From positions 124,001-188,000 of the forward strand of contig NZ_CP014600.1 in NCBI RefSeq assembly GCF_001687105.1: DNA of 64,000 bases, in the 5' to 3' direction. The stretch's first letter is position 1; every line of letters starts with the position of its first letter. Source of the DNA: Salipiger sp. CCB-MM3. GTDB taxonomy: Bacteria > Pseudomonadota > Alphaproteobacteria > Rhodobacterales > Rhodobacteraceae. Shown here in pieces: positions 1 to 64,000 of this stretch. Below the pieces are notes generated by a model. It made no database searches and was not told the DNA's origin. It saw nothing but the letters and a program-made list of their open reading frames with translations. The position numbers and the translations under genes were made by a program.

Positions 1-585
1 GGGCTGGTGGCCGACCTCAAGGGCGATTTCATCCGCACCGTCTTTGCCGATCTCGACGAGTCCCGCCTGCCGCTGCTGCGCGACCATTTCCAGGCGCTCG
101 CCGCAGAGGGGCGTGACTGGCTCGCTGCGCAGGGCCATGACGGCGCCATAGATCTGAAGCTCTCGGCTGACATGCGCTACGCCGGGCAGAGCTACGAGAT
201 CGAGGTGGTGCTGGAGCCCGACTGGCTGTCGGACCTGCCGAAGATGACCCGCGCCTTCCACGCCACCCACCTCCGTATTTACGACTTCGACGATCCCGAG
301 GGTCAGATCGAGATGGTCAACCTGCGCCTCTCGGCGATCGGCGCCGGGCCCAAGCCCGACCTCGCCGAGCTGGCGCATGTCGAGGCGGGCGAGACCCGCG
401 ACGTACAAGTGCATATCGGCGGTTGGCGCCCGGTACCGCTGCACAGCCGCGCGGCGCTGGCCGCCGGCACGGTCTTCGACGGCCCGGCCATCGTCGCGCA
501 GGAAGACACCACCTTCGCCATCCCCGTGGGCGCCCGCGCCCGGGTCGACGGCAATCTCAACATCCACCTGCAGTTCGAGGACTGA
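1..585 (+). CDS. Hydantoinase/oxoprolinase subunit A, C-terminal part (partial)
   Basis: The reading frame is open from the first base of the window, so the true start lies upstream; the GTG at position 7 is only the first start-like codon. About 195 residues of the C-terminal region of a HyuA-type ATP-dependent hydantoinase/5-oxoprolinase are visible, including the usual closing segment (an FDGPAIVAQEDTT-like stretch) followed by a short beta tail. The family opens hydantoin or 5-oxoproline-type rings with ATP. It ends 3 bases before the B subunit, the normal A-B order. Substrate cannot be told from this fragment; N-methylhydantoin, 5-oxoproline and acetophenone-carboxylase-like chemistry are all possible for the family. 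Confidence 0.9.
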   Translation, partial: GLVADLKGDFIRTVFADLDESRLPLLRDHFQALAAEGRDWLAAQGHDGAIDLKLSADMRYAGQSYEIEVVLEPDWLSDLPKMTRAFHATHLRIYDFDDPEGQIEMVNLRLSAIGAGPKPDLAELAHVEAGETRDVQVHIGGWRPVPLHSRAALAAGTVFDGPAIVAQEDTTFAIPVGARARVDGNLNIHLQFED

Positions 586-588
586 TCC

Positions 589-2577
589 ATGTTCGACAAG
601 ATGACCCTCCAGGTGCTCGCCAACCATGCCCGCGCCGCGGCCGAGAACATGGCCCACACGCTGCACCGCACCGCGCATTCCGCCTTCGTCAAGGAGACGC
701 AGGATTTCACGGTTATGCTGATGGACCAGAGCGGTGACACGTTTGCCGTGCCGATGGAGTTGGGCGCGACGTGGTATCCGGGGCTGACCTACGGCCGCGC
801 CATCGACATGGTTGACGAGGAATACCGCCCCGGCGACGTCGCCTTCACCAACGATCCCTATTCGGGCCACGTAGCCACCCACGCCCCAGACACCCACCTG
901 TGGAAGCCGGTCTTTTCCGAAGGCGAGATCGTCGCCTGGACCGGCGGGCACATCCATAACACCGACATGGGCGGCGCGGTACCCGCCTCGCTCTCGCGTT
1001 CGCTGACCGAGATCCACCAGGAGGGCCTTCGCTTTCCACCGATGAAGCTCGTCCGCGAAGGGGTCTTTGACGAGCAGATCATGAAGATCATGTCGACCAA
1101 CGTGCGCAAGCCCGCGCTCAACATCGGTGACATCAAGGCCCTTGTGGGCGCGCTCGGAACCGGGGAGCGCAAGGTGCACGCGATGATCGAGCGTTTCGGC
1201 CATCGCGGCTTCCTGTCCGGCGTCGCGGCGCTGATGGAGCAGGCCGAGGCACAGGCCCGCGCGATCCTCTCGGAGATCCCCGACGGTGAATATGTCTTTG
1301 CCGACTATGCCGACGAGGACAGCGACGAGGCCAATCCCTGCCGCCTCAAGCTGACACTGACCATCCGCGGCGACGAGGCGATCCTCGATTTCACCGGCTC
1401 CGATCCGCAGCTGGCCTCTTCGCTCAATGTGCCCTCGGGGGGCGATCCCCGGCACACCATGCTGCTCGTGGGCGTCTACTACGTGCTCTATACGCTCAAC
1501 CCGCGCATCCTGCTGAACACCGGGCTGACGCGCCCCTTCACCTGCATCACCCCCGAGGGCACGGTGCTGAATCCGGTCTCTCCGGCGGCGGTAGGCATGC
1601 GCTCGCTCACCTGTGCGCGCTTGCGCTCGGTGATCTTTGGCGCCTTCGTGCAGGCGATCCCTGAGAGGATGCCCGCCGCGCCCGCCGGCAACAACTGCAT
1701 CGTCAATGTGATGACCCGCGACGAGCGTAGCCAAAAGACGGTGATCGCCGCGGTGAACCCGGTGGTGGGCGGTGGCGGCGGCATGCCGCATCGCGACGGC
1801 ACAAACGGCTCGGGCGCCGATGCGGCCTATCTCAAGAACACGCCGATCGAGATCACCGAGACCGAGGTGCCGGTGGAATTCGTCAAATACGGGCTGGCGC
1901 AGGATACCGGTGGCGCCGGGCGCTGGCGCGGGGGGCTGGCCACCGAGATGGCCTTCCGAGTCTTTACCCCCGACAGCCGCATCACCGCGCGCAACCGAGA
2001 CCGTTCGTTCTTCCGCCCCTGGGGCACAGGCGGCGGCAAGGCGGCGGGGCTCGCCGATATGGTGGTTAATCCCGGCACGCCCGAAGAGTGGCGCATGGGC
2101 TCGAAGGACACGGCGATCCTGCAGCCCGGAGATGTGCTCGAGGTCCGCTCGGCGGGTGGCGGCGGGCGTGGCAACCCGCTCGAGCGCGAGCCCTGGCGGG
2201 TCGCCCGCGACGTGGCGCGGGGCTATGTCTCGGCCGAGGCGGCCGCGCGCGACTACGGCGTGATCCTGAAGGATGCCGAGGTTGACGAGGCGGCCACCGC
2301 CAAGGCGCGCGCCGCGATGCCGACTCCCCCCGAGGCCTTCTTCCACTACGGTCCCGAACGCGAGGGCTACGAGGCGCGCTGGACCGCCGAGGCCTACGAT
2401 CGCCTGACCGAGATCCTCGCTGCGCTGCCGATCCACTGGCGTTTCTTCACCAAGACCGAGATCTTCCGCCGGATCGAGGGCAGCGGCGCGGATGCCGTTG
2501 AGGCGGCCTTCGCGGCAACCTGCGCGCGCTTCCCCGAGCTGCCGCGCCCGACAACCTACGCCGAGGCGGCGGAATGA
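589..2577 (+). CDS. Hydantoinase/oxoprolinase subunit B
   Basis: This 662-residue protein matches HyuB/HydB-type subunits over its full length. It opens with the family's typical start (LANHARAAAENMAHTLHRTAHS), has the acidic NDPY..GHVATHAPD stretch near residues 85-100, the GGHIHNTDMGG segment near 120, and the glycine-rich GDVLEVRSAGGGGRGNPLER end near 525. It forms the second subunit of the ATP-dependent ring-opening enzyme with the upstream gene. The last ~110 residues form an extra C-terminal extension that varies in the family. Its stop overlaps the start of the next gene (ATGA), indicating translational coupling. Confidence 0.93.
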   Translation: MFDKMTLQVLANHARAAAENMAHTLHRTAHSAFVKETQDFTVMLMDQSGDTFAVPMELGATWYPGLTYGRAIDMVDEEYRPGDVAFTNDPYSGHVATHAPDTHLWKPVFSEGEIVAWTGGHIHNTDMGGAVPASLSRSLTEIHQEGLRFPPMKLVREGVFDEQIMKIMSTNVRKPALNIGDIKALVGALGTGERKVHAMIERFGHRGFLSGVAALMEQAEAQARAILSEIPDGEYVFADYADEDSDEANPCRLKLTLTIRGDEAILDFTGSDPQLASSLNVPSGGDPRHTMLLVGVYYVLYTLNPRILLNTGLTRPFTCITPEGTVLNPVSPAAVGMRSLTCARLRSVIFGAFVQAIPERMPAAPAGNNCIVNVMTRDERSQKTVIAAVNPVVGGGGGMPHRDGTNGSGADAAYLKNTPIEITETEVPVEFVKYGLAQDTGGAGRWRGGLATEMAFRVFTPDSRITARNRDRSFFRPWGTGGGKAAGLADMVVNPGTPEEWRMGSKDTAILQPGDVLEVRSAGGGGRGNPLEREPWRVARDVARGYVSAEAAARDYGVILKDAEVDEAATAKARAAMPTPPEAFFHYGPEREGYEARWTAEAYDRLTEILAALPIHWRFFTKTEIFRRIEGSGADAVEAAFAATCARFPELPRPTTYAEAAE

Positions 2578-2933
2578 ACGGCGGGCGGCTCGTCCGGCTG
2601 GCCGAGACCGCCCGCGCGCCGGTCGGCTTCAGCTTCGATGGCGAGGCGCTGACCGGGCTCGAAGGTGACACGGTGCTGACCGCGATCCTGCTGTCGCGAC
2701 GCGCTCTCCGCGATGCCGAGTTCGGCCCCGAGGGGCGCGCGGGCTTCTGCTTGATGAGCGCCTGCCAGGACTGCTGGGTCTGGCAGGAAACGGGGCCACG
2801 GCTACGCGCCTGCTCGACCCCCTTGCGCGAGGGAATGCAGCTGCGCAGTGCCCCCGGTGCGGCGCAGTGGCCGGGTGTGGCCGGGGCACGCACCGAAAAC
2901 CGGGCTGAAGTTCATCCCGGAGACTCCGCATGA
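2574..2933 (+). CDS. (2Fe-2S)-binding small subunit of an FAD-dependent oxidoreductase
   Basis: A 119-residue protein with a plant-ferredoxin-like C-x4-C-x2-C...C cluster motif (CLMSACQDC, then a Cys near residue 79). It resembles the small subunits found beside HcnB/opine-oxidase-type flavoproteins (HcnA, SoxA-like). It probably feeds electrons to or from the adjacent FAD protein. Both its start and its stop overlap neighbours in ATGA junctions, so HyuB, this protein and the next flavoprotein should be made in fixed ratio. The substrate is unknown; an amine, imino acid or hydantoin-derived N-carbamoyl compound would fit the context. Confidence 0.8.
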   Translation: MNGGRLVRLAETARAPVGFSFDGEALTGLEGDTVLTAILLSRRALRDAEFGPEGRAGFCLMSACQDCWVWQETGPRLRACSTPLREGMQLRSAPGAAQWPGVAGARTENRAEVHPGDSA

Positions 2934-4300
2934 CCCGTGTGCTGATCGTCGGCGCCGGTCCGGCAGGCATCCGCGCGGCCGAGACCCTCGTTGCTGCGGG
3001 GCTGCACCCCATCGTGGTGGACGAGGCCGCCCGCGCTGGCGGGCAGATCTACCGCCGACCGCCCGAGGGCTTTACCCGCCCGCCGGAAAACCTCTACGGG
3101 TCCGAGGCCGCCAAGGCGCGTGCGGTTCACGCCACCTTCGATGCGCTGGTGGCCGGCAGCAAACTCACGCACCTGCCGCAGCGCTCGGTCATGGCGCTCC
3201 GCGCCGGGGTGGCGTATGTGCTGGGCGAGCTTCGGCAGGAAATTCCCTACGACCGGCTGATCCTCGCGACAGGCGCCACCGACCGGCTTGCCCCGGTACC
3301 GGGCTGGCAGATGGGCGGAGTCTATTCGCTTGGCGCTGCGCAGATCGCGCTGAAGGCGCAGGGTGTGGCGCTGGGGCGGAAGATCGTGCTGGCCGGTTCC
3401 GGGCCACTGTTGACGCTGCTCGCGACGCAGCTCGTCGCGGTGGGCGCGGACGTGGCTGCAGTACTCGACACCGCGCCGATGACGGCGCAGTTTCAGGGCG
3501 GCTTGCGCATGGCGCTTGCGCGTCCTGTGGTAACCCTGCGCGGCCTGCGGCTGCGCGCTGCACTGGGGCGGCGCTATCATGCGGGCGTCGCGCTGGAGCG
3601 GATCGAAAGCGATGAGACCGGCCCGACGGCGGTGATCTGGCGCGACGCCCGGGGCAGGGTGCAACATACCGGCTGCGACATGGTCGGCCTCGGCTGGCAC
3701 CTGCGTTCGGACGGGACGCTCGCCGACCTTGCCGGGGCCCGCTTCGACTGGAGCGCCGCGTTTTCGCAATGGCTGCCTCGGGCCGATCCGCTGGGCCGTG
3801 CGGGCGACGGGCTCTATCTCGCCGGGGACGGGCTGCGCATTCTCGGCGCCGACGGTGCCGAGCTTGCGGGTCGCGCCGCCGCCATCGCCTGCCTTCAGGA
3901 CCTTGGCCTGCCGCACCCCAATCCTGCCCCGATCCTGCGCTGTCTCGCGCGGATGCAGCGCTTTGCCCATGGCATGGCGCGGGCTTTCCCCTGGCCCTCC
4001 GACATGATCCGCGGTCTGCCAGACACAACCAATGTCTGCCGGTGCGAGGGCATCTCGGCTGGCGAGTTGCGCGCCACGCTGCCGCTCTCGGGGCCCGAGG
4101 CGAACCGGGCGAAGTCGCTGGCGCGGGTCGGCATGGGACGCTGCCAGGGGCGCTATTGCCAGCTGGCGGGCGCCGAGATCATCGCTGCGGCTTCGGGGCA
4201 GGCACCGGAGGATGTGGGCCGACTGCGCGCGCAAGCTCCGGCCCGGCCCGTGCCGATCGGCGCGTGGTTGGCGGCGGAGGAGCAGCGCGAGGCAGAATAA
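2930..4300 (+). CDS. FAD/NAD(P)-binding oxidoreductase, HcnB/opine oxidase type
   Basis: A 456-residue flavoprotein. It has an N-terminal dinucleotide fold (VLIVGAGPAGIRAAETL, residues 4-20), a second nucleotide fold near residue 155 (VLAGSGPLLTLLA), and a C-terminal BFD-like [2Fe-2S] region with Cys residues in VCRCEGIS (near 367) and GRCQGRYC (near 405). This layout matches HcnB, the A subunit of octopine/nopaline oxidase, and related amine-oxidising dehydrogenases that work with a small ferredoxin-like partner. The start overlaps the partner's stop (ATGA). Sitting between a hydantoinase and aldehyde dehydrogenases, it may oxidise a C-N bond to give an aldehyde; that role is inferred. Confidence 0.85.
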   Translation: MTRVLIVGAGPAGIRAAETLVAAGLHPIVVDEAARAGGQIYRRPPEGFTRPPENLYGSEAAKARAVHATFDALVAGSKLTHLPQRSVMALRAGVAYVLGELRQEIPYDRLILATGATDRLAPVPGWQMGGVYSLGAAQIALKAQGVALGRKIVLAGSGPLLTLLATQLVAVGADVAAVLDTAPMTAQFQGGLRMALARPVVTLRGLRLRAALGRRYHAGVALERIESDETGPTAVIWRDARGRVQHTGCDMVGLGWHLRSDGTLADLAGARFDWSAAFSQWLPRADPLGRAGDGLYLAGDGLRILGADGAELAGRAAAIACLQDLGLPHPNPAPILRCLARMQRFAHGMARAFPWPSDMIRGLPDTTNVCRCEGISAGELRATLPLSGPEANRAKSLARVGMGRCQGRYCQLAGAEIIAAASGQAPEDVGRLRAQAPARPVPIGAWLAAEEQREAE

Positions 4301-4408
4301 TCTGCCAGCGTCGCGCATCCCGCAGAGAATTCTGCCGCAGCCCGGCTTTCGGCAGTTTTCGCCGGGCGCGGGCGCGCAGATTGCGGGCAAGGAAAGACAG
4401 GAGGCGCC

Positions 4409-5860
4409 ATGCCCGGCTTCGACATCCCGCTGCCCTGCGGACATTTCATCGCGGGTCGCTACGTGCCCGGCGACGCTGCTATCGAGGTGATCTCTCCCTC
4501 GACGGGCCAGCGCATCGGGGCGATCCCGCGCGCCGACGCCGCGCTGGTGAACGAGGCGGTCGAGGCCGCGCGCGCGGCCCGCGCCGTGTCGAACTGGGGC
4601 GGCATCGCACCGCGCGAACGGCTGAAGGCGCTGCACGCCTGGGCCGACCTGATCGAAGCTGAGGCCGACAAGCTGGCCTATCTCGAGGCGGTCTGCTCCT
4701 CGCGCCCGCTGGCTCATGCAAGGGTCGGCGACGTCCTGGTCACCGCTGAGCAGATCCGCTTCTTTGCCGAGTTTGCCGACAAGGAAGGCGGCACCTTGGT
4801 TCCGACCTCGGACAGCGCCTTTGGCTTCATCTCGGACGAGCCCTACGGCGTTGTCGGCGCGATCACGCCATGGAACTTCCCGATCTCCATGGCGGGCTGG
4901 AAGCTCGGCCCTGCGCTGTCGGCCGGCAACGCCGTGGTGCTGAAACCCTCCGAGATGACGCCCTACAGCACGCTCTACCTTGCGGAGCTGTCGGTGCGGG
5001 CCGGCATCCCGGCGGGACTGATCAACATCGTTCTGGGCGACGGGCCGGTGACCGGCACCGCGATCACCGGCCATCCGGGCATCGACAAGGTGTCCTTCAC
5101 CGGATCGACCCGCGCGGGCGCGGCGATCATGGAGAACATCGCCCGCTCCGGCATCAAGCCGATGACGCTGGAGCTGGGCGGCAAGAGCCCGATGGTGGTC
5201 TTTGCCGATGCCGACCTCGATCTCGCGGCGGACTGTCTCGAGCGCGGCATCCTGCCCAACGCCGGGCAGTTCTGCGTTGCGGGCTCACGCATCCTCGTCG
5301 AGCAGAGCATCGCCGAGCCGCTGGCCGAGCGGCTGAAGGAGCGCTTCGCCCGCCATGTCCCCGCCGACACTCTGGCCCCGGACGCCGGCTTCTCGCCGAT
5401 CATTTCGGAGGGGCAGATGGCCCGGATCGACGGTATCGTACAGGCGGCTGCGGGGCAGGGAGGTGAGATCCTCTGCGGCGGCGCGCCCTTCGAGCGCGAG
5501 GGCAGTTACTACCAGCCGACGTTGATCAGCGGGGTGACCCAGGACAACCCGGCGGTGACCGAGGAGATTTTCGGCCCCGTGGCCACCCTTCAGACGTTCG
5601 AGGGCGAGGAAGAGGCCATGGCGCTGGCCGCCCACCCGACCTACGGGCTGGCCGCCGGCTTGTTCACCCGCGATGTCAGCCGGGCGCTGCGCCTGTCGCG
5701 GCGGCTCGAGGCCGGGACCGTCTGGATCAACCGCTATGGCCGCTCGCGCGACCACATCCTGCCGACGGGCGGCTGGAAGGCCTCGGGCCTTGGCAAGGAC
5801 CTCGGGCGCGAGGCCTACCTTGCAAACCGGCGCAGCAAGTCCGTACTGATCGATCTATGA
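4409..5860 (+). CDS. NAD(P)-dependent aldehyde dehydrogenase
   Basis: A 483-residue ALDH-superfamily enzyme. The cofactor-side motif TPWNFP is near residue 154, the FTGSTRAG Rossmann motif near 232, the general base in LELGGKSP near 255, and the catalytic Cys in NAGQFCVAGSR near residue 289. The start has a strong ribosome-binding site (AGGAGG, 7 bases upstream). It oxidises an aldehyde to an acid; the exact aldehyde is not evident. It lies 108 bases after the flavoprotein and 15 bases before the next dehydrogenase, so it belongs to the same catabolic operon. Confidence 0.92.
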   Translation: MPGFDIPLPCGHFIAGRYVPGDAAIEVISPSTGQRIGAIPRADAALVNEAVEAARAARAVSNWGGIAPRERLKALHAWADLIEAEADKLAYLEAVCSSRPLAHARVGDVLVTAEQIRFFAEFADKEGGTLVPTSDSAFGFISDEPYGVVGAITPWNFPISMAGWKLGPALSAGNAVVLKPSEMTPYSTLYLAELSVRAGIPAGLINIVLGDGPVTGTAITGHPGIDKVSFTGSTRAGAAIMENIARSGIKPMTLELGGKSPMVVFADADLDLAADCLERGILPNAGQFCVAGSRILVEQSIAEPLAERLKERFARHVPADTLAPDAGFSPIISEGQMARIDGIVQAAAGQGGEILCGGAPFEREGSYYQPTLISGVTQDNPAVTEEIFGPVATLQTFEGEEEAMALAAHPTYGLAAGLFTRDVSRALRLSRRLEAGTVWINRYGRSRDHILPTGGWKASGLGKDLGREAYLANRRSKSVLIDL

Positions 5861-5875
5861 ATTGGGGAGTTTTCC

Positions 5876-6919
5876 ATGAAGACCTATAACCTTGCCCTGA
5901 TCCCCGGTGACGGGATCGGCGTTGACGTGACCGATGCCGCGATGGAGGTGCTTGGCGCCGCTGCGACGGGGCGCTTTGCCTTCGAGACCACCTCCTTCCC
6001 GTGGTCGTGTGAGTATTACCTCGAGCACGGCACGATGATGCCCGAAGGCGGGATCGAGACGCTGCGCGGGTTTGATGCGATCTACCTCGGCGCCGTGGGC
6101 TGGCCGGCGACGGTGCCGGACTCGGTCTCGCTGCACGGGCTGCTGCTGCCGATCCGCAAGGCCTTCAACCAATATGCCAACATCCGCCCGCACCGGCTGC
6201 TGGCGGGGGTCGAGGGGCCGCTGAAGGCCGAGGGCTTCGACATCCTGTGCATCCGCGAGAACACCGAGGGCGAATACTCGGGCGCCGGCGGCCGCGTGCA
6301 TGAGGGCAAGGACAACGAGGTGGCGGTCGAGACTTCGGTCTTCACCCGGGCCGGCGTCGAGCGCATCCTGCGCTTCGGCTTCGAGCAGGCGCGGGCGCGG
6401 CGGGGGCACCTGACCTCGGTGACCAAATCCAACGCGCAGAAATATTCGATGGTGTTCTGGGACGAGGTGACGCGCGAACTGTCCGCCGAATACTCCGATG
6501 TCACCGTCAGCCACATGCACATCGACGCCATGGCCGCCAAGATGGTCATGGCGCCGCAGGATCTGGACGTGGTGGTCGCCTCGAACCTCTTCGGCGACAT
6601 CCTCACCGACCTCGGAGCGGCGATCCAGGGCGGGCTGGGCTTTGCCGCCTCGGCCAATATCAACCCGGACCGCTCGGCGCCCTCGATGTTCGAGCCGGTG
6701 CACGGCTCGGCGCCCGATATCGCCGGCAAGAACATCGCCAACCCGATCGCCGCGATCTGGTCGGTGGCGCAGATGCTCGAGCACCTCGGCGAGGCCGAGG
6801 CCTCCGCCGCCGTGCTCGCCGCCATCGAGGCCGCCACCGCCAGGGGCATCGGCATCCGCCCGGGGCTCAACACCACCCAAGAGATCACCGCGGCCGTCAT
6901 CGCCGCTCTGGAGGCCTGA
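5876..6919 (+). CDS. Isocitrate/isopropylmalate-family dehydrogenase (tartrate dehydrogenase/decarboxylase-like)
   Basis: A 347-residue beta-decarboxylating dehydrogenase. It has the family opening LALIPGDGIG, the REN(T)EGEYSG phosphosite-like segment near residue 125, the Asp-rich metal/substrate site (HMHIDAMAAKM, SNLFGDILTDL near 225-245) and the EPVHGSAPDIAGKNIANP cofactor loop near 278. Length and sequence style match the tartrate dehydrogenase/D-malate dehydrogenase group (TtuC/YeaU) better than LeuB. It would oxidise and decarboxylate a 2-hydroxyacid. It lies between two aldehyde dehydrogenases in one operon; only 3 bases separate it from the next gene. Confidence 0.85.
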   Translation: MKTYNLALIPGDGIGVDVTDAAMEVLGAAATGRFAFETTSFPWSCEYYLEHGTMMPEGGIETLRGFDAIYLGAVGWPATVPDSVSLHGLLLPIRKAFNQYANIRPHRLLAGVEGPLKAEGFDILCIRENTEGEYSGAGGRVHEGKDNEVAVETSVFTRAGVERILRFGFEQARARRGHLTSVTKSNAQKYSMVFWDEVTRELSAEYSDVTVSHMHIDAMAAKMVMAPQDLDVVVASNLFGDILTDLGAAIQGGLGFAASANINPDRSAPSMFEPVHGSAPDIAGKNIANPIAAIWSVAQMLEHLGEAEASAAVLAAIEAATARGIGIRPGLNTTQEITAAVIAALEA

Positions 6920-6922
6920 GCC

Positions 6923-8395
6923 ATGACCCTGCACACCGCCTTCGCCGCCGACATCCGCGACAGCCTTTCCGATCCCGACCTCTTCCGCGAGGCGGCGCTG
7001 ATTGACGGCCAGTGGATCGCCCGCGCTGACATGGAGGTCAGCAACCCCGCCACCGGCGGCACGCTTGGCCAGATGCCCGATTGCACCGCCGCAGAGACCG
7101 GCCGCGCCATCGCCGCCGCCGAAGCGGCGATGCTGGCCTGGAAGAAGAAGACCCACGCCGAGCGCGCCGATCTGCTGATGGTCTGGTACAACCTGATGCT
7201 CGAGCACGCCGACGATCTGGCGCTGATCCTCACCGCCGAGCAGGGCAAGCCGCTGGCGGAGGCCAAGGGCGAGATCCTCTATGGCGCCTCCTTCGTGCGC
7301 TGGTTCGCCGAAGAGGCGCGGCGGATCAACGGCCACATCATCCCCAGCCCGGTGCCGGGCAAGAAGATCTTCGCGATGAAGGAGCCGGTGGGCGTCTGCG
7401 CGATCATCACGCCGTGGAACTTCCCCAATGCGATGATCACCCGCAAGGTCGCGCCGGGTCTGGCGGCGGGCTGCACCATGGTGATCAAACCCTCGGACTT
7501 CACCCCCTATTCGGCGCTGGCGCTCTGCGTGCTGGCCGAGCGCGCGGGCATCCCGGCGGGCGTGCTCAACGTGCTGACCGGCCGCCCCGAGGAGATCGGC
7601 GCGACGCTCACCGCCTCGCCGGTGGTGCGCAAACTGTCGTTCACTGGCTCGACGCGGGTCGGGGCGCTGCTCGCCGAGCAATGCGCACCCACACTGAAGA
7701 AGATGTCGCTGGAGCTTGGCGGCAACGCGCCCTTCATCGTCTTTGACGACGCCGATCTCGACGCGGCGGTCGAGGGCGCCATGGCCAGCAAGTTCCGCAA
7801 CGGCGGGCAGACCTGCGTCTGCGCCAACCGCATCCTCGTGCAGTCCGGCATCCACGACCGTTTCGTCGCGGCGCTGGCGGCGAAAGTCGACGCGCTGAAG
7901 GTCGCGCCGGGCACCGAGGAGGGGGCGCACATCGGCCCGATGATCAGCGCCGCCGCGATCACCAAGATCACTGCCCATGTCGAGGATGCGCTGTCAAAAG
8001 GCGCCACCCGCGCCACGGCCGCGCGTGACCTGCCGAGCCAGTTCGCCGATCCGGTGGTGCTGACCGGCGCGACGCAGGAGATGCGTCTGGCCGGCGAGGA
8101 AACCTTCGGCCCGGTCGCCCCGATCTTCAAATTCGAGACCGAGGCAGAGGCTCTGCAGATCGCCAACGGCACGCCCTTCGGGTTGGCGGCGTACTTCTAC
8201 ACCCGTGACATGGCCCGTGCCTTCCGCTTCGGCGAGGCGCTGGAGGCGGGGCTCGTGGGGCTCAACACCGGCGCGGTGAGCCACGCCGAGGCGCCCTTCG
8301 GCGGGGTGAAGGCCTCCGGCCTCGGCCGCGAGGGCGCGCAGGAGGGCATCGAGGAGTACCTCGAGACCAAGGCCTTCCACTTCGGCGGGCTTTGA
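6923..8395 (+). CDS. NAD(P)-dependent succinate-semialdehyde dehydrogenase family protein
   Basis: A 490-residue ALDH of the GabD branch. It shows TPWNFPNAMITRK near residue 166, FTGSTRVG near 237, LELGGNAPFIVFDDADLD near 260 and the catalytic Cys in FRNGGQTCVCANRI near residue 294. The LELGGNAPF and GGQTCVCANR signatures are typical of succinate-semialdehyde dehydrogenases. It would feed a C4 semialdehyde into the TCA cycle as the last step of the operon. It is followed within 30 bases by a strong terminator. Confidence 0.9.
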   Translation: MTLHTAFAADIRDSLSDPDLFREAALIDGQWIARADMEVSNPATGGTLGQMPDCTAAETGRAIAAAEAAMLAWKKKTHAERADLLMVWYNLMLEHADDLALILTAEQGKPLAEAKGEILYGASFVRWFAEEARRINGHIIPSPVPGKKIFAMKEPVGVCAIITPWNFPNAMITRKVAPGLAAGCTMVIKPSDFTPYSALALCVLAERAGIPAGVLNVLTGRPEEIGATLTASPVVRKLSFTGSTRVGALLAEQCAPTLKKMSLELGGNAPFIVFDDADLDAAVEGAMASKFRNGGQTCVCANRILVQSGIHDRFVAALAAKVDALKVAPGTEEGAHIGPMISAAAITKITAHVEDALSKGATRATAARDLPSQFADPVVLTGATQEMRLAGEETFGPVAPIFKFETEAEALQIANGTPFGLAAYFYTRDMARAFRFGEALEAGLVGLNTGAVSHAEAPFGGVKASGLGREGAQEGIEEYLETKAFHFGGL

Positions 8396-8419
8396 GCGCG
8401 TCCCGGTGACACCTCGCAG

Positions 8420-8454
8420 GCGGGGCCATGGCAATGCCATAGCCCCGCTTTCTG
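8420..8454 (+). terminator. Intrinsic terminator after the catabolic operon
   Basis: GCGGGGC pairs with GCCCCGC, and an inner ATGGC/GCCAT stem closes on an AAT loop. The hairpin runs from 8420 to 8448 and is followed by TTTCTGTT on the plus strand. It sits 25 bases after the stop of the semialdehyde dehydrogenase gene and closes the plus-strand operon. Confidence 0.85.
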
Positions 8455-8728
8455 TTCAGGCTGCCCGAGGTTACGGCCCGAGCGAATGGGCCCGTCGCGG
8501 CTCAAACTATGGTGGGAGTGAAATCCTCGCGTTTAGAGCGGGCAGGGCGGCGCGTTGGTAGATCATTCCCTGATTGAGTACTCACGAGAGGCTCTAGTGT
8601 AGGTCGCCCCACGAGGTCGGAAGTGCAAAGCATGTCTCTCGCGCGCTCGATCGGGAATCCTGGAGAGCCTACTGGGCAGCTGGCGACCAACTTCTCGGGT
8701 ATTTTCGGCCCGGTGAAGGTCAGCTCAC
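8455..8728. other. Intergenic spacer, no gene recognised
   Basis: About 270 bases lie between the terminator and the stop of the minus-strand amidase gene. Short open frames exist on both strands but none resembles a known family or has a convincing ribosome-binding site. I see no further repeat or RNA structure here. Confidence 0.5.
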
Positions 8729-10102
8729 TCATCCGACGGAGGGTCTTCTCTGTGCCCAAGGATGCGCCTCTTCATAATGCTTGGCGAGGGTGACCAGATC
8801 CCAGTCCTGACCGAATGGGGCGATCATCTGGAAGCCGATCGGCATGCCGTCCGCTGCCGGATCGCAGGGGATCGCGATGGCGGGCAGGCCGCAGCCATTG
8901 ACGAAGCCGGTGAAGGCGCGGTGATAGCCGGGGCCGAACTCATCGGCTTTCCAAGGCATCGCCCCCGCCGCAGGGGTCATGACGTAGTCATAGGTCTCGA
9001 AGGCGGTGGCCATTTGCTCATAGAGCGTGCGGAACCCTGCCAGTGCTTCGACGTAGTCCACCGCGCTCAGCGACTGGCCGGTCTTGATCATCGGCGGATA
9101 GGGCGCGCCCACCTTGCCCTCCCAGTCGATGTCCCGCAGCAGCCACGCAAGACCGGCGCCGCCGATCATCGGCCAGTATTTTTCGAAGATCGACACGTCG
9201 ATGGGCGCCTCGCCCACGGTCACATCATAGCCGAGCGCCCGCAGGTTGTCGCAGGCGGCGGCGCAGCTTTCCGCAATGGGTGCCTCGACCGTCTGGCCGA
9301 GAAACTGCGGCACATAGAGGATGCGCGCACCGGGTTTCGGCGTGCCGATCTCGCCCTTCTCAAAGCCGAAGGACGCGCGATCAAGCGGGTGCGGTCCCTC
9401 GATTGCCGAGAGGGTCATGGCAAGATCGTCGACGGTGCGTGCAATGGGGCCGATGATCTCGAAATCATGCAGGATCTGCGGCAGGCCGTTGATCCGCGCG
9501 ACCCGGCCCGTGGTCGGCTTCAGCCCTACAAGGTTGTTATAAGAGGCCGGACGCCGGATCGAGCCGCCGCCATCGGTACCAAGCGTCACCGGCCCCGCAC
9601 CCGCAGCCACAGCCGCTGCGCCGCCGCCGGTAGAGGCGCCGGGCGTCAGTTCGGGGTTCCAGGGGTTGCGGGTGGTGCCGAAGGCAAGGGTGCTGACGTT
9701 GCCGCGGCCCATGGTGAATTCGGAGACGTTGGTCTTGCCCAGCAGCACCGCGCCCTGCGCACGCAGGCGGGCAACCGGGGTTTCGTCCTTCTCGGGGACC
9801 TGCCCCTCGAACAGCGTGCTGCCCCAAGCGCAGGGCATGCCCATTACGGTGATGTTGTCCTTGACCGACACTGGCACGCCATCGAAGGCCCCAAGCGGCG
9901 TGCCATTGGCAAAGCGCGCGTCGGCTTCGGCGGCGCTGGCCTTGGCGCCTTCAACGTCGAGATGGGCAAAGAGATTGAGGACCGGGTTCACCGCCTCGAT
10001 GCGGCTCAGCACAGAGGCAAGCGCCTCGCTTGGCGTGAGCGTGCCATTACGGAAGGCGCTGGCAAGCTCGGATGCGGTGAGTGTCCAGGGGTCGGCAGTC
10101 AT
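8729..10102 (-). CDS. Amidase (amidase signature family)
   Basis: A 457-residue amidase-signature hydrolase. The Lys of the Ser-cisSer-Lys triad is in GVPVSVKDNITV, the cis-Ser in the altered loop TPGASTGGGAAA (usually GGSSGGS), and the nucleophilic Ser in TDGGGSIRRPAS. I chose the ATG at 10102 because the protein then begins MTADPWTLTASELA like its family, with GGAAC upstream; an in-frame ATG at 10138 would add 12 unlikely residues. It is the last gene of an eight-gene minus-strand operon with a dipeptide-type ABC transporter, and probably hydrolyses an imported amide or peptide-like compound in the cytoplasm. Confidence 0.9.
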   Translation of the reverse strand: MTADPWTLTASELASAFRNGTLTPSEALASVLSRIEAVNPVLNLFAHLDVEGAKASAAEADARFANGTPLGAFDGVPVSVKDNITVMGMPCAWGSTLFEGQVPEKDETPVARLRAQGAVLLGKTNVSEFTMGRGNVSTLAFGTTRNPWNPELTPGASTGGGAAAVAAGAGPVTLGTDGGGSIRRPASYNNLVGLKPTTGRVARINGLPQILHDFEIIGPIARTVDDLAMTLSAIEGPHPLDRASFGFEKGEIGTPKPGARILYVPQFLGQTVEAPIAESCAAACDNLRALGYDVTVGEAPIDVSIFEKYWPMIGGAGLAWLLRDIDWEGKVGAPYPPMIKTGQSLSAVDYVEALAGFRTLYEQMATAFETYDYVMTPAAGAMPWKADEFGPGYHRAFTGFVNGCGLPAIAIPCDPAADGMPIGFQMIAPFGQDWDLVTLAKHYEEAHPWAQRRPSVG

Positions 10103-10144
10103 GATCGTTCCATTGCTAGGAGGAAGGGCGGCGCGCATGTTGCG

Positions 10145-11218
10145 TCACGCCCTGCGGGAGGAGGGGCTTTCAGGGTCTTTTTCGGTGCGGCGCAACCACA
10201 AGGGCGCAAGCAGCATCAGGCCGAGAAGGCGCAACACATGATGGACGCTGACGAAACTGGGGTCCAGATTGAGCGTATAGGCCATGACCGTCATTGCCTC
10301 GATTCCGCCTGGTGCATAGGCAAGCCAGACCTCGACGAAGGGCAGGCCAAGCATCAGGTGGGTGACGGCGGCGAATCCGGCGGCGACCAGCACGGCAATC
10401 AGCACGGCGCCAAGGGCAGGGAGGATGGCGCGGGACAGCATCGAGAGGTCGACCATCGACACCCGCGCACCGATCAGGACCCCCACGAGCACCAGCGCCA
10501 AGATCTGCAGCACCGGCGGCAGCGCACCGCTGGCCAGCCCCGCGCCATGCATCAGCGTAGAGACCACCATCGGCCCGATCAGTGCGCCGCCCGGCACCTT
10601 GAGCTTGGTGCAGATCTGCCCGGCGGCAAAGCCGAGCACAAAAAGCAGCCCGAGGTCCAGCGGCGCGGCCACGGTGCGGGCAGACTGGTCGCCGGTGACC
10701 GGGGTGATGACCATCAGCAGCGGCACACAGGCGACCAGCACGATCTGCCGCACGATCTGCGCCACCGCCACATCCGGGAAGCGCCCGTTGCGCTGCTCGG
10801 AGGCCATCAGCAGTACCGCCGTCAGCGCTCCGGGCACCGAGCTCAGCCGCGCGGTCGTCGAGTCCCACCCGTGCATTTTTCGCAGGTAAAGGCTTGAGGC
10901 CCCCATGGTGGCGATGACCGAAACCGCAAGCAAAGCAAGGCTGAGCGGCCATGCGCTTGCGTTGGCCAGCACCGCCGGAGAAATGCCGCTGCCCATTGAG
11001 ATGCCGAGCGCCACAAAGATGAAGCTGCGCAGCAGCGGCGGGATCTTCGCGCCGTGGCCGGTAAGGCTGAGCGCGACAGAGACCGCCATCGCGCCGCACA
11101 TCCAGCCCGCCGGGAAATTCGCCAGTTCCAGCGCAAGCCCCGCCAGCGCGGCCAGCGCCGCTTTGGGCGCGAGCGCGGCGTAGGGGCGCATCTGCGCCGC
11201 GAGAGTGTCTTTTCGCAT
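10145..11218 (-). CDS. AbrB-family membrane protein (putative regulator/transporter)
   Basis: A 357-residue integral membrane protein with about 10-12 hydrophobic segments arranged as two similar halves. Each half contains a GxxxG-rich helix (for example GALIGPMVVSTLMHGAGL near residue 215). This is the AbrB/putative ammonia monooxygenase family, which despite its old name is a membrane protein of uncertain transport function. I chose the ATG at 11218, which starts MRKDTLAAQ, 11 bases after the stop of the upstream amidase; the open frame extends further but those residues come from the amidase region. Its place between two amidases suggests handling of the substrate, product or released ammonium, but this is inference. 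Confidence 0.85.
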   Translation of the reverse strand: MRKDTLAAQMRPYAALAPKAALAALAGLALELANFPAGWMCGAMAVSVALSLTGHGAKIPPLLRSFIFVALGISMGSGISPAVLANASAWPLSLALLAVSVIATMGASSLYLRKMHGWDSTTARLSSVPGALTAVLLMASEQRNGRFPDVAVAQIVRQIVLVACVPLLMVITPVTGDQSARTVAAPLDLGLLFVLGFAAGQICTKLKVPGGALIGPMVVSTLMHGAGLASGALPPVLQILALVLVGVLIGARVSMVDLSMLSRAILPALGAVLIAVLVAAGFAAVTHLMLGLPFVEVWLAYAPGGIEAMTVMAYTLNLDPSFVSVHHVLRLLGLMLLAPLWLRRTEKDPESPSSRRA

Positions 11219-11229
11219 CGGTCCGGACG

Positions 11230-12642
11230 TCACGACATGCAGCCGGGGCGCTTGCCGCCAAGCGGGTCCGTCGCCTCGAGGGCGGCACCCAGCGTCAGCA
11301 GCATATCTTCCGACCCGAGGTCGCCGACAAGCTGGATGCCCACGGGCATGCCGGATGCAGAGAGCCCCGCAGCGATGGCCAGACCCGGCGCGCCGCAGGC
11401 GTTGACCCACCCGGTGTAGGCGGCATGGCCGCGCGGGCCCGCCTCGATGCCGTCGATGAGCTTGGGGAAAACCTCGTCACGGGGCCACGGGTTGGCGGCA
11501 GAAGCAGGCGTGACGATCACGTCCCACTGTTTGAATGCCACGCCCACGTCAGCGCGCAGCTGTGCGATCGCGCCGAGCAGGCCAAGGTAATCGCTTGCCA
11601 CGATGCCCGCTCCGGCCTCGGCCTGCTGCACGAAGGGGGCAGAGACCTTTGCGGCAAACTCCGGCTCGCGCGCGGCAATCATGGCAAGGCCGACATTGCC
11701 GATCATGCCCCAGCGCGACAGCACGGGGCCGGTGTCGAAGGGCAGGTCATCTGCAACGCTCACCGAATGGCCGAGGGTCTCCATCTGCTGCACCAGCTTG
11801 TCGCAGGCGGCAAGGATGTCGGGTTCGACCGGCGCGCCGGGCAGGCGCGGCACATAGAGGATGCGCAGGCCGCGCTGTTCGGCACCGAGAGCGTCCGGTA
11901 TCATGGGGAACCCGCGCGAGGCCGGGTCACGCGGATCGGCACCGGCCAGCACCGACATCGCAAGGTGCAGGTCGTCGGCGCTGCGCGCGAGCGGGCCGAC
12001 CACCTCGGCGTCGAGCAGGATGGCGGGGAAGCCTTCGCCGCGCGCGATCCGCCCTATGGAGGGTTTGATCCCGGCGATTCCGGCAAAGCCCGCAGGCCGC
12101 CGGATCGAGCCGCCGCCGTCGGTTCCCAGCGCCAGCGGCGCAAGGCCCGCTGAGACCGCCGTCACTGCGCCGCCGCTCGACCCGCCCGGGGTCAGCGCGG
12201 GGTTCCATGGGTTGCCGGTGCTGCCATAGACGCTGTTCGCGGTGTAGCCGCGCAGGGTGAACTCGGGCACGTTGGTCTTGCCCAACAGCACCGCCCCGGC
12301 GGCGCGCAGCCGCGCCACGGGCAACTCGTCATGCGGGGCAACGTGATCGCGGTACAGCTCCGAGCCCCAGACTGCAGGCATGCCCTTGGCAAAGAGGTTG
12401 TCCTTCAGCGCCACTGGGATGCCGTCGAGCGCCGACAGCGGTGCGCCTTGGGTAAAGCGGACGTCGGATGCGGCAGCCGCCGCGCGCGCCTCGTCGGTTG
12501 CGACAAAGGTAAAGGCGTTGAGCTCGGGGTCGATGCGGGCGATGCGCTCGAGATGATGCTCAAGCAGGGCGGTCGCGGTGAAGGTGCCGTCGCGCAGGCC
12601 CTTGGCCATATCGCGCAGGCTCAGAAGGTGAAGGTCGGTCAT
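11230..12642 (-). CDS. Amidase (amidase signature family), second copy
   Basis: A 470-residue amidase-signature enzyme, a paralogue of the one at 8729-10102. The catalytic Lys is in GIPVALKDNLFAKG, the cis-Ser in TPGGSSGGAVTAV and the nucleophilic Ser in TDGGGSIRRPAGF, so all three residues are present. Here the loop is the canonical GGSSGG, unlike its partner. It follows the ABC permease gene by 30 bases and belongs to the same operon. The two amidases probably act on related substrates or on successive steps. Confidence 0.9.
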   Translation of the reverse strand: MTDLHLLSLRDMAKGLRDGTFTATALLEHHLERIARIDPELNAFTFVATDEARAAAAASDVRFTQGAPLSALDGIPVALKDNLFAKGMPAVWGSELYRDHVAPHDELPVARLRAAGAVLLGKTNVPEFTLRGYTANSVYGSTGNPWNPALTPGGSSGGAVTAVSAGLAPLALGTDGGGSIRRPAGFAGIAGIKPSIGRIARGEGFPAILLDAEVVGPLARSADDLHLAMSVLAGADPRDPASRGFPMIPDALGAEQRGLRILYVPRLPGAPVEPDILAACDKLVQQMETLGHSVSVADDLPFDTGPVLSRWGMIGNVGLAMIAAREPEFAAKVSAPFVQQAEAGAGIVASDYLGLLGAIAQLRADVGVAFKQWDVIVTPASAANPWPRDEVFPKLIDGIEAGPRGHAAYTGWVNACGAPGLAIAAGLSASGMPVGIQLVGDLGSEDMLLTLGAALEATDPLGGKRPGCMS

Positions 12643-12672
12643 GTGGGTGCCTCTTTCAGTCGTAGTGCGGCA

Positions 12673-13560
12673 TCAGCGGCGGTTGCCCGCTTCGAAGCGG
12701 GCCCGGAGCCCTTCGCCCAGCAGGGCGATGCCCGCGACGAGGATGAAGATCGCGGCGCCCGGGAAGTTCACGAGCCATGGTTCGAAGAAGACGAAGTCCT
12801 TGGATTCCGCGATCATCAGTCCCCAAGACGTCGCTGGCGGACGGATGCCGAGGCCAAGGAAGGACAGCGCCGCCTCAAGCATGATGGCATGGGCCATCTC
12901 CAGCGTGGCGACGATGACAAGCGGGGCGGGCAGGTTGGGCAGGATCTCGGATATGAGGATCCGTCCGTCAGAGAACCCAGCCGCCTGCGCTGCCTGCACG
13001 AACTCCGCCTGCCGCAGCCGCATGGTTAGGGCTCGCGTCACCACAAGGAACTGATCCCACAGGAAAAAGGCGAGGATCAGCATCATCAGCCCCAGCGAGT
13101 TGCCCAGCAGCCCCACCAGCGCCACGGCGGCGAGCATGATCGGCAGACTGAGCCGGACGTTGAGCAAGAACATCACCGCCGCATCCACCCGGCCGCCAAA
13201 GAACCCGGCGGCGAGGCCGAGCGAGATGCCGATGGTCGCCGAGATGGCGATGGTGCCAAAGCCCACGACCAGCGACATGCGCGCACCATAGAGCAGGCGG
13301 CTGAGCACGTCGCGCCCAAGGTGGTCGGTGCCCAGCGGGTGCTCCCATGTGCCGCCCATGAAAGCGGGGCGGATCATCCGATCGGCCAGCGATTGCGTAT
13401 AGGGTGAATGCGGTGCCAGCACCGGTGCAAAGATGGCGACGGCCAGCACAAGCAGCAGGATGGCGGCGCCGATCCACAGCCCAAGGTTGCCAGCGAGGGG
13501 GCGCAGGCGCAGCCGGAACAGGCCCGCTGGGGCGGTCTGCGCAGGTACAGTGTTGGGCAT
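12673..13560 (-). CDS. ABC transporter permease, DppC type
   Basis: A 295-residue inner-membrane permease of the dipeptide/oligopeptide/nickel class. It has an N-terminal membrane segment (near 30-50), the FMGGTWEHPLGTDHLGRDVLSRLLYGARMSL segment typical of DppC/OppC, and the EAA-type coupling loop (EFVQAAQAAGFSDGRILISEILPN) facing the ATPases. The start at 13560 (MPNTVPAQ) is preferred over the longer open frame because the extra 94 residues are arginine-rich noise from the dppB region. It pairs with the permease encoded immediately upstream. Confidence 0.92.
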   Translation of the reverse strand: MPNTVPAQTAPAGLFRLRLRPLAGNLGLWIGAAILLLVLAVAIFAPVLAPHSPYTQSLADRMIRPAFMGGTWEHPLGTDHLGRDVLSRLLYGARMSLVVGFGTIAISATIGISLGLAAGFFGGRVDAAVMFLLNVRLSLPIMLAAVALVGLLGNSLGLMMLILAFFLWDQFLVVTRALTMRLRQAEFVQAAQAAGFSDGRILISEILPNLPAPLVIVATLEMAHAIMLEAALSFLGLGIRPPATSWGLMIAESKDFVFFEPWLVNFPGAAIFILVAGIALLGEGLRARFEAGNRR

Positions 13561-13565
13561 CAAGG

Positions 13566-14483
13566 TCACTCCAGCCGAATTCGCGGATCGATGGCGCGGT
13601 TGAGAAGATCGGCCAGAAGGGTCAGCAGGACATAGGCCGCCGACACGGTGAGCACTGCCGATTGCACCACCGGGTAGTCGTTTTGATTGATGGCTTCCCA
13701 TGTCAGGTAGCCGATGCCGTTGATGGCAAAGATGGTCTCGATCACCACCGATCCGCCCAGCAAAAAGCCGAACTGCACCGAAGCCACGGCGACCACAGGC
13801 ACCAGCGTGTTGCGCAGTGCGTGGCCAAGATAGACCTGCCACCGCCGCAGCCCCTTGGCGCGGGCGGTGCGGATATAGTCAGAACCCATGACCTCGATCA
13901 TCCCCGCTCGGGTGATACGGATCAGCGCGGGCATGGCGTAAAAGCCAAGCGCAAGCGCAGGCATCAGCAGGTGCTGAAGGTCGGTGCCGCCGGTGATCGG
14001 CAGCCAGCGCAGGGTCAGCCCGAACAGCAGGATCAGCAGGAAGGCGAGCCAGAAGATCGGCGTGGCACCCCCGATCAGCGCCACCAGCAGCACCGCGCGG
14101 TCGAGCGTGCCGCCCGGTCGGAGCCCGGCGGCCATGCCCATGGGGATCGCCAGCGCCAGTGCAAAGCCGATGGCCATGGCACCAAGCGCCAGCGTCACCG
14201 GCATCCGCTCGAGGATAAGGCGGGTGACGTCCTGCCCGTAGTAGAACGACCGGCCCATATCGCCGCGCAGCAGGTCTCCGAGCCAGCTTAGATATTGGAT
14301 CGCGATAGGCCGGTCCCAACCATATTGGGCGCGCAGGAACTCGACGTAATCCGCGCCCGAGCCCTCACCCGCCAGCGAGATCGCCAAGTCGCCCGACAGT
14401 TTCAGCATGGTGAAGCTGAGCGCCGAAATGGTCAGCAGGACCAGCACGGCCAGCAGGCAGCGGCGGATGAGGAAGCGTTTCAT
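13566..14483 (-). CDS. ABC transporter permease, DppB type
   Basis: A 305-residue permease with six predicted membrane segments. It has the DppB/OppB beginning MKRFLIRRCLLAVLVLLTISALSF and the coupling loop DYIRTARAKGLRRWQVYLGHALRN near residue 195. The start at 14483 was chosen from this conserved opening. Its stop lies 5 bases before the DppC start and its start 7 bases after the binding-protein stop, so the transporter genes are very tightly packed. Confidence 0.93.
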   Translation of the reverse strand: MKRFLIRRCLLAVLVLLTISALSFTMLKLSGDLAISLAGEGSGADYVEFLRAQYGWDRPIAIQYLSWLGDLLRGDMGRSFYYGQDVTRLILERMPVTLALGAMAIGFALALAIPMGMAAGLRPGGTLDRAVLLVALIGGATPIFWLAFLLILLFGLTLRWLPITGGTDLQHLLMPALALGFYAMPALIRITRAGMIEVMGSDYIRTARAKGLRRWQVYLGHALRNTLVPVVAVASVQFGFLLGGSVVIETIFAINGIGYLTWEAINQNDYPVVQSAVLTVSAAYVLLTLLADLLNRAIDPRIRLE

Positions 14484-14490
14484 GGTGCGA

Positions 14491-16032
14491 TCACTTCCAG
14501 GTGGCGCGCCAGAACTCGACGTTCTCGTCGTCGGGGACGGGCACATCGACATCCGAGGACATCACGTAGTTGATCGGCACGGTGAAGAGCGGCGCCCAAT
14601 AGGCCTTGTCGGCGATCTGTTTGAGCGCGGTCGAGAAGAGCTCGGCCCGGCGGTCCTGATCGGCGATGCGCCCGGCTTCCTGAATGGCTTCGGTCACCAC
14701 GGGGTCGCGGGACTGATCGTCGGGACTTTCGCCAAAGAAGAAGGTGGTGATCGCACCGGCATCGGCCACGCCAGCCGAGCCGAAGTCGTCAATGACCAAC
14801 GGCGTCTGGTGGTCGCGGCGCGACTGGATCACCGCCGAATACTGCTGCCACACGAGGTTGCCGCGGATGCCGATCTCGGACAGGTAGCCAAGGATCGCCT
14901 CTGCCACGGGGCGAGAGCGATAGCCGTAGATGTCGATGTCGAAGCCGTCGGCGTACCCTGCCTCGGCCATCAACGCGCGGGCCGCCTCGGGGTCGTAGTC
15001 ATATTCGGTCACATCCTGCTCGCAACCGTATTGCGCCGGGTTGCAGGCCGAGGGGATGGTTTCCGACGAGCCGCCGATCAGCGACTTGGCAATCGCCTCA
15101 CGGTCGATGGCATGGGCGATCGCTTTGCGCACACGCACATCGGTCAGCGGGCCCTCGGCATCGGTGAGGCCAGCGGCATCCATGGTCAGGAACGCGACGC
15201 GGAAGGTCGGCGCGTTGATCACCTCGAGATTGGGCATCTGCGCCAGCTTCTGCGCCTGATCATCGGGGATGTACCATGCCCAGTCGATGCCGCCCGAGAT
15301 CAGCTCGGCGACTTGGGTGTTCACGTCGGGAATGGCGCGGTAAATCAGCGTGCCGATCTCTGGCACGTTCTTGGGGCCGTCTTTCATGTAGCCGTCGAAG
15401 GCTTTGAAGACGATGTCGTTGCCGTCCTTGCCCTCGATCATATAGGGGCCCGAGCCGACGGGATGTTCGGCGAACTCCTGCAGGCCGACCTTCTCGCGAT
15501 AGGCTTTCGGCAGGATGGGCAGCTGCACGATGTATTGCATCGCGAGCGGGGTCACTTCCTTGGCGATGACACGAACGGTGTAGTCGTCGACCACCTGCAC
15601 GTCGTCGATCCAGCCGGGCGTGGTGCGGTTGAAGACGTTGTTTTCCGGGTTGGCGGCGTAGAGGAACGTATAGGCCACATCCTCGGCAGTGAGCGGATCG
15701 CCGTTGTGGAAGGTCACATCGTCGCGCAGCTTGAACTCATAGGTCAGGTCGTCGATCTGCGACCATTCCTTGGCGATCAGCGGCTCGAGCTCGAAAGTCT
15801 CGGTGTTGCGGTAGACCAGCGTGTCATAGGCAAGCAGCCCCAGCAAAAAGCCCTCGCGCCCCGGCGCATGGTAGCGGTCGAGGCTCGGCAGTTGCGCGCG
15901 GAAGGCGGCGACAAGCGTGTCGTTGGATTGATCCGCCAGCGCGGGGCCTGCGGGCAGGGCAGTCAGCGCGGTGCTGGCCGCAAGGGCGGCCATGGCAAGC
16001 CGCCGGGTGAGTTTCATGGAAAGGGAAGGCAT
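14491..16032 (-). CDS. ABC transporter substrate-binding protein, family 5 (peptide/nickel type)
   Basis: A 513-residue periplasmic binding protein with a signal peptide (TRRLAMAALAASTALTALPA, cut near ALADQS). Family-5 features are visible: EWSQIDDLTYEFKLRDDVTFHNGDPLTAEDV near residues 80-110 and a KAIAHAIDREAIAKSLIGG segment near 300. It captures a peptide-like or amide solute for the adjacent permeases. ATG codons at 16032 and 16017 are both possible starts; neither has a clear ribosome-binding site. No metal-ligand signature is evident, so the ligand is unknown, with amides or small peptides suggested by the co-operonic amidases. Confidence 0.92.
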   Translation of the reverse strand: MPSLSMKLTRRLAMAALAASTALTALPAGPALADQSNDTLVAAFRAQLPSLDRYHAPGREGFLLGLLAYDTLVYRNTETFELEPLIAKEWSQIDDLTYEFKLRDDVTFHNGDPLTAEDVAYTFLYAANPENNVFNRTTPGWIDDVQVVDDYTVRVIAKEVTPLAMQYIVQLPILPKAYREKVGLQEFAEHPVGSGPYMIEGKDGNDIVFKAFDGYMKDGPKNVPEIGTLIYRAIPDVNTQVAELISGGIDWAWYIPDDQAQKLAQMPNLEVINAPTFRVAFLTMDAAGLTDAEGPLTDVRVRKAIAHAIDREAIAKSLIGGSSETIPSACNPAQYGCEQDVTEYDYDPEAARALMAEAGYADGFDIDIYGYRSRPVAEAILGYLSEIGIRGNLVWQQYSAVIQSRRDHQTPLVIDDFGSAGVADAGAITTFFFGESPDDQSRDPVVTEAIQEAGRIADQDRRAELFSTALKQIADKAYWAPLFTVPINYVMSSDVDVPVPDDENVEFWRATWK

Positions 16033-16082
16033 GGGAGGTATCCGGTTCTATCTGTTGGGGTTTGTGGTTTCTTCTTGGTTAT

Positions 16083-16892
16083 TCAGGGGCCCGCCGCGAT
16101 GCGGTCGAGCGCGGCGCGGGCGCGGTCCGGGTCGATGGGCAGCACCGCCGCGAGCAAGCCGCGCGTGTAGGCGTCGGAGGGGTTTTGCAGGACGGTCTCT
16201 GCCGGGCCGGTCTCGACCAGCTGACCGCAGTTCATCACCGCCACCCTGTCGGCGAGATGCGCCACGACGCCGATGTTGTGGGTGACCATCAGCACCGTGA
16301 GGTTCAGGCTCTGCTTCAACTCATCCAGCAGGTTGAGGATCTGCGCCTGCACCGACACGTCCAGTGCCGAGGTCGGCTCGTCACAGACAAGGATGCGCGG
16401 CTCTGCGATGAGGGCGCGGGCGATGGCCACGCGCTGACGCTGCCCGCCCGACAGCGCCGAGGCACGGCGGTCTGCCCAGGATGGCGCAAGGCCCACTTGT
16501 TCGAGCATCGCAGCCGCCTTCGGTGCCCAGGTCTCGCGCGCGACACCGCGTGCGATCAACGGCGCGGCGACGATGCGGCCAAGGCTCTGGCGTGGATTCA
16601 GCGAAGAATAGGGGTCCTGAAAGACCGGCTGCATCAGCTCGGCACGCTTCATCCGCGACCAGTGGCGCAGGTCGGCGCCAAAGCAATGCACGCGGCCCTC
16701 GTCCGGCTGTTGCAATCCAAGAAGGATGCGCGCCAGCGTGGATTTTCCCGACCCGCTCTCGCCGACGAGCGCCAGCGTCTCGCCCGCGTGCAGTCGCAGG
16801 GACACATCGCGCAGCGCGTGGGTGACATGGCCGCCGCGACCGGGAAACCTGCGCGAGACGTTCACCGCTTCAAGGGCGATCTGCTCAGACAT
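16083..16892 (-). CDS. ABC transporter ATP-binding protein, DppF type
   Basis: A 269-residue ATPase with Walker A GESGSGKST (near residue 45), signature ALSGGQRQRVAIARAL, Walker B ILVCDEPTSALD and the switch His in MVTHNIG. It powers the peptide-type importer. Its start overlaps the stop of the preceding ATPase gene by 8 bases. The short region after the ABC core fits the DppF-like subunit of the two-ATPase arrangement. Confidence 0.93.
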   Translation of the reverse strand: MSEQIALEAVNVSRRFPGRGGHVTHALRDVSLRLHAGETLALVGESGSGKSTLARILLGLQQPDEGRVHCFGADLRHWSRMKRAELMQPVFQDPYSSLNPRQSLGRIVAAPLIARGVARETWAPKAAAMLEQVGLAPSWADRRASALSGGQRQRVAIARALIAEPRILVCDEPTSALDVSVQAQILNLLDELKQSLNLTVLMVTHNIGVVAHLADRVAVMNCGQLVETGPAETVLQNPSDAYTRGLLAAVLPIDPDRARAALDRIAAGP

Positions 16893-17874
16893 GGGCGCGC
16901 TCCGGGATGTCCATGGTGGGGCGCAGGCAGCGGCAGATCTCGCTCGAGCCTTCGGGGTGCGCGGGGATCTCGGTCGTTGCGCAATGCGGCAGTTCCTCGG
17001 CGCAGCGCCCGGCGAAGGCGCAGCCCCGCATAGAGCCGATCAGGGTCGGCACGCGGCCCGGAATGCTGCCAAGCGCGCTGCGCGCCCGCTTGCGCGGGTC
17101 CGGCACGCAGGACAACAGCGCGCGGGTGTAGGGGTGGCTCGGGCTGAGGAGAACCTCGCGCACGGTGCCGGTTTCCACCACCTCACCCGCATACATGACG
17201 TTCACCCGGTCGGCGATGGCGGCCACCACGCCGAGATCGTGGGTGATCAGGATCAGCCCCACGCCATAGCGTGTTTGCAGACGCCGCAGAACCGCCAGAA
17301 CCTGCGCCTGCACCGTCACGTCGAGCGCGGTTGTCGGCTCGTCGGCAATGATGAGCTGCGGCTCGGCGATCAGCGCCATGGCGATCATCACCCGCTGGCG
17401 CAGACCTCCGGACAGCTCGTGCGGGTATTGGCTCAGCCGGGCAGCGGCATCGCGAATACCAACCTCTCCTAGCAGGGCAATGGCCCGCTCGCGCGCGGCG
17501 GCGGCAGAGCGCGAGACGTGGCGCAGGTAGGTCTCGGTCAGTTGCCGCCCGATGGTCAGCGTCGGGTTGAGGCCGGTCATCGGGTCCTGAAAGATCATCC
17601 CGATGCGCGCGCCGCGCAGGTCCTCCAGCGCGCGGGGCGACAGCGCGTCGATGTCCTTGCCCTCGAACCGCAGATAGTCGGCGCGGCGCTTTGCGGTGGC
17701 GGGCAGCAGGCCCAGCACCGCCATGGCGGTCATGGATTTGCCGCAGCCGCTCTCGCCGACGATGCACAGGGTCTCGCCGGGCTCGACGCTCAGGTCGACG
17801 CCGCGCACTGCGTGCAGCACGCCAGCGGGCGTATCGATGTCAACGCGCAGATCTTTGATGTCCAGTAACGCCAT
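16885..17874 (-). CDS. ABC transporter ATP-binding protein, DppD type
   Basis: A 329-residue ATPase with Walker A GESGCGKSM, signature ELSGGLRQRVMIAMAL, Walker B LIIADEPTTALD and the C-terminal oligopeptide-transporter extension. That extension carries Cys residues (MRGCAFAGRCAEELPHC) that bind an Fe-S cluster in some family members. It is the first gene of the minus-strand operon and is divergent from the LysR-type regulator, with about 140 bases of shared promoter region between them. Regulation by that LysR protein is likely from position. Confidence 0.93.
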   Translation of the reverse strand: MALLDIKDLRVDIDTPAGVLHAVRGVDLSVEPGETLCIVGESGCGKSMTAMAVLGLLPATAKRRADYLRFEGKDIDALSPRALEDLRGARIGMIFQDPMTGLNPTLTIGRQLTETYLRHVSRSAAAARERAIALLGEVGIRDAAARLSQYPHELSGGLRQRVMIAMALIAEPQLIIADEPTTALDVTVQAQVLAVLRRLQTRYGVGLILITHDLGVVAAIADRVNVMYAGEVVETGTVREVLLSPSHPYTRALLSCVPDPRKRARSALGSIPGRVPTLIGSMRGCAFAGRCAEELPHCATTEIPAHPEGSSEICRCLRPTMDIPERAHV

Positions 17875-18000
17875 GTGGTCGGGTCCGGGATGCTGAAATG
17901 AGTGGCCTCGAAGACGAGGCAGGCCCCGGCAGGCCGCGCGGGGATGCCCTGTTATTGCACCTCCGGATCATCATAAATAATACTAATGATCTATGTCGTC

Positions 18001-18016
18001 ATAAGGGGATGCTTAT
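18001..18016. promoter_or_regulatory. Palindromic site ATAAG-N6-CTTAT at the LysR start
   Basis: ATAAGGGGATGCTTAT is a palindrome with 5-bp arms. It differs at only three spacer positions from a site at 22036-22051 in front of the TAXI transporter genes. A T-N11/12-A arrangement is usual for LysR-family operators. The site overlaps the AGGGG ribosome-binding sequence and start codon of the regulator gene, so binding would also suggest autoregulation. Confidence 0.5.
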
Positions 18017-18947
18017 GAATATGAACCTGCGCCAGCTCGAGACCTTCCGGCTGTTCAGCCGCACCCAAAGCGTGACGGAAACCGCGCGGCTGATGCGGGT
18101 CTCGCAGCCGGCGGTCAGTCAAACATTGAAGGAGCTTGAAGGTCAGCTTGGCTTTTCGCTCTTCGTGCGCTCGCGCGGGCGCACCCGGCTGACGCAGGAA
18201 GCGCGCGATTTGCTGCCTTCGGTGGAGCGGATCTTTGTCGACATGACGGTGCTGCGCGGCAAGGCCGAAGAGCTGCGCGACCTGCGCGGCGGGTCACTGT
18301 CGATCGCCACGGTGACCACCTTCACCGCCGCCGGTCTGCCAAAGGCCATCTCGGCCTTCCGGCAGGAGCGCGAGCGGGTGCGCATGCGGCTCGAAGTGTT
18401 TTCGGCCAACGAAGTGGTGCGACAGGTGCGGCAGGAATACGCGGACATCGGCTTTGCCTTTCAGCCCTTCGACGAGGTGGGCGTGGCCTCCCATCCGCTG
18501 CTAGAGATGTCGATGATTTGCCTGATGCCCAAGGATCACCGGCTGGCGGGGCGTGCCAGCGTGTCGGCCGCCGATCTGGAGGGAGAGGTGATCGTGGCGC
18601 ATGGCAATCAGTCGCCGCCCGGCGTCATGTTGCGCGAAAGCCTGCGCGACGAGGTCAACACGCTCGATATCATGCAGACCAACCAGTCGACGGCGGCGCT
18701 GCATTTGGTTCAGGCGGGGCTGGGGGTGGCGCTAACCCATCCGATGGTGCTGCCCTTCGATCCGGAAAGGCGGCTGCATGCGGCGATCTTCGAGCCGAAG
18801 GTGAAGTTGACGCTGGCGATGCTCTATTCCCGCGCAAGACCGGTGCCCCGGTTGGTGCAGCGCTTTGAGCGGCACCTGCGGCAATGCCTCGTGGATTACG
18901 CGGATGAGGTGACGGCACGCGGGCTCGATTGCCGGTTCGTCGCCTGA
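18015..18947 (+). CDS. LysR-type transcriptional regulator
   Basis: A 310-residue LysR regulator. The N-terminal winged helix-turn-helix (NLRQLETFRLFSRTQSVTETARLMRVSQPAVSQTLKELE, residues 4-42) is followed by the co-inducer domain from about residue 95. Several in-frame starts exist (18009, 18015, 18021, plus a long extension to 17898); I prefer 18015 because AAGGGG lies 6 bases upstream and the domain begins at once. It diverges from the ABC/amidase operon and converges on the TAXI TRAP operon. It could control either or both; the shared palindrome points to the TAXI genes. Confidence 0.9.
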   Translation: MNMNLRQLETFRLFSRTQSVTETARLMRVSQPAVSQTLKELEGQLGFSLFVRSRGRTRLTQEARDLLPSVERIFVDMTVLRGKAEELRDLRGGSLSIATVTTFTAAGLPKAISAFRQERERVRMRLEVFSANEVVRQVRQEYADIGFAFQPFDEVGVASHPLLEMSMICLMPKDHRLAGRASVSAADLEGEVIVAHGNQSPPGVMLRESLRDEVNTLDIMQTNQSTAALHLVQAGLGVALTHPMVLPFDPERRLHAAIFEPKVKLTLAMLYSRARPVPRLVQRFERHLRQCLVDYADEVTARGLDCRFVA

Positions 18948-18955
18948 AACGTAAC

Positions 18956-18983
18956 GCGCCGCGACCGTTTGGGGCCGCGGCGC
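18956..18983. terminator. GC-rich hairpin between convergent genes
   Basis: GCGCCGCG (18956-18963) pairs with CGCGGCGC (18976-18983) between the LysR stop and the TAXI permease stop. There is no clear T-tract, so termination strength is uncertain, but the position between convergent genes supports a shared terminator. Confidence 0.5.
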
Positions 18984-18992
18984 ACAGGTGTG

Positions 18993-20975
18993 TTAGCCGT
19001 GGGCGGGCGCGGCCTTTGGAGCGCGCAGGACGTAGCCTGCAAGGATCAGCAGGCAGAGCGCTCCAGTGAGGTCGGTCGTCCAGCCCGGAAAGACCAGCGC
19101 AAGCCCGCCGGCCACGGCCAGAGCGCGCACCAGCGCAGGCAGCGGGCGGCGCAGCCAGCCTACGACCGAAGCCGAGATCGCGCCGATCCCCAGCAGCGCC
19201 GTCGCCAGCGACAGCGCCACCTGCAGCGGCGTGCCATCGCCCAGAAGCGGCGGTCCGTAAACGAACATGAACGGGATGATGAAGCTCGAGATGCCCAGAC
19301 GGAACGCCATTGTCGATGTCGTCCAAGGACTCGTGCCAGCCACCGCCGCCGCCGCATAGGCGGCGATGGCCACGGGAGGCGTGATCGTCGAGATCCCCGC
19401 GCAGTAGAGGATGAACAGATGCGCCGCGATCAGCGGGATGCCCGCTTTGACCAACGCTGGTGCTAGCAGCGCGGCCAAGATCACATAGGCCCCCGAGGTC
19501 GGCATGCCCATACCCAGCACAATGGCCATGACCATGGTCAGCGCCAGCAGCAGAAGGGTGCTGTCCCCGGCCAGCGTCAGCACGATGGTGCTCATCCGCA
19601 GGCCAAGGCCGGTCTGGCTGATGACGCCGACGAGAATGCCACCCAAAGCGCAGGCCACGGCGACCGATCCGATCATCCGCGGCGCCTCGATCATCGCCTC
19701 GAGGCAAACGTCGAGGAACCGGCGCCGGTTCGCGCCATCCAGTATCAGCACCATGCCCGCCAGCGAGGCAATCGCCCAGACCGCCGCGCGGGCGGGGGTA
19801 AAGCCCTCGACCAGCACCCAGATCATCACCCCGATCGAGATGAAGAGATACCCGCGCTGCGCGAGAATGCGCATCAACGGCGGCACGTCTTCGGCACCCG
19901 GGCGCAGCTGCAGTCGGCGTGCCTCGAGATCGACGACCACATAGACCGCGAAGAAATAAAGCAGCGCGGGTATGATCGACACGAGGATGATCGACACATA
20001 GGGCACGCCGATGAATTCGGCCATGATGAATGCAGCGGCCCCGAGGATCGGCGGGGTGATCTGCCCGCCCGAGGAGGCGACAGCCTCGACCGCGGCGGCA
20101 AACTCACCCTTGTAGCCCGCCTTGCGCATGGCCGGGATGGTGAAGGCACCGGTGGTGGCGGCGTTGGCGGCAGGGCTGCCCGAAAGCATGCCCATGAAGG
20201 CGCTGGACACCACGGCAACCTTGGCGGGCCCGCCCATGGCGCGGCCGGTCAGCGCCCGGGCGAAATCGGTAAAGAACGCCCCCGCGCCAGAGGCGTTGAG
20301 GAAGCAGCCGAACAGCACGAAGAGGAAGATATATCCGGCGGAGACGCCGATGGGCGTGCCCCAGATGCCTTCCTGCGTCAGATAGGCGCTTTCAAGCACG
20401 CGCTCGGGGGTAAAGCCCTTGTGCCAGAACGGGTAGGGCAGATGGTTGCCCCAAAAGGCATAGGCGATGAACGCCACCACCACGACCACCGGTGCCGCGC
20501 CCAGCACCCGCCGCGAGGCTTCGAGCAGGGCGAGCACAAGGCCCCATCCCGCGAGCTGCTGCAGGGTGGTGGGCGGCGAGAAATAGGGGATGCGCGCCTG
20601 CACCGCTTCGGCGTCGAGCATCAGATAGCCGCAGCCAAAGATCGTCAGCGCGAGGGCGATGGCGTTGCAGATCTGCCCGGCCCGGAGACTGCCGAACAGC
20701 GGCTTCGACGGGGAGCCGAGGAACAGCACCATCAGCGCAAGGCCGAGGTGCGCCGGGCGGAAAATTTCCGAGATCGGTTGCCCGCGTGCGCCCGCCCAGA
20801 GGTGGAACACCGACATGGTGATCGCCACCAGCATGGCGATCTTGGCAACGAAGCCCGCGTCGCGGAAGCGCGACAGCACGCTTTGCCCAGAATTGGGCGT
20901 AGAACTGGCAGAGGCTCCATGCGGAGCCTCGCCTGCCGCCCCTAGGGGCAGCGTTTCGACGGATGCGTCGGTCAT
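18993..20975 (-). CDS. TAXI-type TRAP transporter, fused 4TM/12TM permease
   Basis: A 660-residue inner-membrane protein. The N-terminal ~190 residues form the small (DctQ-like) permease region and the rest the large DctM-like permease, with hallmark stretches SGSPAANAATTGAFTIPAMRK and SSGGQITPPILGAAAF. This fusion is typical of TAXI-family TRAP systems, which use an ion gradient rather than ATP. Its start overlaps the binding-protein stop (ATGA). Known TAXI substrates include glutamate and 2-oxoglutarate-type acids, but no substrate can be assigned here. Confidence 0.93.
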   Translation of the reverse strand: MTDASVETLPLGAAGEAPHGASASSTPNSGQSVLSRFRDAGFVAKIAMLVAITMSVFHLWAGARGQPISEIFRPAHLGLALMVLFLGSPSKPLFGSLRAGQICNAIALALTIFGCGYLMLDAEAVQARIPYFSPPTTLQQLAGWGLVLALLEASRRVLGAAPVVVVVAFIAYAFWGNHLPYPFWHKGFTPERVLESAYLTQEGIWGTPIGVSAGYIFLFVLFGCFLNASGAGAFFTDFARALTGRAMGGPAKVAVVSSAFMGMLSGSPAANAATTGAFTIPAMRKAGYKGEFAAAVEAVASSGGQITPPILGAAAFIMAEFIGVPYVSIILVSIIPALLYFFAVYVVVDLEARRLQLRPGAEDVPPLMRILAQRGYLFISIGVMIWVLVEGFTPARAAVWAIASLAGMVLILDGANRRRFLDVCLEAMIEAPRMIGSVAVACALGGILVGVISQTGLGLRMSTIVLTLAGDSTLLLLALTMVMAIVLGMGMPTSGAYVILAALLAPALVKAGIPLIAAHLFILYCAGISTITPPVAIAAYAAAAVAGTSPWTTSTMAFRLGISSFIIPFMFVYGPPLLGDGTPLQVALSLATALLGIGAISASVVGWLRRPLPALVRALAVAGGLALVFPGWTTDLTGALCLLILAGYVLRAPKAAPAHG

Positions 20976-21925
20976 CAGTTGATCAGGCCCGCTTCGGTGA
21001 AATAGCGCAGCGCGCCCGGGTGCGGCTCGGCACCGGAAAAGCTGCCCATGGTCTCGGGGGTGATCGACGCCAGCGAGTTATGCGAGGCCTGAAGGTCAGC
21101 GATATGCTCGACGAGGGTCTTGGCGATGAAATAGGCGTCTTCCTCAGGCATATCGGCGTTGACCACAATCATGGTCGAGGTCGATACCGAGGCCACGTCT
21201 TCGTCCTGACCTTCGTATGTGCCCGCCGGGATCACCGACGCCACATAGCCTGCGTTTGCTTCATTGAGCTTGGTGGCAAGCGCTTCGTCGACCGGCACCA
21301 GTTTCACGTCGTTGCTCGAGAAGAGGTCGATGAACGAGCCGGTGGGCGCTGCGGTCAGCACGAAAAGCCCGTCCGCCGAGCGGTCCTTGACCGCGTCGAT
21401 GTCAAAGTTGACGTTGCCGCGCGACAGGGTGAGGTCGTCGTCGGACAGGCCAAGCGCGCCGCGGGTCAGGGCGAAGAGGTCCTCGGTGGAGGAGCCGACG
21501 GTCGAGGTGGCGATCGACTTACCGGCGATGTCCGCATAGCTGTCGATGCCGCTGTCTTCCGACACGATCAGCTGCATGGCCGAGGGGCTCAGCATGGCGA
21601 TGGCGCGGATATTGTCCATGGGCGCGGGGAAGGGATCGACGCCTTTGGCGGCGGCGGGCGGCACCGAAGCGAAGGTGATCGCCACATCGGCCTCGCCTTG
21701 GCCGATGACCATAACGTTGGACAACCCGTTGCCCAGTTCCGCGTTCGCGGTAACGCCTTCGCTGGCGAAGATCTGGGTCATCGCCGCCGAGATCGTATAC
21801 CACGAGCCGCCCTGCGAGCCGCCCTTGATGGTCAGCGTTTCGGGAGCCGTCTGGGCACTAGCGCCCGAGGCGATCGCGGCGGTGAGGCACAGGCTGGACA
21901 GGAGGCGGGAGGGGGTCATAATCAT
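20975..21925 (-). CDS. TAXI family TRAP transporter solute-binding protein
   Basis: A 316-residue periplasmic binding protein of the TAXI family. It opens with a signal peptide (SRLLSSLCLTAAIASGASA) followed by the family segment LTIKGGSQGGSWYTISAAMTQIF. I chose the ATG at 21925 because AAGGA lies 7 bases upstream and the signal peptide then begins MIMTPSRLL; the open frame to 22006 includes ATGs without such a site. It is first in a two-gene operon. The palindrome at 22036-22051 is in its upstream region. Confidence 0.92.
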   Translation of the reverse strand: MIMTPSRLLSSLCLTAAIASGASAQTAPETLTIKGGSQGGSWYTISAAMTQIFASEGVTANAELGNGLSNVMVIGQGEADVAITFASVPPAAAKGVDPFPAPMDNIRAIAMLSPSAMQLIVSEDSGIDSYADIAGKSIATSTVGSSTEDLFALTRGALGLSDDDLTLSRGNVNFDIDAVKDRSADGLFVLTAAPTGSFIDLFSSNDVKLVPVDEALATKLNEANAGYVASVIPAGTYEGQDEDVASVSTSTMIVVNADMPEEDAYFIAKTLVEHIADLQASHNSLASITPETMGSFSGAEPHPGALRYFTEAGLIN

Positions 21926-22035
21926 GTAGGTTTCCTTGTTGGAGGTCATCGCGACTTGGTTTGGGAGGGGCGCGATTTCCTTAACTGGAAACGAGATGGG
22001 TGACATAAAGTCAAATAGGCAATTTTCATTTATAC

Positions 22036-22051
22036 ATAAGATAATGCTTAT
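22036..22051. promoter_or_regulatory. Palindromic site ATAAG-N6-CTTAT upstream of the TAXI operon
   Basis: ATAAGATAATGCTTAT matches 13 of 16 bases of the motif at 18001-18016, with both 5-bp arms identical. It lies about 110 bases upstream of the TAXI binding-protein start in an AT-rich stretch (22007-22250) that otherwise holds no gene. A LysR-type operator is the most likely explanation. A further related stretch, TATGTC...TCATAA, is found close to both sites. Confidence 0.55.
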
Positions 22052-22251
22052 GTCATATCATAACAATATGTTAATACTCAATTATTTTGACAGGCTCTTG
22101 GCCTTCGCCCGGTGCAAGGCAGCCATGTTCTATCGCTTCTTAGGCAGATACGCGAATTTGGCCTGACCGACGGGGCGACCACCCCCTCCCGCCGATGTTT
22201 AAATAAATACACATAATTTCCCTTACACGCGCCCTTAAGTGTGACCGGTGC

Positions 22252-22279
22252 GCGCTACCCTCAAGTGCGACTCCCATTA
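22252..22279 (+). repeat. IS30 left inverted repeat
   Basis: Twenty-eight bases beginning GCGCTACCC and ending GACTCCCATTA, matching the reverse complement of the right end with few differences. Confidence 0.75.
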
Positions 22280-22314
22280 GAAAACAGATGGTTATCTAAT
22301 GGAGAGAGTCTGCC

Positions 22315-23337
22315 ATGGGAGCGGTTTACGCGCAACTGAGCGTCAAGGAACGTGTCCAGATCGAACGCTGGAAGCTGGCAAAGGTCCCTGTCCGGGAGAT
22401 GGCCCGCGTGCTGCGGCGCTCGAAAGCCACCATTTACCGCGAAATCAAGCGGAACTGGTTCAGCGATGAGTGCCTGCCGGGCTATGATGGCTACTATGGC
22501 GCCGCTGCGCATCGGCAGGCCACCGATCGGCGCGCCCGCCAGCGCAAGCTGATCCGGCATCCGCAGCTTCGAAATCAGGTCGTTGAGCGCATCAAGAACG
22601 GCTGGACCCCCGAGCAGATCGGCAACCGCTTGATCCACGAAGGTGCGACGCTCCGGGTCTGCCAGGAGACGATCTACCGGTACATCTACTCGAAGGAAGG
22701 TATGGCGCAGGAGCTCTGGTGGTACCTGCCCGAGCACCGCAGGGCTCGCCGTCCGCGCCGAGCCCGCAAGCGCCGCGCGCCAAAATTCGACCGTGGTGTC
22801 AGTATCCTGTTCCGCCCGGACGACGTCGCACACCGCAGGGAATTCGGCCATTGGGAGGGAGATTTGATGCTGTTCAAACAATCGCTTGGCCAGACCAATG
22901 TCACCTCTCTTGTCGAACGCGTCAGCCACTTCACCGTACTGCTGAAGAACGCGAACAGGCGCACGAAACCGGTCATGACCAAGATCGTGAAGGCGGTGCG
23001 GGATCTGCCTGTGGCGGGTCGCAGGTCCATCACCTTCGACCGCGGCACGGAGTTCGTGTCGTGGCCGCACCTGCAGGCCCAGCTCGGAACCCAAACGTGG
23101 TTCTGCGACCCCTCCTCGCCCTGGCAGAAAGGCACTGCCCTGAACACCAACCGGCGGCTCCGCCGCTGGCTTCCAAGGCAGCGTGACGTCGCTGCCATGA
23201 CAGAGCTCGAGTTGAAGAAACTCTGCGACCAGCTCAACAACACGCCCCGCAAATGCCTCGGATGGAGGACCCCGGCCGAAGTCTTCCGCGAAAAGATGAT
23301 GGAGGAAATCGGCAGGTGCCCTTACCGTCGCAGGTAA
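22315..23337 (+). CDS. IS30-family transposase, catalytic Glu missing
   Basis: A 340-residue transposase. It has an N-terminal helix-turn-helix (VPVREMARVLRRSKATIYREI, residues 24-44) and a DDE integrase core. Asp183 lies in GHWEGD and Asp242 in TFDRGTEF. The third catalytic position, expected 33 residues later in the usual ENTN motif, is Leu276 here (KGTALNTN). Length and the rest of the sequence are intact. Loss of the Glu should abolish strand transfer, so the copy is probably inactive unless supplied in trans, or the base change is a sequencing error. Confidence 0.93.
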   Translation: MGAVYAQLSVKERVQIERWKLAKVPVREMARVLRRSKATIYREIKRNWFSDECLPGYDGYYGAAAHRQATDRRARQRKLIRHPQLRNQVVERIKNGWTPEQIGNRLIHEGATLRVCQETIYRYIYSKEGMAQELWWYLPEHRRARRPRRARKRRAPKFDRGVSILFRPDDVAHRREFGHWEGDLMLFKQSLGQTNVTSLVERVSHFTVLLKNANRRTKPVMTKIVKAVRDLPVAGRRSITFDRGTEFVSWPHLQAQLGTQTWFCDPSSPWQKGTALNTNRRLRRWLPRQRDVAAMTELELKKLCDQLNNTPRKCLGWRTPAEVFREKMMEEIGRCPYRRR

Positions 23338-23361
23338 TGGGAGTCGCGCTTCAAGTAGCGC
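23335..23361 (-). repeat. IS30 right inverted repeat
   Basis: Read on the minus strand it begins GCGCTACTTGAAG and ends GACTCCCATTA, pairing with the left end. It includes the TAA stop codon of the transposase. Confidence 0.75.
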
Positions 23362-23398
23362 ACACACCCCACAACCGGCTGCTTGCTACGCCTCGCGG

Positions 23399-24508
23399 TT
23401 ACCAGATCAGACGTTGGTCCCCTCCGAGCTTGGAATTCGACAGATTGTCGATATCTGCGATTTGCTTCTCCAGCTCCGGATCACTGCGGTACCGAAGATA
23501 GGCGACCGCCCAAGCCAGTTCGAAGTTCTCTGGAGCGTCGTCGATCTTTTGTTCGCGACCGGTCCGCGCTTCGATCCGTTCCGGGTTTTCAAAACCGTCC
23601 AGCGTATAGTCGACCGCACGCACGATGGCATCATCGCAGGTGTCGAAGATCGTGGGGTCATCCTCGGCAAGCAAGGCAGCGGTGACCACCAAGGCCTGAA
23701 CGGCGTGCATCTGGTAGTGCAGAGCAAGATCGCCACGCTCCATCTCCAAGGGCAGCGCCCCGTCGTCTTCCACCATGCAGGCGGTATATTCGACGGTTTC
23801 ACGGCCCCATTCGACCAAGCTCTCGTCGCCAGTGGTCAGGCCGATCCGCGTGACCCCCATCGCAGCCCACTGCCGAAGATTATTCCGCGAGGCACGAGGC
23901 GGCGCTTCTTCGTCGAAATACGCCATGGTGGCTTTTGCTCGGTCTTCGAGCCAGCCTTCAATAACGGTTTTCTGGTCCTCGGTCGGCTCGGACACTGTCA
24001 GCGCATTGCTGTACGCGAAAGCGATCCCGCCCAAACGGCTGGGGGCAGAGATATTCGCGTTCATCGTGCCCAAGTCCGACAGTGCATTGGCTTCGGCCCA
24101 AGGCGTGAGGCGTTCGTAGAGGCATTCAGCCGCCGCGACGCCACGGTCGCCCGATCGGGTCAACGCGCGATTGCTTTCGCGCGTCAGGTCCGAAATGAAG
24201 TCATCCACGGGTTCGAGCGCTGCATTTACGGCGGCATTCGCTTCTTCATCGAAATCGGAGCGGGTCTCGCTGTCTTCGGTGTAGCGGCTGCCATAGCTCA
24301 GCGACACGACAGGTTCGACCGGCTCCATACAATCCGACTCGTCATCAGCCTCTGCGGTTTCTTCCGGAGCCTCGGCATCGGTCGTGTCCGTGACGGAGAG
24401 TTGGACCGGATCAATGCCGGGAGCCTGATCATCCTGCTGCGCAAACGCGGGGTTCATCGGCGTGAGAGCAGTCAGAACCGCCAGCGTTGTGAGTGCAGTT
24501 CCTTTCAT
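23399..24508 (-). CDS. algL: Alginate lyase-like protein (PL5), catalytic His replaced
   Basis: A 369-residue exported protein (signal peptide to about residue 23) with an acidic linker (36-60) and an AlgL-like alpha/alpha barrel. Family landmarks are LSYGSRYTEDSETRS near 70, NNLRQWAAM near 209 and LALHYQMHAV near 261. In PL5 lyases the NNHSYW His and a Tyr 54 residues later do catalysis; here Leu211 replaces the His while Tyr265 sits at exactly the right spacing. In alginate operons AlgL clears misguided polymer from the periplasm. The protein may be a non-catalytic homologue. It overlaps the upstream gene by ATGA and ends the operon. Confidence 0.85.
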   Translation of the reverse strand: MKGTALTTLAVLTALTPMNPAFAQQDDQAPGIDPVQLSVTDTTDAEAPEETAEADDESDCMEPVEPVVSLSYGSRYTEDSETRSDFDEEANAAVNAALEPVDDFISDLTRESNRALTRSGDRGVAAAECLYERLTPWAEANALSDLGTMNANISAPSRLGGIAFAYSNALTVSEPTEDQKTVIEGWLEDRAKATMAYFDEEAPPRASRNNLRQWAAMGVTRIGLTTGDESLVEWGRETVEYTACMVEDDGALPLEMERGDLALHYQMHAVQALVVTAALLAEDDPTIFDTCDDAIVRAVDYTLDGFENPERIEARTGREQKIDDAPENFELAWAVAYLRYRSDPELEKQIADIDNLSNSKLGGDQRLIW

Positions 24509-27231
24509 TGTGTCGGTACCTCCGCGATTTGCATGGAGTTCATCATTGATACGGCGTCTTGATTGCCCAAAGCGGCAGCTTTCTGCAGCCACGTGCGCGC
24601 CGCCTCAGGGTCGGGAGACGCGCCGATCCCGAAAGCCAGACTGCGTGCAAGATCGACCATTGCAGCGTCGCTGCCTGCGTCGGCGGCGCGGCGCAGCCAC
24701 TCGCCGCTTTCGTTGATGTCGGCTTGAGTGCTGGCAGACGCACGCAGTTCACGCGCGTGATGCAGCATGGCTTCCGAGGACCCGGCATTTGCAGCAGCCA
24801 GCCACAGAGCGCTGGTGTCGACCTGCGTCTCGACTTTCTGCCGGACGTCGTCTTGTGCATCCGCAAGCTTGTCCAAGACGGAAGGCAGTTGCTCGGGGTC
24901 AGAACGTTCGGTCAAGGCCACATAATATTCGACAGCCTTCTCGGGATCGTAGCCGGGAGTATCGGGCTCTTCCACCGCAGACATCAGGCGGAAGACCGCA
25001 GGGCGGTCACCTTTTTCATATCCGGCCTGCCAGAGGTTGCGGGCCTCATCAGCCGCGCCTTCGTTGAGCATCGCAGTATGCGCCATGATGAGATCACCGA
25101 GGTTCGTGTGCGACCACGCGCTTTCGGTTTTCACCAGATCCTTCGAGATCCGCACCCATTGCGAGAACTGGTCCGCCGAGCCCTGTTCTGCAAGCGCCTC
25201 GGCCATCTGCATACCTTCGCTGAAAGTGCAGGTGGTGGCCGCGCGCGCATGCCGGATGAGCTTGGCTTTTTCGCTTTCGGAGGCGCCATCCGAATTCCGC
25301 AACGCCAGAAGACTTGCTTCGAAATCCCCCCGTGCATCGATCACCGGGGCGAAGGTTTTGGCCAGTGTTGCCTCATCGGGATAGGACTCGGGCGCGATTT
25401 TTGTCAGCAGCACCATGGCCCGACCGTAACCCTGCTGTGCCAGTTGCAGCGCAATCGCTTCGGCATCCTTGCCCTGCGGGAACCGGTCCACGAAGCGAAG
25501 GGCCAAGTTGCTGCCAAGCGCATCGACCCATCCTTTGCCGTCCGAGGGCGACACGGTTTCGGCGCGATCGGCGATCAAGGACCAATAGGTTTGCTCTTCG
25601 GCAGAGATGTTTTGGTTCGACGCCAGAGCGATCAAGTCGCTCGCAGAGGCATCCAGCGGCAGGACGGCCTGCGCGTGATCGAGGACCTTGCTCATGGTGT
25701 GATAAGGCAAGGTCGGTGCAGCGCCGTCTTTGACCTGCGCGATCATTTCCTTCAGCGTCGGCTCCGGCGCTTGGGTTTCTGCGCCAGCGATAGACTGCCA
25801 ATATGCGACGCGATCCACCAGAGGCGCGTCCGGCGCCTTGCACAGATTGGCTTGGATCAGGTCATTCACTGGACCCGACCGCCCAATTTGCTCCACAGAG
25901 AAAATCAGATCGTCAATGCCTGCGTAAAAGGACCCGGTGTCACCAAGACCGATGTTGAGCAGCGCGCGTTGGCGGATGGCTTCGGGATCGCCGAGAGCCA
26001 CGCCCTTGGCATAGTAGTCCATCGCCGTCTTTTCGCCCGCCCAGCGGCCCTCACGCGTAAGGACGCGATCGGCGGCTTTGGAGTAGGCCCAGCCCGGCGC
26101 ATCCTCTAGGTCCAGCAGAGCGGTGAGCGCCTTGTCGTAGTCATCGGTGCGCGCCGGGTTCGCTTGACGAAGACCGTCGAGAAATAGGGCGAGCCGGCCC
26201 ATTGCCGTACGATCGCCCGAGGCCGCCGCACGCTGATAGAGATCTTCGGCTTCCCCTAGGTCGCGCTCGACCAATGCGCCCTCTTCATAGAGGCGTCCGA
26301 GCTGAATGAGCACTTTGGGATCGCCCCCGGTCGCAGCAATGCCGAGGTAGTGCAGCATCACGTCATTGTTCTTGGCGATCTCTTCCGAGCGCAGATGCAT
26401 CTCCGCTACGCTCCATGCGGCGTCGGGGCTGCCGAGGTCTGCGGCAAAACGGAACCAGCGTTCGGACAATTGATTGTCCACTTGCACGATTTCGCCGTTC
26501 CGATAGGCGCGCGCAATATTCACGACACGGTCGCAGATCGTCTTGTCGAGCCGTCCGACTTGCGAAGCAAAGCCCATCATAACCGTCATCTTCGGCTCGA
26601 CATTCCAATTCGGTACAGCGATGCCGCGTTGTTGGAAACTCGCGATGCTCAGCAAGCTGTTGGCGTCGCCTCCGCGCGCGGCGGTCACGATCAACTCCAG
26701 CCCGCGATCCCTGTCGGGCGCGACACCCTTGCCCTGCATGAGCCATTCGCCCAGACGACGTTGGTTCTGCGGTTGTTCGGCGGCGGTCGAGGCAAGAGCC
26801 TTTTCGATCAGACCATCAGCACGCACCTCTGATGCCTTGCCCGCTTCGAGGCGCATTTCGATGGTTTCCATCAGGCGCTTGTCGGCATCGTAGGTCGCGT
26901 CGATCGTCGGCAAAAGCGCGACAACCTTTTCACCCACTGGCAGCCATTGCACCGGGTCAATCGCCATAAGACGGCGCATGTCTCGGCGAACGAGCGTCGA
27001 GTCCATGCCTGCGAGTGACTGCCCATTCCAGCCTTCCCAACGGGCCGTGATCTCGCTGTCGGGAGCCCGGATTTCACACACGGGCTGCGCGTCGATCTGC
27101 GGCGGCTCGAAATCGACCTTCGCCGGTGTTGCAGCCACCGCCGGGGCGGCGATCGCCAGAAATGTACCTGCCAAAAGAGCAGAGCGCGCGCTATTCAGAA
27201 GCGGCGTGATACGTATCGGGGTATTGATCAT
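24505..27231 (-). CDS. Large Sel1/TPR-repeat periplasmic protein, AlgK-like
   Basis: A 908-residue exported protein (signal peptide ending near AVAATPA). Sel1-like helical repeats of the type A..G...A...L...Y..G are scattered through it, for example at 165-215, 270-345 and 815-905. AlgK in Pseudomonas is a ~450-residue Sel1 lipoprotein that scaffolds AlgE and the acetylation/epimerase proteins; this one is twice as long and lacks a lipobox Cys at the predicted cleavage site. It starts 18 bases after algF with a good AGGGAGG site and overlaps algL. A scaffold role in the periplasmic export complex is inferred from position and fold. Confidence 0.75.
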   Translation of the reverse strand: MINTPIRITPLLNSARSALLAGTFLAIAAPAVAATPAKVDFEPPQIDAQPVCEIRAPDSEITARWEGWNGQSLAGMDSTLVRRDMRRLMAIDPVQWLPVGEKVVALLPTIDATYDADKRLMETIEMRLEAGKASEVRADGLIEKALASTAAEQPQNQRRLGEWLMQGKGVAPDRDRGLELIVTAARGGDANSLLSIASFQQRGIAVPNWNVEPKMTVMMGFASQVGRLDKTICDRVVNIARAYRNGEIVQVDNQLSERWFRFAADLGSPDAAWSVAEMHLRSEEIAKNNDVMLHYLGIAATGGDPKVLIQLGRLYEEGALVERDLGEAEDLYQRAAASGDRTAMGRLALFLDGLRQANPARTDDYDKALTALLDLEDAPGWAYSKAADRVLTREGRWAGEKTAMDYYAKGVALGDPEAIRQRALLNIGLGDTGSFYAGIDDLIFSVEQIGRSGPVNDLIQANLCKAPDAPLVDRVAYWQSIAGAETQAPEPTLKEMIAQVKDGAAPTLPYHTMSKVLDHAQAVLPLDASASDLIALASNQNISAEEQTYWSLIADRAETVSPSDGKGWVDALGSNLALRFVDRFPQGKDAEAIALQLAQQGYGRAMVLLTKIAPESYPDEATLAKTFAPVIDARGDFEASLLALRNSDGASESEKAKLIRHARAATTCTFSEGMQMAEALAEQGSADQFSQWVRISKDLVKTESAWSHTNLGDLIMAHTAMLNEGAADEARNLWQAGYEKGDRPAVFRLMSAVEEPDTPGYDPEKAVEYYVALTERSDPEQLPSVLDKLADAQDDVRQKVETQVDTSALWLAAANAGSSEAMLHHARELRASASTQADINESGEWLRRAADAGSDAAMVDLARSLAFGIGASPDPEAARTWLQKAAALGNQDAVSMMNSMQIAEVPTQ

Positions 27232-27249
27232 GGATCGTCCTCCCTAGGC

Positions 27250-27900
27250 TCAGTTGGCCTGCGACGCTTTCAGCGCCACCAGCTCGTAATTGCCGTTCTT
27301 CCCGCTGAACACCAAAGTGGTGCCTTCGCGGCGTGCCAAGGCCACGGCGGACGCCGAGGCGAGTGTCTCGTCCCCGCTACGGGCCTCGAAATCCAGCGAC
27401 AGCGGGGCCTTCAGAGCAACCCAGTCGCCGCTGCCTTCTTCGACGCCTTCCAAGGCGACCCGCTTGGCCGCCGGCACGTAAAGATCGACGGACGGCTTGT
27501 CCGAGATGTTGTAGAACGTGAGATCAGCCTGAGCGGGGCTGTGACCCAACGGATCGGTCACCAGCACGCCCTCGCCGTCTGCGGTGACCAGCCAGCTATT
27601 CCAGCTGCCTTTGCCGATATCGGCGGTTCCATCGACGCCCGCTGCGGACACGTCGACCGTGCCCGGCTCGTCGATCGTCACATATGGAGAAACTCCGCTT
27701 CCCAGATCCGAGAAGTTTTCACCGGCGATGATCGCGGATGCGTCCCTCACGGCAACGACCCGCAGGTAACCTGCATCGGGGTTTGCCACATTGTCATACA
27801 GTTGAGAGTCTTGAGCCACCGCGACCTGACCGAACATGGTCATGGCAATGGAAAAAACAACAGTACTAATTTTGGTCGAGGTGAAGTCGCTCATCTTCAT
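27250..27900 (-). CDS. algF: Alginate O-acetylation protein AlgF
   Basis: A 216-residue periplasmic protein with a signal peptide. It shows AlgF features: LYDNVANPDAGYLRVV near the mature N terminus, a central PLGHSPAQADLTFYNIS segment and two beta-rich domains. AlgF works with AlgI and AlgJ in O-acetylation of the polymer. The start at 27900 (MKMSDFTS) overlaps the algX stop in an ATGA junction; the longer frame would run back into algX. Confidence 0.85.
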   Translation of the reverse strand: MKMSDFTSTKISTVVFSIAMTMFGQVAVAQDSQLYDNVANPDAGYLRVVAVRDASAIIAGENFSDLGSGVSPYVTIDEPGTVDVSAAGVDGTADIGKGSWNSWLVTADGEGVLVTDPLGHSPAQADLTFYNISDKPSVDLYVPAAKRVALEGVEEGSGDWVALKAPLSLDFEARSGDETLASASAVALARREGTTLVFSGKNGNYELVALKASQAN

Positions 27901-29264
27901 TCTCCAAAGTTGGGGCAAAGGCTCAGGCTTGCACCGGTTGAAATGGGCCGATCAAAAGCAACCTTGATGGTCTCGATCGGAAGATCGACGTAGGGCCCAA
28001 GCCCCAGCCAGAAATTGCCGGTCGCCCGCAGGCGGTCGTCACGATTTGAGAAGTAGCGTCGAGACACGCCATCTGTAGTCACCAGCGTGAATTCCGCATT
28101 CCGCGGACCCTCCGACCCAAAGCGCGCCAAGATCGCGTCGTCGGTATCGAACTTTTCACCGCCGAGATCTGCTTCGAGAGTTTCACCGGTGGTGGTGACT
28201 TTGAGGGGATCGGAGCAGGCCGCAGCAGCGGCTGCCGTCAGCTCTTCGATCGGGCCCGTACCAAACTGCAGAAGGTCGGTGTAGATCGGGTTTTCCCAGA
28301 CGATGAAGCGGGGGCGCTGCTCAAGATAGTCCTGCGACGTCAGATAAGAGATCAAGGCACCGTACTGCCCGCCACCCGTCACTGCATAGTTCAGCACCTC
28401 AAGGCCCGAATACTGCGAGATCCAACCCGCGAAGTTGTTGGTCGGGTTATCGGAAAAAGACGTTCCAAGCAGCACGACCTGACTTTGCTCCTCGGCATCC
28501 GCAAAGATGTCCAGCGGGCCGGTGTCGTCCTGCGCGGGCGTGGTGTCCGCGTTGGTTTCAAACCCCATGGTCTCCACTTCGGGCAGGGGTTCGCGGCACC
28601 GACGCTGCATTGCCCGGCGCATGTTGGAAAAGCCTTCGAGCTCGCCGACCTGCCGTGTTTGATAGCTGGTCGGGGTGAGATCACCATAGCCCGGCTGCGC
28701 GACGATCTGGTCGGCGACGGCCCGTGCTGCGCGGCGCGCGCCTTCGGACGTCCAGTGATAGTCCGAGCGGAAGAACAAGGGCGTTTGGTCCGTTCCGTAT
28801 TTGGCAACCTCCGCCGGATCGAATGTATCCAGCATCCGGGTCAGGAGGTCGGCCGTGACCACACCGCTCTGACGCAGGTTCTCGATCGACAGCGCATATT
28901 CGGCGCGGGCCTTTTTGACATCATATCCCGTCGTCACGAAATTGGACGGGAGATCTTGGGGCATGGCCTGCCCTTTCGTCGGCACCGGGGCGAAAATCAG
29001 AGTCGTCCCCTGCTCTTCCAATGCGCGGGCGATACGGGCCACGGCACTTGCCGCGCGGGAGTTGATGATTTGTCCCATCGTCAGATCGGTGGCGACACGG
29101 TAGAACACGCCGTCCTTGCCTTCTTCAGCACGCACGAGATTGGATTGCTCCAATCCGGCGCAGCCAAAGCTGGACTCTTGCGCAGCAGACACCGAACCGG
29201 CGCCGCACAGGCCAAGGGCGAACATAGCGAAAACCGGTAGATTGGCGCGACGTGTGAAAGTCAT
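27897..29264 (-). CDS. algX: Alginate O-acetyltransferase AlgX
   Basis: A 455-residue periplasmic SGNH-type acetyltransferase with a signal peptide. The catalytic residues are visible: Asp168 and His170 in RSDYHWT and Ser269 in LLGTSFSDN, close to their positions in Pseudomonas AlgX. The C-terminal carbohydrate-binding region is present (beta-rich from about 330). It transfers acetyl groups to mannuronate residues. It overlaps both neighbours by ATGA. Confidence 0.92.
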   Translation of the reverse strand: MTFTRRANLPVFAMFALGLCGAGSVSAAQESSFGCAGLEQSNLVRAEEGKDGVFYRVATDLTMGQIINSRAASAVARIARALEEQGTTLIFAPVPTKGQAMPQDLPSNFVTTGYDVKKARAEYALSIENLRQSGVVTADLLTRMLDTFDPAEVAKYGTDQTPLFFRSDYHWTSEGARRAARAVADQIVAQPGYGDLTPTSYQTRQVGELEGFSNMRRAMQRRCREPLPEVETMGFETNADTTPAQDDTGPLDIFADAEEQSQVVLLGTSFSDNPTNNFAGWISQYSGLEVLNYAVTGGGQYGALISYLTSQDYLEQRPRFIVWENPIYTDLLQFGTGPIEELTAAAAAACSDPLKVTTTGETLEADLGGEKFDTDDAILARFGSEGPRNAEFTLVTTDGVSRRYFSNRDDRLRATGNFWLGLGPYVDLPIETIKVAFDRPISTGASLSLCPNFGE

Positions 29265-30079
29265 TCGCTTTCCTCTTCCTGATCAGACTGCATCTGGCGA
29301 AGCAGGTTTTGTCCCAGTGCAACCATGCCAAGGTCGTTCACCGACCCTGCGAGATTGATGGCTTCTTTGGTGCCCTCGACGTCGCGCGCCGCGATTTTCT
29401 GGCGCACGATCAGTTCGATGGCATCGTTTTGCCCGGCTGCTGCCGCCATGCGAGCGTAGCGCTCGCTCTTCTCGGCATCGGCGGTCCCAAAGACGTCGCC
29501 CTCTTGCCATGCGCGTGCAAGGCGCGCCGCCGCTACGGCCTCTCCGTTTGTGGCCGCAAATTCGAGCGCGTTTCCGATGCTGCGCAAACGCGTCGGCTGG
29601 TTGGTGAACGCGTCGGCCTCGAGACCCGCATCAAGTGCGTCGACAAGCCGAGGGGTCGCGAAGAGGCGTCCGCTGATCACTGCCGTGGCGTAGTAATGCG
29701 CAACGTCGGAGGCCAGATCAGGCCGGTTCATGGCCTCGAGCTTCTGACCAATCGCCCATGCGGCCAGACCATCCCCCGCATCGGCAAGGGCGCGCAGCCG
29801 GCCGTAGCTGACGTTCCGATCCGCAAGCATGTCGCGGCGGGTTTGCTGCAACCGATAGGTCGGCAGTTCGCGTGTCGCGTTCACACCGAAGGGTGATGAA
29901 ATGCTCTCCCCGCTGGCCGGGCTGACCATCAGGCCGAAGCCCAAACCAACGAGGAGAAGCACCACACCCGACCTTGAGCGAAGACCGATCGGATTTCTCC
30001 GAAAAGTAGACCGGGTGTGTTCGGGAAAGGAGGACCATGCCGCGACGGTCCGGTGGTTCGGGATTGTCTCAGTCGACAT
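29261..30079 (-). CDS. Membrane-anchored Sel1/TPR-like protein in the alginate operon
   Basis: A 272-residue protein with one N-terminal membrane segment (SGVVLLLVGLGFGLMV, near residue 40) and a helical repeat region. Sel1-like units are seen near 95-110 and 185-225 (AARLARAWQEGDVFGTADAEKSERYARMAAAAG). It is not one of the standard alg genes. It overlaps algJ by 11 bases and algX by 4, so it is a genuine operon member. Together with the 908-residue repeat protein it may build the periplasmic scaffold that AlgK alone provides in Pseudomonas. Confidence 0.65.
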   Translation of the reverse strand: MSTETIPNHRTVAAWSSFPEHTRSTFRRNPIGLRSRSGVVLLLVGLGFGLMVSPASGESISSPFGVNATRELPTYRLQQTRRDMLADRNVSYGRLRALADAGDGLAAWAIGQKLEAMNRPDLASDVAHYYATAVISGRLFATPRLVDALDAGLEADAFTNQPTRLRSIGNALEFAATNGEAVAAARLARAWQEGDVFGTADAEKSERYARMAAAAGQNDAIELIVRQKIAARDVEGTKEAINLAGSVNDLGMVALGQNLLRQMQSDQEEESE

Positions 30080-31334
30080 GGGTTTCTCCTTTGTTGTTCA
30101 GATTGAGCGCGGCCAAATGGCCTGTCAGACGTTCGCTCTCCAGCGATGCGGCCTGCAAAATGCCGTTCGCTTCCAAGGTCACCGGCACGTCTGCTTCGAT
30201 CCGGGCCAAGTCATCGGTCAGCATGCCGCCCGCAAGGATCGGCTGATCCTTTTGCGCCTCTTCCGGCTCCCAGATCGTGGGATCGGACAAGTAGCGGACC
30301 GGAATTTCCCAGATGACCGTCTTCGGAGGCGTGTCGCGGAATGCGGGGTCTGCCAGCATCTTGAGGAAGGGTTTGACCGGCCCGCGGCCCTCTTGCGCGT
30401 AGTTCACGATGTCGCTCTGCAGGGCGATCTTCAGGCTTTCCTGAAACGACCAGTCCGGGTTCGCCGAATAGGAAGTCCCAACCAGCACCGTCGGCATCGC
30501 AGCCGCCGCAAAAAGATCGTCTCCGGAGCCGAAGATATCCGCCCCATCGGCACCCCCAGCGGCCTCGGCCTTGAACAGATGTGCCGTTTCCTCGCGAAGT
30601 CCGACCGCGTCGGCGTAGTCGGCGGTGGTGATGAACTTGGTCAGGTCACCATGAAACGCGATCGTTTCGGTTTCGACCGGTGTGAATTCAGTCTCGCCTT
30701 GGGGAAGATCAGCGGCGATCGCGCGCGCCACGGCGGCCGCACCTTCACGCGTCCAATGGGTGTCGGACGCATAGAAGACCTGCTCGACCTTGGCTTCGTG
30801 CACAAGCGCGGTCCGGCTGTCGACAGTGTCGATCCCCATCGCGCGCAGCGAGGCCAGCACGTCGTCGTACCGGGCTTTCAGGTCGTCCGCCATCGGCAGA
30901 TTGCCGGTCTCGTCTCGGTAAATGTCAGCCTTGCCCGCCAATGGGACGATCGTCAGAGCGACGCCCATTTCGTTCAGCGTATCCTTCAGCACCGCAATCC
31001 GGGCGAGGCTTGCAGACAGCGGCTCGGGCATGGACCGGGCCTCTTCAGCGGTGAACAGCCAGCCATCACGGCCGGGCACGACACCTTCCTTGCCCTCGCC
31101 CAAGGCCAGCCAGCGGCCAGCCCCGACAATTCCGGAGGCAAAATCTCGGTGCGGCAACGTATCGCTCCACGTCGAGTCGATGGCGGCGGTCGCTTCCCCA
31201 TCGAGCCAAGATTTGGCTGTCCAATGCGCCTGCTCGATGCGCGACCCGACGTCTGGGAGCGCCTGCGCGGCACTCCACGCCGAGTAGGCGACGAGGGCTG
31301 CGGGTATGGCCATGCGTGCTATCGTTACGATCAT
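30069..31334 (-). CDS. algJ: Alginate O-acetyltransferase AlgJ
   Basis: A 421-residue SGNH-like acetyltransferase with an N-terminal signal/anchor. Asp191 and His193 lie in ASDTHWT and Ser288 in LVGTSYSANP, completing the Asp-His-Ser triad of the AlgJ/AlgX family. It receives acetyl groups exported by AlgI. It lies 10 bases downstream of algI. Confidence 0.9.
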   Translation of the reverse strand: MIVTIARMAIPAALVAYSAWSAAQALPDVGSRIEQAHWTAKSWLDGEATAAIDSTWSDTLPHRDFASGIVGAGRWLALGEGKEGVVPGRDGWLFTAEEARSMPEPLSASLARIAVLKDTLNEMGVALTIVPLAGKADIYRDETGNLPMADDLKARYDDVLASLRAMGIDTVDSRTALVHEAKVEQVFYASDTHWTREGAAAVARAIAADLPQGETEFTPVETETIAFHGDLTKFITTADYADAVGLREETAHLFKAEAAGGADGADIFGSGDDLFAAAAMPTVLVGTSYSANPDWSFQESLKIALQSDIVNYAQEGRGPVKPFLKMLADPAFRDTPPKTVIWEIPVRYLSDPTIWEPEEAQKDQPILAGGMLTDDLARIEADVPVTLEANGILQAASLESERLTGHLAALNLNNKGETHVD

Positions 31335-31344
31335 TGGTCTCGCC

Positions 31345-32823
31345 TCAGAACTGGAAGTAGAGGAAGGGGGTGGAGGAGGCCTCGGCGATGCGCAGGACGC
31401 AGGCGACCAGCAGAAGTGCGATCACGAAGCTGGACAGAACCGCCCCAAGCGTATTGGTCGAGGCAACCGTCGCCGCGCCTCCCGATCCGGAGACCGTGGG
31501 GGTGCCACCGCCCATCGTGCCGCCCGGCGCGTTCGCCCAGACCGAGCGGACCCAGAGGTTTAGTTTCGGTTCGAAAGCCGCGATCACAAGGGCGACACAA
31601 AGGAAGATCAGCTGTTCGGAGCGGATCTGCACCGCGATGTCGAAGGGCATCACCATGCCGTGCATCCCAATCATGCCCGCCAGCACATCGAGGGCTTGCC
31701 CCATGTCTGCGGCTCGGAAGAACACCCAGCCGATCAGCACCACCAGAAGGGTCCGCGCCAAGGACAGGGGGCCATCACCGCGCGGAACGAACCGGGCGCG
31801 TTCGAGGGCCAGCCAAGTCCCGTGCCACACGCCCCAGATCACAAAGGTCCAGTTTGCGCCGTGCCACATGCCACCCAGCACCATCACGATCCACAGATTG
31901 AAGTAGGTGCGCGCGATGCCGTGGCGGTTGCCGCCGAGCGGAATATAGAGATAGTCGCGCAGCCAGACCGACAGAGAGATGTGCCAACGGCGCCAGAACT
32001 CGGTGATCGAACGTGAGATATAGGGCGTCGCGAAGTTCTCGGTGAAGCGGAAGCCCATCATCATTCCGAGGCCGATCGCCATGTCGGAATAGCCCGAGAA
32101 GTCGAAATAAAGCTGCAGCATATAGGCCACGGCTCCGAGCCAAGCGAGGGGCGAGGCCGGATCGGGGTTGTTGAAGGCCAAGTCTGCAAGCGGAGCCACG
32201 GCATCCGCCAAAAGCACCTTCTTGGACAGGCCGATCACGAAACGCGCCATGCCATCGGTGAACATCTCGGTTGTATGGCGACGGTCGCGGAATTGGTCGG
32301 CGAGATCTTTGAAGCGCAGGATGGGGCCGGCGATCAGCTGCGGGAACAGCGCGATGAAGGCCGCGAAGTCGATCAGGCCGGTATCCGCCGGAGCGTCTTC
32401 GCGCCACACGTCGACGAGGTAGGAAATCGACTGAAAGACGTAAAAGCTCACACCGATCGGCAGGATGATCTGCCAGTGAAAGCCGATCTGATCCGGCGTC
32501 GTTCCGAACGCTCCGGTCAGGCTGTCCATGAAGAAGCCAAGGTATTTGAAGATGCCCAGCACACCGAGGTTTCCGACCAGCCCCAGCACCAGCCAAGGCT
32601 TTGCCCGACCCTCTTCCCGGCGCTTGTCGATCATGCGACCGCAGATCCATGTGAAAACGGTGGTGGCGATCAGCAGGAACAGGAAATCGATGCGCCACCA
32701 GCCATAGAAGGCATAGCTGCCCAGAAGGATCGTCAGGTTACGGCCCTTGGACGGGGTCAGGTAATAGGCCCCCAAGAACAGGGGCAGAAAGAGGAAGAGG
32801 AAGGTTTCGGAAGCGAAGACCAT
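31345..32823 (-). CDS. algI: MBOAT O-acyltransferase AlgI
   Basis: A 492-residue multi-spanning membrane protein. It has the MBOAT motifs FWRRWHISLSVWLRDYLYIPLGG (His281) and GMWHGANWTFVIWG (His321), as in AlgI/PatA/DltB. It carries acetyl groups from a cytoplasmic donor across the inner membrane to AlgJ, AlgF and AlgX. It begins 2 bases after the algG stop. All residues expected for activity are present, so the polymer is very probably acetylated. Confidence 0.94.
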   Translation of the reverse strand: MVFASETFLFLFLPLFLGAYYLTPSKGRNLTILLGSYAFYGWWRIDFLFLLIATTVFTWICGRMIDKRREEGRAKPWLVLGLVGNLGVLGIFKYLGFFMDSLTGAFGTTPDQIGFHWQIILPIGVSFYVFQSISYLVDVWREDAPADTGLIDFAAFIALFPQLIAGPILRFKDLADQFRDRRHTTEMFTDGMARFVIGLSKKVLLADAVAPLADLAFNNPDPASPLAWLGAVAYMLQLYFDFSGYSDMAIGLGMMMGFRFTENFATPYISRSITEFWRRWHISLSVWLRDYLYIPLGGNRHGIARTYFNLWIVMVLGGMWHGANWTFVIWGVWHGTWLALERARFVPRGDGPLSLARTLLVVLIGWVFFRAADMGQALDVLAGMIGMHGMVMPFDIAVQIRSEQLIFLCVALVIAAFEPKLNLWVRSVWANAPGGTMGGGTPTVSGSGGAATVASTNTLGAVLSSFVIALLLVACVLRIAEASSTPFLYFQF

Positions 32824-32825
32824 TG

Positions 32826-34505
32826 TCAGATCCCTTCACACGCAGTTGCTGCCGCCTGCTGTGTGCCGTTAGAGAAGTTGAAAGGTTGGTTGTCTTTGCG
32901 CGCCGTCAGCCATGCGGTCTGCTTCAGACCAAGCTCTCCCCCGAGAAGGCGCGGCATTTGGTTCGGCAGCCTGTTGTCCTTCAGCGTGAGGTCCGTCAAA
33001 CCCGCACCGCGCAGACCATCGCGGTTGCGCCCGACCAGATTGGTCTCGACAAGCAGCTTGCTGCCAACCGCTTGCTGCGACATCGAAATGCCCGCCGCGC
33101 CATTGAACAGCGAGACGTTGCGACGCGCCTCGATATCGCCGCTTCGGCTCAGTTCGATGCCATTGCCGCCGGAGGCCAGAACGAGGTTCGAGGACAGGTC
33201 GGTACAGGTGGCATCGCGCAGTTCGATGCCGGACCCGGCTGCGCTGGCGACGACGTTACCGTCGATGGTCAGAGATCGGCTGAAACCGTCGACCAAAACG
33301 CCCTTGCCCTTGGCGGAAGCGATGGTGTTCTTTTCGACGCGCGCGTTGGACAGGTTCCGCAGATGCATCGCGGCATAGCGACCGGGCGCCGTCATACGGT
33401 TGCCGGAGATCAGCGCCCTCGGACTGTTTTCGACGCTCAGGCCACCCGCGTACTGACCCGAAAAATCATTGCCGCTTACGATGGCGTCCTGAACACCGCT
33501 AATCGCGACAAGATGGACGTCGTCGAACCGGCTGTTGAGAATGCTGGAAGGCTGGTCGGGTTGGTACAGCAGGCCCGCAGAAATTGAGAGGCCCGACATG
33601 CTGTCGGGCTGTCCGGCGCCTTGATCCGAAGCCGCGCCCAAGCCGACGAAGCGGCCATGGTTTGCGCGAAAGACACCCTGTCCCGCGACCGCGACAAAAG
33701 GAGAGAATTGCGGCACACGCGCGTTGCGCGACGTGGTGGCCGTGACCGTTCCGCCATCGACAGACATTTCTCCGAAAGAGATCAGATATGCACCGTCTTC
33801 TCGCGACAGGTAGAGCGTCTCTTCCTCGCCGAGCTGCAAGCTTGCACCGGGCCAGATCACCATTGGCCGTGTGAGAATGAGCCCACCTTCGACGCGCGCA
33901 ATCCCCGGCACCTGGCTCTCGATCAGGCGGTCGATCGTCGCCGCCCCCTTTTCGAGATATATGGCATCGTCCCCCTCGGACGCGGACTCGATTGCCCCGG
34001 TCGTGACCGGGCCCGACAGCGATGTGAACCGCGTCAGCGCCAGCGCGGCGGACCCGTTCGAGAATTCAGGCATTCCCGACACCGTCGGGAATGCTGTGTC
34101 GCCCGTCACATCAGTCGACGCGACATCTGTCGTATCGCTGCCGGTCCCATCGAGCCCGAGATCGCCCCACAGAATGCGGGCGCGTTCCCGCAGACTGTTT
34201 GCGTCGGACGGAAAAGACAGCGCGGACAAATCCTCGGTAGACACCCCCGCGAGCGTGAGGCCCGTCAGGCGCTCACGAGTCCGAGGGCCAAGAGATGCAG
34301 CCGCCGGTTTACGCGCCTCCAGTTGCAGGCTCGGCTTGGGCATGGTCTCGATCGGCACCAACCTCTCGGCGGCCTGAACAGCGGTGCTGCCAAGGACCAT
34401 CGCGGTTCCGATCATCAAGCCCATGAGGACCCCACACTTGCCCTGTCGGGCGTGGGCCGAGCCTGTCACGGGAGATTGCGTATGGGACAAACGGTGCTGC
34501 ATCAC
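32826..34505 (-). CDS. algG: AlgG-like right-handed beta-helix protein (mannuronan C5-epimerase family)
   Basis: A 559-residue exported protein with a signal peptide (LMGLMIGTAMVLGSTAVQA) and a long parallel beta-helix of N-x-I/V-type repeats from about residue 290 to 510. Position and fold match AlgG, the periplasmic epimerase that converts mannuronate to guluronate. The DPHD catalytic motif of Pseudomonas AlgG is not visible; the matching coil reads AAMHLRNLS, which keeps a His but not the Asp residues. It may be a divergent epimerase or a non-catalytic scaffold. The stop is 2 bases before algI. Confidence 0.75.
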   Translation of the reverse strand: MMQHRLSHTQSPVTGSAHARQGKCGVLMGLMIGTAMVLGSTAVQAAERLVPIETMPKPSLQLEARKPAAASLGPRTRERLTGLTLAGVSTEDLSALSFPSDANSLRERARILWGDLGLDGTGSDTTDVASTDVTGDTAFPTVSGMPEFSNGSAALALTRFTSLSGPVTTGAIESASEGDDAIYLEKGAATIDRLIESQVPGIARVEGGLILTRPMVIWPGASLQLGEEETLYLSREDGAYLISFGEMSVDGGTVTATTSRNARVPQFSPFVAVAGQGVFRANHGRFVGLGAASDQGAGQPDSMSGLSISAGLLYQPDQPSSILNSRFDDVHLVAISGVQDAIVSGNDFSGQYAGGLSVENSPRALISGNRMTAPGRYAAMHLRNLSNARVEKNTIASAKGKGVLVDGFSRSLTIDGNVVASAAGSGIELRDATCTDLSSNLVLASGGNGIELSRSGDIEARRNVSLFNGAAGISMSQQAVGSKLLVETNLVGRNRDGLRGAGLTDLTLKDNRLPNQMPRLLGGELGLKQTAWLTARKDNQPFNFSNGTQQAAATACEGI

Positions 34506-34523
34506 TCTTTTCCTTCCTGACGA

Positions 34524-36026
34524 TCAGGCCGCCCCGAGCGATCCGCGGGGCGCGTTGGTCACCAGGTCGTCGAGCTTCGCTTCGATTTGGCCGAGCTCCT
34601 CGATCGCCGCTTCGCTCTTCGCGACGTCGGCCGCCTCTGCAGCAAGCGCCTTCAGCTCGGGAACGGTGACGTGAAGCAGGAGGAAGGGTTCATCACCGTC
34701 ATTAACCAGCGGCATCGAGTAGTCCGGATCAATGACAACAGAGACACCGGCATTCAGGCGCTTGAGGCCCGAGGGCAGTTCGCATTCAGCGTTGCCCGAA
34801 ACCGCCGTGAGGATCGAAATCCCGTGGCCGGTCCCGTTGACCATCAGCTTGCCGCCCTTTTCGACGCTCAGCATGTCCATTTCGCAGCTGCCGGTGTCGC
34901 GCAGACGCTCGATCTGCCCCCAAGGCATGTCACGCCGGCGGTGGCTGGACACCTCGACCCGCTTGCGTTCCTTGAGCTGCTCGACGATCTTTTTGACGTC
35001 TTGGCTATGGTCGCGGCTTGCCAGAAGCAGTGCGTCCGCCGTGTCGACCACGATCACATCATCAAGACCAATCACCGCAACCAGACGGTCTTCGGAACGG
35101 ATCAGCGAGTTGGAGGTCTCATGGGTGATAACGTCACCTTGGGTGACATTGCCGTCACCTGCCTTCTCGGAAATCGAATGCACAGAGTTCCAAGCGCCAA
35201 CGTCGTCCCATTTGATCCCAGGCAGCGGTGCCAGCGAAATGCGGTCGGACCGCTCAAAGATCAGACGTTCCGTCGGCTCGTTCGACGACCGGACGAAGGC
35301 CAGTTCCTCTAGGATCGACGCACCAAGCTCGTCAAAATGCGCCTTGGCAACCGCCTCGGACACGGCCGCAAGCGTGCCTTGATCGTAGCGGGCGAATTCG
35401 CTGACCAGAAGATCGGCGCGCAGCATGGAAATGCCAGAAGCCCAATACGACCCGCCCGCATCCAGCAGCGCTGTCGCGTCTTCGAGAGGCGGCTTTTCGA
35501 TGAACTTCGAAACGTGGTGCAGGCCGGCATAATTTCCGAAGGCACCGCCGTCGGTGATATAGCCGTAGCCGGTTTCCGGATAGCTGGGCTCAACGCCAAA
35601 GGTGATGATGCGGCCATTATCGGCGGCATCTGCCATCGACATGATGATGCGGTTGATGTCGCCGGTGATGATGTGATCGGAGGGCAGCACCAGAAGCAGC
35701 GCATCCGGATCATTGCGCAGAGCAAAGAGCGCCGCGGCCAGAACCGCCGGGCCCGTGTTCCGACCGATCGGCTCGCCGACGATTGTCGCATCCATGCCAA
35801 TGCTGCGCATCTGACGGGCCACGATGGCCGTCTGTTTGGCATTGGTCACGACGATCGGATCACCGAACCCATCGACTTGGTGGCGGAGCATCGTTTCTTG
35901 GAAAAACGTCTTGGAGCCAGTTCCGTTGACGGACTGAAACTGCTTGGGCTGGTCGATACGGGACATCGGCCACAGGCGTGAGCCCATTCCCCCGCACAGG
36001 ATCGTCGGAATGATACGATGAGTCAT
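34524..36026 (-). CDS. algA: Mannose-1-phosphate guanylyltransferase (AlgA-like), degenerate isomerase domain
   Basis: A 500-residue protein. The N-terminal guanylyltransferase half has the nucleotide-binding motif GGMGSRLWPMSR..QPKQF (residues 12-30) and the FIEKP motif near 174, so GDP-mannose synthesis looks possible. The C-terminal half aligns with the type II phosphomannose isomerase cupin, but the metal-binding QxHxHRxExW motif is replaced by KLMVNGTGHGISIL, leaving only a barrel-like fold. Mannose-6-phosphate isomerisation would have to come from another gene. It sits 4 bases after alg44. Confidence 0.88.
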   Translation of the reverse strand: MTHRIIPTILCGGMGSRLWPMSRIDQPKQFQSVNGTGSKTFFQETMLRHQVDGFGDPIVVTNAKQTAIVARQMRSIGMDATIVGEPIGRNTGPAVLAAALFALRNDPDALLLVLPSDHIITGDINRIIMSMADAADNGRIITFGVEPSYPETGYGYITDGGAFGNYAGLHHVSKFIEKPPLEDATALLDAGGSYWASGISMLRADLLVSEFARYDQGTLAAVSEAVAKAHFDELGASILEELAFVRSSNEPTERLIFERSDRISLAPLPGIKWDDVGAWNSVHSISEKAGDGNVTQGDVITHETSNSLIRSEDRLVAVIGLDDVIVVDTADALLLASRDHSQDVKKIVEQLKERKRVEVSSHRRRDMPWGQIERLRDTGSCEMDMLSVEKGGKLMVNGTGHGISILTAVSGNAECELPSGLKRLNAGVSVVIDPDYSMPLVNDGDEPFLLLHVTVPELKALAAEAADVAKSEAAIEELGQIEAKLDDLVTNAPRGSLGAA

Positions 36027-36029
36027 TTG

Positions 36030-37157
36030 TTACTCCACGCTTGAAATCTTGGTTGCGACTGCGCCACGGATCTCGGCGAGATCGTTGGCGAACGGGTAAT
36101 CGTGTTCGATGGTCAGACGGGCCAGCTGTCCGGCGCGGTCTTGGTCGAGGCTGCCCTCGGGAATGAGATCGACGAACATCGGGCGACCGGAGGTGTCTGC
36201 CGCCGCGGCCGACAAGGAGGCCTCGTCCGCATGAGTGGTGACCGACGAGCCATCTGCAAAGCGGGCCTTGATGCCGCGCGCTTCGGCGAGTGTGTAAAGC
36301 TGGTCGGGCTCGACGCGCACCTTGAGGATCAAAGGCGCATCCGCCGGGGAAATCTGAAGGACGGGTTGACCGGCCTGCACCGTTGCGCCGAGTTCCGGAC
36401 CGGCAGAGACAGCGGTGCAGTCATCGCAAGGCATCGCGACAGAAAGCGTCTCGCCAGAGGTTGCGCGGATCGAAAAGGCGACCTCGCCCATCGCGGCTTC
36501 GGTATCGAGATAATCAATCTGGCCAGCATCAATCGCCGTCAGCGCGCGGCCCGCCGTTTCGACCCGCGCCGGGGCGGTGATATGATCGACAAGGAAGCGA
36601 TCGTGCACCAGCCATGCCGCCCCACCGACCAGCGCAACGGTCGCCGCAGTGACCAGCAGGCCGTTTGCAATGGTCCGGAACACGCTGCCGCCGCTGCTGT
36701 TGGCCTGCTTGCCCCCCTTCCCCGCTTTCGGCGGCTGAAGAGCGACCCCCAGAACACGCCCCATCGAGATCACGTCGCCCGCGATGTAGGAGTTCAGCAC
36801 GTGCCGCAGCTGCGGCAGATGGGGCCCGGTCGGATCGGTAAACGTCACCTCGATCTCACCGTTGCCCGGCGCGATATCCGTGATGCGCCCTTCGACCGCG
36901 ATGGCCAACTGGAAAGCTTCGAAGGGAAACGAGAGGCGCAGCAGCCGTTCGTGACCCACAAGGTTCGGATCCGCCAGTCCGCTCAGCTTGACCCCGGCCA
37001 GCGAGACGCCTTCACCTTGGTACTGCCGTCCATCGATCTCTGCCGTGAAGGGAAGCTCCATCATCGGATGATCCCCGGGCAGGCTCGTTGCTGGCATATC
37101 CTTCGGGCGACCGGTGCCCCCGTCGATATGGTTGGCTTCTGCGTGTGTTATGGACAT
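36030..37157 (-). CDS. alg44: Alg44-like co-polymerase with degenerate PilZ domain
   Basis: A 375-residue inner-membrane protein. It has an N-terminal PilZ-like domain (about 30-125), one membrane helix near 165-190 and a periplasmic HlyD-like region. The linker RHVLNSYIAGDVISMG matches Alg44 well. In Pseudomonas, c-di-GMP binds RxxxR and DxSxxG residues; here the first motif is absent (DHPMMELPF) and the second reads GVSLAG, lacking the Asp. The protein should still partner Alg8 in polymerisation and export, but activation by c-di-GMP is doubtful. Confidence 0.83.
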   Translation of the reverse strand: MSITHAEANHIDGGTGRPKDMPATSLPGDHPMMELPFTAEIDGRQYQGEGVSLAGVKLSGLADPNLVGHERLLRLSFPFEAFQLAIAVEGRITDIAPGNGEIEVTFTDPTGPHLPQLRHVLNSYIAGDVISMGRVLGVALQPPKAGKGGKQANSSGGSVFRTIANGLLVTAATVALVGGAAWLVHDRFLVDHITAPARVETAGRALTAIDAGQIDYLDTEAAMGEVAFSIRATSGETLSVAMPCDDCTAVSAGPELGATVQAGQPVLQISPADAPLILKVRVEPDQLYTLAEARGIKARFADGSSVTTHADEASLSAAAADTSGRPMFVDLIPEGSLDQDRAGQLARLTIEHDYPFANDLAEIRGAVATKISSVE

Positions 37158-37213
37158 GGTGGGTTCTCCCTTTGCGGGCTACGACAATTGGATTTCTGAG
37201 ATTTATGGGGCGC

Positions 37214-38701
37214 TCAGCGTATGACGCCGGAGAGGTACAGGGTGGCGAGGGCGAGCCAGCCCAGAGCCAGAGAGTGAACGAAGGTCGAAGAGTGGACCCT
37301 GATCCGCTGTCCGAGGGGAAGACGGGCCGCTTTCGCCGCGGCGCCTCCCGGCTGGCGGGTCCATTTCTGGCGGTCGAGCCTGAACAAGATGTAGCTCTTG
37401 ACGGTCGCTCCGAAGACTTGGCTGAACCAGAGCAGGAAGGGATAGGTGATGGGGAACCCGGGTTCGCGGACCAGCGAGAGGATCCAGCAGAACACGTAGC
37501 GGGTGAACAAGACCCAAGCGATGTAAGCGGGCAGGACCATCACGTCGACAAAGAGCGTTCCCCAGATCACGGAGAGCGGTCCCGCGATCGTCGTCCAGAT
37601 GCCCAAGCGCTGATCCAGAAGCGCCCATTTCGTGTAGTACCCGATGGTCGAGGTGCTCAGAGCCAAGGCCCGGCCATTCGTCCGCAGCATATTTCCGAAC
37701 CAGCGCACCATCAGGGTTATCGCGCTATCCATAAAGCCGGGCTTGGGCTGGCTTTCCATCGAGACCGAGGCGACATCCGGCAGGTAGCGCATCAGATATC
37801 CGTTCGAGAGCAGCCAGAACCACGTGGATTTGTCATCACCGGTCAGGAACTTAACTGTGCCAAGGCGCCAATGCTCGATGCTGTCCGACTGCACTTGGGC
37901 GATGAAGCCGGGATCGGTCAGCAGATCGGCGCGGAACACCGACATACGCCCGGTCAAGGTCAGCACCCGCCCCGAAAGACCCTGAGACGACATCATCATC
38001 TGCCGTTGCGAGAAGCGGAGATTGTACCAGTCGCGGAAGAGGCCAGGCTCCGGCGTCTCTGCGATCTCGTCGGTCGTCAGGGCACCGACACGGGGATCGG
38101 TGAAGAACGGGGCCGAGGTTTCGACGATATCGACCGGAACACAAGTGTCACCATCTGCCACCACCACGATGTCGTGACGGGTCGGGCTCATCCGGGAGAT
38201 AAGACGATAGGAGCGCGCGAGAGCATCGCGTTTGCCGGTCCCCGGGATCCGGTCGAGGTGCAGTTGGACGCGCGACAGATCGACGTCCTGCGGCATCAGA
38301 TCCCAGATCTTCCTGATCAGGGTCTCATCGGCCAGATCGACAATCGAAACCACGATCGTTGCGCCACCTCGCGACGCAGCCGCCGCCCGGAAGATTGATC
38401 TGTAGACGCGTGCCGTCACATCTGCTTCGATCTTGAAGGACGTCACCAGAAAATAGGCATGCGCCGGTGCCGGCAGCGCGGCGTAGTTTCGCTCCGCCCG
38501 CGCCCGGAGGCGCGGGAAGGCGTAGTTCAGATAGATCGCTGCGCGAGTGAAATTCACCGCCGCCCAGCTGTAGCGCCAAATGCCGATCAGACCGACCACC
38601 ACGAGGCCTTTTGAAACGGAACTGATATCGGCACTAAGCACAAGAAGGCTCAACCAAACCAAAACCGCGAGGTAGGTTAAATGCGCAGCGATCCGGGCCA
38701 T
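37214..38701 (-). CDS. alg8: Alg8 mannuronan synthase, family 2 glycosyltransferase
   Basis: A 495-residue inner-membrane glycosyltransferase, the same length as Pseudomonas Alg8. It has two N-terminal membrane segments, a GT-A core with VVVADGDT near residue 145, the TGDDKSTWF acceptor/base motif near 290 and several C-terminal membrane helices. It polymerises GDP-mannuronate. The ATG at 38701 (MARIAAHL) is preferred over 38731, which would overlap algD by 29 bases. Confidence 0.92.
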   Translation of the reverse strand: MARIAAHLTYLAVLVWLSLLVLSADISSVSKGLVVVGLIGIWRYSWAAVNFTRAAIYLNYAFPRLRARAERNYAALPAPAHAYFLVTSFKIEADVTARVYRSIFRAAAASRGGATIVVSIVDLADETLIRKIWDLMPQDVDLSRVQLHLDRIPGTGKRDALARSYRLISRMSPTRHDIVVVADGDTCVPVDIVETSAPFFTDPRVGALTTDEIAETPEPGLFRDWYNLRFSQRQMMMSSQGLSGRVLTLTGRMSVFRADLLTDPGFIAQVQSDSIEHWRLGTVKFLTGDDKSTWFWLLSNGYLMRYLPDVASVSMESQPKPGFMDSAITLMVRWFGNMLRTNGRALALSTSTIGYYTKWALLDQRLGIWTTIAGPLSVIWGTLFVDVMVLPAYIAWVLFTRYVFCWILSLVREPGFPITYPFLLWFSQVFGATVKSYILFRLDRQKWTRQPGGAAAKAARLPLGQRIRVHSSTFVHSLALGWLALATLYLSGVIR

Positions 38702-38702
38702 C

Positions 38703-40022
38703 TTACCAGCAGATCCCCTCGTAGGTGCCATTGGACCGGGCCTTGGCCGAGATCCGGGTCAGATCGACCATCGGACGCGTTCCCATCGCCGTTTCCAGAG
38801 GGACAATCGTTTCGGCATATTTGTTGCCGACAAGGATGATATCGCTGCTCGCGATCAGATCATCGATGCTGCCGACCATCTTGTCTTTCAGGTCCAGACC
38901 GTAGTCATTGCCGCGGCCGGCTGCCGAGTGATTGTTCTGATAGGCTTCGTTGACGAACGGGTCGTAGACCGCGATCTCTTTGCCCTCTCCCAGAAGCTTG
39001 GACGCCAGCGTGGCCAGCGGGCTTTCGCGAAGGTCGTCGGTACCCGGCTTGAAGCTGATCCCGACCATGCCGACCTTTTTGGCCCCGCTTTTCTCGATCA
39101 TCTGCTCGGCGCGTTTGATCTGAGCCTCGTTCGCCTCCAGAACGGCGTCGAGGATCGGCGTTTCGAGCCCTTTGGCATCGCCCAGTGCACGCAGCGCACG
39201 GACGTCCTTCGGCAGGCAGGAGCCGCCAAAAGCAAAGCCGGGGCGCATGAAATAGGGGCTCATCGCAGCTTTGTTGTCGGAGCACAGGATTTTCATCACC
39301 AATTGCCCGTCGATATCGTTCGCTTTTGCGATATTCCCGATTTCGTTGGCGTAAGAGACTTTCACGGCACGCCAGGAATTCGAGGTGTATTTCACCATCT
39401 CAGCGGTGCGCAGATCGACAGAATTGATCGACCCTTTGATATCCTTGTTCAGGGCGGTCAGGAATGCACCCGTCACCTTGTCCAGAGATCCAAAGACGAT
39501 CAGTCCGGGCTCTTTGTGATCTTCAATCGCGGTGGACTCACGCAGGAATTCTGGGTAGTAGCCGACACCGAAATCCACACCCGCCTTCATTCCTGATGCC
39601 GCCTCGAGGGTCGGAATGCAGGTGCCCTCCATCGAGCCCGGCACGATAGTCGAACGCATGATGACCGAGTACCATGTGTCTTGCGCTTTGATCGCTTCGC
39701 CCAGCTGGCTGCAGGCCGCTTTCACATAGTCCAGACCGACCGAACCATCGGAAGCCGACGGGGTTCCGACGCAAACGAAGCACGCTTCGGTCTTTGCGAC
39801 AGCTTCGGCGATGGAGGTCGTGGCGACGAGTTTGCCAGCGGCCGCGACCTCGGCGATCAGTTCCGGCAGGCCCTCTTCAACGATCGGCGACATGCCGGCA
39901 TTGATGGCGTCAACCTTGCCCGGATCGACGTCGACGGCGACAACATTGTGGCCGTCGCGTGCTAGACACGCGGCCGAGACTGCCCCGACATACCCAATTC
40001 CGATTACTGCGATGTTTGCCAT
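38703..40022 (-). CDS. algD: GDP-mannose 6-dehydrogenase AlgD
   Basis: A 439-residue UDP/GDP-sugar dehydrogenase. It has the NAD fold motif IAVIGIGYVGAVSAACLA at residues 4-21, the AlgD-type segment EFLRESTAIEDH and the catalytic Cys269 in GGSCLPKDV, within one residue of the Pseudomonas position. It makes GDP-mannuronate, the committed step of alginate synthesis. It is the first gene of the 12-gene minus-strand operon, with a 330-base upstream region carrying a set of inverted repeats and bounded by a terminator. Confidence 0.95.
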   Translation of the reverse strand: MANIAVIGIGYVGAVSAACLARDGHNVVAVDVDPGKVDAINAGMSPIVEEGLPELIAEVAAAGKLVATTSIAEAVAKTEACFVCVGTPSASDGSVGLDYVKAACSQLGEAIKAQDTWYSVIMRSTIVPGSMEGTCIPTLEAASGMKAGVDFGVGYYPEFLRESTAIEDHKEPGLIVFGSLDKVTGAFLTALNKDIKGSINSVDLRTAEMVKYTSNSWRAVKVSYANEIGNIAKANDIDGQLVMKILCSDNKAAMSPYFMRPGFAFGGSCLPKDVRALRALGDAKGLETPILDAVLEANEAQIKRAEQMIEKSGAKKVGMVGISFKPGTDDLRESPLATLASKLLGEGKEIAVYDPFVNEAYQNNHSAAGRGNDYGLDLKDKMVGSIDDLIASSDIILVGNKYAETIVPLETAMGTRPMVDLTRISAKARSNGTYEGICW

Positions 40023-40204
40023 TCGGCATTCCTTTCAGGGTTTGTGCAGGTCCGAATCGGCCGCGTCTTCTGGCTCTTCGAACACTGTTCCATCACGCTT
40101 TGGCGCCCCGAGAAGGTCAGCGGCATTTCGCCACACGCCTTCACGTTACAAGACCCAACTTATAATTGCTGCAGGTGCGAAACAGTCGGGATAACCCCTT
40201 TCGG

Positions 40205-40290
40205 TGTCAGGATTCTGCTGAATTTGCGTAGTGAAAAACCCCACAAATCTTCTATTTTCCTGACAGTTACACCTCCTCTTGTCAGGAAAA
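40205..40290. promoter_or_regulatory. Three TGTCAGGA half-sites upstream of algD
   Basis: TGTCAGGA occurs at 40205-40212 and 40280-40287 on the plus strand and at 40258-40265 on the minus strand. The last two form an 11-bp perfect inverted repeat (TTTTCCTGACA at 40255-40265 with TGTCAGGAAAA at 40280-40290) separated by 14 bases. No T-tract follows and the site is 180-270 bases upstream of algD, so an operator is more likely than a terminator. Confidence 0.55.
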
Positions 40291-40353
40291 ACCCTAGGCG
40301 GGAACTATCCCAGATCTCGCGCGTTAGTGTGATTTCTTCTGTCTTTCGGGCAC

Positions 40354-40376
40354 AAAAAAAGGCGCCGATGGCGCCT
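40354..40376 (-). terminator. Intrinsic terminator of the LuxR-type regulator gene
   Basis: On the minus strand AGGCGCC, loop ATC, GGCGCCT is followed directly by a run of seven T. It lies about 35 bases after the regulator stop and separates it from the algD promoter region. Confidence 0.9.
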
Positions 40377-40410
40377 CCCCGAAGTTTACGATTTTTGTTG
40401 ACTTATAGCT

Positions 40411-41124
40411 CTACTGCTGGATCACCCAACCTGACTGAAGCGCGTAGCCCACGATATCTTTTCGCGTGCGCAAGCCAAGTTTCGAAGCGCCCCTGGCCTT
40501 GTAGGTCTCCACGGTCTTGGAAGACAGGTCCAGTTCGTGACCAATTTCCTTCATACTCTTGCCGAAGGCGACGGCGCGCAGCACAAACGCTTCTCTTTCG
40601 GTGAGCTCTGCCTCCAGCGGGATTTTTCGGACGCGGTCGATGAGGGTCTGTTCCTCGGTGGCTCCATGAGACGCATGGAGGAGCGCTTCCGCGAACCCTT
40701 GTTCGACGTGCACCAACCCATGGCGCACCGAGGCAACCGCGATCTTGACCACTTGCAGGTCGACCTGCTTCGACACGACGCCGCTAAAGCCCAGCGTCAG
40801 CAAAGACCGCACCATGTCTTGGTCATTCACATCGGTCGCGCTGCAATAGGCGATGTATCTTGGTTTTTTTGATAACCCCGCGTCAATTATCTCGAGCGCG
40901 GCTTCGAGTTGATCGCCGAACTGGCACGGATCAATAATAATGAGGTCCGTTTCAGGTGCGATGTCCGCCGCAACGAGATCAGCCAGCATAGACTGGCCTG
41001 TAGAAACTGTAAGCGCCTTCGCGGCGACGCTGCCGTCTTCTTGTAACAACATTGAGACCCCGGCAACCAATACCGGGTTTGTGTCCATAATGAGCACATT
41101 ATGGACCGCACTATATCCGTTCAT
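40411..41124 (-). CDS. LuxR/NarL-type response regulator
   Basis: A 237-residue protein with an N-terminal receiver-like domain and a C-terminal LuxR-type helix-turn-helix. The receiver shows Asp in VLIMDTNP, the candidate phospho-Asp in DLIIIDPCQFG and the Lys in GVVSKQ. The output domain reads LTEREAFVLRAVAFGKSMKEIGHELDLSSKTVETYKARGASKLGLRTR. I chose the ATG at 41124 with AGAGG upstream; a TTG at 41145 is possible. Its neighbours are the algD operon and the RTX protein gene on the same strand, so it may control one or both. No sensor kinase lies nearby. Confidence 0.88.
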   Translation of the reverse strand: MNGYSAVHNVLIMDTNPVLVAGVSMLLQEDGSVAAKALTVSTGQSMLADLVAADIAPETDLIIIDPCQFGDQLEAALEIIDAGLSKKPRYIAYCSATDVNDQDMVRSLLTLGFSGVVSKQVDLQVVKIAVASVRHGLVHVEQGFAEALLHASHGATEEQTLIDRVRKIPLEAELTEREAFVLRAVAFGKSMKEIGHELDLSSKTVETYKARGASKLGLRTRKDIVGYALQSGWVIQQ

Positions 41125-41145
41125 GTACAGAGTAACCTCTAACAA

Positions 41146-41511
41146 AAGGTGAAAATCGGTCAGAAATCGTCAAAAACTTGTCGTATACCGCAGGAGGCAC
41201 GATCTGATCTCGCAGGTGCAGAAATCAAGCAACGAATTCAAGAAACCGCATCACACAAGTGTTAAACGAAGGTTAAAGCACCGAACTTGCTAAAAACTCT
41301 TCCTATGGTTGTTTTTCGATTATTTCGGAAATCATGGGCAGACGGTGGGCACACCCCCCAATTTTGCCTTTTATTTGCTCATTTCACACCCTCTTCGGGG
41401 ACAGCCCCCCCCGCGTCACGGATGATTTTCGCTCTCCAAGTGGCACGCCCCACACAGCAGGACACCACAACGGTCAGCGCCGAAAGAAGCACAGGTCTTC
41501 CGGCACCGAGG
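41146..41511. other. Intergenic region upstream of the regulator gene
   Basis: This stretch, relatively AT-rich near 41150-41340, should contain the promoter of the LuxR-type gene. I see no convincing gene. A short direct similarity GTTAAACGAAGGTTAAAGCA near 41260 could be a binding site but is weak. Confidence 0.4.
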
Positions 41512-41543
41512 TCAGGCGTACAGCAGAGCCGCTGTACGCCTGA
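41512..41543 (-). terminator. Hairpin after the RTX protein gene
   Basis: TCAGGCGTACAGC (41512-41524) pairs perfectly with GCTGTACGCCTGA (41531-41543) around a 6-base loop. It lies 5 bases after the stop of the RTX gene. There is no T-tract, so it may act as a 3' stabiliser as much as a terminator. Confidence 0.65.
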
Positions 41544-41548
41544 GCCTG

Positions 41549-44317
41549 TTAGCCGAGGTCGTACCAGTCGGCGACATTTTCGAGGGTCACGTCCTCCAAG
41601 TAGAGGCTCCCGGCATCAGACGTGATTGCCAGGCCGTCGTTCGACACCTCGAACTGGAAAACATTGCTCTCTTCGCCGGTTTCATACCAATCGTGAAGAC
41701 TGGAGAGGATCTGGCTATCTGTCTGACCTGAAAAGTAAAAAACGTCACCCTCACCTGCATCGAAGTCAGTGAGAACATTTTTTCCCTCAATCAGGACAAA
41801 TTTGTCGGAACCATGTCCGCCGGTGAGCGTAGAGTTTCCAGAGCCGCCATTGAGCTTGTCGTCGCCGCCGCCCCCAACAACCGTATCGTTACCAGCGTTG
41901 CCGTAAATGGTGTCGTTTCCCGATCCGCCAAGAAGGTAATCGTCACCGTTATTGCCCCGCAGGTTGTCGGCACCCTCCCCACCAAGGAGGGTGTCGTCTC
42001 CATTTTTGCCCTGTCCACGGTCGTCACCAGCACCGAGATCAATCCACGAGGAGACACCGGACGAAGACACTTTGTCGTCGCCAGCAAGAGCCCGCACAAC
42101 TGTCTGATCCTCGTTGGCGACCAGCTTGTCGGCTCCATCCGTACCCGTGAGCTCGAGTCCCGACACCGCGCCAGAGATGAGATCGAGGCTGTCTGCCGCG
42201 TCTTCGGACGGCGTATCAATGACATCTGCGACTTCGGGCTCGCTCGTCGTAGCCAGCTCATCCTCAGAAGACTTAGACGTCGCTTCGCTCTTCTCGGCAC
42301 TCGCATTGATCAGCGCTGCCAAGTCACCCGACACGCGATACACGGTGCCGTCGACCTCAACGAATTCGACGCGATCCTTGAGCAGGACAGATCCAGTCTC
42401 GTACTCGATCAGGGTTCCGTCCGAGGTTTCGTCGACCAAAAGCGATCCCAAATCCGACGCGATGGACACCGTGTCGTTGCCATAACCGCCCAGCACCGTG
42501 TCGTTGCCAGCAGATGCCACGAAACGGTCGTGCCCGGAGCCAAGGTCGACATGGTCGTCGCCTGCCCCACCGATGACCGTATCGGGTCCGCTTTGCGCGT
42601 CGACCTCGGTCGCCGCACCGGAAAGCACCAAAGTATCTCGGCTCGAGGTTCCGTTGATGTAGGTGACAGCCCCCTCATCTGGCGCTGCGACTGACTCTTC
42701 TACCGCGGTGTCGTCGCTTTCGCTTTTGCCAGTTTCGACGTCGCCTGACTCGACCGGCTGCGTTTCGTGATCATCCTCTTCGGCGTTAGCATCCTCTGCT
42801 GCTGCGTCGTCGTTCGCCGCATCTTCGGTGACCGCGGCGCCACCTGTCGCGCCGTCCGACGACCACCCGCCATTTGCGATCAACCAATCAAGATCATCGG
42901 ATAGCGAATAGGTCTTGCCGCCAAGCTGAAGCACCTCGATGCCATCGAGAAAGCTCGTGCCCCCCGCATGTGCGATCGCAACACCCGAGCCCGTGGAGGA
43001 TACGGAAATGTCGGCAATGCTGGCGTCAAAGATCACCGTATCGGTGCCGGAATTGCCGATCAGCGTGTCGTCGCCGTCGGAGCCATAGATCACATCTGTG
43101 CCGGTCCCCATGTCGATCCAGTCGTCGCCAGCGCCGCCCGTGACCGTGTCCGCGCTGCCGTACATATACGCGACACCGCCGGCGTCGGTCAGTTCGATCT
43201 CTTCCGCGCGGACCGACCCCTCCACATTCGTGAAGAGCGCGGTATTCGCGTCACGATCGGTGGGCGCGCCATAGCTTTTCCCGCCGTCGTTGACGAAGTA
43301 GGTCAGACCGAGCGCGCGTTGTTCTGCTTCGGTATCCCGAATGGAGCTGTCCACGATCACGGTGTTGTCCGTGTCGAGGCCACCGTGAAAATTGATGTCG
43401 CGGTTGGTGTAGGAGACGTGAACCGTATTTCCCGATGCCGACGTATAGGACGCGAACAGCACCGCATGGCGCGTGTCAGTGATCGTCAGATCGCTGAACA
43501 CACTGTCATAGACATCTCGGATCCACACGCCATAGCCGTTTCCGTCAGACCCTTTGTTATGGGAGCCCTCGATGGTCAGACCGTCAATGTCGGCCTCGAC
43601 AGACTTGGCGATGACCAGACCACTCGATCCCGGCTCGGTCATGGAGACGTTGCTCAGCGAGAACCCCGAAGATGTGTTCACGAGGATCATCATCCCGTCA
43701 TCTTCAGCCGAGATCGTATTCGAAAAATCGGTCGGGTCGGAGGTTCCATAGTCCCCCACCAAAGACAGGTTCTGGATCGTCACATCATCGACCGTATCGA
43801 CGCGCTGAACCGTGGCTGAGCTGTCGAAGTCGAAATCAAGCGCGTTGTCGAAACCGACCTTCTTTCCGTCCACAGAGGTGATCGTCACCATCTGCGTCCG
43901 AAGGTCTTTGTTGTCCTTCTGCCAAGCGGTGTCACCGATTTCATCGTACAACGCGTCGTCATTGGGCATGGTAATCCAGATCACGTCCCCAACCTGAAGA
44001 TCATGATCGGCTGTCGCCAGCGTAAGGGAGTTCGCCCCCTTCGACGCGGAAGACACCGACACCTCGGCGCCAAGGTCCTCATTGAACAGGTCATCTCCGA
44101 CTTGAAACGCCGGGTCTCCCTCCATTGAGGCATCCAAAGTGATGACGGTGCCGCCAGCGGCATCGCCCTGAATCGTCACCCCATCAGTGGAGATCTCCAC
44201 CGTCGACGTGAACCTGTACTCGCCAGCCGCAAGTTGGATCACCGTACCTTCAGACGCTGAGTCCACTGCTCGCTGGATTTCGGCGGAGGAAGCCCCCGCC
44301 TTAATTTTTATGACCAT
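41549..44317 (-). CDS. Secreted parallel beta-helix protein with RTX calcium-binding repeats
   Basis: A 922-residue acidic protein. Residues 1 to ~390 form a pectate-lyase-like right-handed beta-helix that begins AGASSAEIQRAVDSASEGTV, as in secreted beta-helix enzymes. Three RTX blocks follow (GGAGDDWIDMG near 395, GGAGDDHVDLGSGHD near 600 and a longer array near 760-860), joined by Glu/Asp-rich linkers. It has no N-terminal signal peptide, which fits type I secretion through a C-terminal signal. The architecture recalls Azotobacter AlgE-type extracellular epimerases, and its location beside alginate-type genes makes a polymer-modifying or polymer-binding role plausible. No T1SS genes are visible here. 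Confidence 0.8.
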   Translation of the reverse strand: MVIKIKAGASSAEIQRAVDSASEGTVIQLAAGEYRFTSTVEISTDGVTIQGDAAGGTVITLDASMEGDPAFQVGDDLFNEDLGAEVSVSSASKGANSLTLATADHDLQVGDVIWITMPNDDALYDEIGDTAWQKDNKDLRTQMVTITSVDGKKVGFDNALDFDFDSSATVQRVDTVDDVTIQNLSLVGDYGTSDPTDFSNTISAEDDGMMILVNTSSGFSLSNVSMTEPGSSGLVIAKSVEADIDGLTIEGSHNKGSDGNGYGVWIRDVYDSVFSDLTITDTRHAVLFASYTSASGNTVHVSYTNRDINFHGGLDTDNTVIVDSSIRDTEAEQRALGLTYFVNDGGKSYGAPTDRDANTALFTNVEGSVRAEEIELTDAGGVAYMYGSADTVTGGAGDDWIDMGTGTDVIYGSDGDDTLIGNSGTDTVIFDASIADISVSSTGSGVAIAHAGGTSFLDGIEVLQLGGKTYSLSDDLDWLIANGGWSSDGATGGAAVTEDAANDDAAAEDANAEEDDHETQPVESGDVETGKSESDDTAVEESVAAPDEGAVTYINGTSSRDTLVLSGAATEVDAQSGPDTVIGGAGDDHVDLGSGHDRFVASAGNDTVLGGYGNDTVSIASDLGSLLVDETSDGTLIEYETGSVLLKDRVEFVEVDGTVYRVSGDLAALINASAEKSEATSKSSEDELATTSEPEVADVIDTPSEDAADSLDLISGAVSGLELTGTDGADKLVANEDQTVVRALAGDDKVSSSGVSSWIDLGAGDDRGQGKNGDDTLLGGEGADNLRGNNGDDYLLGGSGNDTIYGNAGNDTVVGGGGDDKLNGGSGNSTLTGGHGSDKFVLIEGKNVLTDFDAGEGDVFYFSGQTDSQILSSLHDWYETGEESNVFQFEVSNDGLAITSDAGSLYLEDVTLENVADWYDLG

Positions 44318-45190
44318 AGCCTCTATAATCCTTAGTCGTGAGGGTTCTAGGGGGTGGTCTTCGCTCGCCTCCGAGCTAGCACACAAAAAATGGGAAATTT
44401 ATGTTCCAGCCGTGACAAATATCGTTGAAAGTATGGTTGACGGCGGATTTATGCCTTGATCGCGAGATACTGCGCCCTATCCGCGCCAAGCCAAAACTCA
44501 CGCACATCCTAAATTTTCAGCAACTCATCTGCAGCTCGGGCGTCTTGATGAAGGTCATCTACTGGATGCGACGTTGCAGGCTCAGCACATGGGCTGGGCC
44601 CCGCGGATCTTGGGCCTGACGACTGGCTCTATCGGATTAGCAAATTCCGGGTCCAAACTGGCGGCCGAGCGGAGTGATGATACCTGGGAGAAGCTTCAAC
44701 CGCCCGCCTGCTCGCTGCGCGCAAGAGGTCCCGGCGCAAAACCCAATTCGACGCAGCAAAAAAGCCGTCTGACAATACCCTACCCCGCCCTGGAGTCGCA
44801 TAAGCGCCATTGAGTTGCTTGGGAAGCAGCGGGCATCTCAAGAATTGTTATTCTGGGCGCCCTCGCCCTTCATCGTTAGATAATCTTTACGCCGCCGCAA
44901 GGCCGCTTCTTGCGCCACTTGCTCTCGCTCGTTCGCGTGATTGCTACGAATGTTTCGGCGGGTGCAAGCCCGAAGTTGAAGCCGCTCGCGCGGCAATGGC
45001 GCGTGTGGCCTTACCTCGGGACTGATTGCCAACTACGTGCGGCGAGGTACACTTCAGGCGGATGCCTAGACCCCGAAGGGCCCAGTTCCGACGCGACTAT
45101 GCCAGTCGAGGAGCTACACTGGAAGCGGCACTGCTGGGAGAGATCCCGATGTTGCACGCCAAGGACGACCACGACCCGCCCAGACTCCCG
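44318..45190. other. Gene-poor region, probable mobile-element debris
   Basis: Nearly 900 bases hold only short open frames on both strands, none with a recognisable family or a ribosome-binding site. Base composition is mixed. The presence of an IS3 relic at its right end suggests deletion and insertion scars. The promoter of the RTX gene must lie in its left part. Confidence 0.4.
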
Positions 45191-45199
45191 ATAACTGTG

Positions 45200-45406
45200 T
45201 CTCTGCGCGCGATCCACCCCGAGGCCGAGCTTCCGCTGCAAGTGCCGCACCGCATCGGCCATCGACAGGCCCTGGCCATGCAGCACCTCGACCTGACGCA
45301 GCTTGGTGACAATGTCTTCCGGCTTCTCTCGCTTTCCAGCCATTGTGTAGTCCTCCTGTTCGCCGAAATCCTATTGGATTTCAGGCTTCGTGGGTGGACC
45401 ACTTCA
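45200..45406 (-). pseudogene. Truncated IS3-family orfA with left inverted repeat
   Basis: On the minus strand a GGAGGAC site precedes MAGKREKPEDIVTKLRQVEV, the start of an IS3-family OrfA helix-turn-helix protein. Similarity stops after about 35 residues (MADAVR), where the reading frame continues into unrelated sequence. TGAAGTGGTCCACCC at 45392-45406 matches an IS3-type terminal repeat. No orfB is present, so only the left end of the element remains. Confidence 0.7.
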
Positions 45407-45540
45407 AAGGGGCTGACTCACGCTACGGGATCAGTCTTCCATGCCTGTTCACAGTCTATCCCCCTGCAGACCTCACGACCAGCATGGCAACACCTTACCT
45501 GCCCGGTGTTGGCAGGCATCACCCTATAGCGAGAATGACG

Positions 45541-46371
45541 CTAAACTGGGAGACGCGCATGCATTTCAATCGGCGCGATCAACCCGCCTTGGATGTTTCG
45601 AACCATATGCTGGACCTTGAGGGCGGTATCATCACCCATGACCAGATGCAGGCCCAAGGGTGGAGGGCCGCCCGCACGGGCTTGTGCAGCAGCAAGATCT
45701 GCAAAGAACTGTTTGGCGAATTCAGTGCGATCGATGCGGTCCGTGACCTCGAAACCAACGGTTTTCAAAGCAGCCTCATATGTCTCTGGTGATGCAAGCG
45801 CGCTCTGTGCCGCGGAAGACGCCCAAGGCGTTGGATAGTCCATGGTCCCCTCTCCGACTTGCATCACGTCATAGATCGCAAAGACGCCGCCGGGTTTGAG
45901 CACGCGCTTCGTCTCCCGCGCGAGCCCGACTTTGTCCGCGATGTTCATCCCCACATGGATCATATAAGCGGCATCCACCGAGCCGGCATCGAGCGGCAAG
46001 TCCAGGATGCTGCCTTCGATGAGGTGCACCCGATCAGAAAGGCCCGTCCATTCCGTGAGCGCACGCCCGGTTTCCACAAACTCAGCCGTCAGATCGATGC
46101 CGGTGACATGGGCGCCGGTGGTGGCGGCCACGAAGCGTGCCGGACCTCCAAGCCCACACCCGAGATCGACAACCCGACTGTCAGGGGACAGGTTCAAAGC
46201 CTGCACAAAAGGTGTCGTGGCGAGCCGCCCGCCAATATGAAACTCGTCTACCGGCGCCAAGGCGTCCCGAGACATCGGCGGCGCCAGATCGAGCGCTGTG
46301 CAAGCGTCAGAAATTCTCTTGAGCAGGTGTCCGGTTTGGTAATGGTCCGAGACGCTAGCTGGATCGGTCAT
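45541..46371 (-). CDS. Class I SAM-dependent methyltransferase
   Basis: A 276-residue methyltransferase with the SAM-binding motif VVDLGCGLGGPARF at residues 67-80 and the acidic loop TGIDLTAEFV near 92. The style resembles small-molecule methyltransferases such as tocopherol/sarcosine types rather than protein methyltransferases. AGAGGGC lies just before the start. It is on the same strand as, and 237 bases after, the RiPP kinase gene, but a hairpin lies between them. It may tailor the RiPP or be unrelated. Confidence 0.85.
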   Translation of the reverse strand: MTDPASVSDHYQTGHLLKRISDACTALDLAPPMSRDALAPVDEFHIGGRLATTPFVQALNLSPDSRVVDLGCGLGGPARFVAATTGAHVTGIDLTAEFVETGRALTEWTGLSDRVHLIEGSILDLPLDAGSVDAAYMIHVGMNIADKVGLARETKRVLKPGGVFAIYDVMQVGEGTMDYPTPWASSAAQSALASPETYEAALKTVGFEVTDRIDRTEFAKQFFADLAAAQARAGGPPPLGLHLVMGDDTALKVQHMVRNIQGGLIAPIEMHARLPV

Positions 46372-46528
46372 CTTGAAGCCCTCTAAACAATACGGGCAGG
46401 TTACACATGGCGACCCGAAGTGTCAGCCTGTCTGAAACCCTAGCTGACCAAGGGTGTATGCTGATTGATGCACCTTGCGCCGCAGATGTTCGATCGCTCT
46501 CTACATCGTGCCGAGAACGCAATTTAAG

Positions 46529-46560
46529 AGCGCCTGAACGGCTTCCTCCGTTCAGGCGCT
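46529..46560 (-). terminator. Hairpin terminator after the RiPP kinase gene
   Basis: AGCGCCTGAACGG (46529-46541) pairs perfectly with CCGTTCAGGCGCT (46548-46560) around a 6-base loop. On the minus strand it is followed by CTTAAATT, a weak T-tract. It lies about 50 bases after the kinase stop. Confidence 0.7.
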
Positions 46561-46608
46561 GGCTTGCGGCCCGGGCCGCTTCATCCGCTCGGGTCATGTC
46601 CGGAACAG

Positions 46609-48195
46609 TCAGGCGAGTTCTGGCTCACGCAGGATCATATCCTGCGCCTCTTTCCACAATTTTTCCCGGACTCGCCGCACAATCGCGGACTCGCGCTTCG
46701 GAAGCGTGGGCACCGGAAGAGTGACGCGCTCGTAATCCGAAAGCACGGCGTGCGCCTCTGCTGCCTCTGGCCGTTTGAGTGGATCGGCGTCCATCAACCG
46801 TAGCACGAGATCGCGCACGTGGAGAGGAACACCCTTGCGCAGCGTGCCGACGGGCGGCCGCGTGACCACCCGCTCGGGCGTGAGATCGGCGGGCTCGTCA
46901 CGGTGCATGAGCCAAGAGGTCAGCAATTGATGGATCGTCGCACCGAGGCCGAACAAATCCTCCGGCACATGTGATCCGGTTACCGGGCCCTCGTGAATCT
47001 CGGGCGGCATGTAGCTGGGGGTCCCCCACGGGATCTGCGTCGTCGCGGTGCTGCGGATCGCCCCTTCGAAATCGACGGGGCGCAGTCGTCCGGTCTCCTC
47101 CACGAGAATGTTCGCCGGTTTCAGATCCCGCCAGACCCAGCCCGCGCTGTGTAATGCGGCCACCAAGCTCGCCGTGCCCGCGGCATAGGCTAGGGCGACA
47201 TCGAGGGGCAATTTGCGCGTAGGGTCCGAGCAGGCCTGCAAAAGAGGCGCGCCCTTGATGTGCTCGATCACCAAGTAGCGGTGGCGGTCTATCACAAAGC
47301 TGTCGAGCACCGCGGGGCTCGCACAGTCGGACCCTTCTAGGTGGCGCAGAACCATCTCCTCGCGTTCGACGAGGGTCCGACCATCCGAGCCTGTCCAATC
47401 CGTTTCGCCATGCCGGCGCCCCTCCTTCACGACGCAGAGCCGAGCGGGCGCGCACTTGATGTCCACCGCGCGATAGACGCCACCCTTGCCGCGCTGCATC
47501 ATGGCCTCGTAGCAAAGGTAGTCCGTTTGCAGTTTCGTACCGAGCGTGACCGCTCGCCTGTCGCCCGGGAATGGGTTCCGCGCCCAGTCTGGCGCGGCCT
47601 TTCCCGGTTCCCGCAGGTCTGGCACCAGAACGCCTTGCGGATCGCGGATCGCGCCAACCATAGAGCCGTCTTCCAGTTCCATTTCCTGCGCGCTGAAGGC
47701 GCCATAGCGGTAATGTACGGAACTTCCAGGCATGTAACATTCGTCGAACGGGACAGCGGGAGCCTCAAAGTCCTTGGTGAGATCATGCAGCAGCGCCGCA
47801 AGCTCAACCGCCTGCTCTGGCCCGCGCGGGTAGACAGTTATGAACTTTCCGATCTGGCTGAAGCCAAACGGGATCGCGCTGTTCAGCCGCGCGAGGATCC
47901 GCAGCGATTTCACGGATTTGAAATAGACGCCCCGCTCTGCCAGCACTGGCGCGCAACGCCGAAAGACCTCGATTGCCGTTGGCACTGTCGCCGAGACGTG
48001 AAGCTTCCAGCCCTGACTTGGGTAATCCGCGCGATCCACGCGTCTATAGCGCCATCCGCTTTCGCGGGGCACAACCGGCAGAAACTCCTCGACTAGGTCA
48101 CGCCAGGCCGCTTCGCGCTCTTTCGCCAGGTCGTCCTTGGAAGCCAGAACGGGTGACACGGGGACATCGACCCTCTGCATAAGAGAATGCTCCAT
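46609..48195 (-). CDS. LanKC-like lanthipeptide synthetase: lyase and kinase domains, no cyclase
   Basis: A 528-residue protein matching the first two thirds of class III (LanKC) lanthipeptide synthetases. The N-terminal phospho-Ser/Thr lyase-like domain includes GWKLHVSATV, FKSVKSLRILARLNS, SQIGKFITVYP and PGSSVHYRYGAF (about 55-175). The Ser/Thr kinase domain shows WRDLKPANIL (catalytic Asp357), VDFEGA (Asp375) and a PPE segment. Full LanKC proteins are about 850 residues with a C-terminal LanC-like cyclase, absent here. It would phosphorylate and eliminate Ser/Thr of the adjacent precursors to give dehydro residues. The start could be 48195 or, with a better ribosome site, 48180. Confidence 0.85.
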   Translation of the reverse strand: MEHSLMQRVDVPVSPVLASKDDLAKEREAAWRDLVEEFLPVVPRESGWRYRRVDRADYPSQGWKLHVSATVPTAIEVFRRCAPVLAERGVYFKSVKSLRILARLNSAIPFGFSQIGKFITVYPRGPEQAVELAALLHDLTKDFEAPAVPFDECYMPGSSVHYRYGAFSAQEMELEDGSMVGAIRDPQGVLVPDLREPGKAAPDWARNPFPGDRRAVTLGTKLQTDYLCYEAMMQRGKGGVYRAVDIKCAPARLCVVKEGRRHGETDWTGSDGRTLVEREEMVLRHLEGSDCASPAVLDSFVIDRHRYLVIEHIKGAPLLQACSDPTRKLPLDVALAYAAGTASLVAALHSAGWVWRDLKPANILVEETGRLRPVDFEGAIRSTATTQIPWGTPSYMPPEIHEGPVTGSHVPEDLFGLGATIHQLLTSWLMHRDEPADLTPERVVTRPPVGTLRKGVPLHVRDLVLRLMDADPLKRPEAAEAHAVLSDYERVTLPVPTLPKRESAIVRRVREKLWKEAQDMILREPELA

Positions 48196-48220
48196 TGAAA
48201 TTTGTCGGAGTGCGTTTCCC

Positions 48221-48240
48221 TCCCCGGTGCTGACCGGGGA
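48221..48240 (-). promoter_or_regulatory. Hairpin between precursor and kinase genes
   Basis: TCCCCGGT (48221-48228) and ACCGGGGA (48233-48240) form a perfect 8-bp stem with a 4-base loop. It lies in the spacer between the second precursor and the kinase start, with no T-tract. Such hairpins often raise precursor mRNA over downstream enzyme mRNA. Confidence 0.55.
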
Positions 48241-48309
48241 GCTTAGTTGAATTTGGTAATTCGGAGGCGTCGATCCCCGTGGCAGGCACGGGAAGCGACG
48301 CCGTGCCGG

Positions 48310-48585
48310 TCACGCCGACGTTGTTGTCGTCGTCGTCGTACAGAGTGGCGTGCTTGTCGTAATCACCGTGCGGCTGTGACACGTGCAGGCTGCCGCGCCT
48401 TCGGCACCGGCAGACATCGACTGCAATTCTTCCGGTGACGCCGCGAATTGGGAAAAATAGTCTTTCCACTCGTCGCTCCCTGCCCCAGCGTGAATAGCTC
48501 TAATTGCTTGATCCCGCAAATTTCCGGCAAAATCAGAGTCCGATATCGCCTTTTGGACGATTTCTTGAGTTTTGTTATTCACCAC
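48310..48585 (-). CDS. RiPP precursor peptide, second copy
   Basis: A 91-residue peptide starting at GTG 48585, chosen because GGAGG lies 9 bases upstream and because the product then aligns with the sister peptide from its first residues (NNKTQEIVQKAISDSDF against NHPEFVQKMLNDPDY). The leader is helical and acidic for about 66 residues. The C-terminal 25 residues, starting at Cys67 after AEGAAA, hold 3 Cys (67, 69, 82), 12 Thr and 3 Ser, with a run of seven Thr near the end. The composition fits dehydration by the adjacent kinase-lyase. The longer frame to 48642 is unlikely. Confidence 0.8.
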   Translation of the reverse strand: MVNNKTQEIVQKAISDSDFAGNLRDQAIRAIHAGAGSDEWKDYFSQFAASPEELQSMSAGAEGAAACTCHSRTVITTSTPLCTTTTTTTSA

Positions 48586-48696
48586 GATAGTACTCCTCCA
48601 CTTCAGCAATTCCTCCCGAAATTGCCGATCCAAAATTGACACGATCCTCCGAGACGGCTATTTCCATTTCGAAAAATCTGATAATCATGCTGCGTG

Positions 48697-48981
48697 TCAG
48701 CCGGACCCAGTTGTGGTCGTTCCCGTGCAGATCGGGCTGGTCGTGGTGGTGACTGTCGTACTGTTGCATGTACAGGCTGCGGCAGCGCTTGAACTCGCGC
48801 CAAGAGACCGAAGTTTCTGTGGATCCGTTGCCAATCCAGCGAAGTGATCCCCGCCGAAAAAAGCCTTCCAAGCATCGCTGTGCTGCCCACCGACGACCGC
48901 ATCCACCGCTTGTTTTCGCAGATTTTCGGCATAATCTGGGTCGTTGAGCATTTTTTGGACAAATTCAGGATGATTTGCCAT
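48697..48981 (-). CDS. RiPP precursor peptide, first copy
   Basis: A 94-residue peptide starting 7 bases after GGGAGGG. Residues 1-69 form a leader (FVQKMLNDPDYAENLRKQAV...DPQKLRSLG) ending in an Ala run. Residues 70-94 are the likely core, with Cys70, Cys72, Cys85, 12 Thr and 3 Ser. The core shares the pattern CTCxSxTVxTTxxPxCTxTTTT with the second copy while the leader has diverged, as in precursor families. The leader's DPDY/DP..L character is reminiscent of NHLP/Nif11-type leaders, but this is uncertain. It is the first gene of the locus. Confidence 0.85.
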   Translation of the reverse strand: MANHPEFVQKMLNDPDYAENLRKQAVDAVVGGQHSDAWKAFFGGDHFAGLATDPQKLRSLGASSSAAAACTCNSTTVTTTTSPICTGTTTTGSG

Positions 48982-49500
48982 ATTTATTCCCTCCCAAAAA
49001 CTAAAATGAGAAAAAGGTAACTCAGATAACTTGAAGTTCTAATTTGGTATCACAACCCTCTAGATATTAAAAGCGATTCTATAACAACCTAAACATGCGC
49101 TTCATTCCTAAGGGGAAGCCGCGCAAATTCTTAAAATTACAAACCCTATTTCAGGGACAGAGTGTTTCTCTACCATTGACTGGATTTATTGAGTCACGCA
49201 GCGAGATGTTTGGGGAGAGCACCAGATTTTCCATGCGGTTTTACCCATGTGCCCCTCCCCGTAACGCAGATCGCAGCGGGGGTCCGGAGTAATCCACCGG
49301 GGAGTTTGGAAGGTCCTCCGCAGTCACTCTTGGGCGCTGCGTCGAGCAGGCCCTCTCCCCGAAGTGCCGTTCTGCGGCAGGTGCAGCCCCGTTGACCTTT
49401 CGATGCTACTGCTGATTTATCTCGCGCGGCGGAACGCTGCGGATGCGCGTGTGGCCGTCCATGTCGCGACCTCCAACCTCGCCGCCAGTAGGGAACACAC
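48982..49500. other. AT-rich divergent promoter region, RiPP locus and cupin gene
   Basis: About 520 bases without a recognisable gene. The left 200 bases are clearly AT-richer than surrounding genes and must hold the promoter of the precursor genes on the minus strand. The right part should hold the cupin promoter on the plus strand. A 65-codon frame at 49095-49292 resembles nothing I know. Confidence 0.45.
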
Positions 49501-49842
49501 ATGAAATTGGACAACTTCCCGGTCGCCCTCACCGACTGGTCGCAGATCGAGCCCGAGCGCCACGAGGGGGACGAAGGTTTCTCGCTCTGGCGCGTGCAGT
49601 ATTTCGGAGAGGGTGCGAACCGGGTCCGCGTGCGTCTGGTCGAGCATTCCCCGGGCTACGTCTCGGACCACTGGTGTCACAAGGGCCATGTCATCTTCTG
49701 CATCAAAGGAGGCATGGACACGCATCTCAAGGACGGCCGCGTGCTCAAGGTCCGCGAGGGCATGAGCTATCAGGTTGCTGATGGCGCCGAAGCCCACTCC
49801 TCGCGCACGGAAACCGGCGCGACGCTTTTTATCGTCGACTGA
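49501..49842 (+). CDS. Small cupin-fold protein, DHCW-motif-like
   Basis: A 113-residue single-domain cupin with beta-barrel strands throughout and a metal-site-like HWCHKGHVIFCIKGG segment near residue 57. It resembles the DHCW-motif cupin family of unknown function, although the motif here reads DHWCHKGH. AGGGAA precedes the start. It is followed by a 286-base gap before the TRAP operon and is divergent from the RiPP locus. A link to either is not established. Confidence 0.75.
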   Translation: MKLDNFPVALTDWSQIEPERHEGDEGFSLWRVQYFGEGANRVRVRLVEHSPGYVSDHWCHKGHVIFCIKGGMDTHLKDGRVLKVREGMSYQVADGAEAHSSRTETGATLFIVD

Positions 49843-49919
49843 ACGCCCTGTGGTGGCGCGGGCCTCAGGTTCCGCCGCCACGGATGGCAACTTTGTGAAC
49901 AAGAAACGCACATAAATCT

Positions 49920-49935
49920 AAAATATGCGTATTTT
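49920..49935. promoter_or_regulatory. Palindrome AAAATA-TGCG-TATTTT upstream of the DctMPQ operon
   Basis: AAAATATGCGTATTTT is a perfect 6-bp inverted repeat around TGCG, in an AT-rich region (49895-50090) between the cupin and the TRAP permease genes. It lies about 190 bases before the dctM start and is a plausible regulator site for uptake genes. No regulator gene is next to it. Confidence 0.45.
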
Positions 49936-50128
49936 TTGGTCACGACGTGGGATTCACTTCGGTTCCCAGAACGTGGATTTTTTCAGAAAGTCTCAAGCAA
50001 GCCTCTGGCGGCGTTTCGTTTTTCTACGCCGCCGGTCAAAAGTATAATCAAACATTATATTAAGCAAAGTTATAGAGGATTTTCTTTTACCTCGCCGCGC
50101 TGCAGCGTCCCGGGACCTCGCCTCCCAC

Positions 50129-51424
50129 ATGGACGTCCTCTTGCCCGTTTCCTTCATCCTCCTCTTCACAGCTGTCGCGCTCGCGGCTGGTTCCGCCATC
50201 GCCTATCTGATCGGCGCCTCGGCGATCCTGACCTTCTGGGCCGTCGACAAGGCCCAGTTCATGGCCGTGCTGCCGCAGCGCCTGTTCAGCCAGCTCGACA
50301 GCTTCGCCTTCCTTGCCATGCCGCTGTTCATCCTCGCCGGAGACCTGATGAACCGGGGCGGCGTCGCCTCTGCGCTGATCGATCTCAGCATGTCGGTCTT
50401 TGGTCGGCTGAAGGGCGGTCTGGGCCATGTGAACGTCGTGACATCGGTGTTCTTCGCTGGCGTGTCCGGCTCCGCCACCGCAGATGCCGCCGCGCTTGGC
50501 AACTCGCTGGTGCCCGAGATGGAGCGCCGCGGCTACACGCGCGACTACGCTTCGGCGATCACCGGTGCCTCGTCGATCATCGGGCCGATCATTCCGCCGT
50601 CGTCCATCATGATCTTCTACGGCGCGCTGATGGAAACCAATGTGACCGCGCTCTTTGCCGCCGGTATTCTGCCGGGCCTGCTGCTGGCTGCCATGCTGAT
50701 GGCCATGAATGCCTATTTCGCCCATCGCGACGACCATCCGGGCGGCGCTGACATGGACCTGCCGCCGTTTCTGCCGTCGCTGATCCGGGCGATCCCTGCC
50801 CTGCTCCTGCCGGTGATCATTCTCGGCGGCACGCTCTTCGGCTTCATGACCCCGGCCGAGGCCGCGGCGGTGGCCGTGCTTGCGGCGCTGCTGATCGGCA
50901 TCGGCTACGGCAAGCTCAACCTCAAAGGCATCCTCGACAGCCTGATGCGCACGGGTGTGATGCTCGGCGGTCTGTTCATCCTGCTCTGCGCGATTTCCAC
51001 TTTCTCTTACATCGCGGCGCTGCTGCAGTGGCCGCAGGCGATCCAGAGCGTTGTCGAAGGCTGGGGCCTCGGGCCGCTCGGCTATCTGATGCTGATCAAC
51101 GTGATTTTCCTTGGCGCTGGTATGGCGATGGACGTGAAAGCCGCCGTGGCGCTCTTCGCCCCGATCTTCGTGCCGGCGGCGCTGGCCATGGGGATCGACC
51201 CGATCCATCTGGCGATCGTCATCTGCTTCAACATCACCGCGGGCCTGCTGTCGCCGCCGCTCGGCGCGGTGCTGCTGATCCTGTCGACGGTGGTGAAGCT
51301 CGATTACTGGCGGCTGATCCGCGTCACCATGCCCTTCCTCATCGCCGAGCTGCTTTTGCTGCTGGTCCTCACCTACGTGCCCGCCATCACCCTCGCCCTT
51401 CCCACGGCGCTTGGGCTGCGCTGA
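50129..51424 (+). CDS. TRAP transporter large permease, DctM type
   Basis: A 431-residue membrane protein with about 12 segments and the DctM signatures SGVSGSATADAAALGNSLVPEM-like near residue 110 and GPIIPPSSIMIFYGAL near 150. It forms the ion-driven transport channel with the small permease DctQ encoded two genes downstream. The gene order is M-P-Q instead of the usual P-Q-M. No clear ribosome-binding site precedes the ATG at 50129, but the membrane protein begins there. Confidence 0.92.
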   Translation: MDVLLPVSFILLFTAVALAAGSAIAYLIGASAILTFWAVDKAQFMAVLPQRLFSQLDSFAFLAMPLFILAGDLMNRGGVASALIDLSMSVFGRLKGGLGHVNVVTSVFFAGVSGSATADAAALGNSLVPEMERRGYTRDYASAITGASSIIGPIIPPSSIMIFYGALMETNVTALFAAGILPGLLLAAMLMAMNAYFAHRDDHPGGADMDLPPFLPSLIRAIPALLLPVIILGGTLFGFMTPAEAAAVAVLAALLIGIGYGKLNLKGILDSLMRTGVMLGGLFILLCAISTFSYIAALLQWPQAIQSVVEGWGLGPLGYLMLINVIFLGAGMAMDVKAAVALFAPIFVPAALAMGIDPIHLAIVICFNITAGLLSPPLGAVLLILSTVVKLDYWRLIRVTMPFLIAELLLLLVLTYVPAITLALPTALGLR

Positions 51425-51464
51425 TCCCTCCCAATCAATAGCCCTACCAACAAGGAGCCACCCT

Positions 51465-52445
51465 ATGAAAACCCTTGCAACCCTGCTCACCGCCAGCGCG
51501 CTGACCCTCGGCGTCACTTGCGCACAGGCCGCTGAAATCAAGATCGCGATGAACTCGGTCGACGACCCCGCCAACAGCGGCGAGGCCACCTTCGCGCATG
51601 GCTTCGCCGACGCGCTGGAAGGGACCGATTTCACCGTCGAGATTTACCCGTCGGAAACCCTCGGCAAAGAAAAAGAGCGCCTCGATCAGGTGTCCTCGGG
51701 CCTGCTCGAGATCAACCTCGCAGCCGCCTCGACCGCCTATTCGGTCTCGCCCGTGCTCAAGGGCCTGACCTTGCCGTTCTTCTTCGACAGCAACGAACAG
51801 CTCGACAAGATCATGTCCGAAGACGCGATGATGGAGAAGGCCAGCGCCCCGCTGCTCGACCTCGGCGTGCGCTTTGCCGGCATCAACTTCATCGGCACCC
51901 CGATGGGCATCCACAACGCCAAGAAGCCGATCTCGACCGTCGCCGACATGGCCGACCTGCGCTTCCGCGCCCTGAACCCCGAGCAGCTGAACCTGATGGA
52001 AGCCCTCGGCTCGAATGGCACCGTGATCGCATGGGCCGAAGTGGCCAACGCCATCCAGACCGGCGTGGCGGATGGCTATTTCAACCCGCCGAGCTCGGCC
52101 ATCCGTGGCGGCCACACTGGCTTTCTGACCAACTACACCCCGGCGGACCTCTTCCCGTCGACCCGCGCCATCATGGTGTCCGATGATTGGTACAGCAGCC
52201 TGAGCGAGGAAGAGCAGGGCCAGATCGACGCCGCGCTCGAAGCCGGTCTTGAGGCCAACCGCGCATGGCTCGCCGAGTGGACCACCGAGATCGCAGAGCG
52301 TCAGGAAGAACTGGGCGTGACCATCACCCCGCTGGCCGAAGGCGAGCGCGACAAGATGATCGAGATGGCCGCACCGCTGTGGGAGACACAGGTCTCGGCC
52401 GAGGACTTCCAGCTCTGGACCGACGCCAAGGCTGCAGCCGAGTAA
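51465..52445 (+). CDS. TRAP transporter solute-binding protein, DctP type
   Basis: A 326-residue periplasmic protein with a signal peptide (TLLTASALTLGVTCAQA) and DctP features: YPSETLGKEKERLDQVSSG near residue 63 and the carboxylate-site segment FRALNPEQLNLMEALGSNGTVIAWAEV near 170. The start at 51465 has AAGGAG 7 bases upstream. A sialic-acid/carboxylate-type ligand is usual for the family; the adjacent amidohydrolase suggests a cyclic or N-acylated acid. Confidence 0.93.
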   Translation: MKTLATLLTASALTLGVTCAQAAEIKIAMNSVDDPANSGEATFAHGFADALEGTDFTVEIYPSETLGKEKERLDQVSSGLLEINLAAASTAYSVSPVLKGLTLPFFFDSNEQLDKIMSEDAMMEKASAPLLDLGVRFAGINFIGTPMGIHNAKKPISTVADMADLRFRALNPEQLNLMEALGSNGTVIAWAEVANAIQTGVADGYFNPPSSAIRGGHTGFLTNYTPADLFPSTRAIMVSDDWYSSLSEEEQGQIDAALEAGLEANRAWLAEWTTEIAERQEELGVTITPLAEGERDKMIEMAAPLWETQVSAEDFQLWTDAKAAAE

Positions 52446-52457
52446 GCAGGAGCGTTC

Positions 52458-52988
52458 ATGACCTCCCTGAAAAACGCAATCCTCCGGATCAGCCGGATTC
52501 TGGATTGGGCAGCCAGCGCGGTGACTCTTACCGCGCTGGTCGTGCTCGTCGGCGTGGTGCTGCTGCAGGTGGCGGCGCGCTACATCTTCCAGCAGCCCCC
52601 CTCTTGGACCGAAGAACTCGCACGCTACGCGATGATCTGGGCCGGGCTCATCGGTGCCACCATGGCCTTCAAGCGCCGCTTCGATCCGGCGCTGATGAAC
52701 AGCGTCAAGAACGGGCCGCCGTGGCTGCAGACCGCTGCCGAGCTGGTTCGGTCGCTGGTGGTGTTCGTCTACCTCGCCCCGGTGCTGCTCTACTGTTTCG
52801 TCGGCCCCGGCATGAACCCGGCCCGCGGCTTCCTGCTGCGCCATACCAAGACCATGGCCGAGGCGCTGCCCTTCCACACCGTCTGGATCGCCATCGCCGT
52901 GCCGATGATGATCGTGGTGATCTTCGTCCATATCCTCGCACGGCACAGCGGCGACGACGGAGCGCCGCACCGCGCCGCTCCCGACTGA
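52458..52988 (+). CDS. TRAP transporter small permease, DctQ type
   Basis: A 176-residue protein with four predicted membrane segments and the family motif SWTEELARYAMIWAGLIGA near residue 47. AGGAG precedes the start. It is the third component of the DctMPQ system and lies 12 bases after the binding-protein gene. Confidence 0.9.
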   Translation: MTSLKNAILRISRILDWAASAVTLTALVVLVGVVLLQVAARYIFQQPPSWTEELARYAMIWAGLIGATMAFKRRFDPALMNSVKNGPPWLQTAAELVRSLVVFVYLAPVLLYCFVGPGMNPARGFLLRHTKTMAEALPFHTVWIAIAVPMMIVVIFVHILARHSGDDGAPHRAAPD

Positions 52989-53031
52989 ACTTCCGCTCTG
53001 TCCCCGCGGGGACAGGCGTAAAAGGAAAGAC

Positions 53032-54453
53032 ATGATGACTTATGACCTGATCCTCCGCGGCGGCCATGTTTGCGATCCGCGCTCGGGCGTGAATGGTGTT
53101 GCCGATATCGCCTTTGAGGGCGGCAAGGTGGCCGAGGTCGCGCCGCAGATCGGCACCTCCGCGGCGCGCGAAGAGGATGTCACCGGCCTGCATGTGCTGC
53201 CCGGGCTGATTGACTCGCATGTGCATGTGTCGGGCTGGATGGGCGGTGCCGCGGGTCACCGGATGCTGGCGCTGGCAGGCGTGACCACCGCGCTCGATAT
53301 GGCCGGGCCGATCGACAGTGTCATGCAGATCGCCGCGCGCACCGGCACCGGCCTCACTCTGGCCTGTATCGACTACGTGCGCCCCGGCCATACCGTCGAC
53401 ACCACCAACCCCGAAATGCCCGAGCTTGAAGCGGCGCTGGCCCGCGCCCGCGCGTCCGGGGCGGTCGGGCTCAAGGTGCTGGGCGGGCATTTCCCTCTGA
53501 CCCCCGAGGCCTCCGGCCGGGTCATCGAGCTTTGCGGGCGCGAGGGCGCACATGTGGCCTTTCACGCCGGTACTCTGGATACGCCGCAGAACCTCGACGG
53601 GCTGCGGCAGGCCTGCGAGCTTGCGGGCGGCCAGCCGCTGCATATGCCGCACGTCAACGCCTACGCGCGCGGCTTTCAGGGTCCGGCGCTGCTCGAGGCC
53701 TATGAGGCGGCGCAAATTCTGGCCCGCTATCCCAACATCTGGTCCGAGAGCTACCTCGCCCCGATCAATGGCAACTCGGCGAAATGCGCCAACGGCATTC
53801 CCGAGAGCGTCGCCACGCAGCGCAATCTGATCGCCGGTGGGTACAGCGCCGACATCAAGGGCATGGAGCAGGCGATCCTCGACGGCTGGGCGCATATCCA
53901 CGTCTACGAAGGCGGTGTCACCCGCCTCGAGACCGGCGAGACCGCGGTGGCCGCGTGGCGCGAGGCCGAGACCGACATCGGCATGAGCTATTTCGTCAAT
54001 CCGGCGGACACGTCGATCACCTTGGCGCTGCTGCGCCGCGAGACCGGTCGCTTCGCGATCGACGCGCTGGCGACCGACGGCGGTGGCCTGCCGCGCAATG
54101 ACCTGTGCGAGCGCGGCCTCGCGCTGGTGCATCTCAACGCGCTGAGCCTTTCGGAATTCGTGCAAAAGACCTCGGCAGAACCGGCCCGCATGATGGGACT
54201 TTCGGCGCGCAAGGGGCATCTCGCTCCGGGCGCCGATGCGGATGTGACCGTCATCGACCTCGATCGGCGCCGCCCGGTGATGAGCTTTGGCGGCGGTCAG
54301 GCAATCCTGCGCGGGGGCGAGATTGTTGGCACGGGCACAACCATGGTGGTGCCGCCAGAAGGTGTTGCCGCCGCCCATGCGCTGGGGCTTGAAACGATCG
54401 TCGCGGAGCATGGAAGCTTCCGTCCGGTCCATCATGGTCAGCCGCCAAGCTGA
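53032..54453 (+). CDS. Amidohydrolase (dihydropyrimidinase/D-aminoacylase-like)
   Basis: A 473-residue metal-dependent hydrolase. It has the first metal-binding motif LPGLIDSHVHVSG near residue 60, the likely bridging Lys in AVGLKVLGGHF near 150, the HAGTLDTP and HMPHVNAYA His motifs near 180 and 208, and the catalytic Asp in IDALATDGGGLPRND near 347. It probably hydrolyses a cyclic amide or N-acyl compound imported by the upstream TRAP system. AAGGAAAGAC precedes the start. The exact substrate is not evident. Confidence 0.85.
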   Translation: MMTYDLILRGGHVCDPRSGVNGVADIAFEGGKVAEVAPQIGTSAAREEDVTGLHVLPGLIDSHVHVSGWMGGAAGHRMLALAGVTTALDMAGPIDSVMQIAARTGTGLTLACIDYVRPGHTVDTTNPEMPELEAALARARASGAVGLKVLGGHFPLTPEASGRVIELCGREGAHVAFHAGTLDTPQNLDGLRQACELAGGQPLHMPHVNAYARGFQGPALLEAYEAAQILARYPNIWSESYLAPINGNSAKCANGIPESVATQRNLIAGGYSADIKGMEQAILDGWAHIHVYEGGVTRLETGETAVAAWREAETDIGMSYFVNPADTSITLALLRRETGRFAIDALATDGGGLPRNDLCERGLALVHLNALSLSEFVQKTSAEPARMMGLSARKGHLAPGADADVTVIDLDRRRPVMSFGGGQAILRGGEIVGTGTTMVVPPEGVAAAHALGLETIVAEHGSFRPVHHGQPPS

Positions 54454-54488
54454 CTATATCTTGCCAAGGCCCCCGCTAGAAATCGCTT

Positions 54489-54520
54489 CCGCCGCCCGCG
54501 CGAATTTGTTCGGGCGGCGG
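54489..54520. terminator. Shared terminator between convergent operons
   Basis: CCGCCGCCCG (54489-54498) pairs perfectly with CGGGCGGCGG (54511-54520) over a 12-base loop, extended by CTT/AGG pairs. On the plus strand GGGGTCTTT follows. It lies between the amidohydrolase stop and the MFS gene stop. Confidence 0.8.
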
Positions 54521-54529
54521 AGGGGTCTT

Positions 54530-55987
54530 TCAGCGACCAGCGCTCTCTTCTCGGCGGATGGCGAGCGCCGGTTTTGACGGTGCCGACGCGGCAGAGCACA
54601 GGATCAGCGGAAGGATCGCGAGCAGGGCGAACACCGCTTGCAGCAGGAAGATCAGGGCGTAGGGCGGCAGCGTTCCACCGCTCGATAGGGTGAAAACTTG
54701 GCTGAGCAGTTCGAACCCTTCAAGCCCGATCTCCGTGCCGATGATGATCGTGAAGGCGAGGAAAAGCTGAGCCCCGCTCTTCGCTCCGGCAAGGCGGCTC
54801 ACGGCAAAGATCGTGGCGGTGGTCGCCATGCCGCTGCCGAAACCGGTGACAACGCGCGAGACCAGAAAGATCGCATTGTCGGGGATCGGGTAGAAATTGA
54901 GAAGCAGCACGCCGGGGTAGGCAAGGTAGCTCAGCAGTCCCACCGCAGCCAATGCGATACCGGCGTAGATGAACGGCATGTGCAGGCTCCAGCGCGCGAG
55001 CGCCATGGCTGTGCCGGTGGCGGCGATGACCTGTGCAAATGCGGCCAGCGTGGCGCGGTCGTCGATCAGCGTGCTCGAACAGGAATGCCGCACCAGATAG
55101 GCGGTATCGAAAAACCCGGTCGTCGCGACGTTGAGCAGAAAGAGCGCGGCAAAAAGGCCGATCACCCGGCTTCGGCTGTCGCTGTCTTCCGGCGACGTGC
55201 TGCGAGGCTCGGCGCGCCACGTCCGTGCGAGGTACCAAAGGCTGCCAGCAAATAGGGCTGCAAGCGGTGGAACGAGCGGCGAACGTACAGTCTCGAGCGA
55301 GGTGAGGAAGGTCAGACCCTCAAACATGAGCAGCGCCAAGAACGCGGCGCGCATCAGCGGCCCAGAGATGAGGCTCGGCGCGTCCTCGGGTTCCGCCGTC
55401 TCCGGCTCCGCATAACGCCCGATCAGCAAAATCGCCCCGATGAGCAGCAGCACGACCAGCGCGAAGCCGGCAAAGAAAATGTCGAGCCCGTTGCGCGGTG
55501 CGACCACACGCACAAGCTGCGGCGTGACGAGAAACGCCAGCGGCATGGCGACGGACCAAGCGCCGGTCAGCAGTTTGTCCCAGCGTGGTCCGCCCAGCCC
55601 CGCCCAAGTCTGCGAAATCGGCGCCAGCGTCGCCAGCGCAAAACCCGCCATCGGGAACAGCACCACCACCAGCGCCACGCGCATGTCCACCGGCGGCGCA
55701 AAGCGAAACAGCGCCGCCAGACCGAGCGCCGCCGCCCCTGCCAACACGCACATCCACACCGCCAGATGTTTTGTCGGGATCCGGCGCATCAGCCATGGCG
55801 CGACCAGAAGCGACACCAGAACCGCCCCCATGAGCAGTTCCATGATCGCCGCCGTTGCCTCGACAGTGATCGACAGGAAGCTGGCGAAGCTGCCCTCGGA
55901 GACGAAGACGGTCGAGGCGATGACCGAGCGCAGCCCATTGCCGAGCAACACCAGCGGCAGCAACAGCAAAAGCCCGAACCCGTTCAT
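54530..55987 (-). CDS. Major facilitator superfamily transporter-like membrane protein
   Basis: A 485-residue protein with about 14 hydrophobic segments and an RRIPTK loop after the second, as in drug/H+ antiporter-type MFS proteins. I chose the ATG at 55987 (MNGFGLLLLL), which overlaps the upstream oxidoreductase stop by ATGA. It is the last gene of a six-gene minus-strand operon of periplasmic redox proteins. It may export or import their substrate. The sequence does not match a well-defined MFS subfamily. Confidence 0.8.
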   Translation of the reverse strand: MNGFGLLLLLPLVLLGNGLRSVIASTVFVSEGSFASFLSITVEATAAIMELLMGAVLVSLLVAPWLMRRIPTKHLAVWMCVLAGAAALGLAALFRFAPPVDMRVALVVVLFPMAGFALATLAPISQTWAGLGGPRWDKLLTGAWSVAMPLAFLVTPQLVRVVAPRNGLDIFFAGFALVVLLLIGAILLIGRYAEPETAEPEDAPSLISGPLMRAAFLALLMFEGLTFLTSLETVRSPLVPPLAALFAGSLWYLARTWRAEPRSTSPEDSDSRSRVIGLFAALFLLNVATTGFFDTAYLVRHSCSSTLIDDRATLAAFAQVIAATGTAMALARWSLHMPFIYAGIALAAVGLLSYLAYPGVLLLNFYPIPDNAIFLVSRVVTGFGSGMATTATIFAVSRLAGAKSGAQLFLAFTIIIGTEIGLEGFELLSQVFTLSSGGTLPPYALIFLLQAVFALLAILPLILCSAASAPSKPALAIRREESAGR

Positions 55988-57600
55988 GCGCCGAGATGCT
56001 CGGCCAGACGGATCGCCATGGCGGCGATGGTGAGCGAGGGCGCATTGACCGGGCAACTCACATGCGTGCTGGCTCCAAGAATGTAGAGGTTCTCATGCTG
56101 GTGGCTCTGCAGATCAGGGCGCACCACCGAGGTGCTTGGGTCAGTGCCCATGCGGGTGGTGCCGCCGATGATCGCGTTCGACAGGTACGGATCATTGGTC
56201 TGCACCTCGGGCGCACCCATGCGGGTCAGCACCTCTTTCGACACACCGGTGGCGACGTCGATCCCGGCCTGCGTGTACGCGTCGACGGTGAAAGCGATGC
56301 GCGGCTTGGGAATGCCCGCGCTGTCCATCTGATCCGACAGGGTGATGCGGTTGTCGGGGCTGCCCAGCGTCTCGGCCGAGGAGTTGAGCCGCACGTGACG
56401 CCCGATCTGGCTATCGAGCGCCTTGACCAGCGCGGCACCGCGCATTCCTTTGGCGATCAGCGCCTTCGACAGCTTGGTGGCGTCGTCGTTTCCGCTCCAG
56501 CCATTGTTCATGAAGGAGGTGCCGAAGGGGGCGTAGTCCTTGCGGAAAGCACCGTCGCGGTACTGCGTGATGCCCGAGGTCTGCTGCGGCCCGCGGTAGG
56601 GATAGACCGGGTCGCGCACCTCGCCCCAGACGTCGACATTCCATTGCGAGAGCAAATAGCGGCCCACATGGTCATTGCCGTTGGCGACGCCGTTGGGCGC
56701 GGTCTCCTGCTTCGAGTTGAGCAAAAGGCGCGGCGTCTCGATGGCGTGACAGGCGAGCACATAGGTGCTCGCGGTGACGCTCTGGGTGCTGCCGTCGGGG
56801 CGGCGAATGGTGAGGCCGCTGACCTTGCCATCCGCGCCCACCGCCACATGGGTGACCAGCGCCTGCAGTTCGATCCGCGCGCCCGCCGCCACCGCTTTGT
56901 CCATGTCGACAGAGGCGTCGTATTTGGCGGCGATGGGGCAGATCGGCACGCAGGTGTTGTTGCCGCAGCACGGCGGGCGGCCGTCGTGCACCACCGAGTT
57001 GCGGGCGTGGCTGAAGATTGCAGCCGTCAGGTCCATGGCGTCGAGCGCCTGACTCTGGATTTGCGTGTCCATGTAAGATGCCGGAATCGGCGGCATCGGA
57101 TAGGGATCATCCGCCGCGCGCGGCGCGCCCCATGTGTGCGCCGGATCACCCGCAACGCCCCAGCGCTCTTCCGCCTGTCGGTAGTAGGGCAGCAGATCGT
57201 CATAGCTGATCGGCCAGTCGGCACCGCGCCCATAGAGCGTGGCGGTCTGAAAATCCTCGGGGCGGAGCCGGTCGGCGAAGCCGGTCCAGTGCCAACTGGT
57301 GCCCCCGTAGATGCGCAGGTAAGCCCCGACGAAACGCGCGGGCCCGGCCTGATCGTAGAAGGCATCGTAATCGGTATCGGTGGGGTGCGGCGCGAAGTCC
57401 TGACTCGGATATGGCGCCTGCGGGCCCTTCACCGGGTTCTCGTAGAAATCCGCGAGATATTCGCCGCGCGTCTTGCGCCCCCCGGCTTCAAGCACCAGCA
57501 CGTCGCGCCCGGCTTCGGCCAGACTGCGCGACAGATGTGCGCCGCCCATGCCCGAGCCGACGATGACGATGTCGGCGGAGAGATCGGAAGGCCCGCTCAT
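55984..57600 (-). CDS. GMC-type oxidoreductase (gluconate/fructose dehydrogenase large-subunit-like)
   Basis: A 538-residue flavoprotein with the FAD motif IVIVGSGMGGAHLSRSLAEAG near residue 12 and the C-terminal GMC region SLTIAAMAIRLAEHLGA. The active-site region includes GTTRMGTDPSTSVV and the His in THVSCPV. CGNNTCVPICPIAAK holds the Cys residues common to gluconate 2-dehydrogenase-type enzymes. It has no signal peptide of its own and probably travels with the Tat-exported small subunit encoded next. The start at 57600 overlaps that gene by ATGA. Confidence 0.87.
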   Translation of the reverse strand: MSGPSDLSADIVIVGSGMGGAHLSRSLAEAGRDVLVLEAGGRKTRGEYLADFYENPVKGPQAPYPSQDFAPHPTDTDYDAFYDQAGPARFVGAYLRIYGGTSWHWTGFADRLRPEDFQTATLYGRGADWPISYDDLLPYYRQAEERWGVAGDPAHTWGAPRAADDPYPMPPIPASYMDTQIQSQALDAMDLTAAIFSHARNSVVHDGRPPCCGNNTCVPICPIAAKYDASVDMDKAVAAGARIELQALVTHVAVGADGKVSGLTIRRPDGSTQSVTASTYVLACHAIETPRLLLNSKQETAPNGVANGNDHVGRYLLSQWNVDVWGEVRDPVYPYRGPQQTSGITQYRDGAFRKDYAPFGTSFMNNGWSGNDDATKLSKALIAKGMRGAALVKALDSQIGRHVRLNSSAETLGSPDNRITLSDQMDSAGIPKPRIAFTVDAYTQAGIDVATGVSKEVLTRMGAPEVQTNDPYLSNAIIGGTTRMGTDPSTSVVRPDLQSHQHENLYILGASTHVSCPVNAPSLTIAAMAIRLAEHLGA

Positions 57601-58082
57601 GCCGGGCTCCATGCATCGGACCAATAGCCGAAGTCCGGCCCGGCGCAGAGCCCCGGTGCCTTGCCGAAACTGAGGGACTTCCAGCCGAGCGCGTAGGGGT
57701 AGTTGATCATCTTCGCACCATCGTCCTCGGGGTCTGCGGTGCCGGTGAACAGCGCCTCAGTCAGCCATTGCAGCTGCGCCTCGCGGTCTGCATCCTCCTG
57801 CGGCTCGAGCAATGGCGCGATGCCCGCCTGCGCGGCATGGGCCGACAGCACGTCCACAGCCGCCGCGCCGAATTTCGCCTCGAAAAGCGCGGTGACACTG
57901 TCCAAAAGCTGCGGCGCGACGCTGACCGGCCCGGCGAGCGCGTAGAGGATCGAGCGGAACACGGCCCGGTCACGCCCGCTATTGAGCGACGCCGCCAGCG
58001 CGCCGCCGGGCAGCGCGGCCATGGCCGCAAGGCTGACGCCGCCGCTCAGCACGGCGCGGCGGGTCTTCGGAGCGGGGCTCAT
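57597..58082 (-). CDS. Tat-exported small subunit of GMC dehydrogenase
   Basis: A 161-residue protein with a twin-arginine-style signal (TRRAVLSGGVSLAAMAALPGG) and the style of gluconate/sorbitol dehydrogenase small subunits (GMC subunit 3), including MINYPYALGWKSLSFGKAPGLCAG near the end. It likely escorts the folded FAD subunit to the periplasm. It overlaps both neighbours by ATGA. Confidence 0.75.
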   Translation of the reverse strand: MSPAPKTRRAVLSGGVSLAAMAALPGGALAASLNSGRDRAVFRSILYALAGPVSVAPQLLDSVTALFEAKFGAAAVDVLSAHAAQAGIAPLLEPQEDADREAQLQWLTEALFTGTADPEDDGAKMINYPYALGWKSLSFGKAPGLCAGPDFGYWSDAWSPA

Positions 58083-58771
58083 GGCGCAGAGACCACGACG
58101 AAGCCGCGCGAGCGGTTAGAGCCGCTGTCGGTCATCATCATGCCCGCGTGCAGCGTCTCGACCGTCACCCAGACCGGCGGGTATTTGTACTTGGCCACAT
58201 CGAGGATCAGCACGCTGTCGGTGTCCTCGTCATAGGCTGCGACCGGCGAGATATGCCCGTCGCCTTCCTGCGGCAGCGCCTTGCGCGAGTAGTTCGCGAT
58301 AAAGCGCGCGCCTTGATCCAAAAGCGTTGTTTTGATCGCCTCGCGCAACGCCTCCACCGAGGTCTCGTCGGCGAAATGGTGTTCGGCGGTCATCCCGAGG
58401 TTCTCGATGAACGTGTCGAGCTCGGCCAGCGTCAGCCCCTCATGTTCGACCATGGCGTAGGGCTTCAGCTTCTGATTGGCCTCGTTGAACAGCGTGTCCT
58501 GCGTGAACAAGGCCCACGGATAGAGCCTGTCCGGCGAAGGCCGAGAAATATCGAGAGAATTGGCCACCGCCGCCACGGTGGCGGGGCCGCAAAATGTGAG
58601 GATTTGTTCATACTCGAGATAGGAGGCGAGCGGGAAGTAATCGCGGTTTATCGAGGTCGCCAGCAGCCGGTCCTCGCCTTCGGTGCTGGTCAGATAGACG
58701 AGGTCCTCGGCCATCACCGGCCCGGCGAGGGCAAGGCCCAGCAAGGCGGCGGTCAGTTTGCGCTGAACCAT
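58079..58771 (-). CDS. Exported phytochelatin synthase-like cysteine peptidase
   Basis: A 230-residue protein with a signal peptide (LTAALLGLALAGPVMA) and a complete phytochelatin-synthase triad: Cys61 in LTFCGPATVAA, His173 in DGHISPVAAY and Asp191 in LILDVAKYKYPPVW. Spacing is close to that of the cyanobacterial half-size enzymes. Those enzymes cleave Gly from glutathione and, in eukaryotes, make metal-binding phytochelatins. A periplasmic copy among redox enzymes suggests peptide or thiol processing, possibly metal-related. Its start overlaps the cytochrome gene. Confidence 0.85.
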   Translation of the reverse strand: MVQRKLTAALLGLALAGPVMAEDLVYLTSTEGEDRLLATSINRDYFPLASYLEYEQILTFCGPATVAAVANSLDISRPSPDRLYPWALFTQDTLFNEANQKLKPYAMVEHEGLTLAELDTFIENLGMTAEHHFADETSVEALREAIKTTLLDQGARFIANYSRKALPQEGDGHISPVAAYDEDTDSVLILDVAKYKYPPVWVTVETLHAGMMMTDSGSNRSRGFVVVSAP

Positions 58772-59061
58772 TTTGCGATCTCCTCGATGTCGCTGTCGGA
58801 AAGCTCTTTGGCATAGATGCCCATGACATCTGCCATGCCGCCCTTGCGGTAGCCTGAGCGGTAGGATTTCAGCGCGCTCTGCAGGTAGTCCTCGCGCTGT
58901 CCGGCAAGGATCGGCACCCCGGCCACCAGCGGATTGCCGTCAGCGGCATGGCAGGACACGCAGGGAGAAACGCTGGCGGGCACCGCTGGGGCATCGTCGG
59001 CGAGCGCGGCGCAGGGCGCGAGCAGCGCGAGGGCCGCAAGATCAAGCCTGAATGGCAACAT
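58753..59061 (-). CDS. Small periplasmic cytochrome c
   Basis: A 102-residue protein with a signal peptide and one heme site, CVSCH (Cys34, Cys37, His38), and a likely axial Met in KGGMADVMG near residue 78. It resembles cytochrome c553/class I proteins. It would pass electrons from the GMC dehydrogenase or to the multicopper oxidase. It overlaps both neighbouring genes. Confidence 0.88.
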   Translation of the reverse strand: MLPFRLDLAALALLAPCAALADDAPAVPASVSPCVSCHAADGNPLVAGVPILAGQREDYLQSALKSYRSGYRKGGMADVMGIYAKELSDSDIEEIAKWFSAN

Positions 59062-60619
59062 TGAGCATCATCCCCAAATCTTCATGTGGCAGGATGTGGC
59101 AGTGCATGACGAACCGCCCGTCGAAATCGGTGAACCGCATGCGCAGGGTGACGGTGCCTGCGGCGGGCACGGCGATCGTGTCCTGCCATTGCGGATGCGC
59201 CAGCGGCTCGCCATTGATCTTGATCACCTGCATCGGATTTACATGCACGTGGATGGGGTGCGGGAATGGCGTTGTGTTGACCAACTCCCATTCCTCGGCC
59301 TGCCCCAGCTTGGCGACGACGTCGTCGCGGTTGGGATCGAAGGGATCGCCGTTGAGGGTGAACACCGTGTCCTTGAACATGCCTTTCTCGTCGCTGACGC
59401 CGAGCACGATCTGCCGGGTCCGCACGATCTCTTCGTCGGGGATGTCGGTGAGGACCTTGTTCTTCGGCAGCGGCCCCTTCGGCAGTTCGGTGCCCATCTT
59501 CACGTCGGGCGCGATGCGATCAGTGCCGGGGGGCAGCACGATCACCTCGGCCATCAGCGCCTCGTCAATCTGTGTCTTGCCCTGCGTGAAGGCCGGACGC
59601 ATCAGCATGTAGCTGCCGGGCTCGATCGCCTTCACCATCAGGTTCATTCGGTTCCCCGGCGCGATGAAGATCTCATCGGTCTGCCGCGCCTCGGGATAGG
59701 GATTGCCGTCGAAACCAATCTCGTAGAGCTCCAGCCCGTCCAGCTTCATCGGCAGGAACTGCTGGTCGCCCGCGTTCAACAGCCGCCAATGTTGCACCTC
59801 GCCAGTCCGCATGTAGATGCGCGGGTGGTATTCGCCGTTCACCAACCAATAGCGCTCGGCATCCAGCGACCAGATCGTGTCATAGCTTTCGAGGTCCTCT
59901 GCCTTGGGATCGACAACCGGGCATTGAAACACCAGCACGCGCTCGATCGCGGCGGCCACCTCGGGCACCTCGTCGAGCGTGCCCGTGACGACCATCATGC
60001 CACCGCATCCAGAGGCGACCTGCAGCGCCACCGAGCCATGGCGGTGCGGGTGGTACCAGTAGTTGCCCGCAGGGTGATCTTCCGGCAATCGCACGACGTA
60101 GTTGAAGCTCTCGCCGGGGTGAATCTGCAGATAGACGTTGTCGGAATTGCCCTTGGGGCTGACGTGGAACCCGTGGAAATGCAGGTTGGTTGTGCTGAAC
60201 TCGTTCGGCGTGTTCAGGATCGCCGGCGAGGGATCGTCGTTCGGCGGCATGTCATTGTGCAGGGTGATTTCCATGTCGTCGCCCGGAGCGACGCGGAAGG
60301 TCGGGCCGGGAATCTCACCCTCGTAGAGCCGCAAGTTGGGCCGGGCGTAGGGCAATTCGATCCGGGACTGCTTCATCGTCAGATCGAGCCGGAAGCGTCC
60401 GTTTGCCGAATGGACCTCGCGTGGGTTCCTCAGGTCGCTGGCCAGCCCGAGGGGCGAGCGTGCCGGGACTTCGGTGGCCTGCCCGTCGGCGAAGGCGCGG
60501 GTCATCCCCCCCGCGCCAAGGGAAGCGACGCCTCCGACCGAAGCCACCGAAATAAGGAGCTTCCTACGCGTTAAGCCTTTTCCGTGAGTGGTGGTTGGAG
60601 CGGGTTTGGCCTGCGGCAT
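59042..60619 (-). CDS. Tat-exported multicopper oxidase
   Basis: A 525-residue multicopper oxidase with a twin-arginine signal (TRRKLLISVASVGG). All four copper motifs are present: HFHGFH near 148, YHPHRHG near 190, HPIHVH near 447 and MHCHILPHEDLGMM near 505. It would oxidise a phenol, metal ion or reduced cytochrome with oxygen in the periplasm. It is the first gene of the operon ending at 54530. Confidence 0.92.
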   Translation of the reverse strand: MPQAKPAPTTTHGKGLTRRKLLISVASVGGVASLGAGGMTRAFADGQATEVPARSPLGLASDLRNPREVHSANGRFRLDLTMKQSRIELPYARPNLRLYEGEIPGPTFRVAPGDDMEITLHNDMPPNDDPSPAILNTPNEFSTTNLHFHGFHVSPKGNSDNVYLQIHPGESFNYVVRLPEDHPAGNYWYHPHRHGSVALQVASGCGGMMVVTGTLDEVPEVAAAIERVLVFQCPVVDPKAEDLESYDTIWSLDAERYWLVNGEYHPRIYMRTGEVQHWRLLNAGDQQFLPMKLDGLELYEIGFDGNPYPEARQTDEIFIAPGNRMNLMVKAIEPGSYMLMRPAFTQGKTQIDEALMAEVIVLPPGTDRIAPDVKMGTELPKGPLPKNKVLTDIPDEEIVRTRQIVLGVSDEKGMFKDTVFTLNGDPFDPNRDDVVAKLGQAEEWELVNTTPFPHPIHVHVNPMQVIKINGEPLAHPQWQDTIAVPAAGTVTLRMRFTDFDGRFVMHCHILPHEDLGMMLNVAIQA

Positions 60620-60804
60620 AGGTATTCGTTCCGGTGGTATTTTGGCGAAAAGGCTCGCCTCTATTAAATACCATCTATGGGAGATTATAGGAAAAAATTG
60701 CGCGCATAGACTGTTTCTAAATGACGCCCAATCTCCGAAGCGCCCTGTCGTGCAGACTGATTTCGGACCTGCCGGCCCCGTTTTCCGCTGACGTCAGGTA
60801 GCGC
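60620..60804. other. Promoter region of the oxidase operon
   Basis: Noncoding DNA upstream of the multicopper oxidase gene; no gene or clear operator seen. Confidence 0.4.
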
Positions 60805-61080
60805 TCAATGCGGGCTTAGGAGCGCTTTACAGCGATCAAGCGTGCACCAATGCGAGCAAAGCAGCCGGTGGGCACGCAGCAGTTCCGGCAGCGCAATTGC
60901 CAAAAGGCAAGCGCCCGCCAGCGAAAGACGCCAAAGTCCCATGACGTCGAAGAGCAAAGCGCCTCCGATACCTCCCAGCGTGAAGGCTGACAGCCTCAGT
61001 CGGGGGCTTTGCACTCGCCCGACCCCCCCGGCGTCCGCCAGCCCGACGCCGGAAAGCAGAGCGAAATCAATGCTGTTCAA
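60805..61080 (-). pseudogene. Possible remnant of a DUF1275-like membrane protein
   Basis: On the minus strand about 90 codons encode two hydrophobic segments, including SAFTLGGIGGALLFDVMGLW, reminiscent of the end of DUF1275 (YoaK-like) membrane proteins. The N-terminal half is missing and no start or ribosome-binding site is obvious. It may be a decayed gene or chance. Confidence 0.25.
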
Positions 61081-61091
61081 GGAAGCATAAG

Positions 61092-61706
61092 CTAGCCTTC
61101 TTGGGCGGTGCTTACACCAAGGCGTTTGGGATGCAGCACGACACGCGCGTTCATCGGAACCTGATCGTAGAGCAGGGTGATCTGGTCGTTTATGAGGCCC
61201 GCACAACCGTTCGAGACAGCCCGCCCGATGGTTCCCGGATCATCCGTCCCGTGAATTCGCAAGAAGGTGTCGCCGCGCTCAGGGGTGAAGAGATAGAGCG
61301 CGCGGGCGCCAAGGGGATTGCCGGGACCCCCAGGCATACCGCCATCGGCGTATTTCTGATATTTTTCGGGTTCGCGCTCGATCATGCCGGGCGTCGGCGT
61401 CCAAGAAGGCCACTCTTTCTTGGCACCAACGAAGTATTCTCCCGGCTCATAGAGCCCGTCGCGACCGACGCGGATGGCATAGATCCACGCTTGCCCATCG
61501 GGAAGCGACCAGAAGAGCCGGTACGCGTCCGGATACACATGAACTTCGTTGGCTGGCAGCGGGGTCGTCAACCGAACGAGTTGCGGTTGTATCACGCTGG
61601 GGGCCGGAGCGGTGGTCTGTGCGCGCAGCAGTGCGGGCATCGCGAGGCCTGCTGCTGAGGCGAGGCCGAGCGTCAGGGTTCTACGCCGCGTCATAAAAGC
61701 ATTCAT
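61092..61706 (-). CDS. L,D-transpeptidase (YkuD family)
   Basis: A 204-residue exported protein with a twin-arginine-style signal (TRRRTLTLGLASAAGLAMPAL). The YkuD catalytic region reads RIHGTDDPGTIGRAVSNGCAGL with His152 and the nucleophile Cys168; the usual SxGCIRM is SNGCAGL here. It forms 3-3 peptidoglycan cross-links or attaches proteins. It is a single-gene unit between two unrelated operons. Confidence 0.9.
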   Translation of the reverse strand: MNAFMTRRRTLTLGLASAAGLAMPALLRAQTTAPAPSVIQPQLVRLTTPLPANEVHVYPDAYRLFWSLPDGQAWIYAIRVGRDGLYEPGEYFVGAKKEWPSWTPTPGMIEREPEKYQKYADGGMPGGPGNPLGARALYLFTPERGDTFLRIHGTDDPGTIGRAVSNGCAGLINDQITLLYDQVPMNARVVLHPKRLGVSTAQEG

Positions 61707-62137
61707 GGATATTCCTTTCTGTCACCGGCCCAACGTCGATTAGCCAGAGTTGACTATTGGGGTTAACTTAACTGGCGCTTAGGCATGGCGAGGCGTCGGA
61801 GTTTAGCCACGCGCACAGTTACCTCCGTTCAAACATTGCCGGAGCCGCAGTTACTTGCGTGCTCCCATCAGGAAACGGAATGTGTGCGATGATGGCAGAG
61901 TTCCATCATTTGGGCGTGATACCGAAATAGCGTGGTGTTCCGGCACCAAAGTCTGAATGGCGTGTGTCCGCTGTACGTCCCGCAGATGAGCCCTGTCTCG
62001 GGTCCGCTCGGGCTTCGGTGTCATAGCTTCTTTTCGCCGAACTGGTCGCGCCATGGAAATCTTTCGCGCAGCGGCGATCCCATTCATGACTCCTAGAAGC
62101 ATTCAGGGCATATAAGAGTGAAAATGGGTCAAGAGAC
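61707..62137. promoter_or_regulatory. Intergenic region with a MetR-like box before the regulator
   Basis: No gene is seen in this 430-base stretch. TGAAAATGGGTCA at 62119-62131 matches the MetR consensus TGAANNTNNTTCA at all but one fixed position and lies just before the regulator start, which would suit autoregulation. Confidence 0.4.
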
Positions 62138-63010
62138 ATGATCGACATACAGCCCCTCGCTATCCTGCGCGAAATCGACCGGACCGGCAGCCTTACTGAA
62201 GCCGCGGACCGTCTGCATTTAACCCAGTCAGCGGTCAGTCATGCCATTCGCCGGTTCGAAGAGCGGCACGGCGTGAAGCTCTGGGAGCGAGAGGGTCGCA
62301 AACTGCGTCTCACCCCGACGGGGGAGTATCTGCTTGGGCTGGCGGCGCGGGTTTTGCCTCAGCTCGAACACGGGGCCACCGTTCTGGAGGACTATGCGCG
62401 CGGTCGGCGGGGCGCGATCCGGGTCGGGATGGAGTGCCACCCCTGTCAGGATTGGCTGATGCGGATCGTTGACCCATTTCTGGCGAAATGGCCGGATGTC
62501 GATCTCGACGTGACCTCCGCTTTCCAATTCGGCGGGCTGGCGGCGTTGCTGGGGCATGAGATCGACCTGCTGGTCACGCCGGACCCTGTAGAGCGCCCGG
62601 GTCTCGAATACAGGCCTGTTTTCAATTACGAACTGGTTCTCGCGGTGGCCGAGGACCACCCGCTTGCCCGCAAACGGCAGGTCGTGCCGGGCGATCTGGC
62701 ACGCGAGACGCTAATCACCTATCCGGTCGCCCGCGAACGGCTCGACATCTACACCCGGTTCTTGGTTCCAGCCCATGCACTGCCGCGTCGGCACCGCACG
62801 GTTGAGACCACCGATCTGATGCTTCGACTGGTCGCCTCGGGACGGGCCGTCAGCGCGACGCCGGATTGGCTGCTGCGTGATGCCACGGGCGTGACCGGTG
62901 TGCGCCTCGGAGAGGGCATCCCCAAGTCGATCCATTTGGGCTATCGGACCGGTGAATCCCAGAGCCACCTTCAGGGCTTCATTCAACTGGCAGAGACCGC
63001 TCAGGTCTGA
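62138..63010 (+). CDS. MetR-like LysR-type regulator
   Basis: A 290-residue LysR protein with the helix-turn-helix GSLTEAADRLHLTQSAVSHAIRRFEERHG (residues 17-45). Its effector domain strongly recalls MetR: MECHPCQDWLMRIVDPF near 101, LVTPDPVERPGLEYRPVFNYELVLAV near 155 and the TLITYPVARERLD segment near 196. It probably senses homocysteine and activates methionine genes. It is followed 205 bases later by mesX, which supports this role. Confidence 0.87.
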   Translation: MIDIQPLAILREIDRTGSLTEAADRLHLTQSAVSHAIRRFEERHGVKLWEREGRKLRLTPTGEYLLGLAARVLPQLEHGATVLEDYARGRRGAIRVGMECHPCQDWLMRIVDPFLAKWPDVDLDVTSAFQFGGLAALLGHEIDLLVTPDPVERPGLEYRPVFNYELVLAVAEDHPLARKRQVVPGDLARETLITYPVARERLDIYTRFLVPAHALPRRHRTVETTDLMLRLVASGRAVSATPDWLLRDATGVTGVRLGEGIPKSIHLGYRTGESQSHLQGFIQLAETAQV

Positions 63011-63072
63011 TCCCAAGGTTGTGGAACTACCTGCCTTAAGCAGAACCGCAGCGTTTTTCGCGAATTTTCCGG

Positions 63073-63089
63073 CATGACCTCGTGTCATG
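63073..63089. promoter_or_regulatory. Palindrome CATGAC-N5-GTCATG before mesX
   Basis: A perfect 6-bp inverted repeat with a 5-base spacer, between the MetR-like gene and mesX. A regulator-binding site is plausible; it does not match the classic MetR box. Confidence 0.45.
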
Positions 63090-63215
63090 AAAGTCGGAGA
63101 AGAAGTCATTTTTGTTCATGTGTCTGTCGCTCCATACAAGCGGCACCTCTGGCATCGCAGGGCAGCGCGCCTGCCGCGGTGCGCATCATGAACAATGACC
63201 GGACAGCGACCCATC

Positions 63216-64000
63216 ATGCCCGAACCCTCTGCCTTCAAGATCACGAGCCTTCGGTTCGACGAAGACTACATCCCCGCCGACAGCACGCGGCTGACGACCA
63301 ATTTTGCCAACCTCGCACGCGGCGCGAACCGCCGGCAGAACCTGAAAAACGCGCTGCGCATGATCGACAATCGGTTCAACGACCTCGCGCATTGGGACAA
63401 TCCCGCGGGTGATCGCTACGCCGTCGAGCTCGACATCATCTCGGTCGATCTGGATGTGGACGGCACAGGCCAAGCCTTCCCGGTGATCGAGGTACTGAAG
63501 ACCACGATACATGACAGGCAGACCGACACGCGCATCGACGGCCTCGTGGGCAACAACTTCTCGTCCTACCTGCGGGACTATGATTTCAGCGTCGTCTTGC
63601 CCGCGCATCGCAAGGCGCAGGACGGCATCAGCGTGCCGGATGATTTCGGCAAGTTGCATGGAAATATCTTCCGGGCCTTCGTCGCCTCGGAGGCGTTCAG
63701 GGGGCAGTTCCGCAAGCCGCCGGTGATCTGCATCAGTGTGTCCGAGAGCAAGACCTATCGCCGGAGCGCCAACACCCATCCCGTTCTTGGCGTCGAGTAT
63801 GAGCCGAGCGGTGCATCGCTGACAGAGCAGTACTTCCGCAAGATGGGCATGCAGGTGCGGTATTTCATGCCGCCCCGAAGCGTCGCGCCGCTGGCCTTCT
63901 ATTTCATCGGCGATCTGCTGAACGACTACACCAACCTCGAACTCATCGGCACGATCAGCACGATGGAGGCCTTTCAGAAGATCTACCGCCCCGAGATCTA
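63216..64000 (+). CDS. mesX: DUF1852 family protein MesX (partial)
   Basis: The frame runs off the window's right end; 261 residues are visible. The opening (FKITSLRFDEDYIPADSTRLTTNFANLARG) and the RYAVELDIISVDLD and YFIGDLLNDYTNLE segments match DUF1852, known as MesX. MesX is required with MesD, a short cobalamin-independent core methionine synthase, for folate-independent methionine synthesis. The ATG at 63216 gives the usual N terminus; an in-frame ATG at 63195 is possible. mesD should follow just beyond the window. Confidence 0.87.
   Translation, partial: MPEPSAFKITSLRFDEDYIPADSTRLTTNFANLARGANRRQNLKNALRMIDNRFNDLAHWDNPAGDRYAVELDIISVDLDVDGTGQAFPVIEVLKTTIHDRQTDTRIDGLVGNNFSSYLRDYDFSVVLPAHRKAQDGISVPDDFGKLHGNIFRAFVASEAFRGQFRKPPVICISVSESKTYRRSANTHPVLGVEYEPSGASLTEQYFRKMGMQVRYFMPPRSVAPLAFYFIGDLLNDYTNLELIGTISTMEAFQKIYRPEI

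Follow-up and report, generated by a model that had tools for sequence, protein, structure and literature searches.

Gene organization of the cassette

Two small peptide genes, an enzyme gene and a methyltransferase gene lie on the minus strand of the window (the whole stretch of 64,000 nucleotides from Salipiger sp. CCB-MM3 that was analysed), all four at the positions given in the original prediction. The first open reading frame, precursor alpha (48697..48981, minus strand), encodes 94 amino acids from an ATG behind GGGAGGG, with a leader of residues 1-69 and a core of residues 70-94. The alpha core (48700..48774, minus strand) spans 25 codons that read C-T-C-N-S ... T-S-P-I-C ... G-S-G and contains 12 Thr, 3 Ser, and 3 Cys. 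Precursor beta (48310..48585, minus strand) is an open reading frame of about 91 amino acids, in line with a 91-aa database copy, and the GTG near 48585 with GGAGG upstream is most likely its start. The beta core (48313..48387, minus strand) also has 25 codons with 12 Thr, 3 Ser, and 3 Cys; it reads C-T-C-H-S-R ... S-T-P-L-C and then seven Thr. The enzyme gene (46609..48195, minus strand) encodes a lyase-kinase of 528 aa, or 523 aa if translation starts at the ATG at 48180, made up of a RamC_N lyase domain (residues 44-212) and, after it, a Ser/Thr kinase domain (residues 252-481); there is no LanC domain. The same-strand neighbour, a SAM methyltransferase of 276 aa (45541..46371, minus strand), is probably outside the system.

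The gap between beta and the enzyme gene contains a GC-rich hairpin (48220..48241, minus strand) with a 9-bp stem and a 4-nt loop. Compared with shuffled sequences, the folding of this gap in the window gave a z-score of −5.27, which none of 200 shuffles equalled, and the corresponding gap in a second genome, described below, also forms a strong hairpin (z −2.47; 3 of 200 shuffles as good). It is possible that this hairpin serves as a point of mRNA processing or attenuation. Promoter and terminator scans gave results near chance, no direct or inverted repeats of at least 18 nt were found around the cassette in the window, and neither a protease nor an exporter gene was seen within the cassette.

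The precursor peptides and their distribution

The small peptides had been described as paralogs with variable leaders and a conserved C-terminal block, and the comparison agreed with this: alpha and beta share 52% identity, and the mean identities were 0.91 and 0.94 for the cores (including the two Ala before them) and 0.59 and 0.57 for the leaders. A core of 25 residues with 3 Cys, counted from the first Cys, was present in 18/18 aligned sequences, none of which has a Cys in its leader; the eight alpha homologues in the alignment were 61-74% identical. The core opens with an invariant C-T-C, and the next residue is His in 9/9 beta sequences. When the window and the second genome were compared, the alpha codons showed 14 synonymous and 0 non-synonymous differences of 27, and the beta codons 20 synonymous and 2 non-synonymous of 27, a pattern of purifying selection on the cores. 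The usual RiPP pattern is the reverse of these peptides. Here it is the leader that varies while the core stays constant, as would be expected if the products had a single conserved target or partner, and the fixed pairing of alpha with beta suggests joint action of the two products. The structure model of alpha was poor (mean pLDDT 61) and matched no known fold, and when the precursor sequences were searched against the PDB, the only matches were transaldolases, none better than E 1.4.

Alpha, beta and the enzyme gene were found in identical order in the second genome, which belongs to another bacterial class and is probably a Stenotrophomonas. A search with an alpha/beta profile yielded 17 proteins at E <= 10, of which one is beta of the window itself and even the weakest has E 2.7e-23; these matches and the shared order of the trio indicate that the precursor family exceeds chance. 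Linked precursor and modifying-enzyme genes that are conserved together, the mark of a RiPP locus, were thus found in both genomes, and since the trio exists elsewhere, the precursor-kinase pair is not peculiar to this strain. Other precursor and enzyme homologues can be paired by source genomes that agree in the length of their longest contig. There is therefore good support for reading the locus as a RiPP locus whose lyase-kinase has no cyclase. No conserved co-occurrence turned up across the Rhodobacteraceae: among 295 family genomes the precursors were found in 1, the strain's own. In a loose first look with the precursor profile, in which at most 17, 13, 58 and 21 candidates per genome were scored among the matches listed, only the own and the second genome were found among 295 family genomes, 398 phylum genomes, and 91 and 247 genomes from the genus and family of the second genome. 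Carriage of the precursors by a virus or plasmid was considered and rejected, since alpha had no match in plasmids or phages and the precursor alignment had none in viral contigs. No enzyme relatives were found in viral contigs, the enzyme matches in 331 plasmid records were all below 60% identity, and RepC was located only on another contig of the strain's genome and not on the contig of the window. The plasmid neighbours in Streptococcus salivarius are recorded as a lead only.

Domains and catalytic residues of the lyase-kinase

The 528-aa protein matched RamC_N at E 3.9e-42 and Pkinase at E 1e-19 and lacks a LanC domain, as expected for the cyclase-less LanKC-type protein originally predicted; LANC_like had no match anywhere in the strain's genome. 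The NCBIfam scores were higher for class IV LanL (NF038150, 340.8 bits against a cut-off of 650) than for class III LanKC (255 bits), both falling below their cut-offs because the cyclase part is missing. The LanL match starts at enzyme residue 44 (E 1.9e-101) and covers only profile positions 5-460 of 851. The proposed likeness to the N-terminal two-thirds of LanKC holds for the lyase and kinase domains, with a score that is closer to class IV LanL, and assignment to class III as such was not supported.

The best Foldseek matches of the enzyme were the synthetases CuvL and ThurKC, its closest solved structures. By a hand count on an alignment to chain 9wop, in which the numbering fits these positions, 7 of 8 ThurKC lyase residues are kept (K65, H67, K94, K117, D152, R163, and R191), K108 being the exception. 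The search for homologues of the enzyme returned 2748 proteins, the best 120 of which are all 298-547 aa long. Among these 120, which include one fragment counted as a gap, K65, H67, K94, K117, and R163 are each kept in 119, the exception being the fragment, D152 in 113 and R191 in 118; on the kinase side, the Lys, the catalytic Asp, the Asn, and DFE are present in 120/120. At the K108 column the window enzyme has Ala, and the best 120 relatives have Gly (112), Ala (7), or a gap (1), whereas K108 is required for dehydration in ThurKC. The same column in eight full-length synthetases holds Ala or Gly in four, Lys in two, and a gap in two. For the enzyme tree, 30 of the 120 homologues (the first 12, then a fixed step through the list) were combined with 11 named proteins. 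When genome contigs were scanned with the alignment of the enzyme, a single weak locus came up, in Chloroflexi, and the enzyme profile at E <= 1e-35 found 1 of 398 phylum genomes, the strain's own; among the matches listed, no genome had more than 3 candidates scored.

We also weighed a role outside natural product synthesis, in which the peptides would be regulators controlled by phosphorylation, or would belong to a defence or toxin-antitoxin system, and the lyase domain would have another function. Matches of the enzyme at E <= 0.01 to 32 models of PADLOC (PD-T4-6 kinase first, 2.3e-26, then mad6, 6.2e-26), a match of mad2 to the methyltransferase (1.1e-18) and a cassette with no visible exporter or protease are in keeping with it. 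However, the best stretches of the 25 PADLOC matches listed fall in the kinase part (residues 220-515), and on this ground a defence kinase was rejected. The LanL match covers the lyase domain as well, the phospho-Thr lyase residues are retained, and it is the Thr/Cys end of the peptides that is conserved, which together leave such a role very improbable.

The methyltransferase neighbour

The methyltransferase, which had been counted as a member of the locus, is present on the same strand, 237 bp beyond the downstream end of the enzyme gene, and its occurrence in the family is patchy, both of which would speak for membership: it was found in 15 of 149 genomes at E <= 1e-60, including its own, with one close family relative (78%) and 13 others at 43-53% identity, and it is missing from the one genome of the same genus. 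However, relatives at 70-83% identity carry the annotation of plain methyltransferases (Ruegeria, Marinibacterium, Salipiger, Sulfitobacter, Marivita, and others), the genome of the 78% relative, among the 295 searched, lacks the precursors, and no such gene was seen next to the trio in the second genome. On the annotation of its relatives and the second cassette it was rejected as a cassette member and is probably a bystander; a part in the pathway, with methylation of the peptide, seems most improbable.

A proposed route to the mature peptides

We consider it likely (probability roughly 0.6) that the trio encodes a pathway in which an enzyme without LanC dehydrates both Thr/Ser-rich cores, after which one thioether ring per peptide forms without a cyclase. 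The helical leader, weakly NHLP/Os1348-like, would dock on the enzyme, the kinase domain would phosphorylate Thr and Ser of the core, and the RamC_N lyase domain would eliminate phosphate to give dehydrobutyrine (Dhb) and dehydroalanine (Dha). A ring at [ST][ST]PxC would then close without a cyclase, as in rosin A1, most other Thr would remain as Dhb, above all in the C-terminal tracts (TTTT in alpha, TTTTTTT in beta), and host proteins would handle leader removal and export.

The model for ring closure is rosin A1, whose Lan ring is described as forming non-enzymatically from Dha-Dhb-Xxx-Xxx-Cys, within class Va clusters that lack LanC (PMC12291118). The motif [ST][ST]PxC occurs at core position 12 in 18/18 sequences. 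Shuffled Thr-rich cores contain [ST][ST]xxC in about 70% and [ST][ST]PxC in about 4% of cases, so the motif by itself is weak evidence, and since the whole core is conserved, the conservation of the motif is not a separate observation. It may instead be that the pathway stops at dehydration, giving linear Dhb/Dha-rich peptides in which the three Cys act as thiols, disulfides, or metal ligands (C-T-C-H in beta). The absent cyclase domain, the lack of a LanC-like gene, the invariant C-T-C at the start of the core and the His that follows in beta would all fit such peptides, but all 18 cores hold a stretch of the kind reported to close by itself in rosin A1 once dehydrated (PMC12291118), and we regard this outcome as rather unlikely.

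By analogy, the report that the ThurKC lyase-kinase alone, without its cyclase domain, left the peptide unmodified in vitro and in co-expression (PMC10604976) would, together with the replacement of K108, count against a cyclase-free mechanism. A cyclase of another fold, encoded elsewhere in the genome, might instead complete a conventional lanthipeptide; the ThurKC lyase-kinase is reported to be active again once the cyclase domain is supplied as a separate protein (PMC10604976). We judge it improbable, as LANC_like is unmatched in the strain's genome and no cyclase gene lies beside the cassette of the second genome, where the cassette surroundings were examined.

Discussion

The enzyme resembles class IV LanL and class III LanKC (CuvL, ThurKC) in its order of domains, a phospho-Ser/Thr lyase (RamC_N) and then a Ser/Thr kinase with DFE, and it differs from them in the absent LanC part and the replaced K108; the zinc-binding LanC domain that characterizes class IV is missing from the protein. 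The leaders, read by eye, are long and lack LELQEL, the motif described for class III leaders (PMC10206099). A kinase and a lyase without LanC, with a substrate-controlled Lan ring, are also described for class V (rosins; LanK and LanY) (PMC12291118), but in class V the PF01636 kinase and the HopA1-like lyase are separate proteins (PMC10604976), whereas the window encodes one PF25816-PF00069 fusion. PF01636 matched the window enzyme only at E 0.038, below the cut-off, the PF17914 lyase was unmatched, and LanD and LanX were not seen in the window cassette. Matches to NF038399 (NHLP/Os1348) were weak: 13 of 18 precursor family members at E <= 1 (best E 3.5e-05), with beta at 18.4 bits against a cut-off of 40 and alpha unmatched, and the Os1348 protein itself is described as an 85-aa precursor with putative modifying genes of its own (PMC7726476). 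Two precursors adjoining one synthetase recall the two-component lanthipeptides roseocin, which is class II, and rodencin, which has been described as class II.

If threonine is dehydrated as predicted from the sequences, the cassette would add to the lanthipeptide machinery a new variant that works without a cyclase. We tentatively propose, at slightly less than even odds, that it belongs to a sixth lanthipeptide-like class, in which widespread stand-alone cyclase-free lyase-kinases make poly-dehydrobutyrine peptides, represented here by an obligate alpha/beta pair with fixed cores, a bare trio spreading between bacterial classes, and a thioether ring formed without a cyclase. In a large mining study, clusters are described as counting as lanthipeptide clusters only when a LanC-like domain was present (PMC7268733), a rule by which stand-alone lyase-kinases would necessarily have escaped. 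If these enzymes are active, the LanC part would be dispensable, the opposite of what was observed for ThurKC, and they would represent a minimal enzyme for the formation of dense Dhb tracts.

Domain content of the lyase-kinase and its genomic setting

Four genes lie side by side on the minus strand of the window, namely precursor alpha (48697-48981), precursor beta (48310-48585), the lyase-kinase (46609-48195; the enzyme, which with the precursors forms the cassette) and a methyltransferase (45541-46371). The original prediction of a cyclase-less lyase-kinase accompanied by two precursors was borne out, with RamC_N (E = 3.9e-42) and Pkinase (E = 1e-19) domains detected in the enzyme by domain search and no match to LanC. 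The host genome (5.52 Mb in 7 contigs, 100% complete) contains no LANC_like match anywhere on these contigs, and its one RamC_N match is the window enzyme. The label "LanKC" fared less well: the NCBIfam class III LanKC model was indeed matched (255 bits), but the class IV LanL model scored higher (340.8 bits), both scores lying below their cut-offs with the first half only of each model aligned. In a Foldseek search with the predicted enzyme structure (mean pLDDT 78), the nearest structures were those of CuvL and ThurKC, both class III/IV synthetases. Among PADLOC models, the enzyme also matched those of defence kinases, with E = 2.3e-26 at best, all of the enzyme matches listed falling within the kinase part. 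Two features of the DNA itself were observed: the beta-enzyme intergenic stretch (48196-48309) folds far better than shuffled sequences (z = -5.27) with two main hairpins, and an AT-rich stretch (48500-49250; G+C 0.45-0.50 compared to 0.63 for the window) covers alpha together with the DNA upstream of it.

The precursor core is conserved while the leaders vary

A search with an alpha/beta profile returned 17 proteins at E <= 10, including the window's own beta, the weakest at E = 2.7e-23; with both window precursors, the set comprises 9 alpha and 9 beta sequences. Several share their longest-contig size with one another or with enzymes from the clade closest to the window enzyme: alpha P0130, beta P0136 and enzyme P0011 (104,872); beta P0134 and enzyme P0008 (78,835); beta P0133 and enzyme P0006 (2,260); beta P0128 and enzyme fragment P0030 (4,964,165); and alpha P0132 and beta P0137 (2,348). 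Because these sizes are equal, the members of each set are probably on one contig.

As had been predicted from the window pair, variable leaders precede a conserved 25-residue core, which has this length in all 18 sequences. Over the core and the two preceding Ala residues, alpha sequences averaged 0.91 identity to one another and beta sequences 0.94, compared to 0.59 and 0.57 for the respective leaders. Every core has three Cys residues, none of the 18 leaders has any, and Thr or Ser accounts for 14 to 17 of the 25 core residues. Between the window and G705, a second cassette-bearing genome (probably Stenotrophomonas), the 27-codon alpha block differs by 14 synonymous and no amino-acid changes, and the beta block by 20 synonymous and two amino-acid changes. 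Selection acts on the core. The usual RiPP pattern is the reverse of this fixed core and variable leader.

The Os1348 NHLP-clan model matched 13 of the 18 precursors at E <= 1 (best 3.5e-05), with window beta reaching 18.4 bits where the cut-off is 40 and window alpha unmatched; weak Nif11 matches were seen in a few precursors. A low-confidence structure model of alpha predicts five short helices, and a fold search with it returned no match. According to PMC12455567, leaders of the NHLP type are structured and are bound in the manner of proteins.

Homologues of the enzyme and a possible route to modification

A search of 5.8 billion proteins, with 7994 candidates scored, yielded at least 2748 enzyme homologues (E <= 0.001), and since candidates up to 1.75 times the query size were admitted, full synthetases could have surfaced. 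The best 120 homologues are nevertheless 298-547 aa in size, with no LanC domain listed for any. Residues were mapped by hand-counting on an alignment to chain 9wop, the numbering of which fits ThurKC positions, and their roles follow PMC10604976. In 119 of the best 120 homologues, the residues at ThurKC K65, H67, K94, K117 and R163 are conserved, the exception being a fragment; the D152 and R191 equivalents are found in 113 and 118, while all 120 have the kinase Lys, the catalytic Asp and Asn, and the DFE motif. At the ThurKC K108 position, the enzymes of this group have Ala or Gly.

In a tree of 41 proteins, to be read as a sketch because of long branches and sampling by similarity, the eleven closest homologues split with 100/99 support from 29 others. 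Of ten full-length synthetases, nine cluster far from those eleven, the tenth (Embleya) being an outlier beside the root, and a cyclase-less Streptococcus salivarius protein falls among the nine; neither group therefore lies strictly on one side of a branch (two changes each). On S. salivarius plasmid pSsal-NU10 (locus L037, 2374-5264), a cyclase-less RamC_N-kinase of 453 aa follows a pair of small genes, of which one contains a Ser/Thr/Cys/His stretch close to its end, and precedes an ABC transporter gene. This locus is another setting for a stand-alone lyase-kinase.

The domains, kept residues, gene order and conservation are established from the sequence, and Thr/Ser residues of the core are predicted to be phosphorylated, with the phosphate then eliminated. 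Ring closure would proceed without LanC, with rosin A1 as precedent: its Lan ring closes non-enzymatically, dependent on a Dha-Dhb-Xxx-Xxx-Cys stretch (PMC12291118). The motif [ST][ST]PxC occurs at core position 12 in 18 of 18 cores, and the S-T-P-L/F-C of beta would yield the Dha-Dhb order of rosin A1; shuffled cores contain [ST][ST]xxC in ~70% and [ST][ST]PxC in ~4% of cases, which calls for caution with the motif. Against this mechanism counts the ThurKC lyase-kinase, which by itself showed no activity, either in vitro or on co-expression, in contrast to other class III and IV enzymes according to the authors of that study (PMC10604976). Among the top results of searches of the PMC literature, from which subscription journals are mostly absent, none described a free-standing RamC_N-kinase that works on precursors like these.

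The methyltransferase and neighbouring genes

In named Ruegeria, Marinibacterium, Salipiger and other genomes, relatives sharing 70-83% identity with the methyltransferase carry plain class I methyltransferase annotations. At E <= 1e-60 it was found in 15 of 149 family genomes including its own, one other copy being 78% identical and the remaining 13 at 43-53%, and was absent from the one same-genus genome. We regard it as a neighbour of the cassette, with less certainty than our other conclusions since it, too, is patchy. In PADLOC it matched mad2 (1.1e-18). Just past it, a short ORF (45011-45343) resembles what we take to be an IS3-type transposase fragment; Pfam gave no match to it at E <= 0.01. 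Elsewhere in the window are an alginate-like polysaccharide cluster (30069-44386; AlgX, MBOAT acyltransferase, NosD-type beta-helix, nucleotidyltransferase, HlyD-like, glycosyltransferase 2, UDP-glucose/GDP-mannose dehydrogenase, LuxR regulator and a 945-aa RTX beta-helix protein) and, on the minus strand, a phytochelatin synthase adjoining a multicopper oxidase (58079-60619).

The cassette in a distant genome

G705 and the window genome have only the phylum in common. In G705 the genes, read directly, are alpha (8935-9216), beta (8574-8852) and the enzyme (6908-8488) of locus L010, in the same order and strand arrangement as in the window, with alpha-beta and beta-enzyme gaps of 82 and 85 bp, each of which measures 114 bp in the window (beta start taken as 48582). 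Two BOF-protein genes, whose products are 66% identical, flank the cassette (region L010 6423-10182); farther out, one flank encodes citrate synthase and the opposite flank an AraC-type regulator plus an alpha/beta hydrolase. In two relatives the corresponding neighbourhood contains just one BOF gene and, outside the likeness to that gene, has no match to L010 between ~6720 and 10630; in G755, one of the two, a match to the hydrolase and regulator is missing as well. Since these single-BOF relatives lack the cassette region, what was acquired is probably the cassette trio, either alone or together with one copy of the BOF gene, and the two BOF genes may reflect a duplication or co-transfer during insertion. 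Genes for a cyclase, methyltransferase, protease or exporter were not seen in this unit. With part of the first-look candidates scored, the precursors were found in a single genome among 295 from the window's family and in a single one among 398 from the phylum (the window's own in both cases), and likewise in one among 91 from the genus and one among 247 from the family of G705 (G705 itself both times). This distribution looks rare and scattered, as expected for horizontal transfer.
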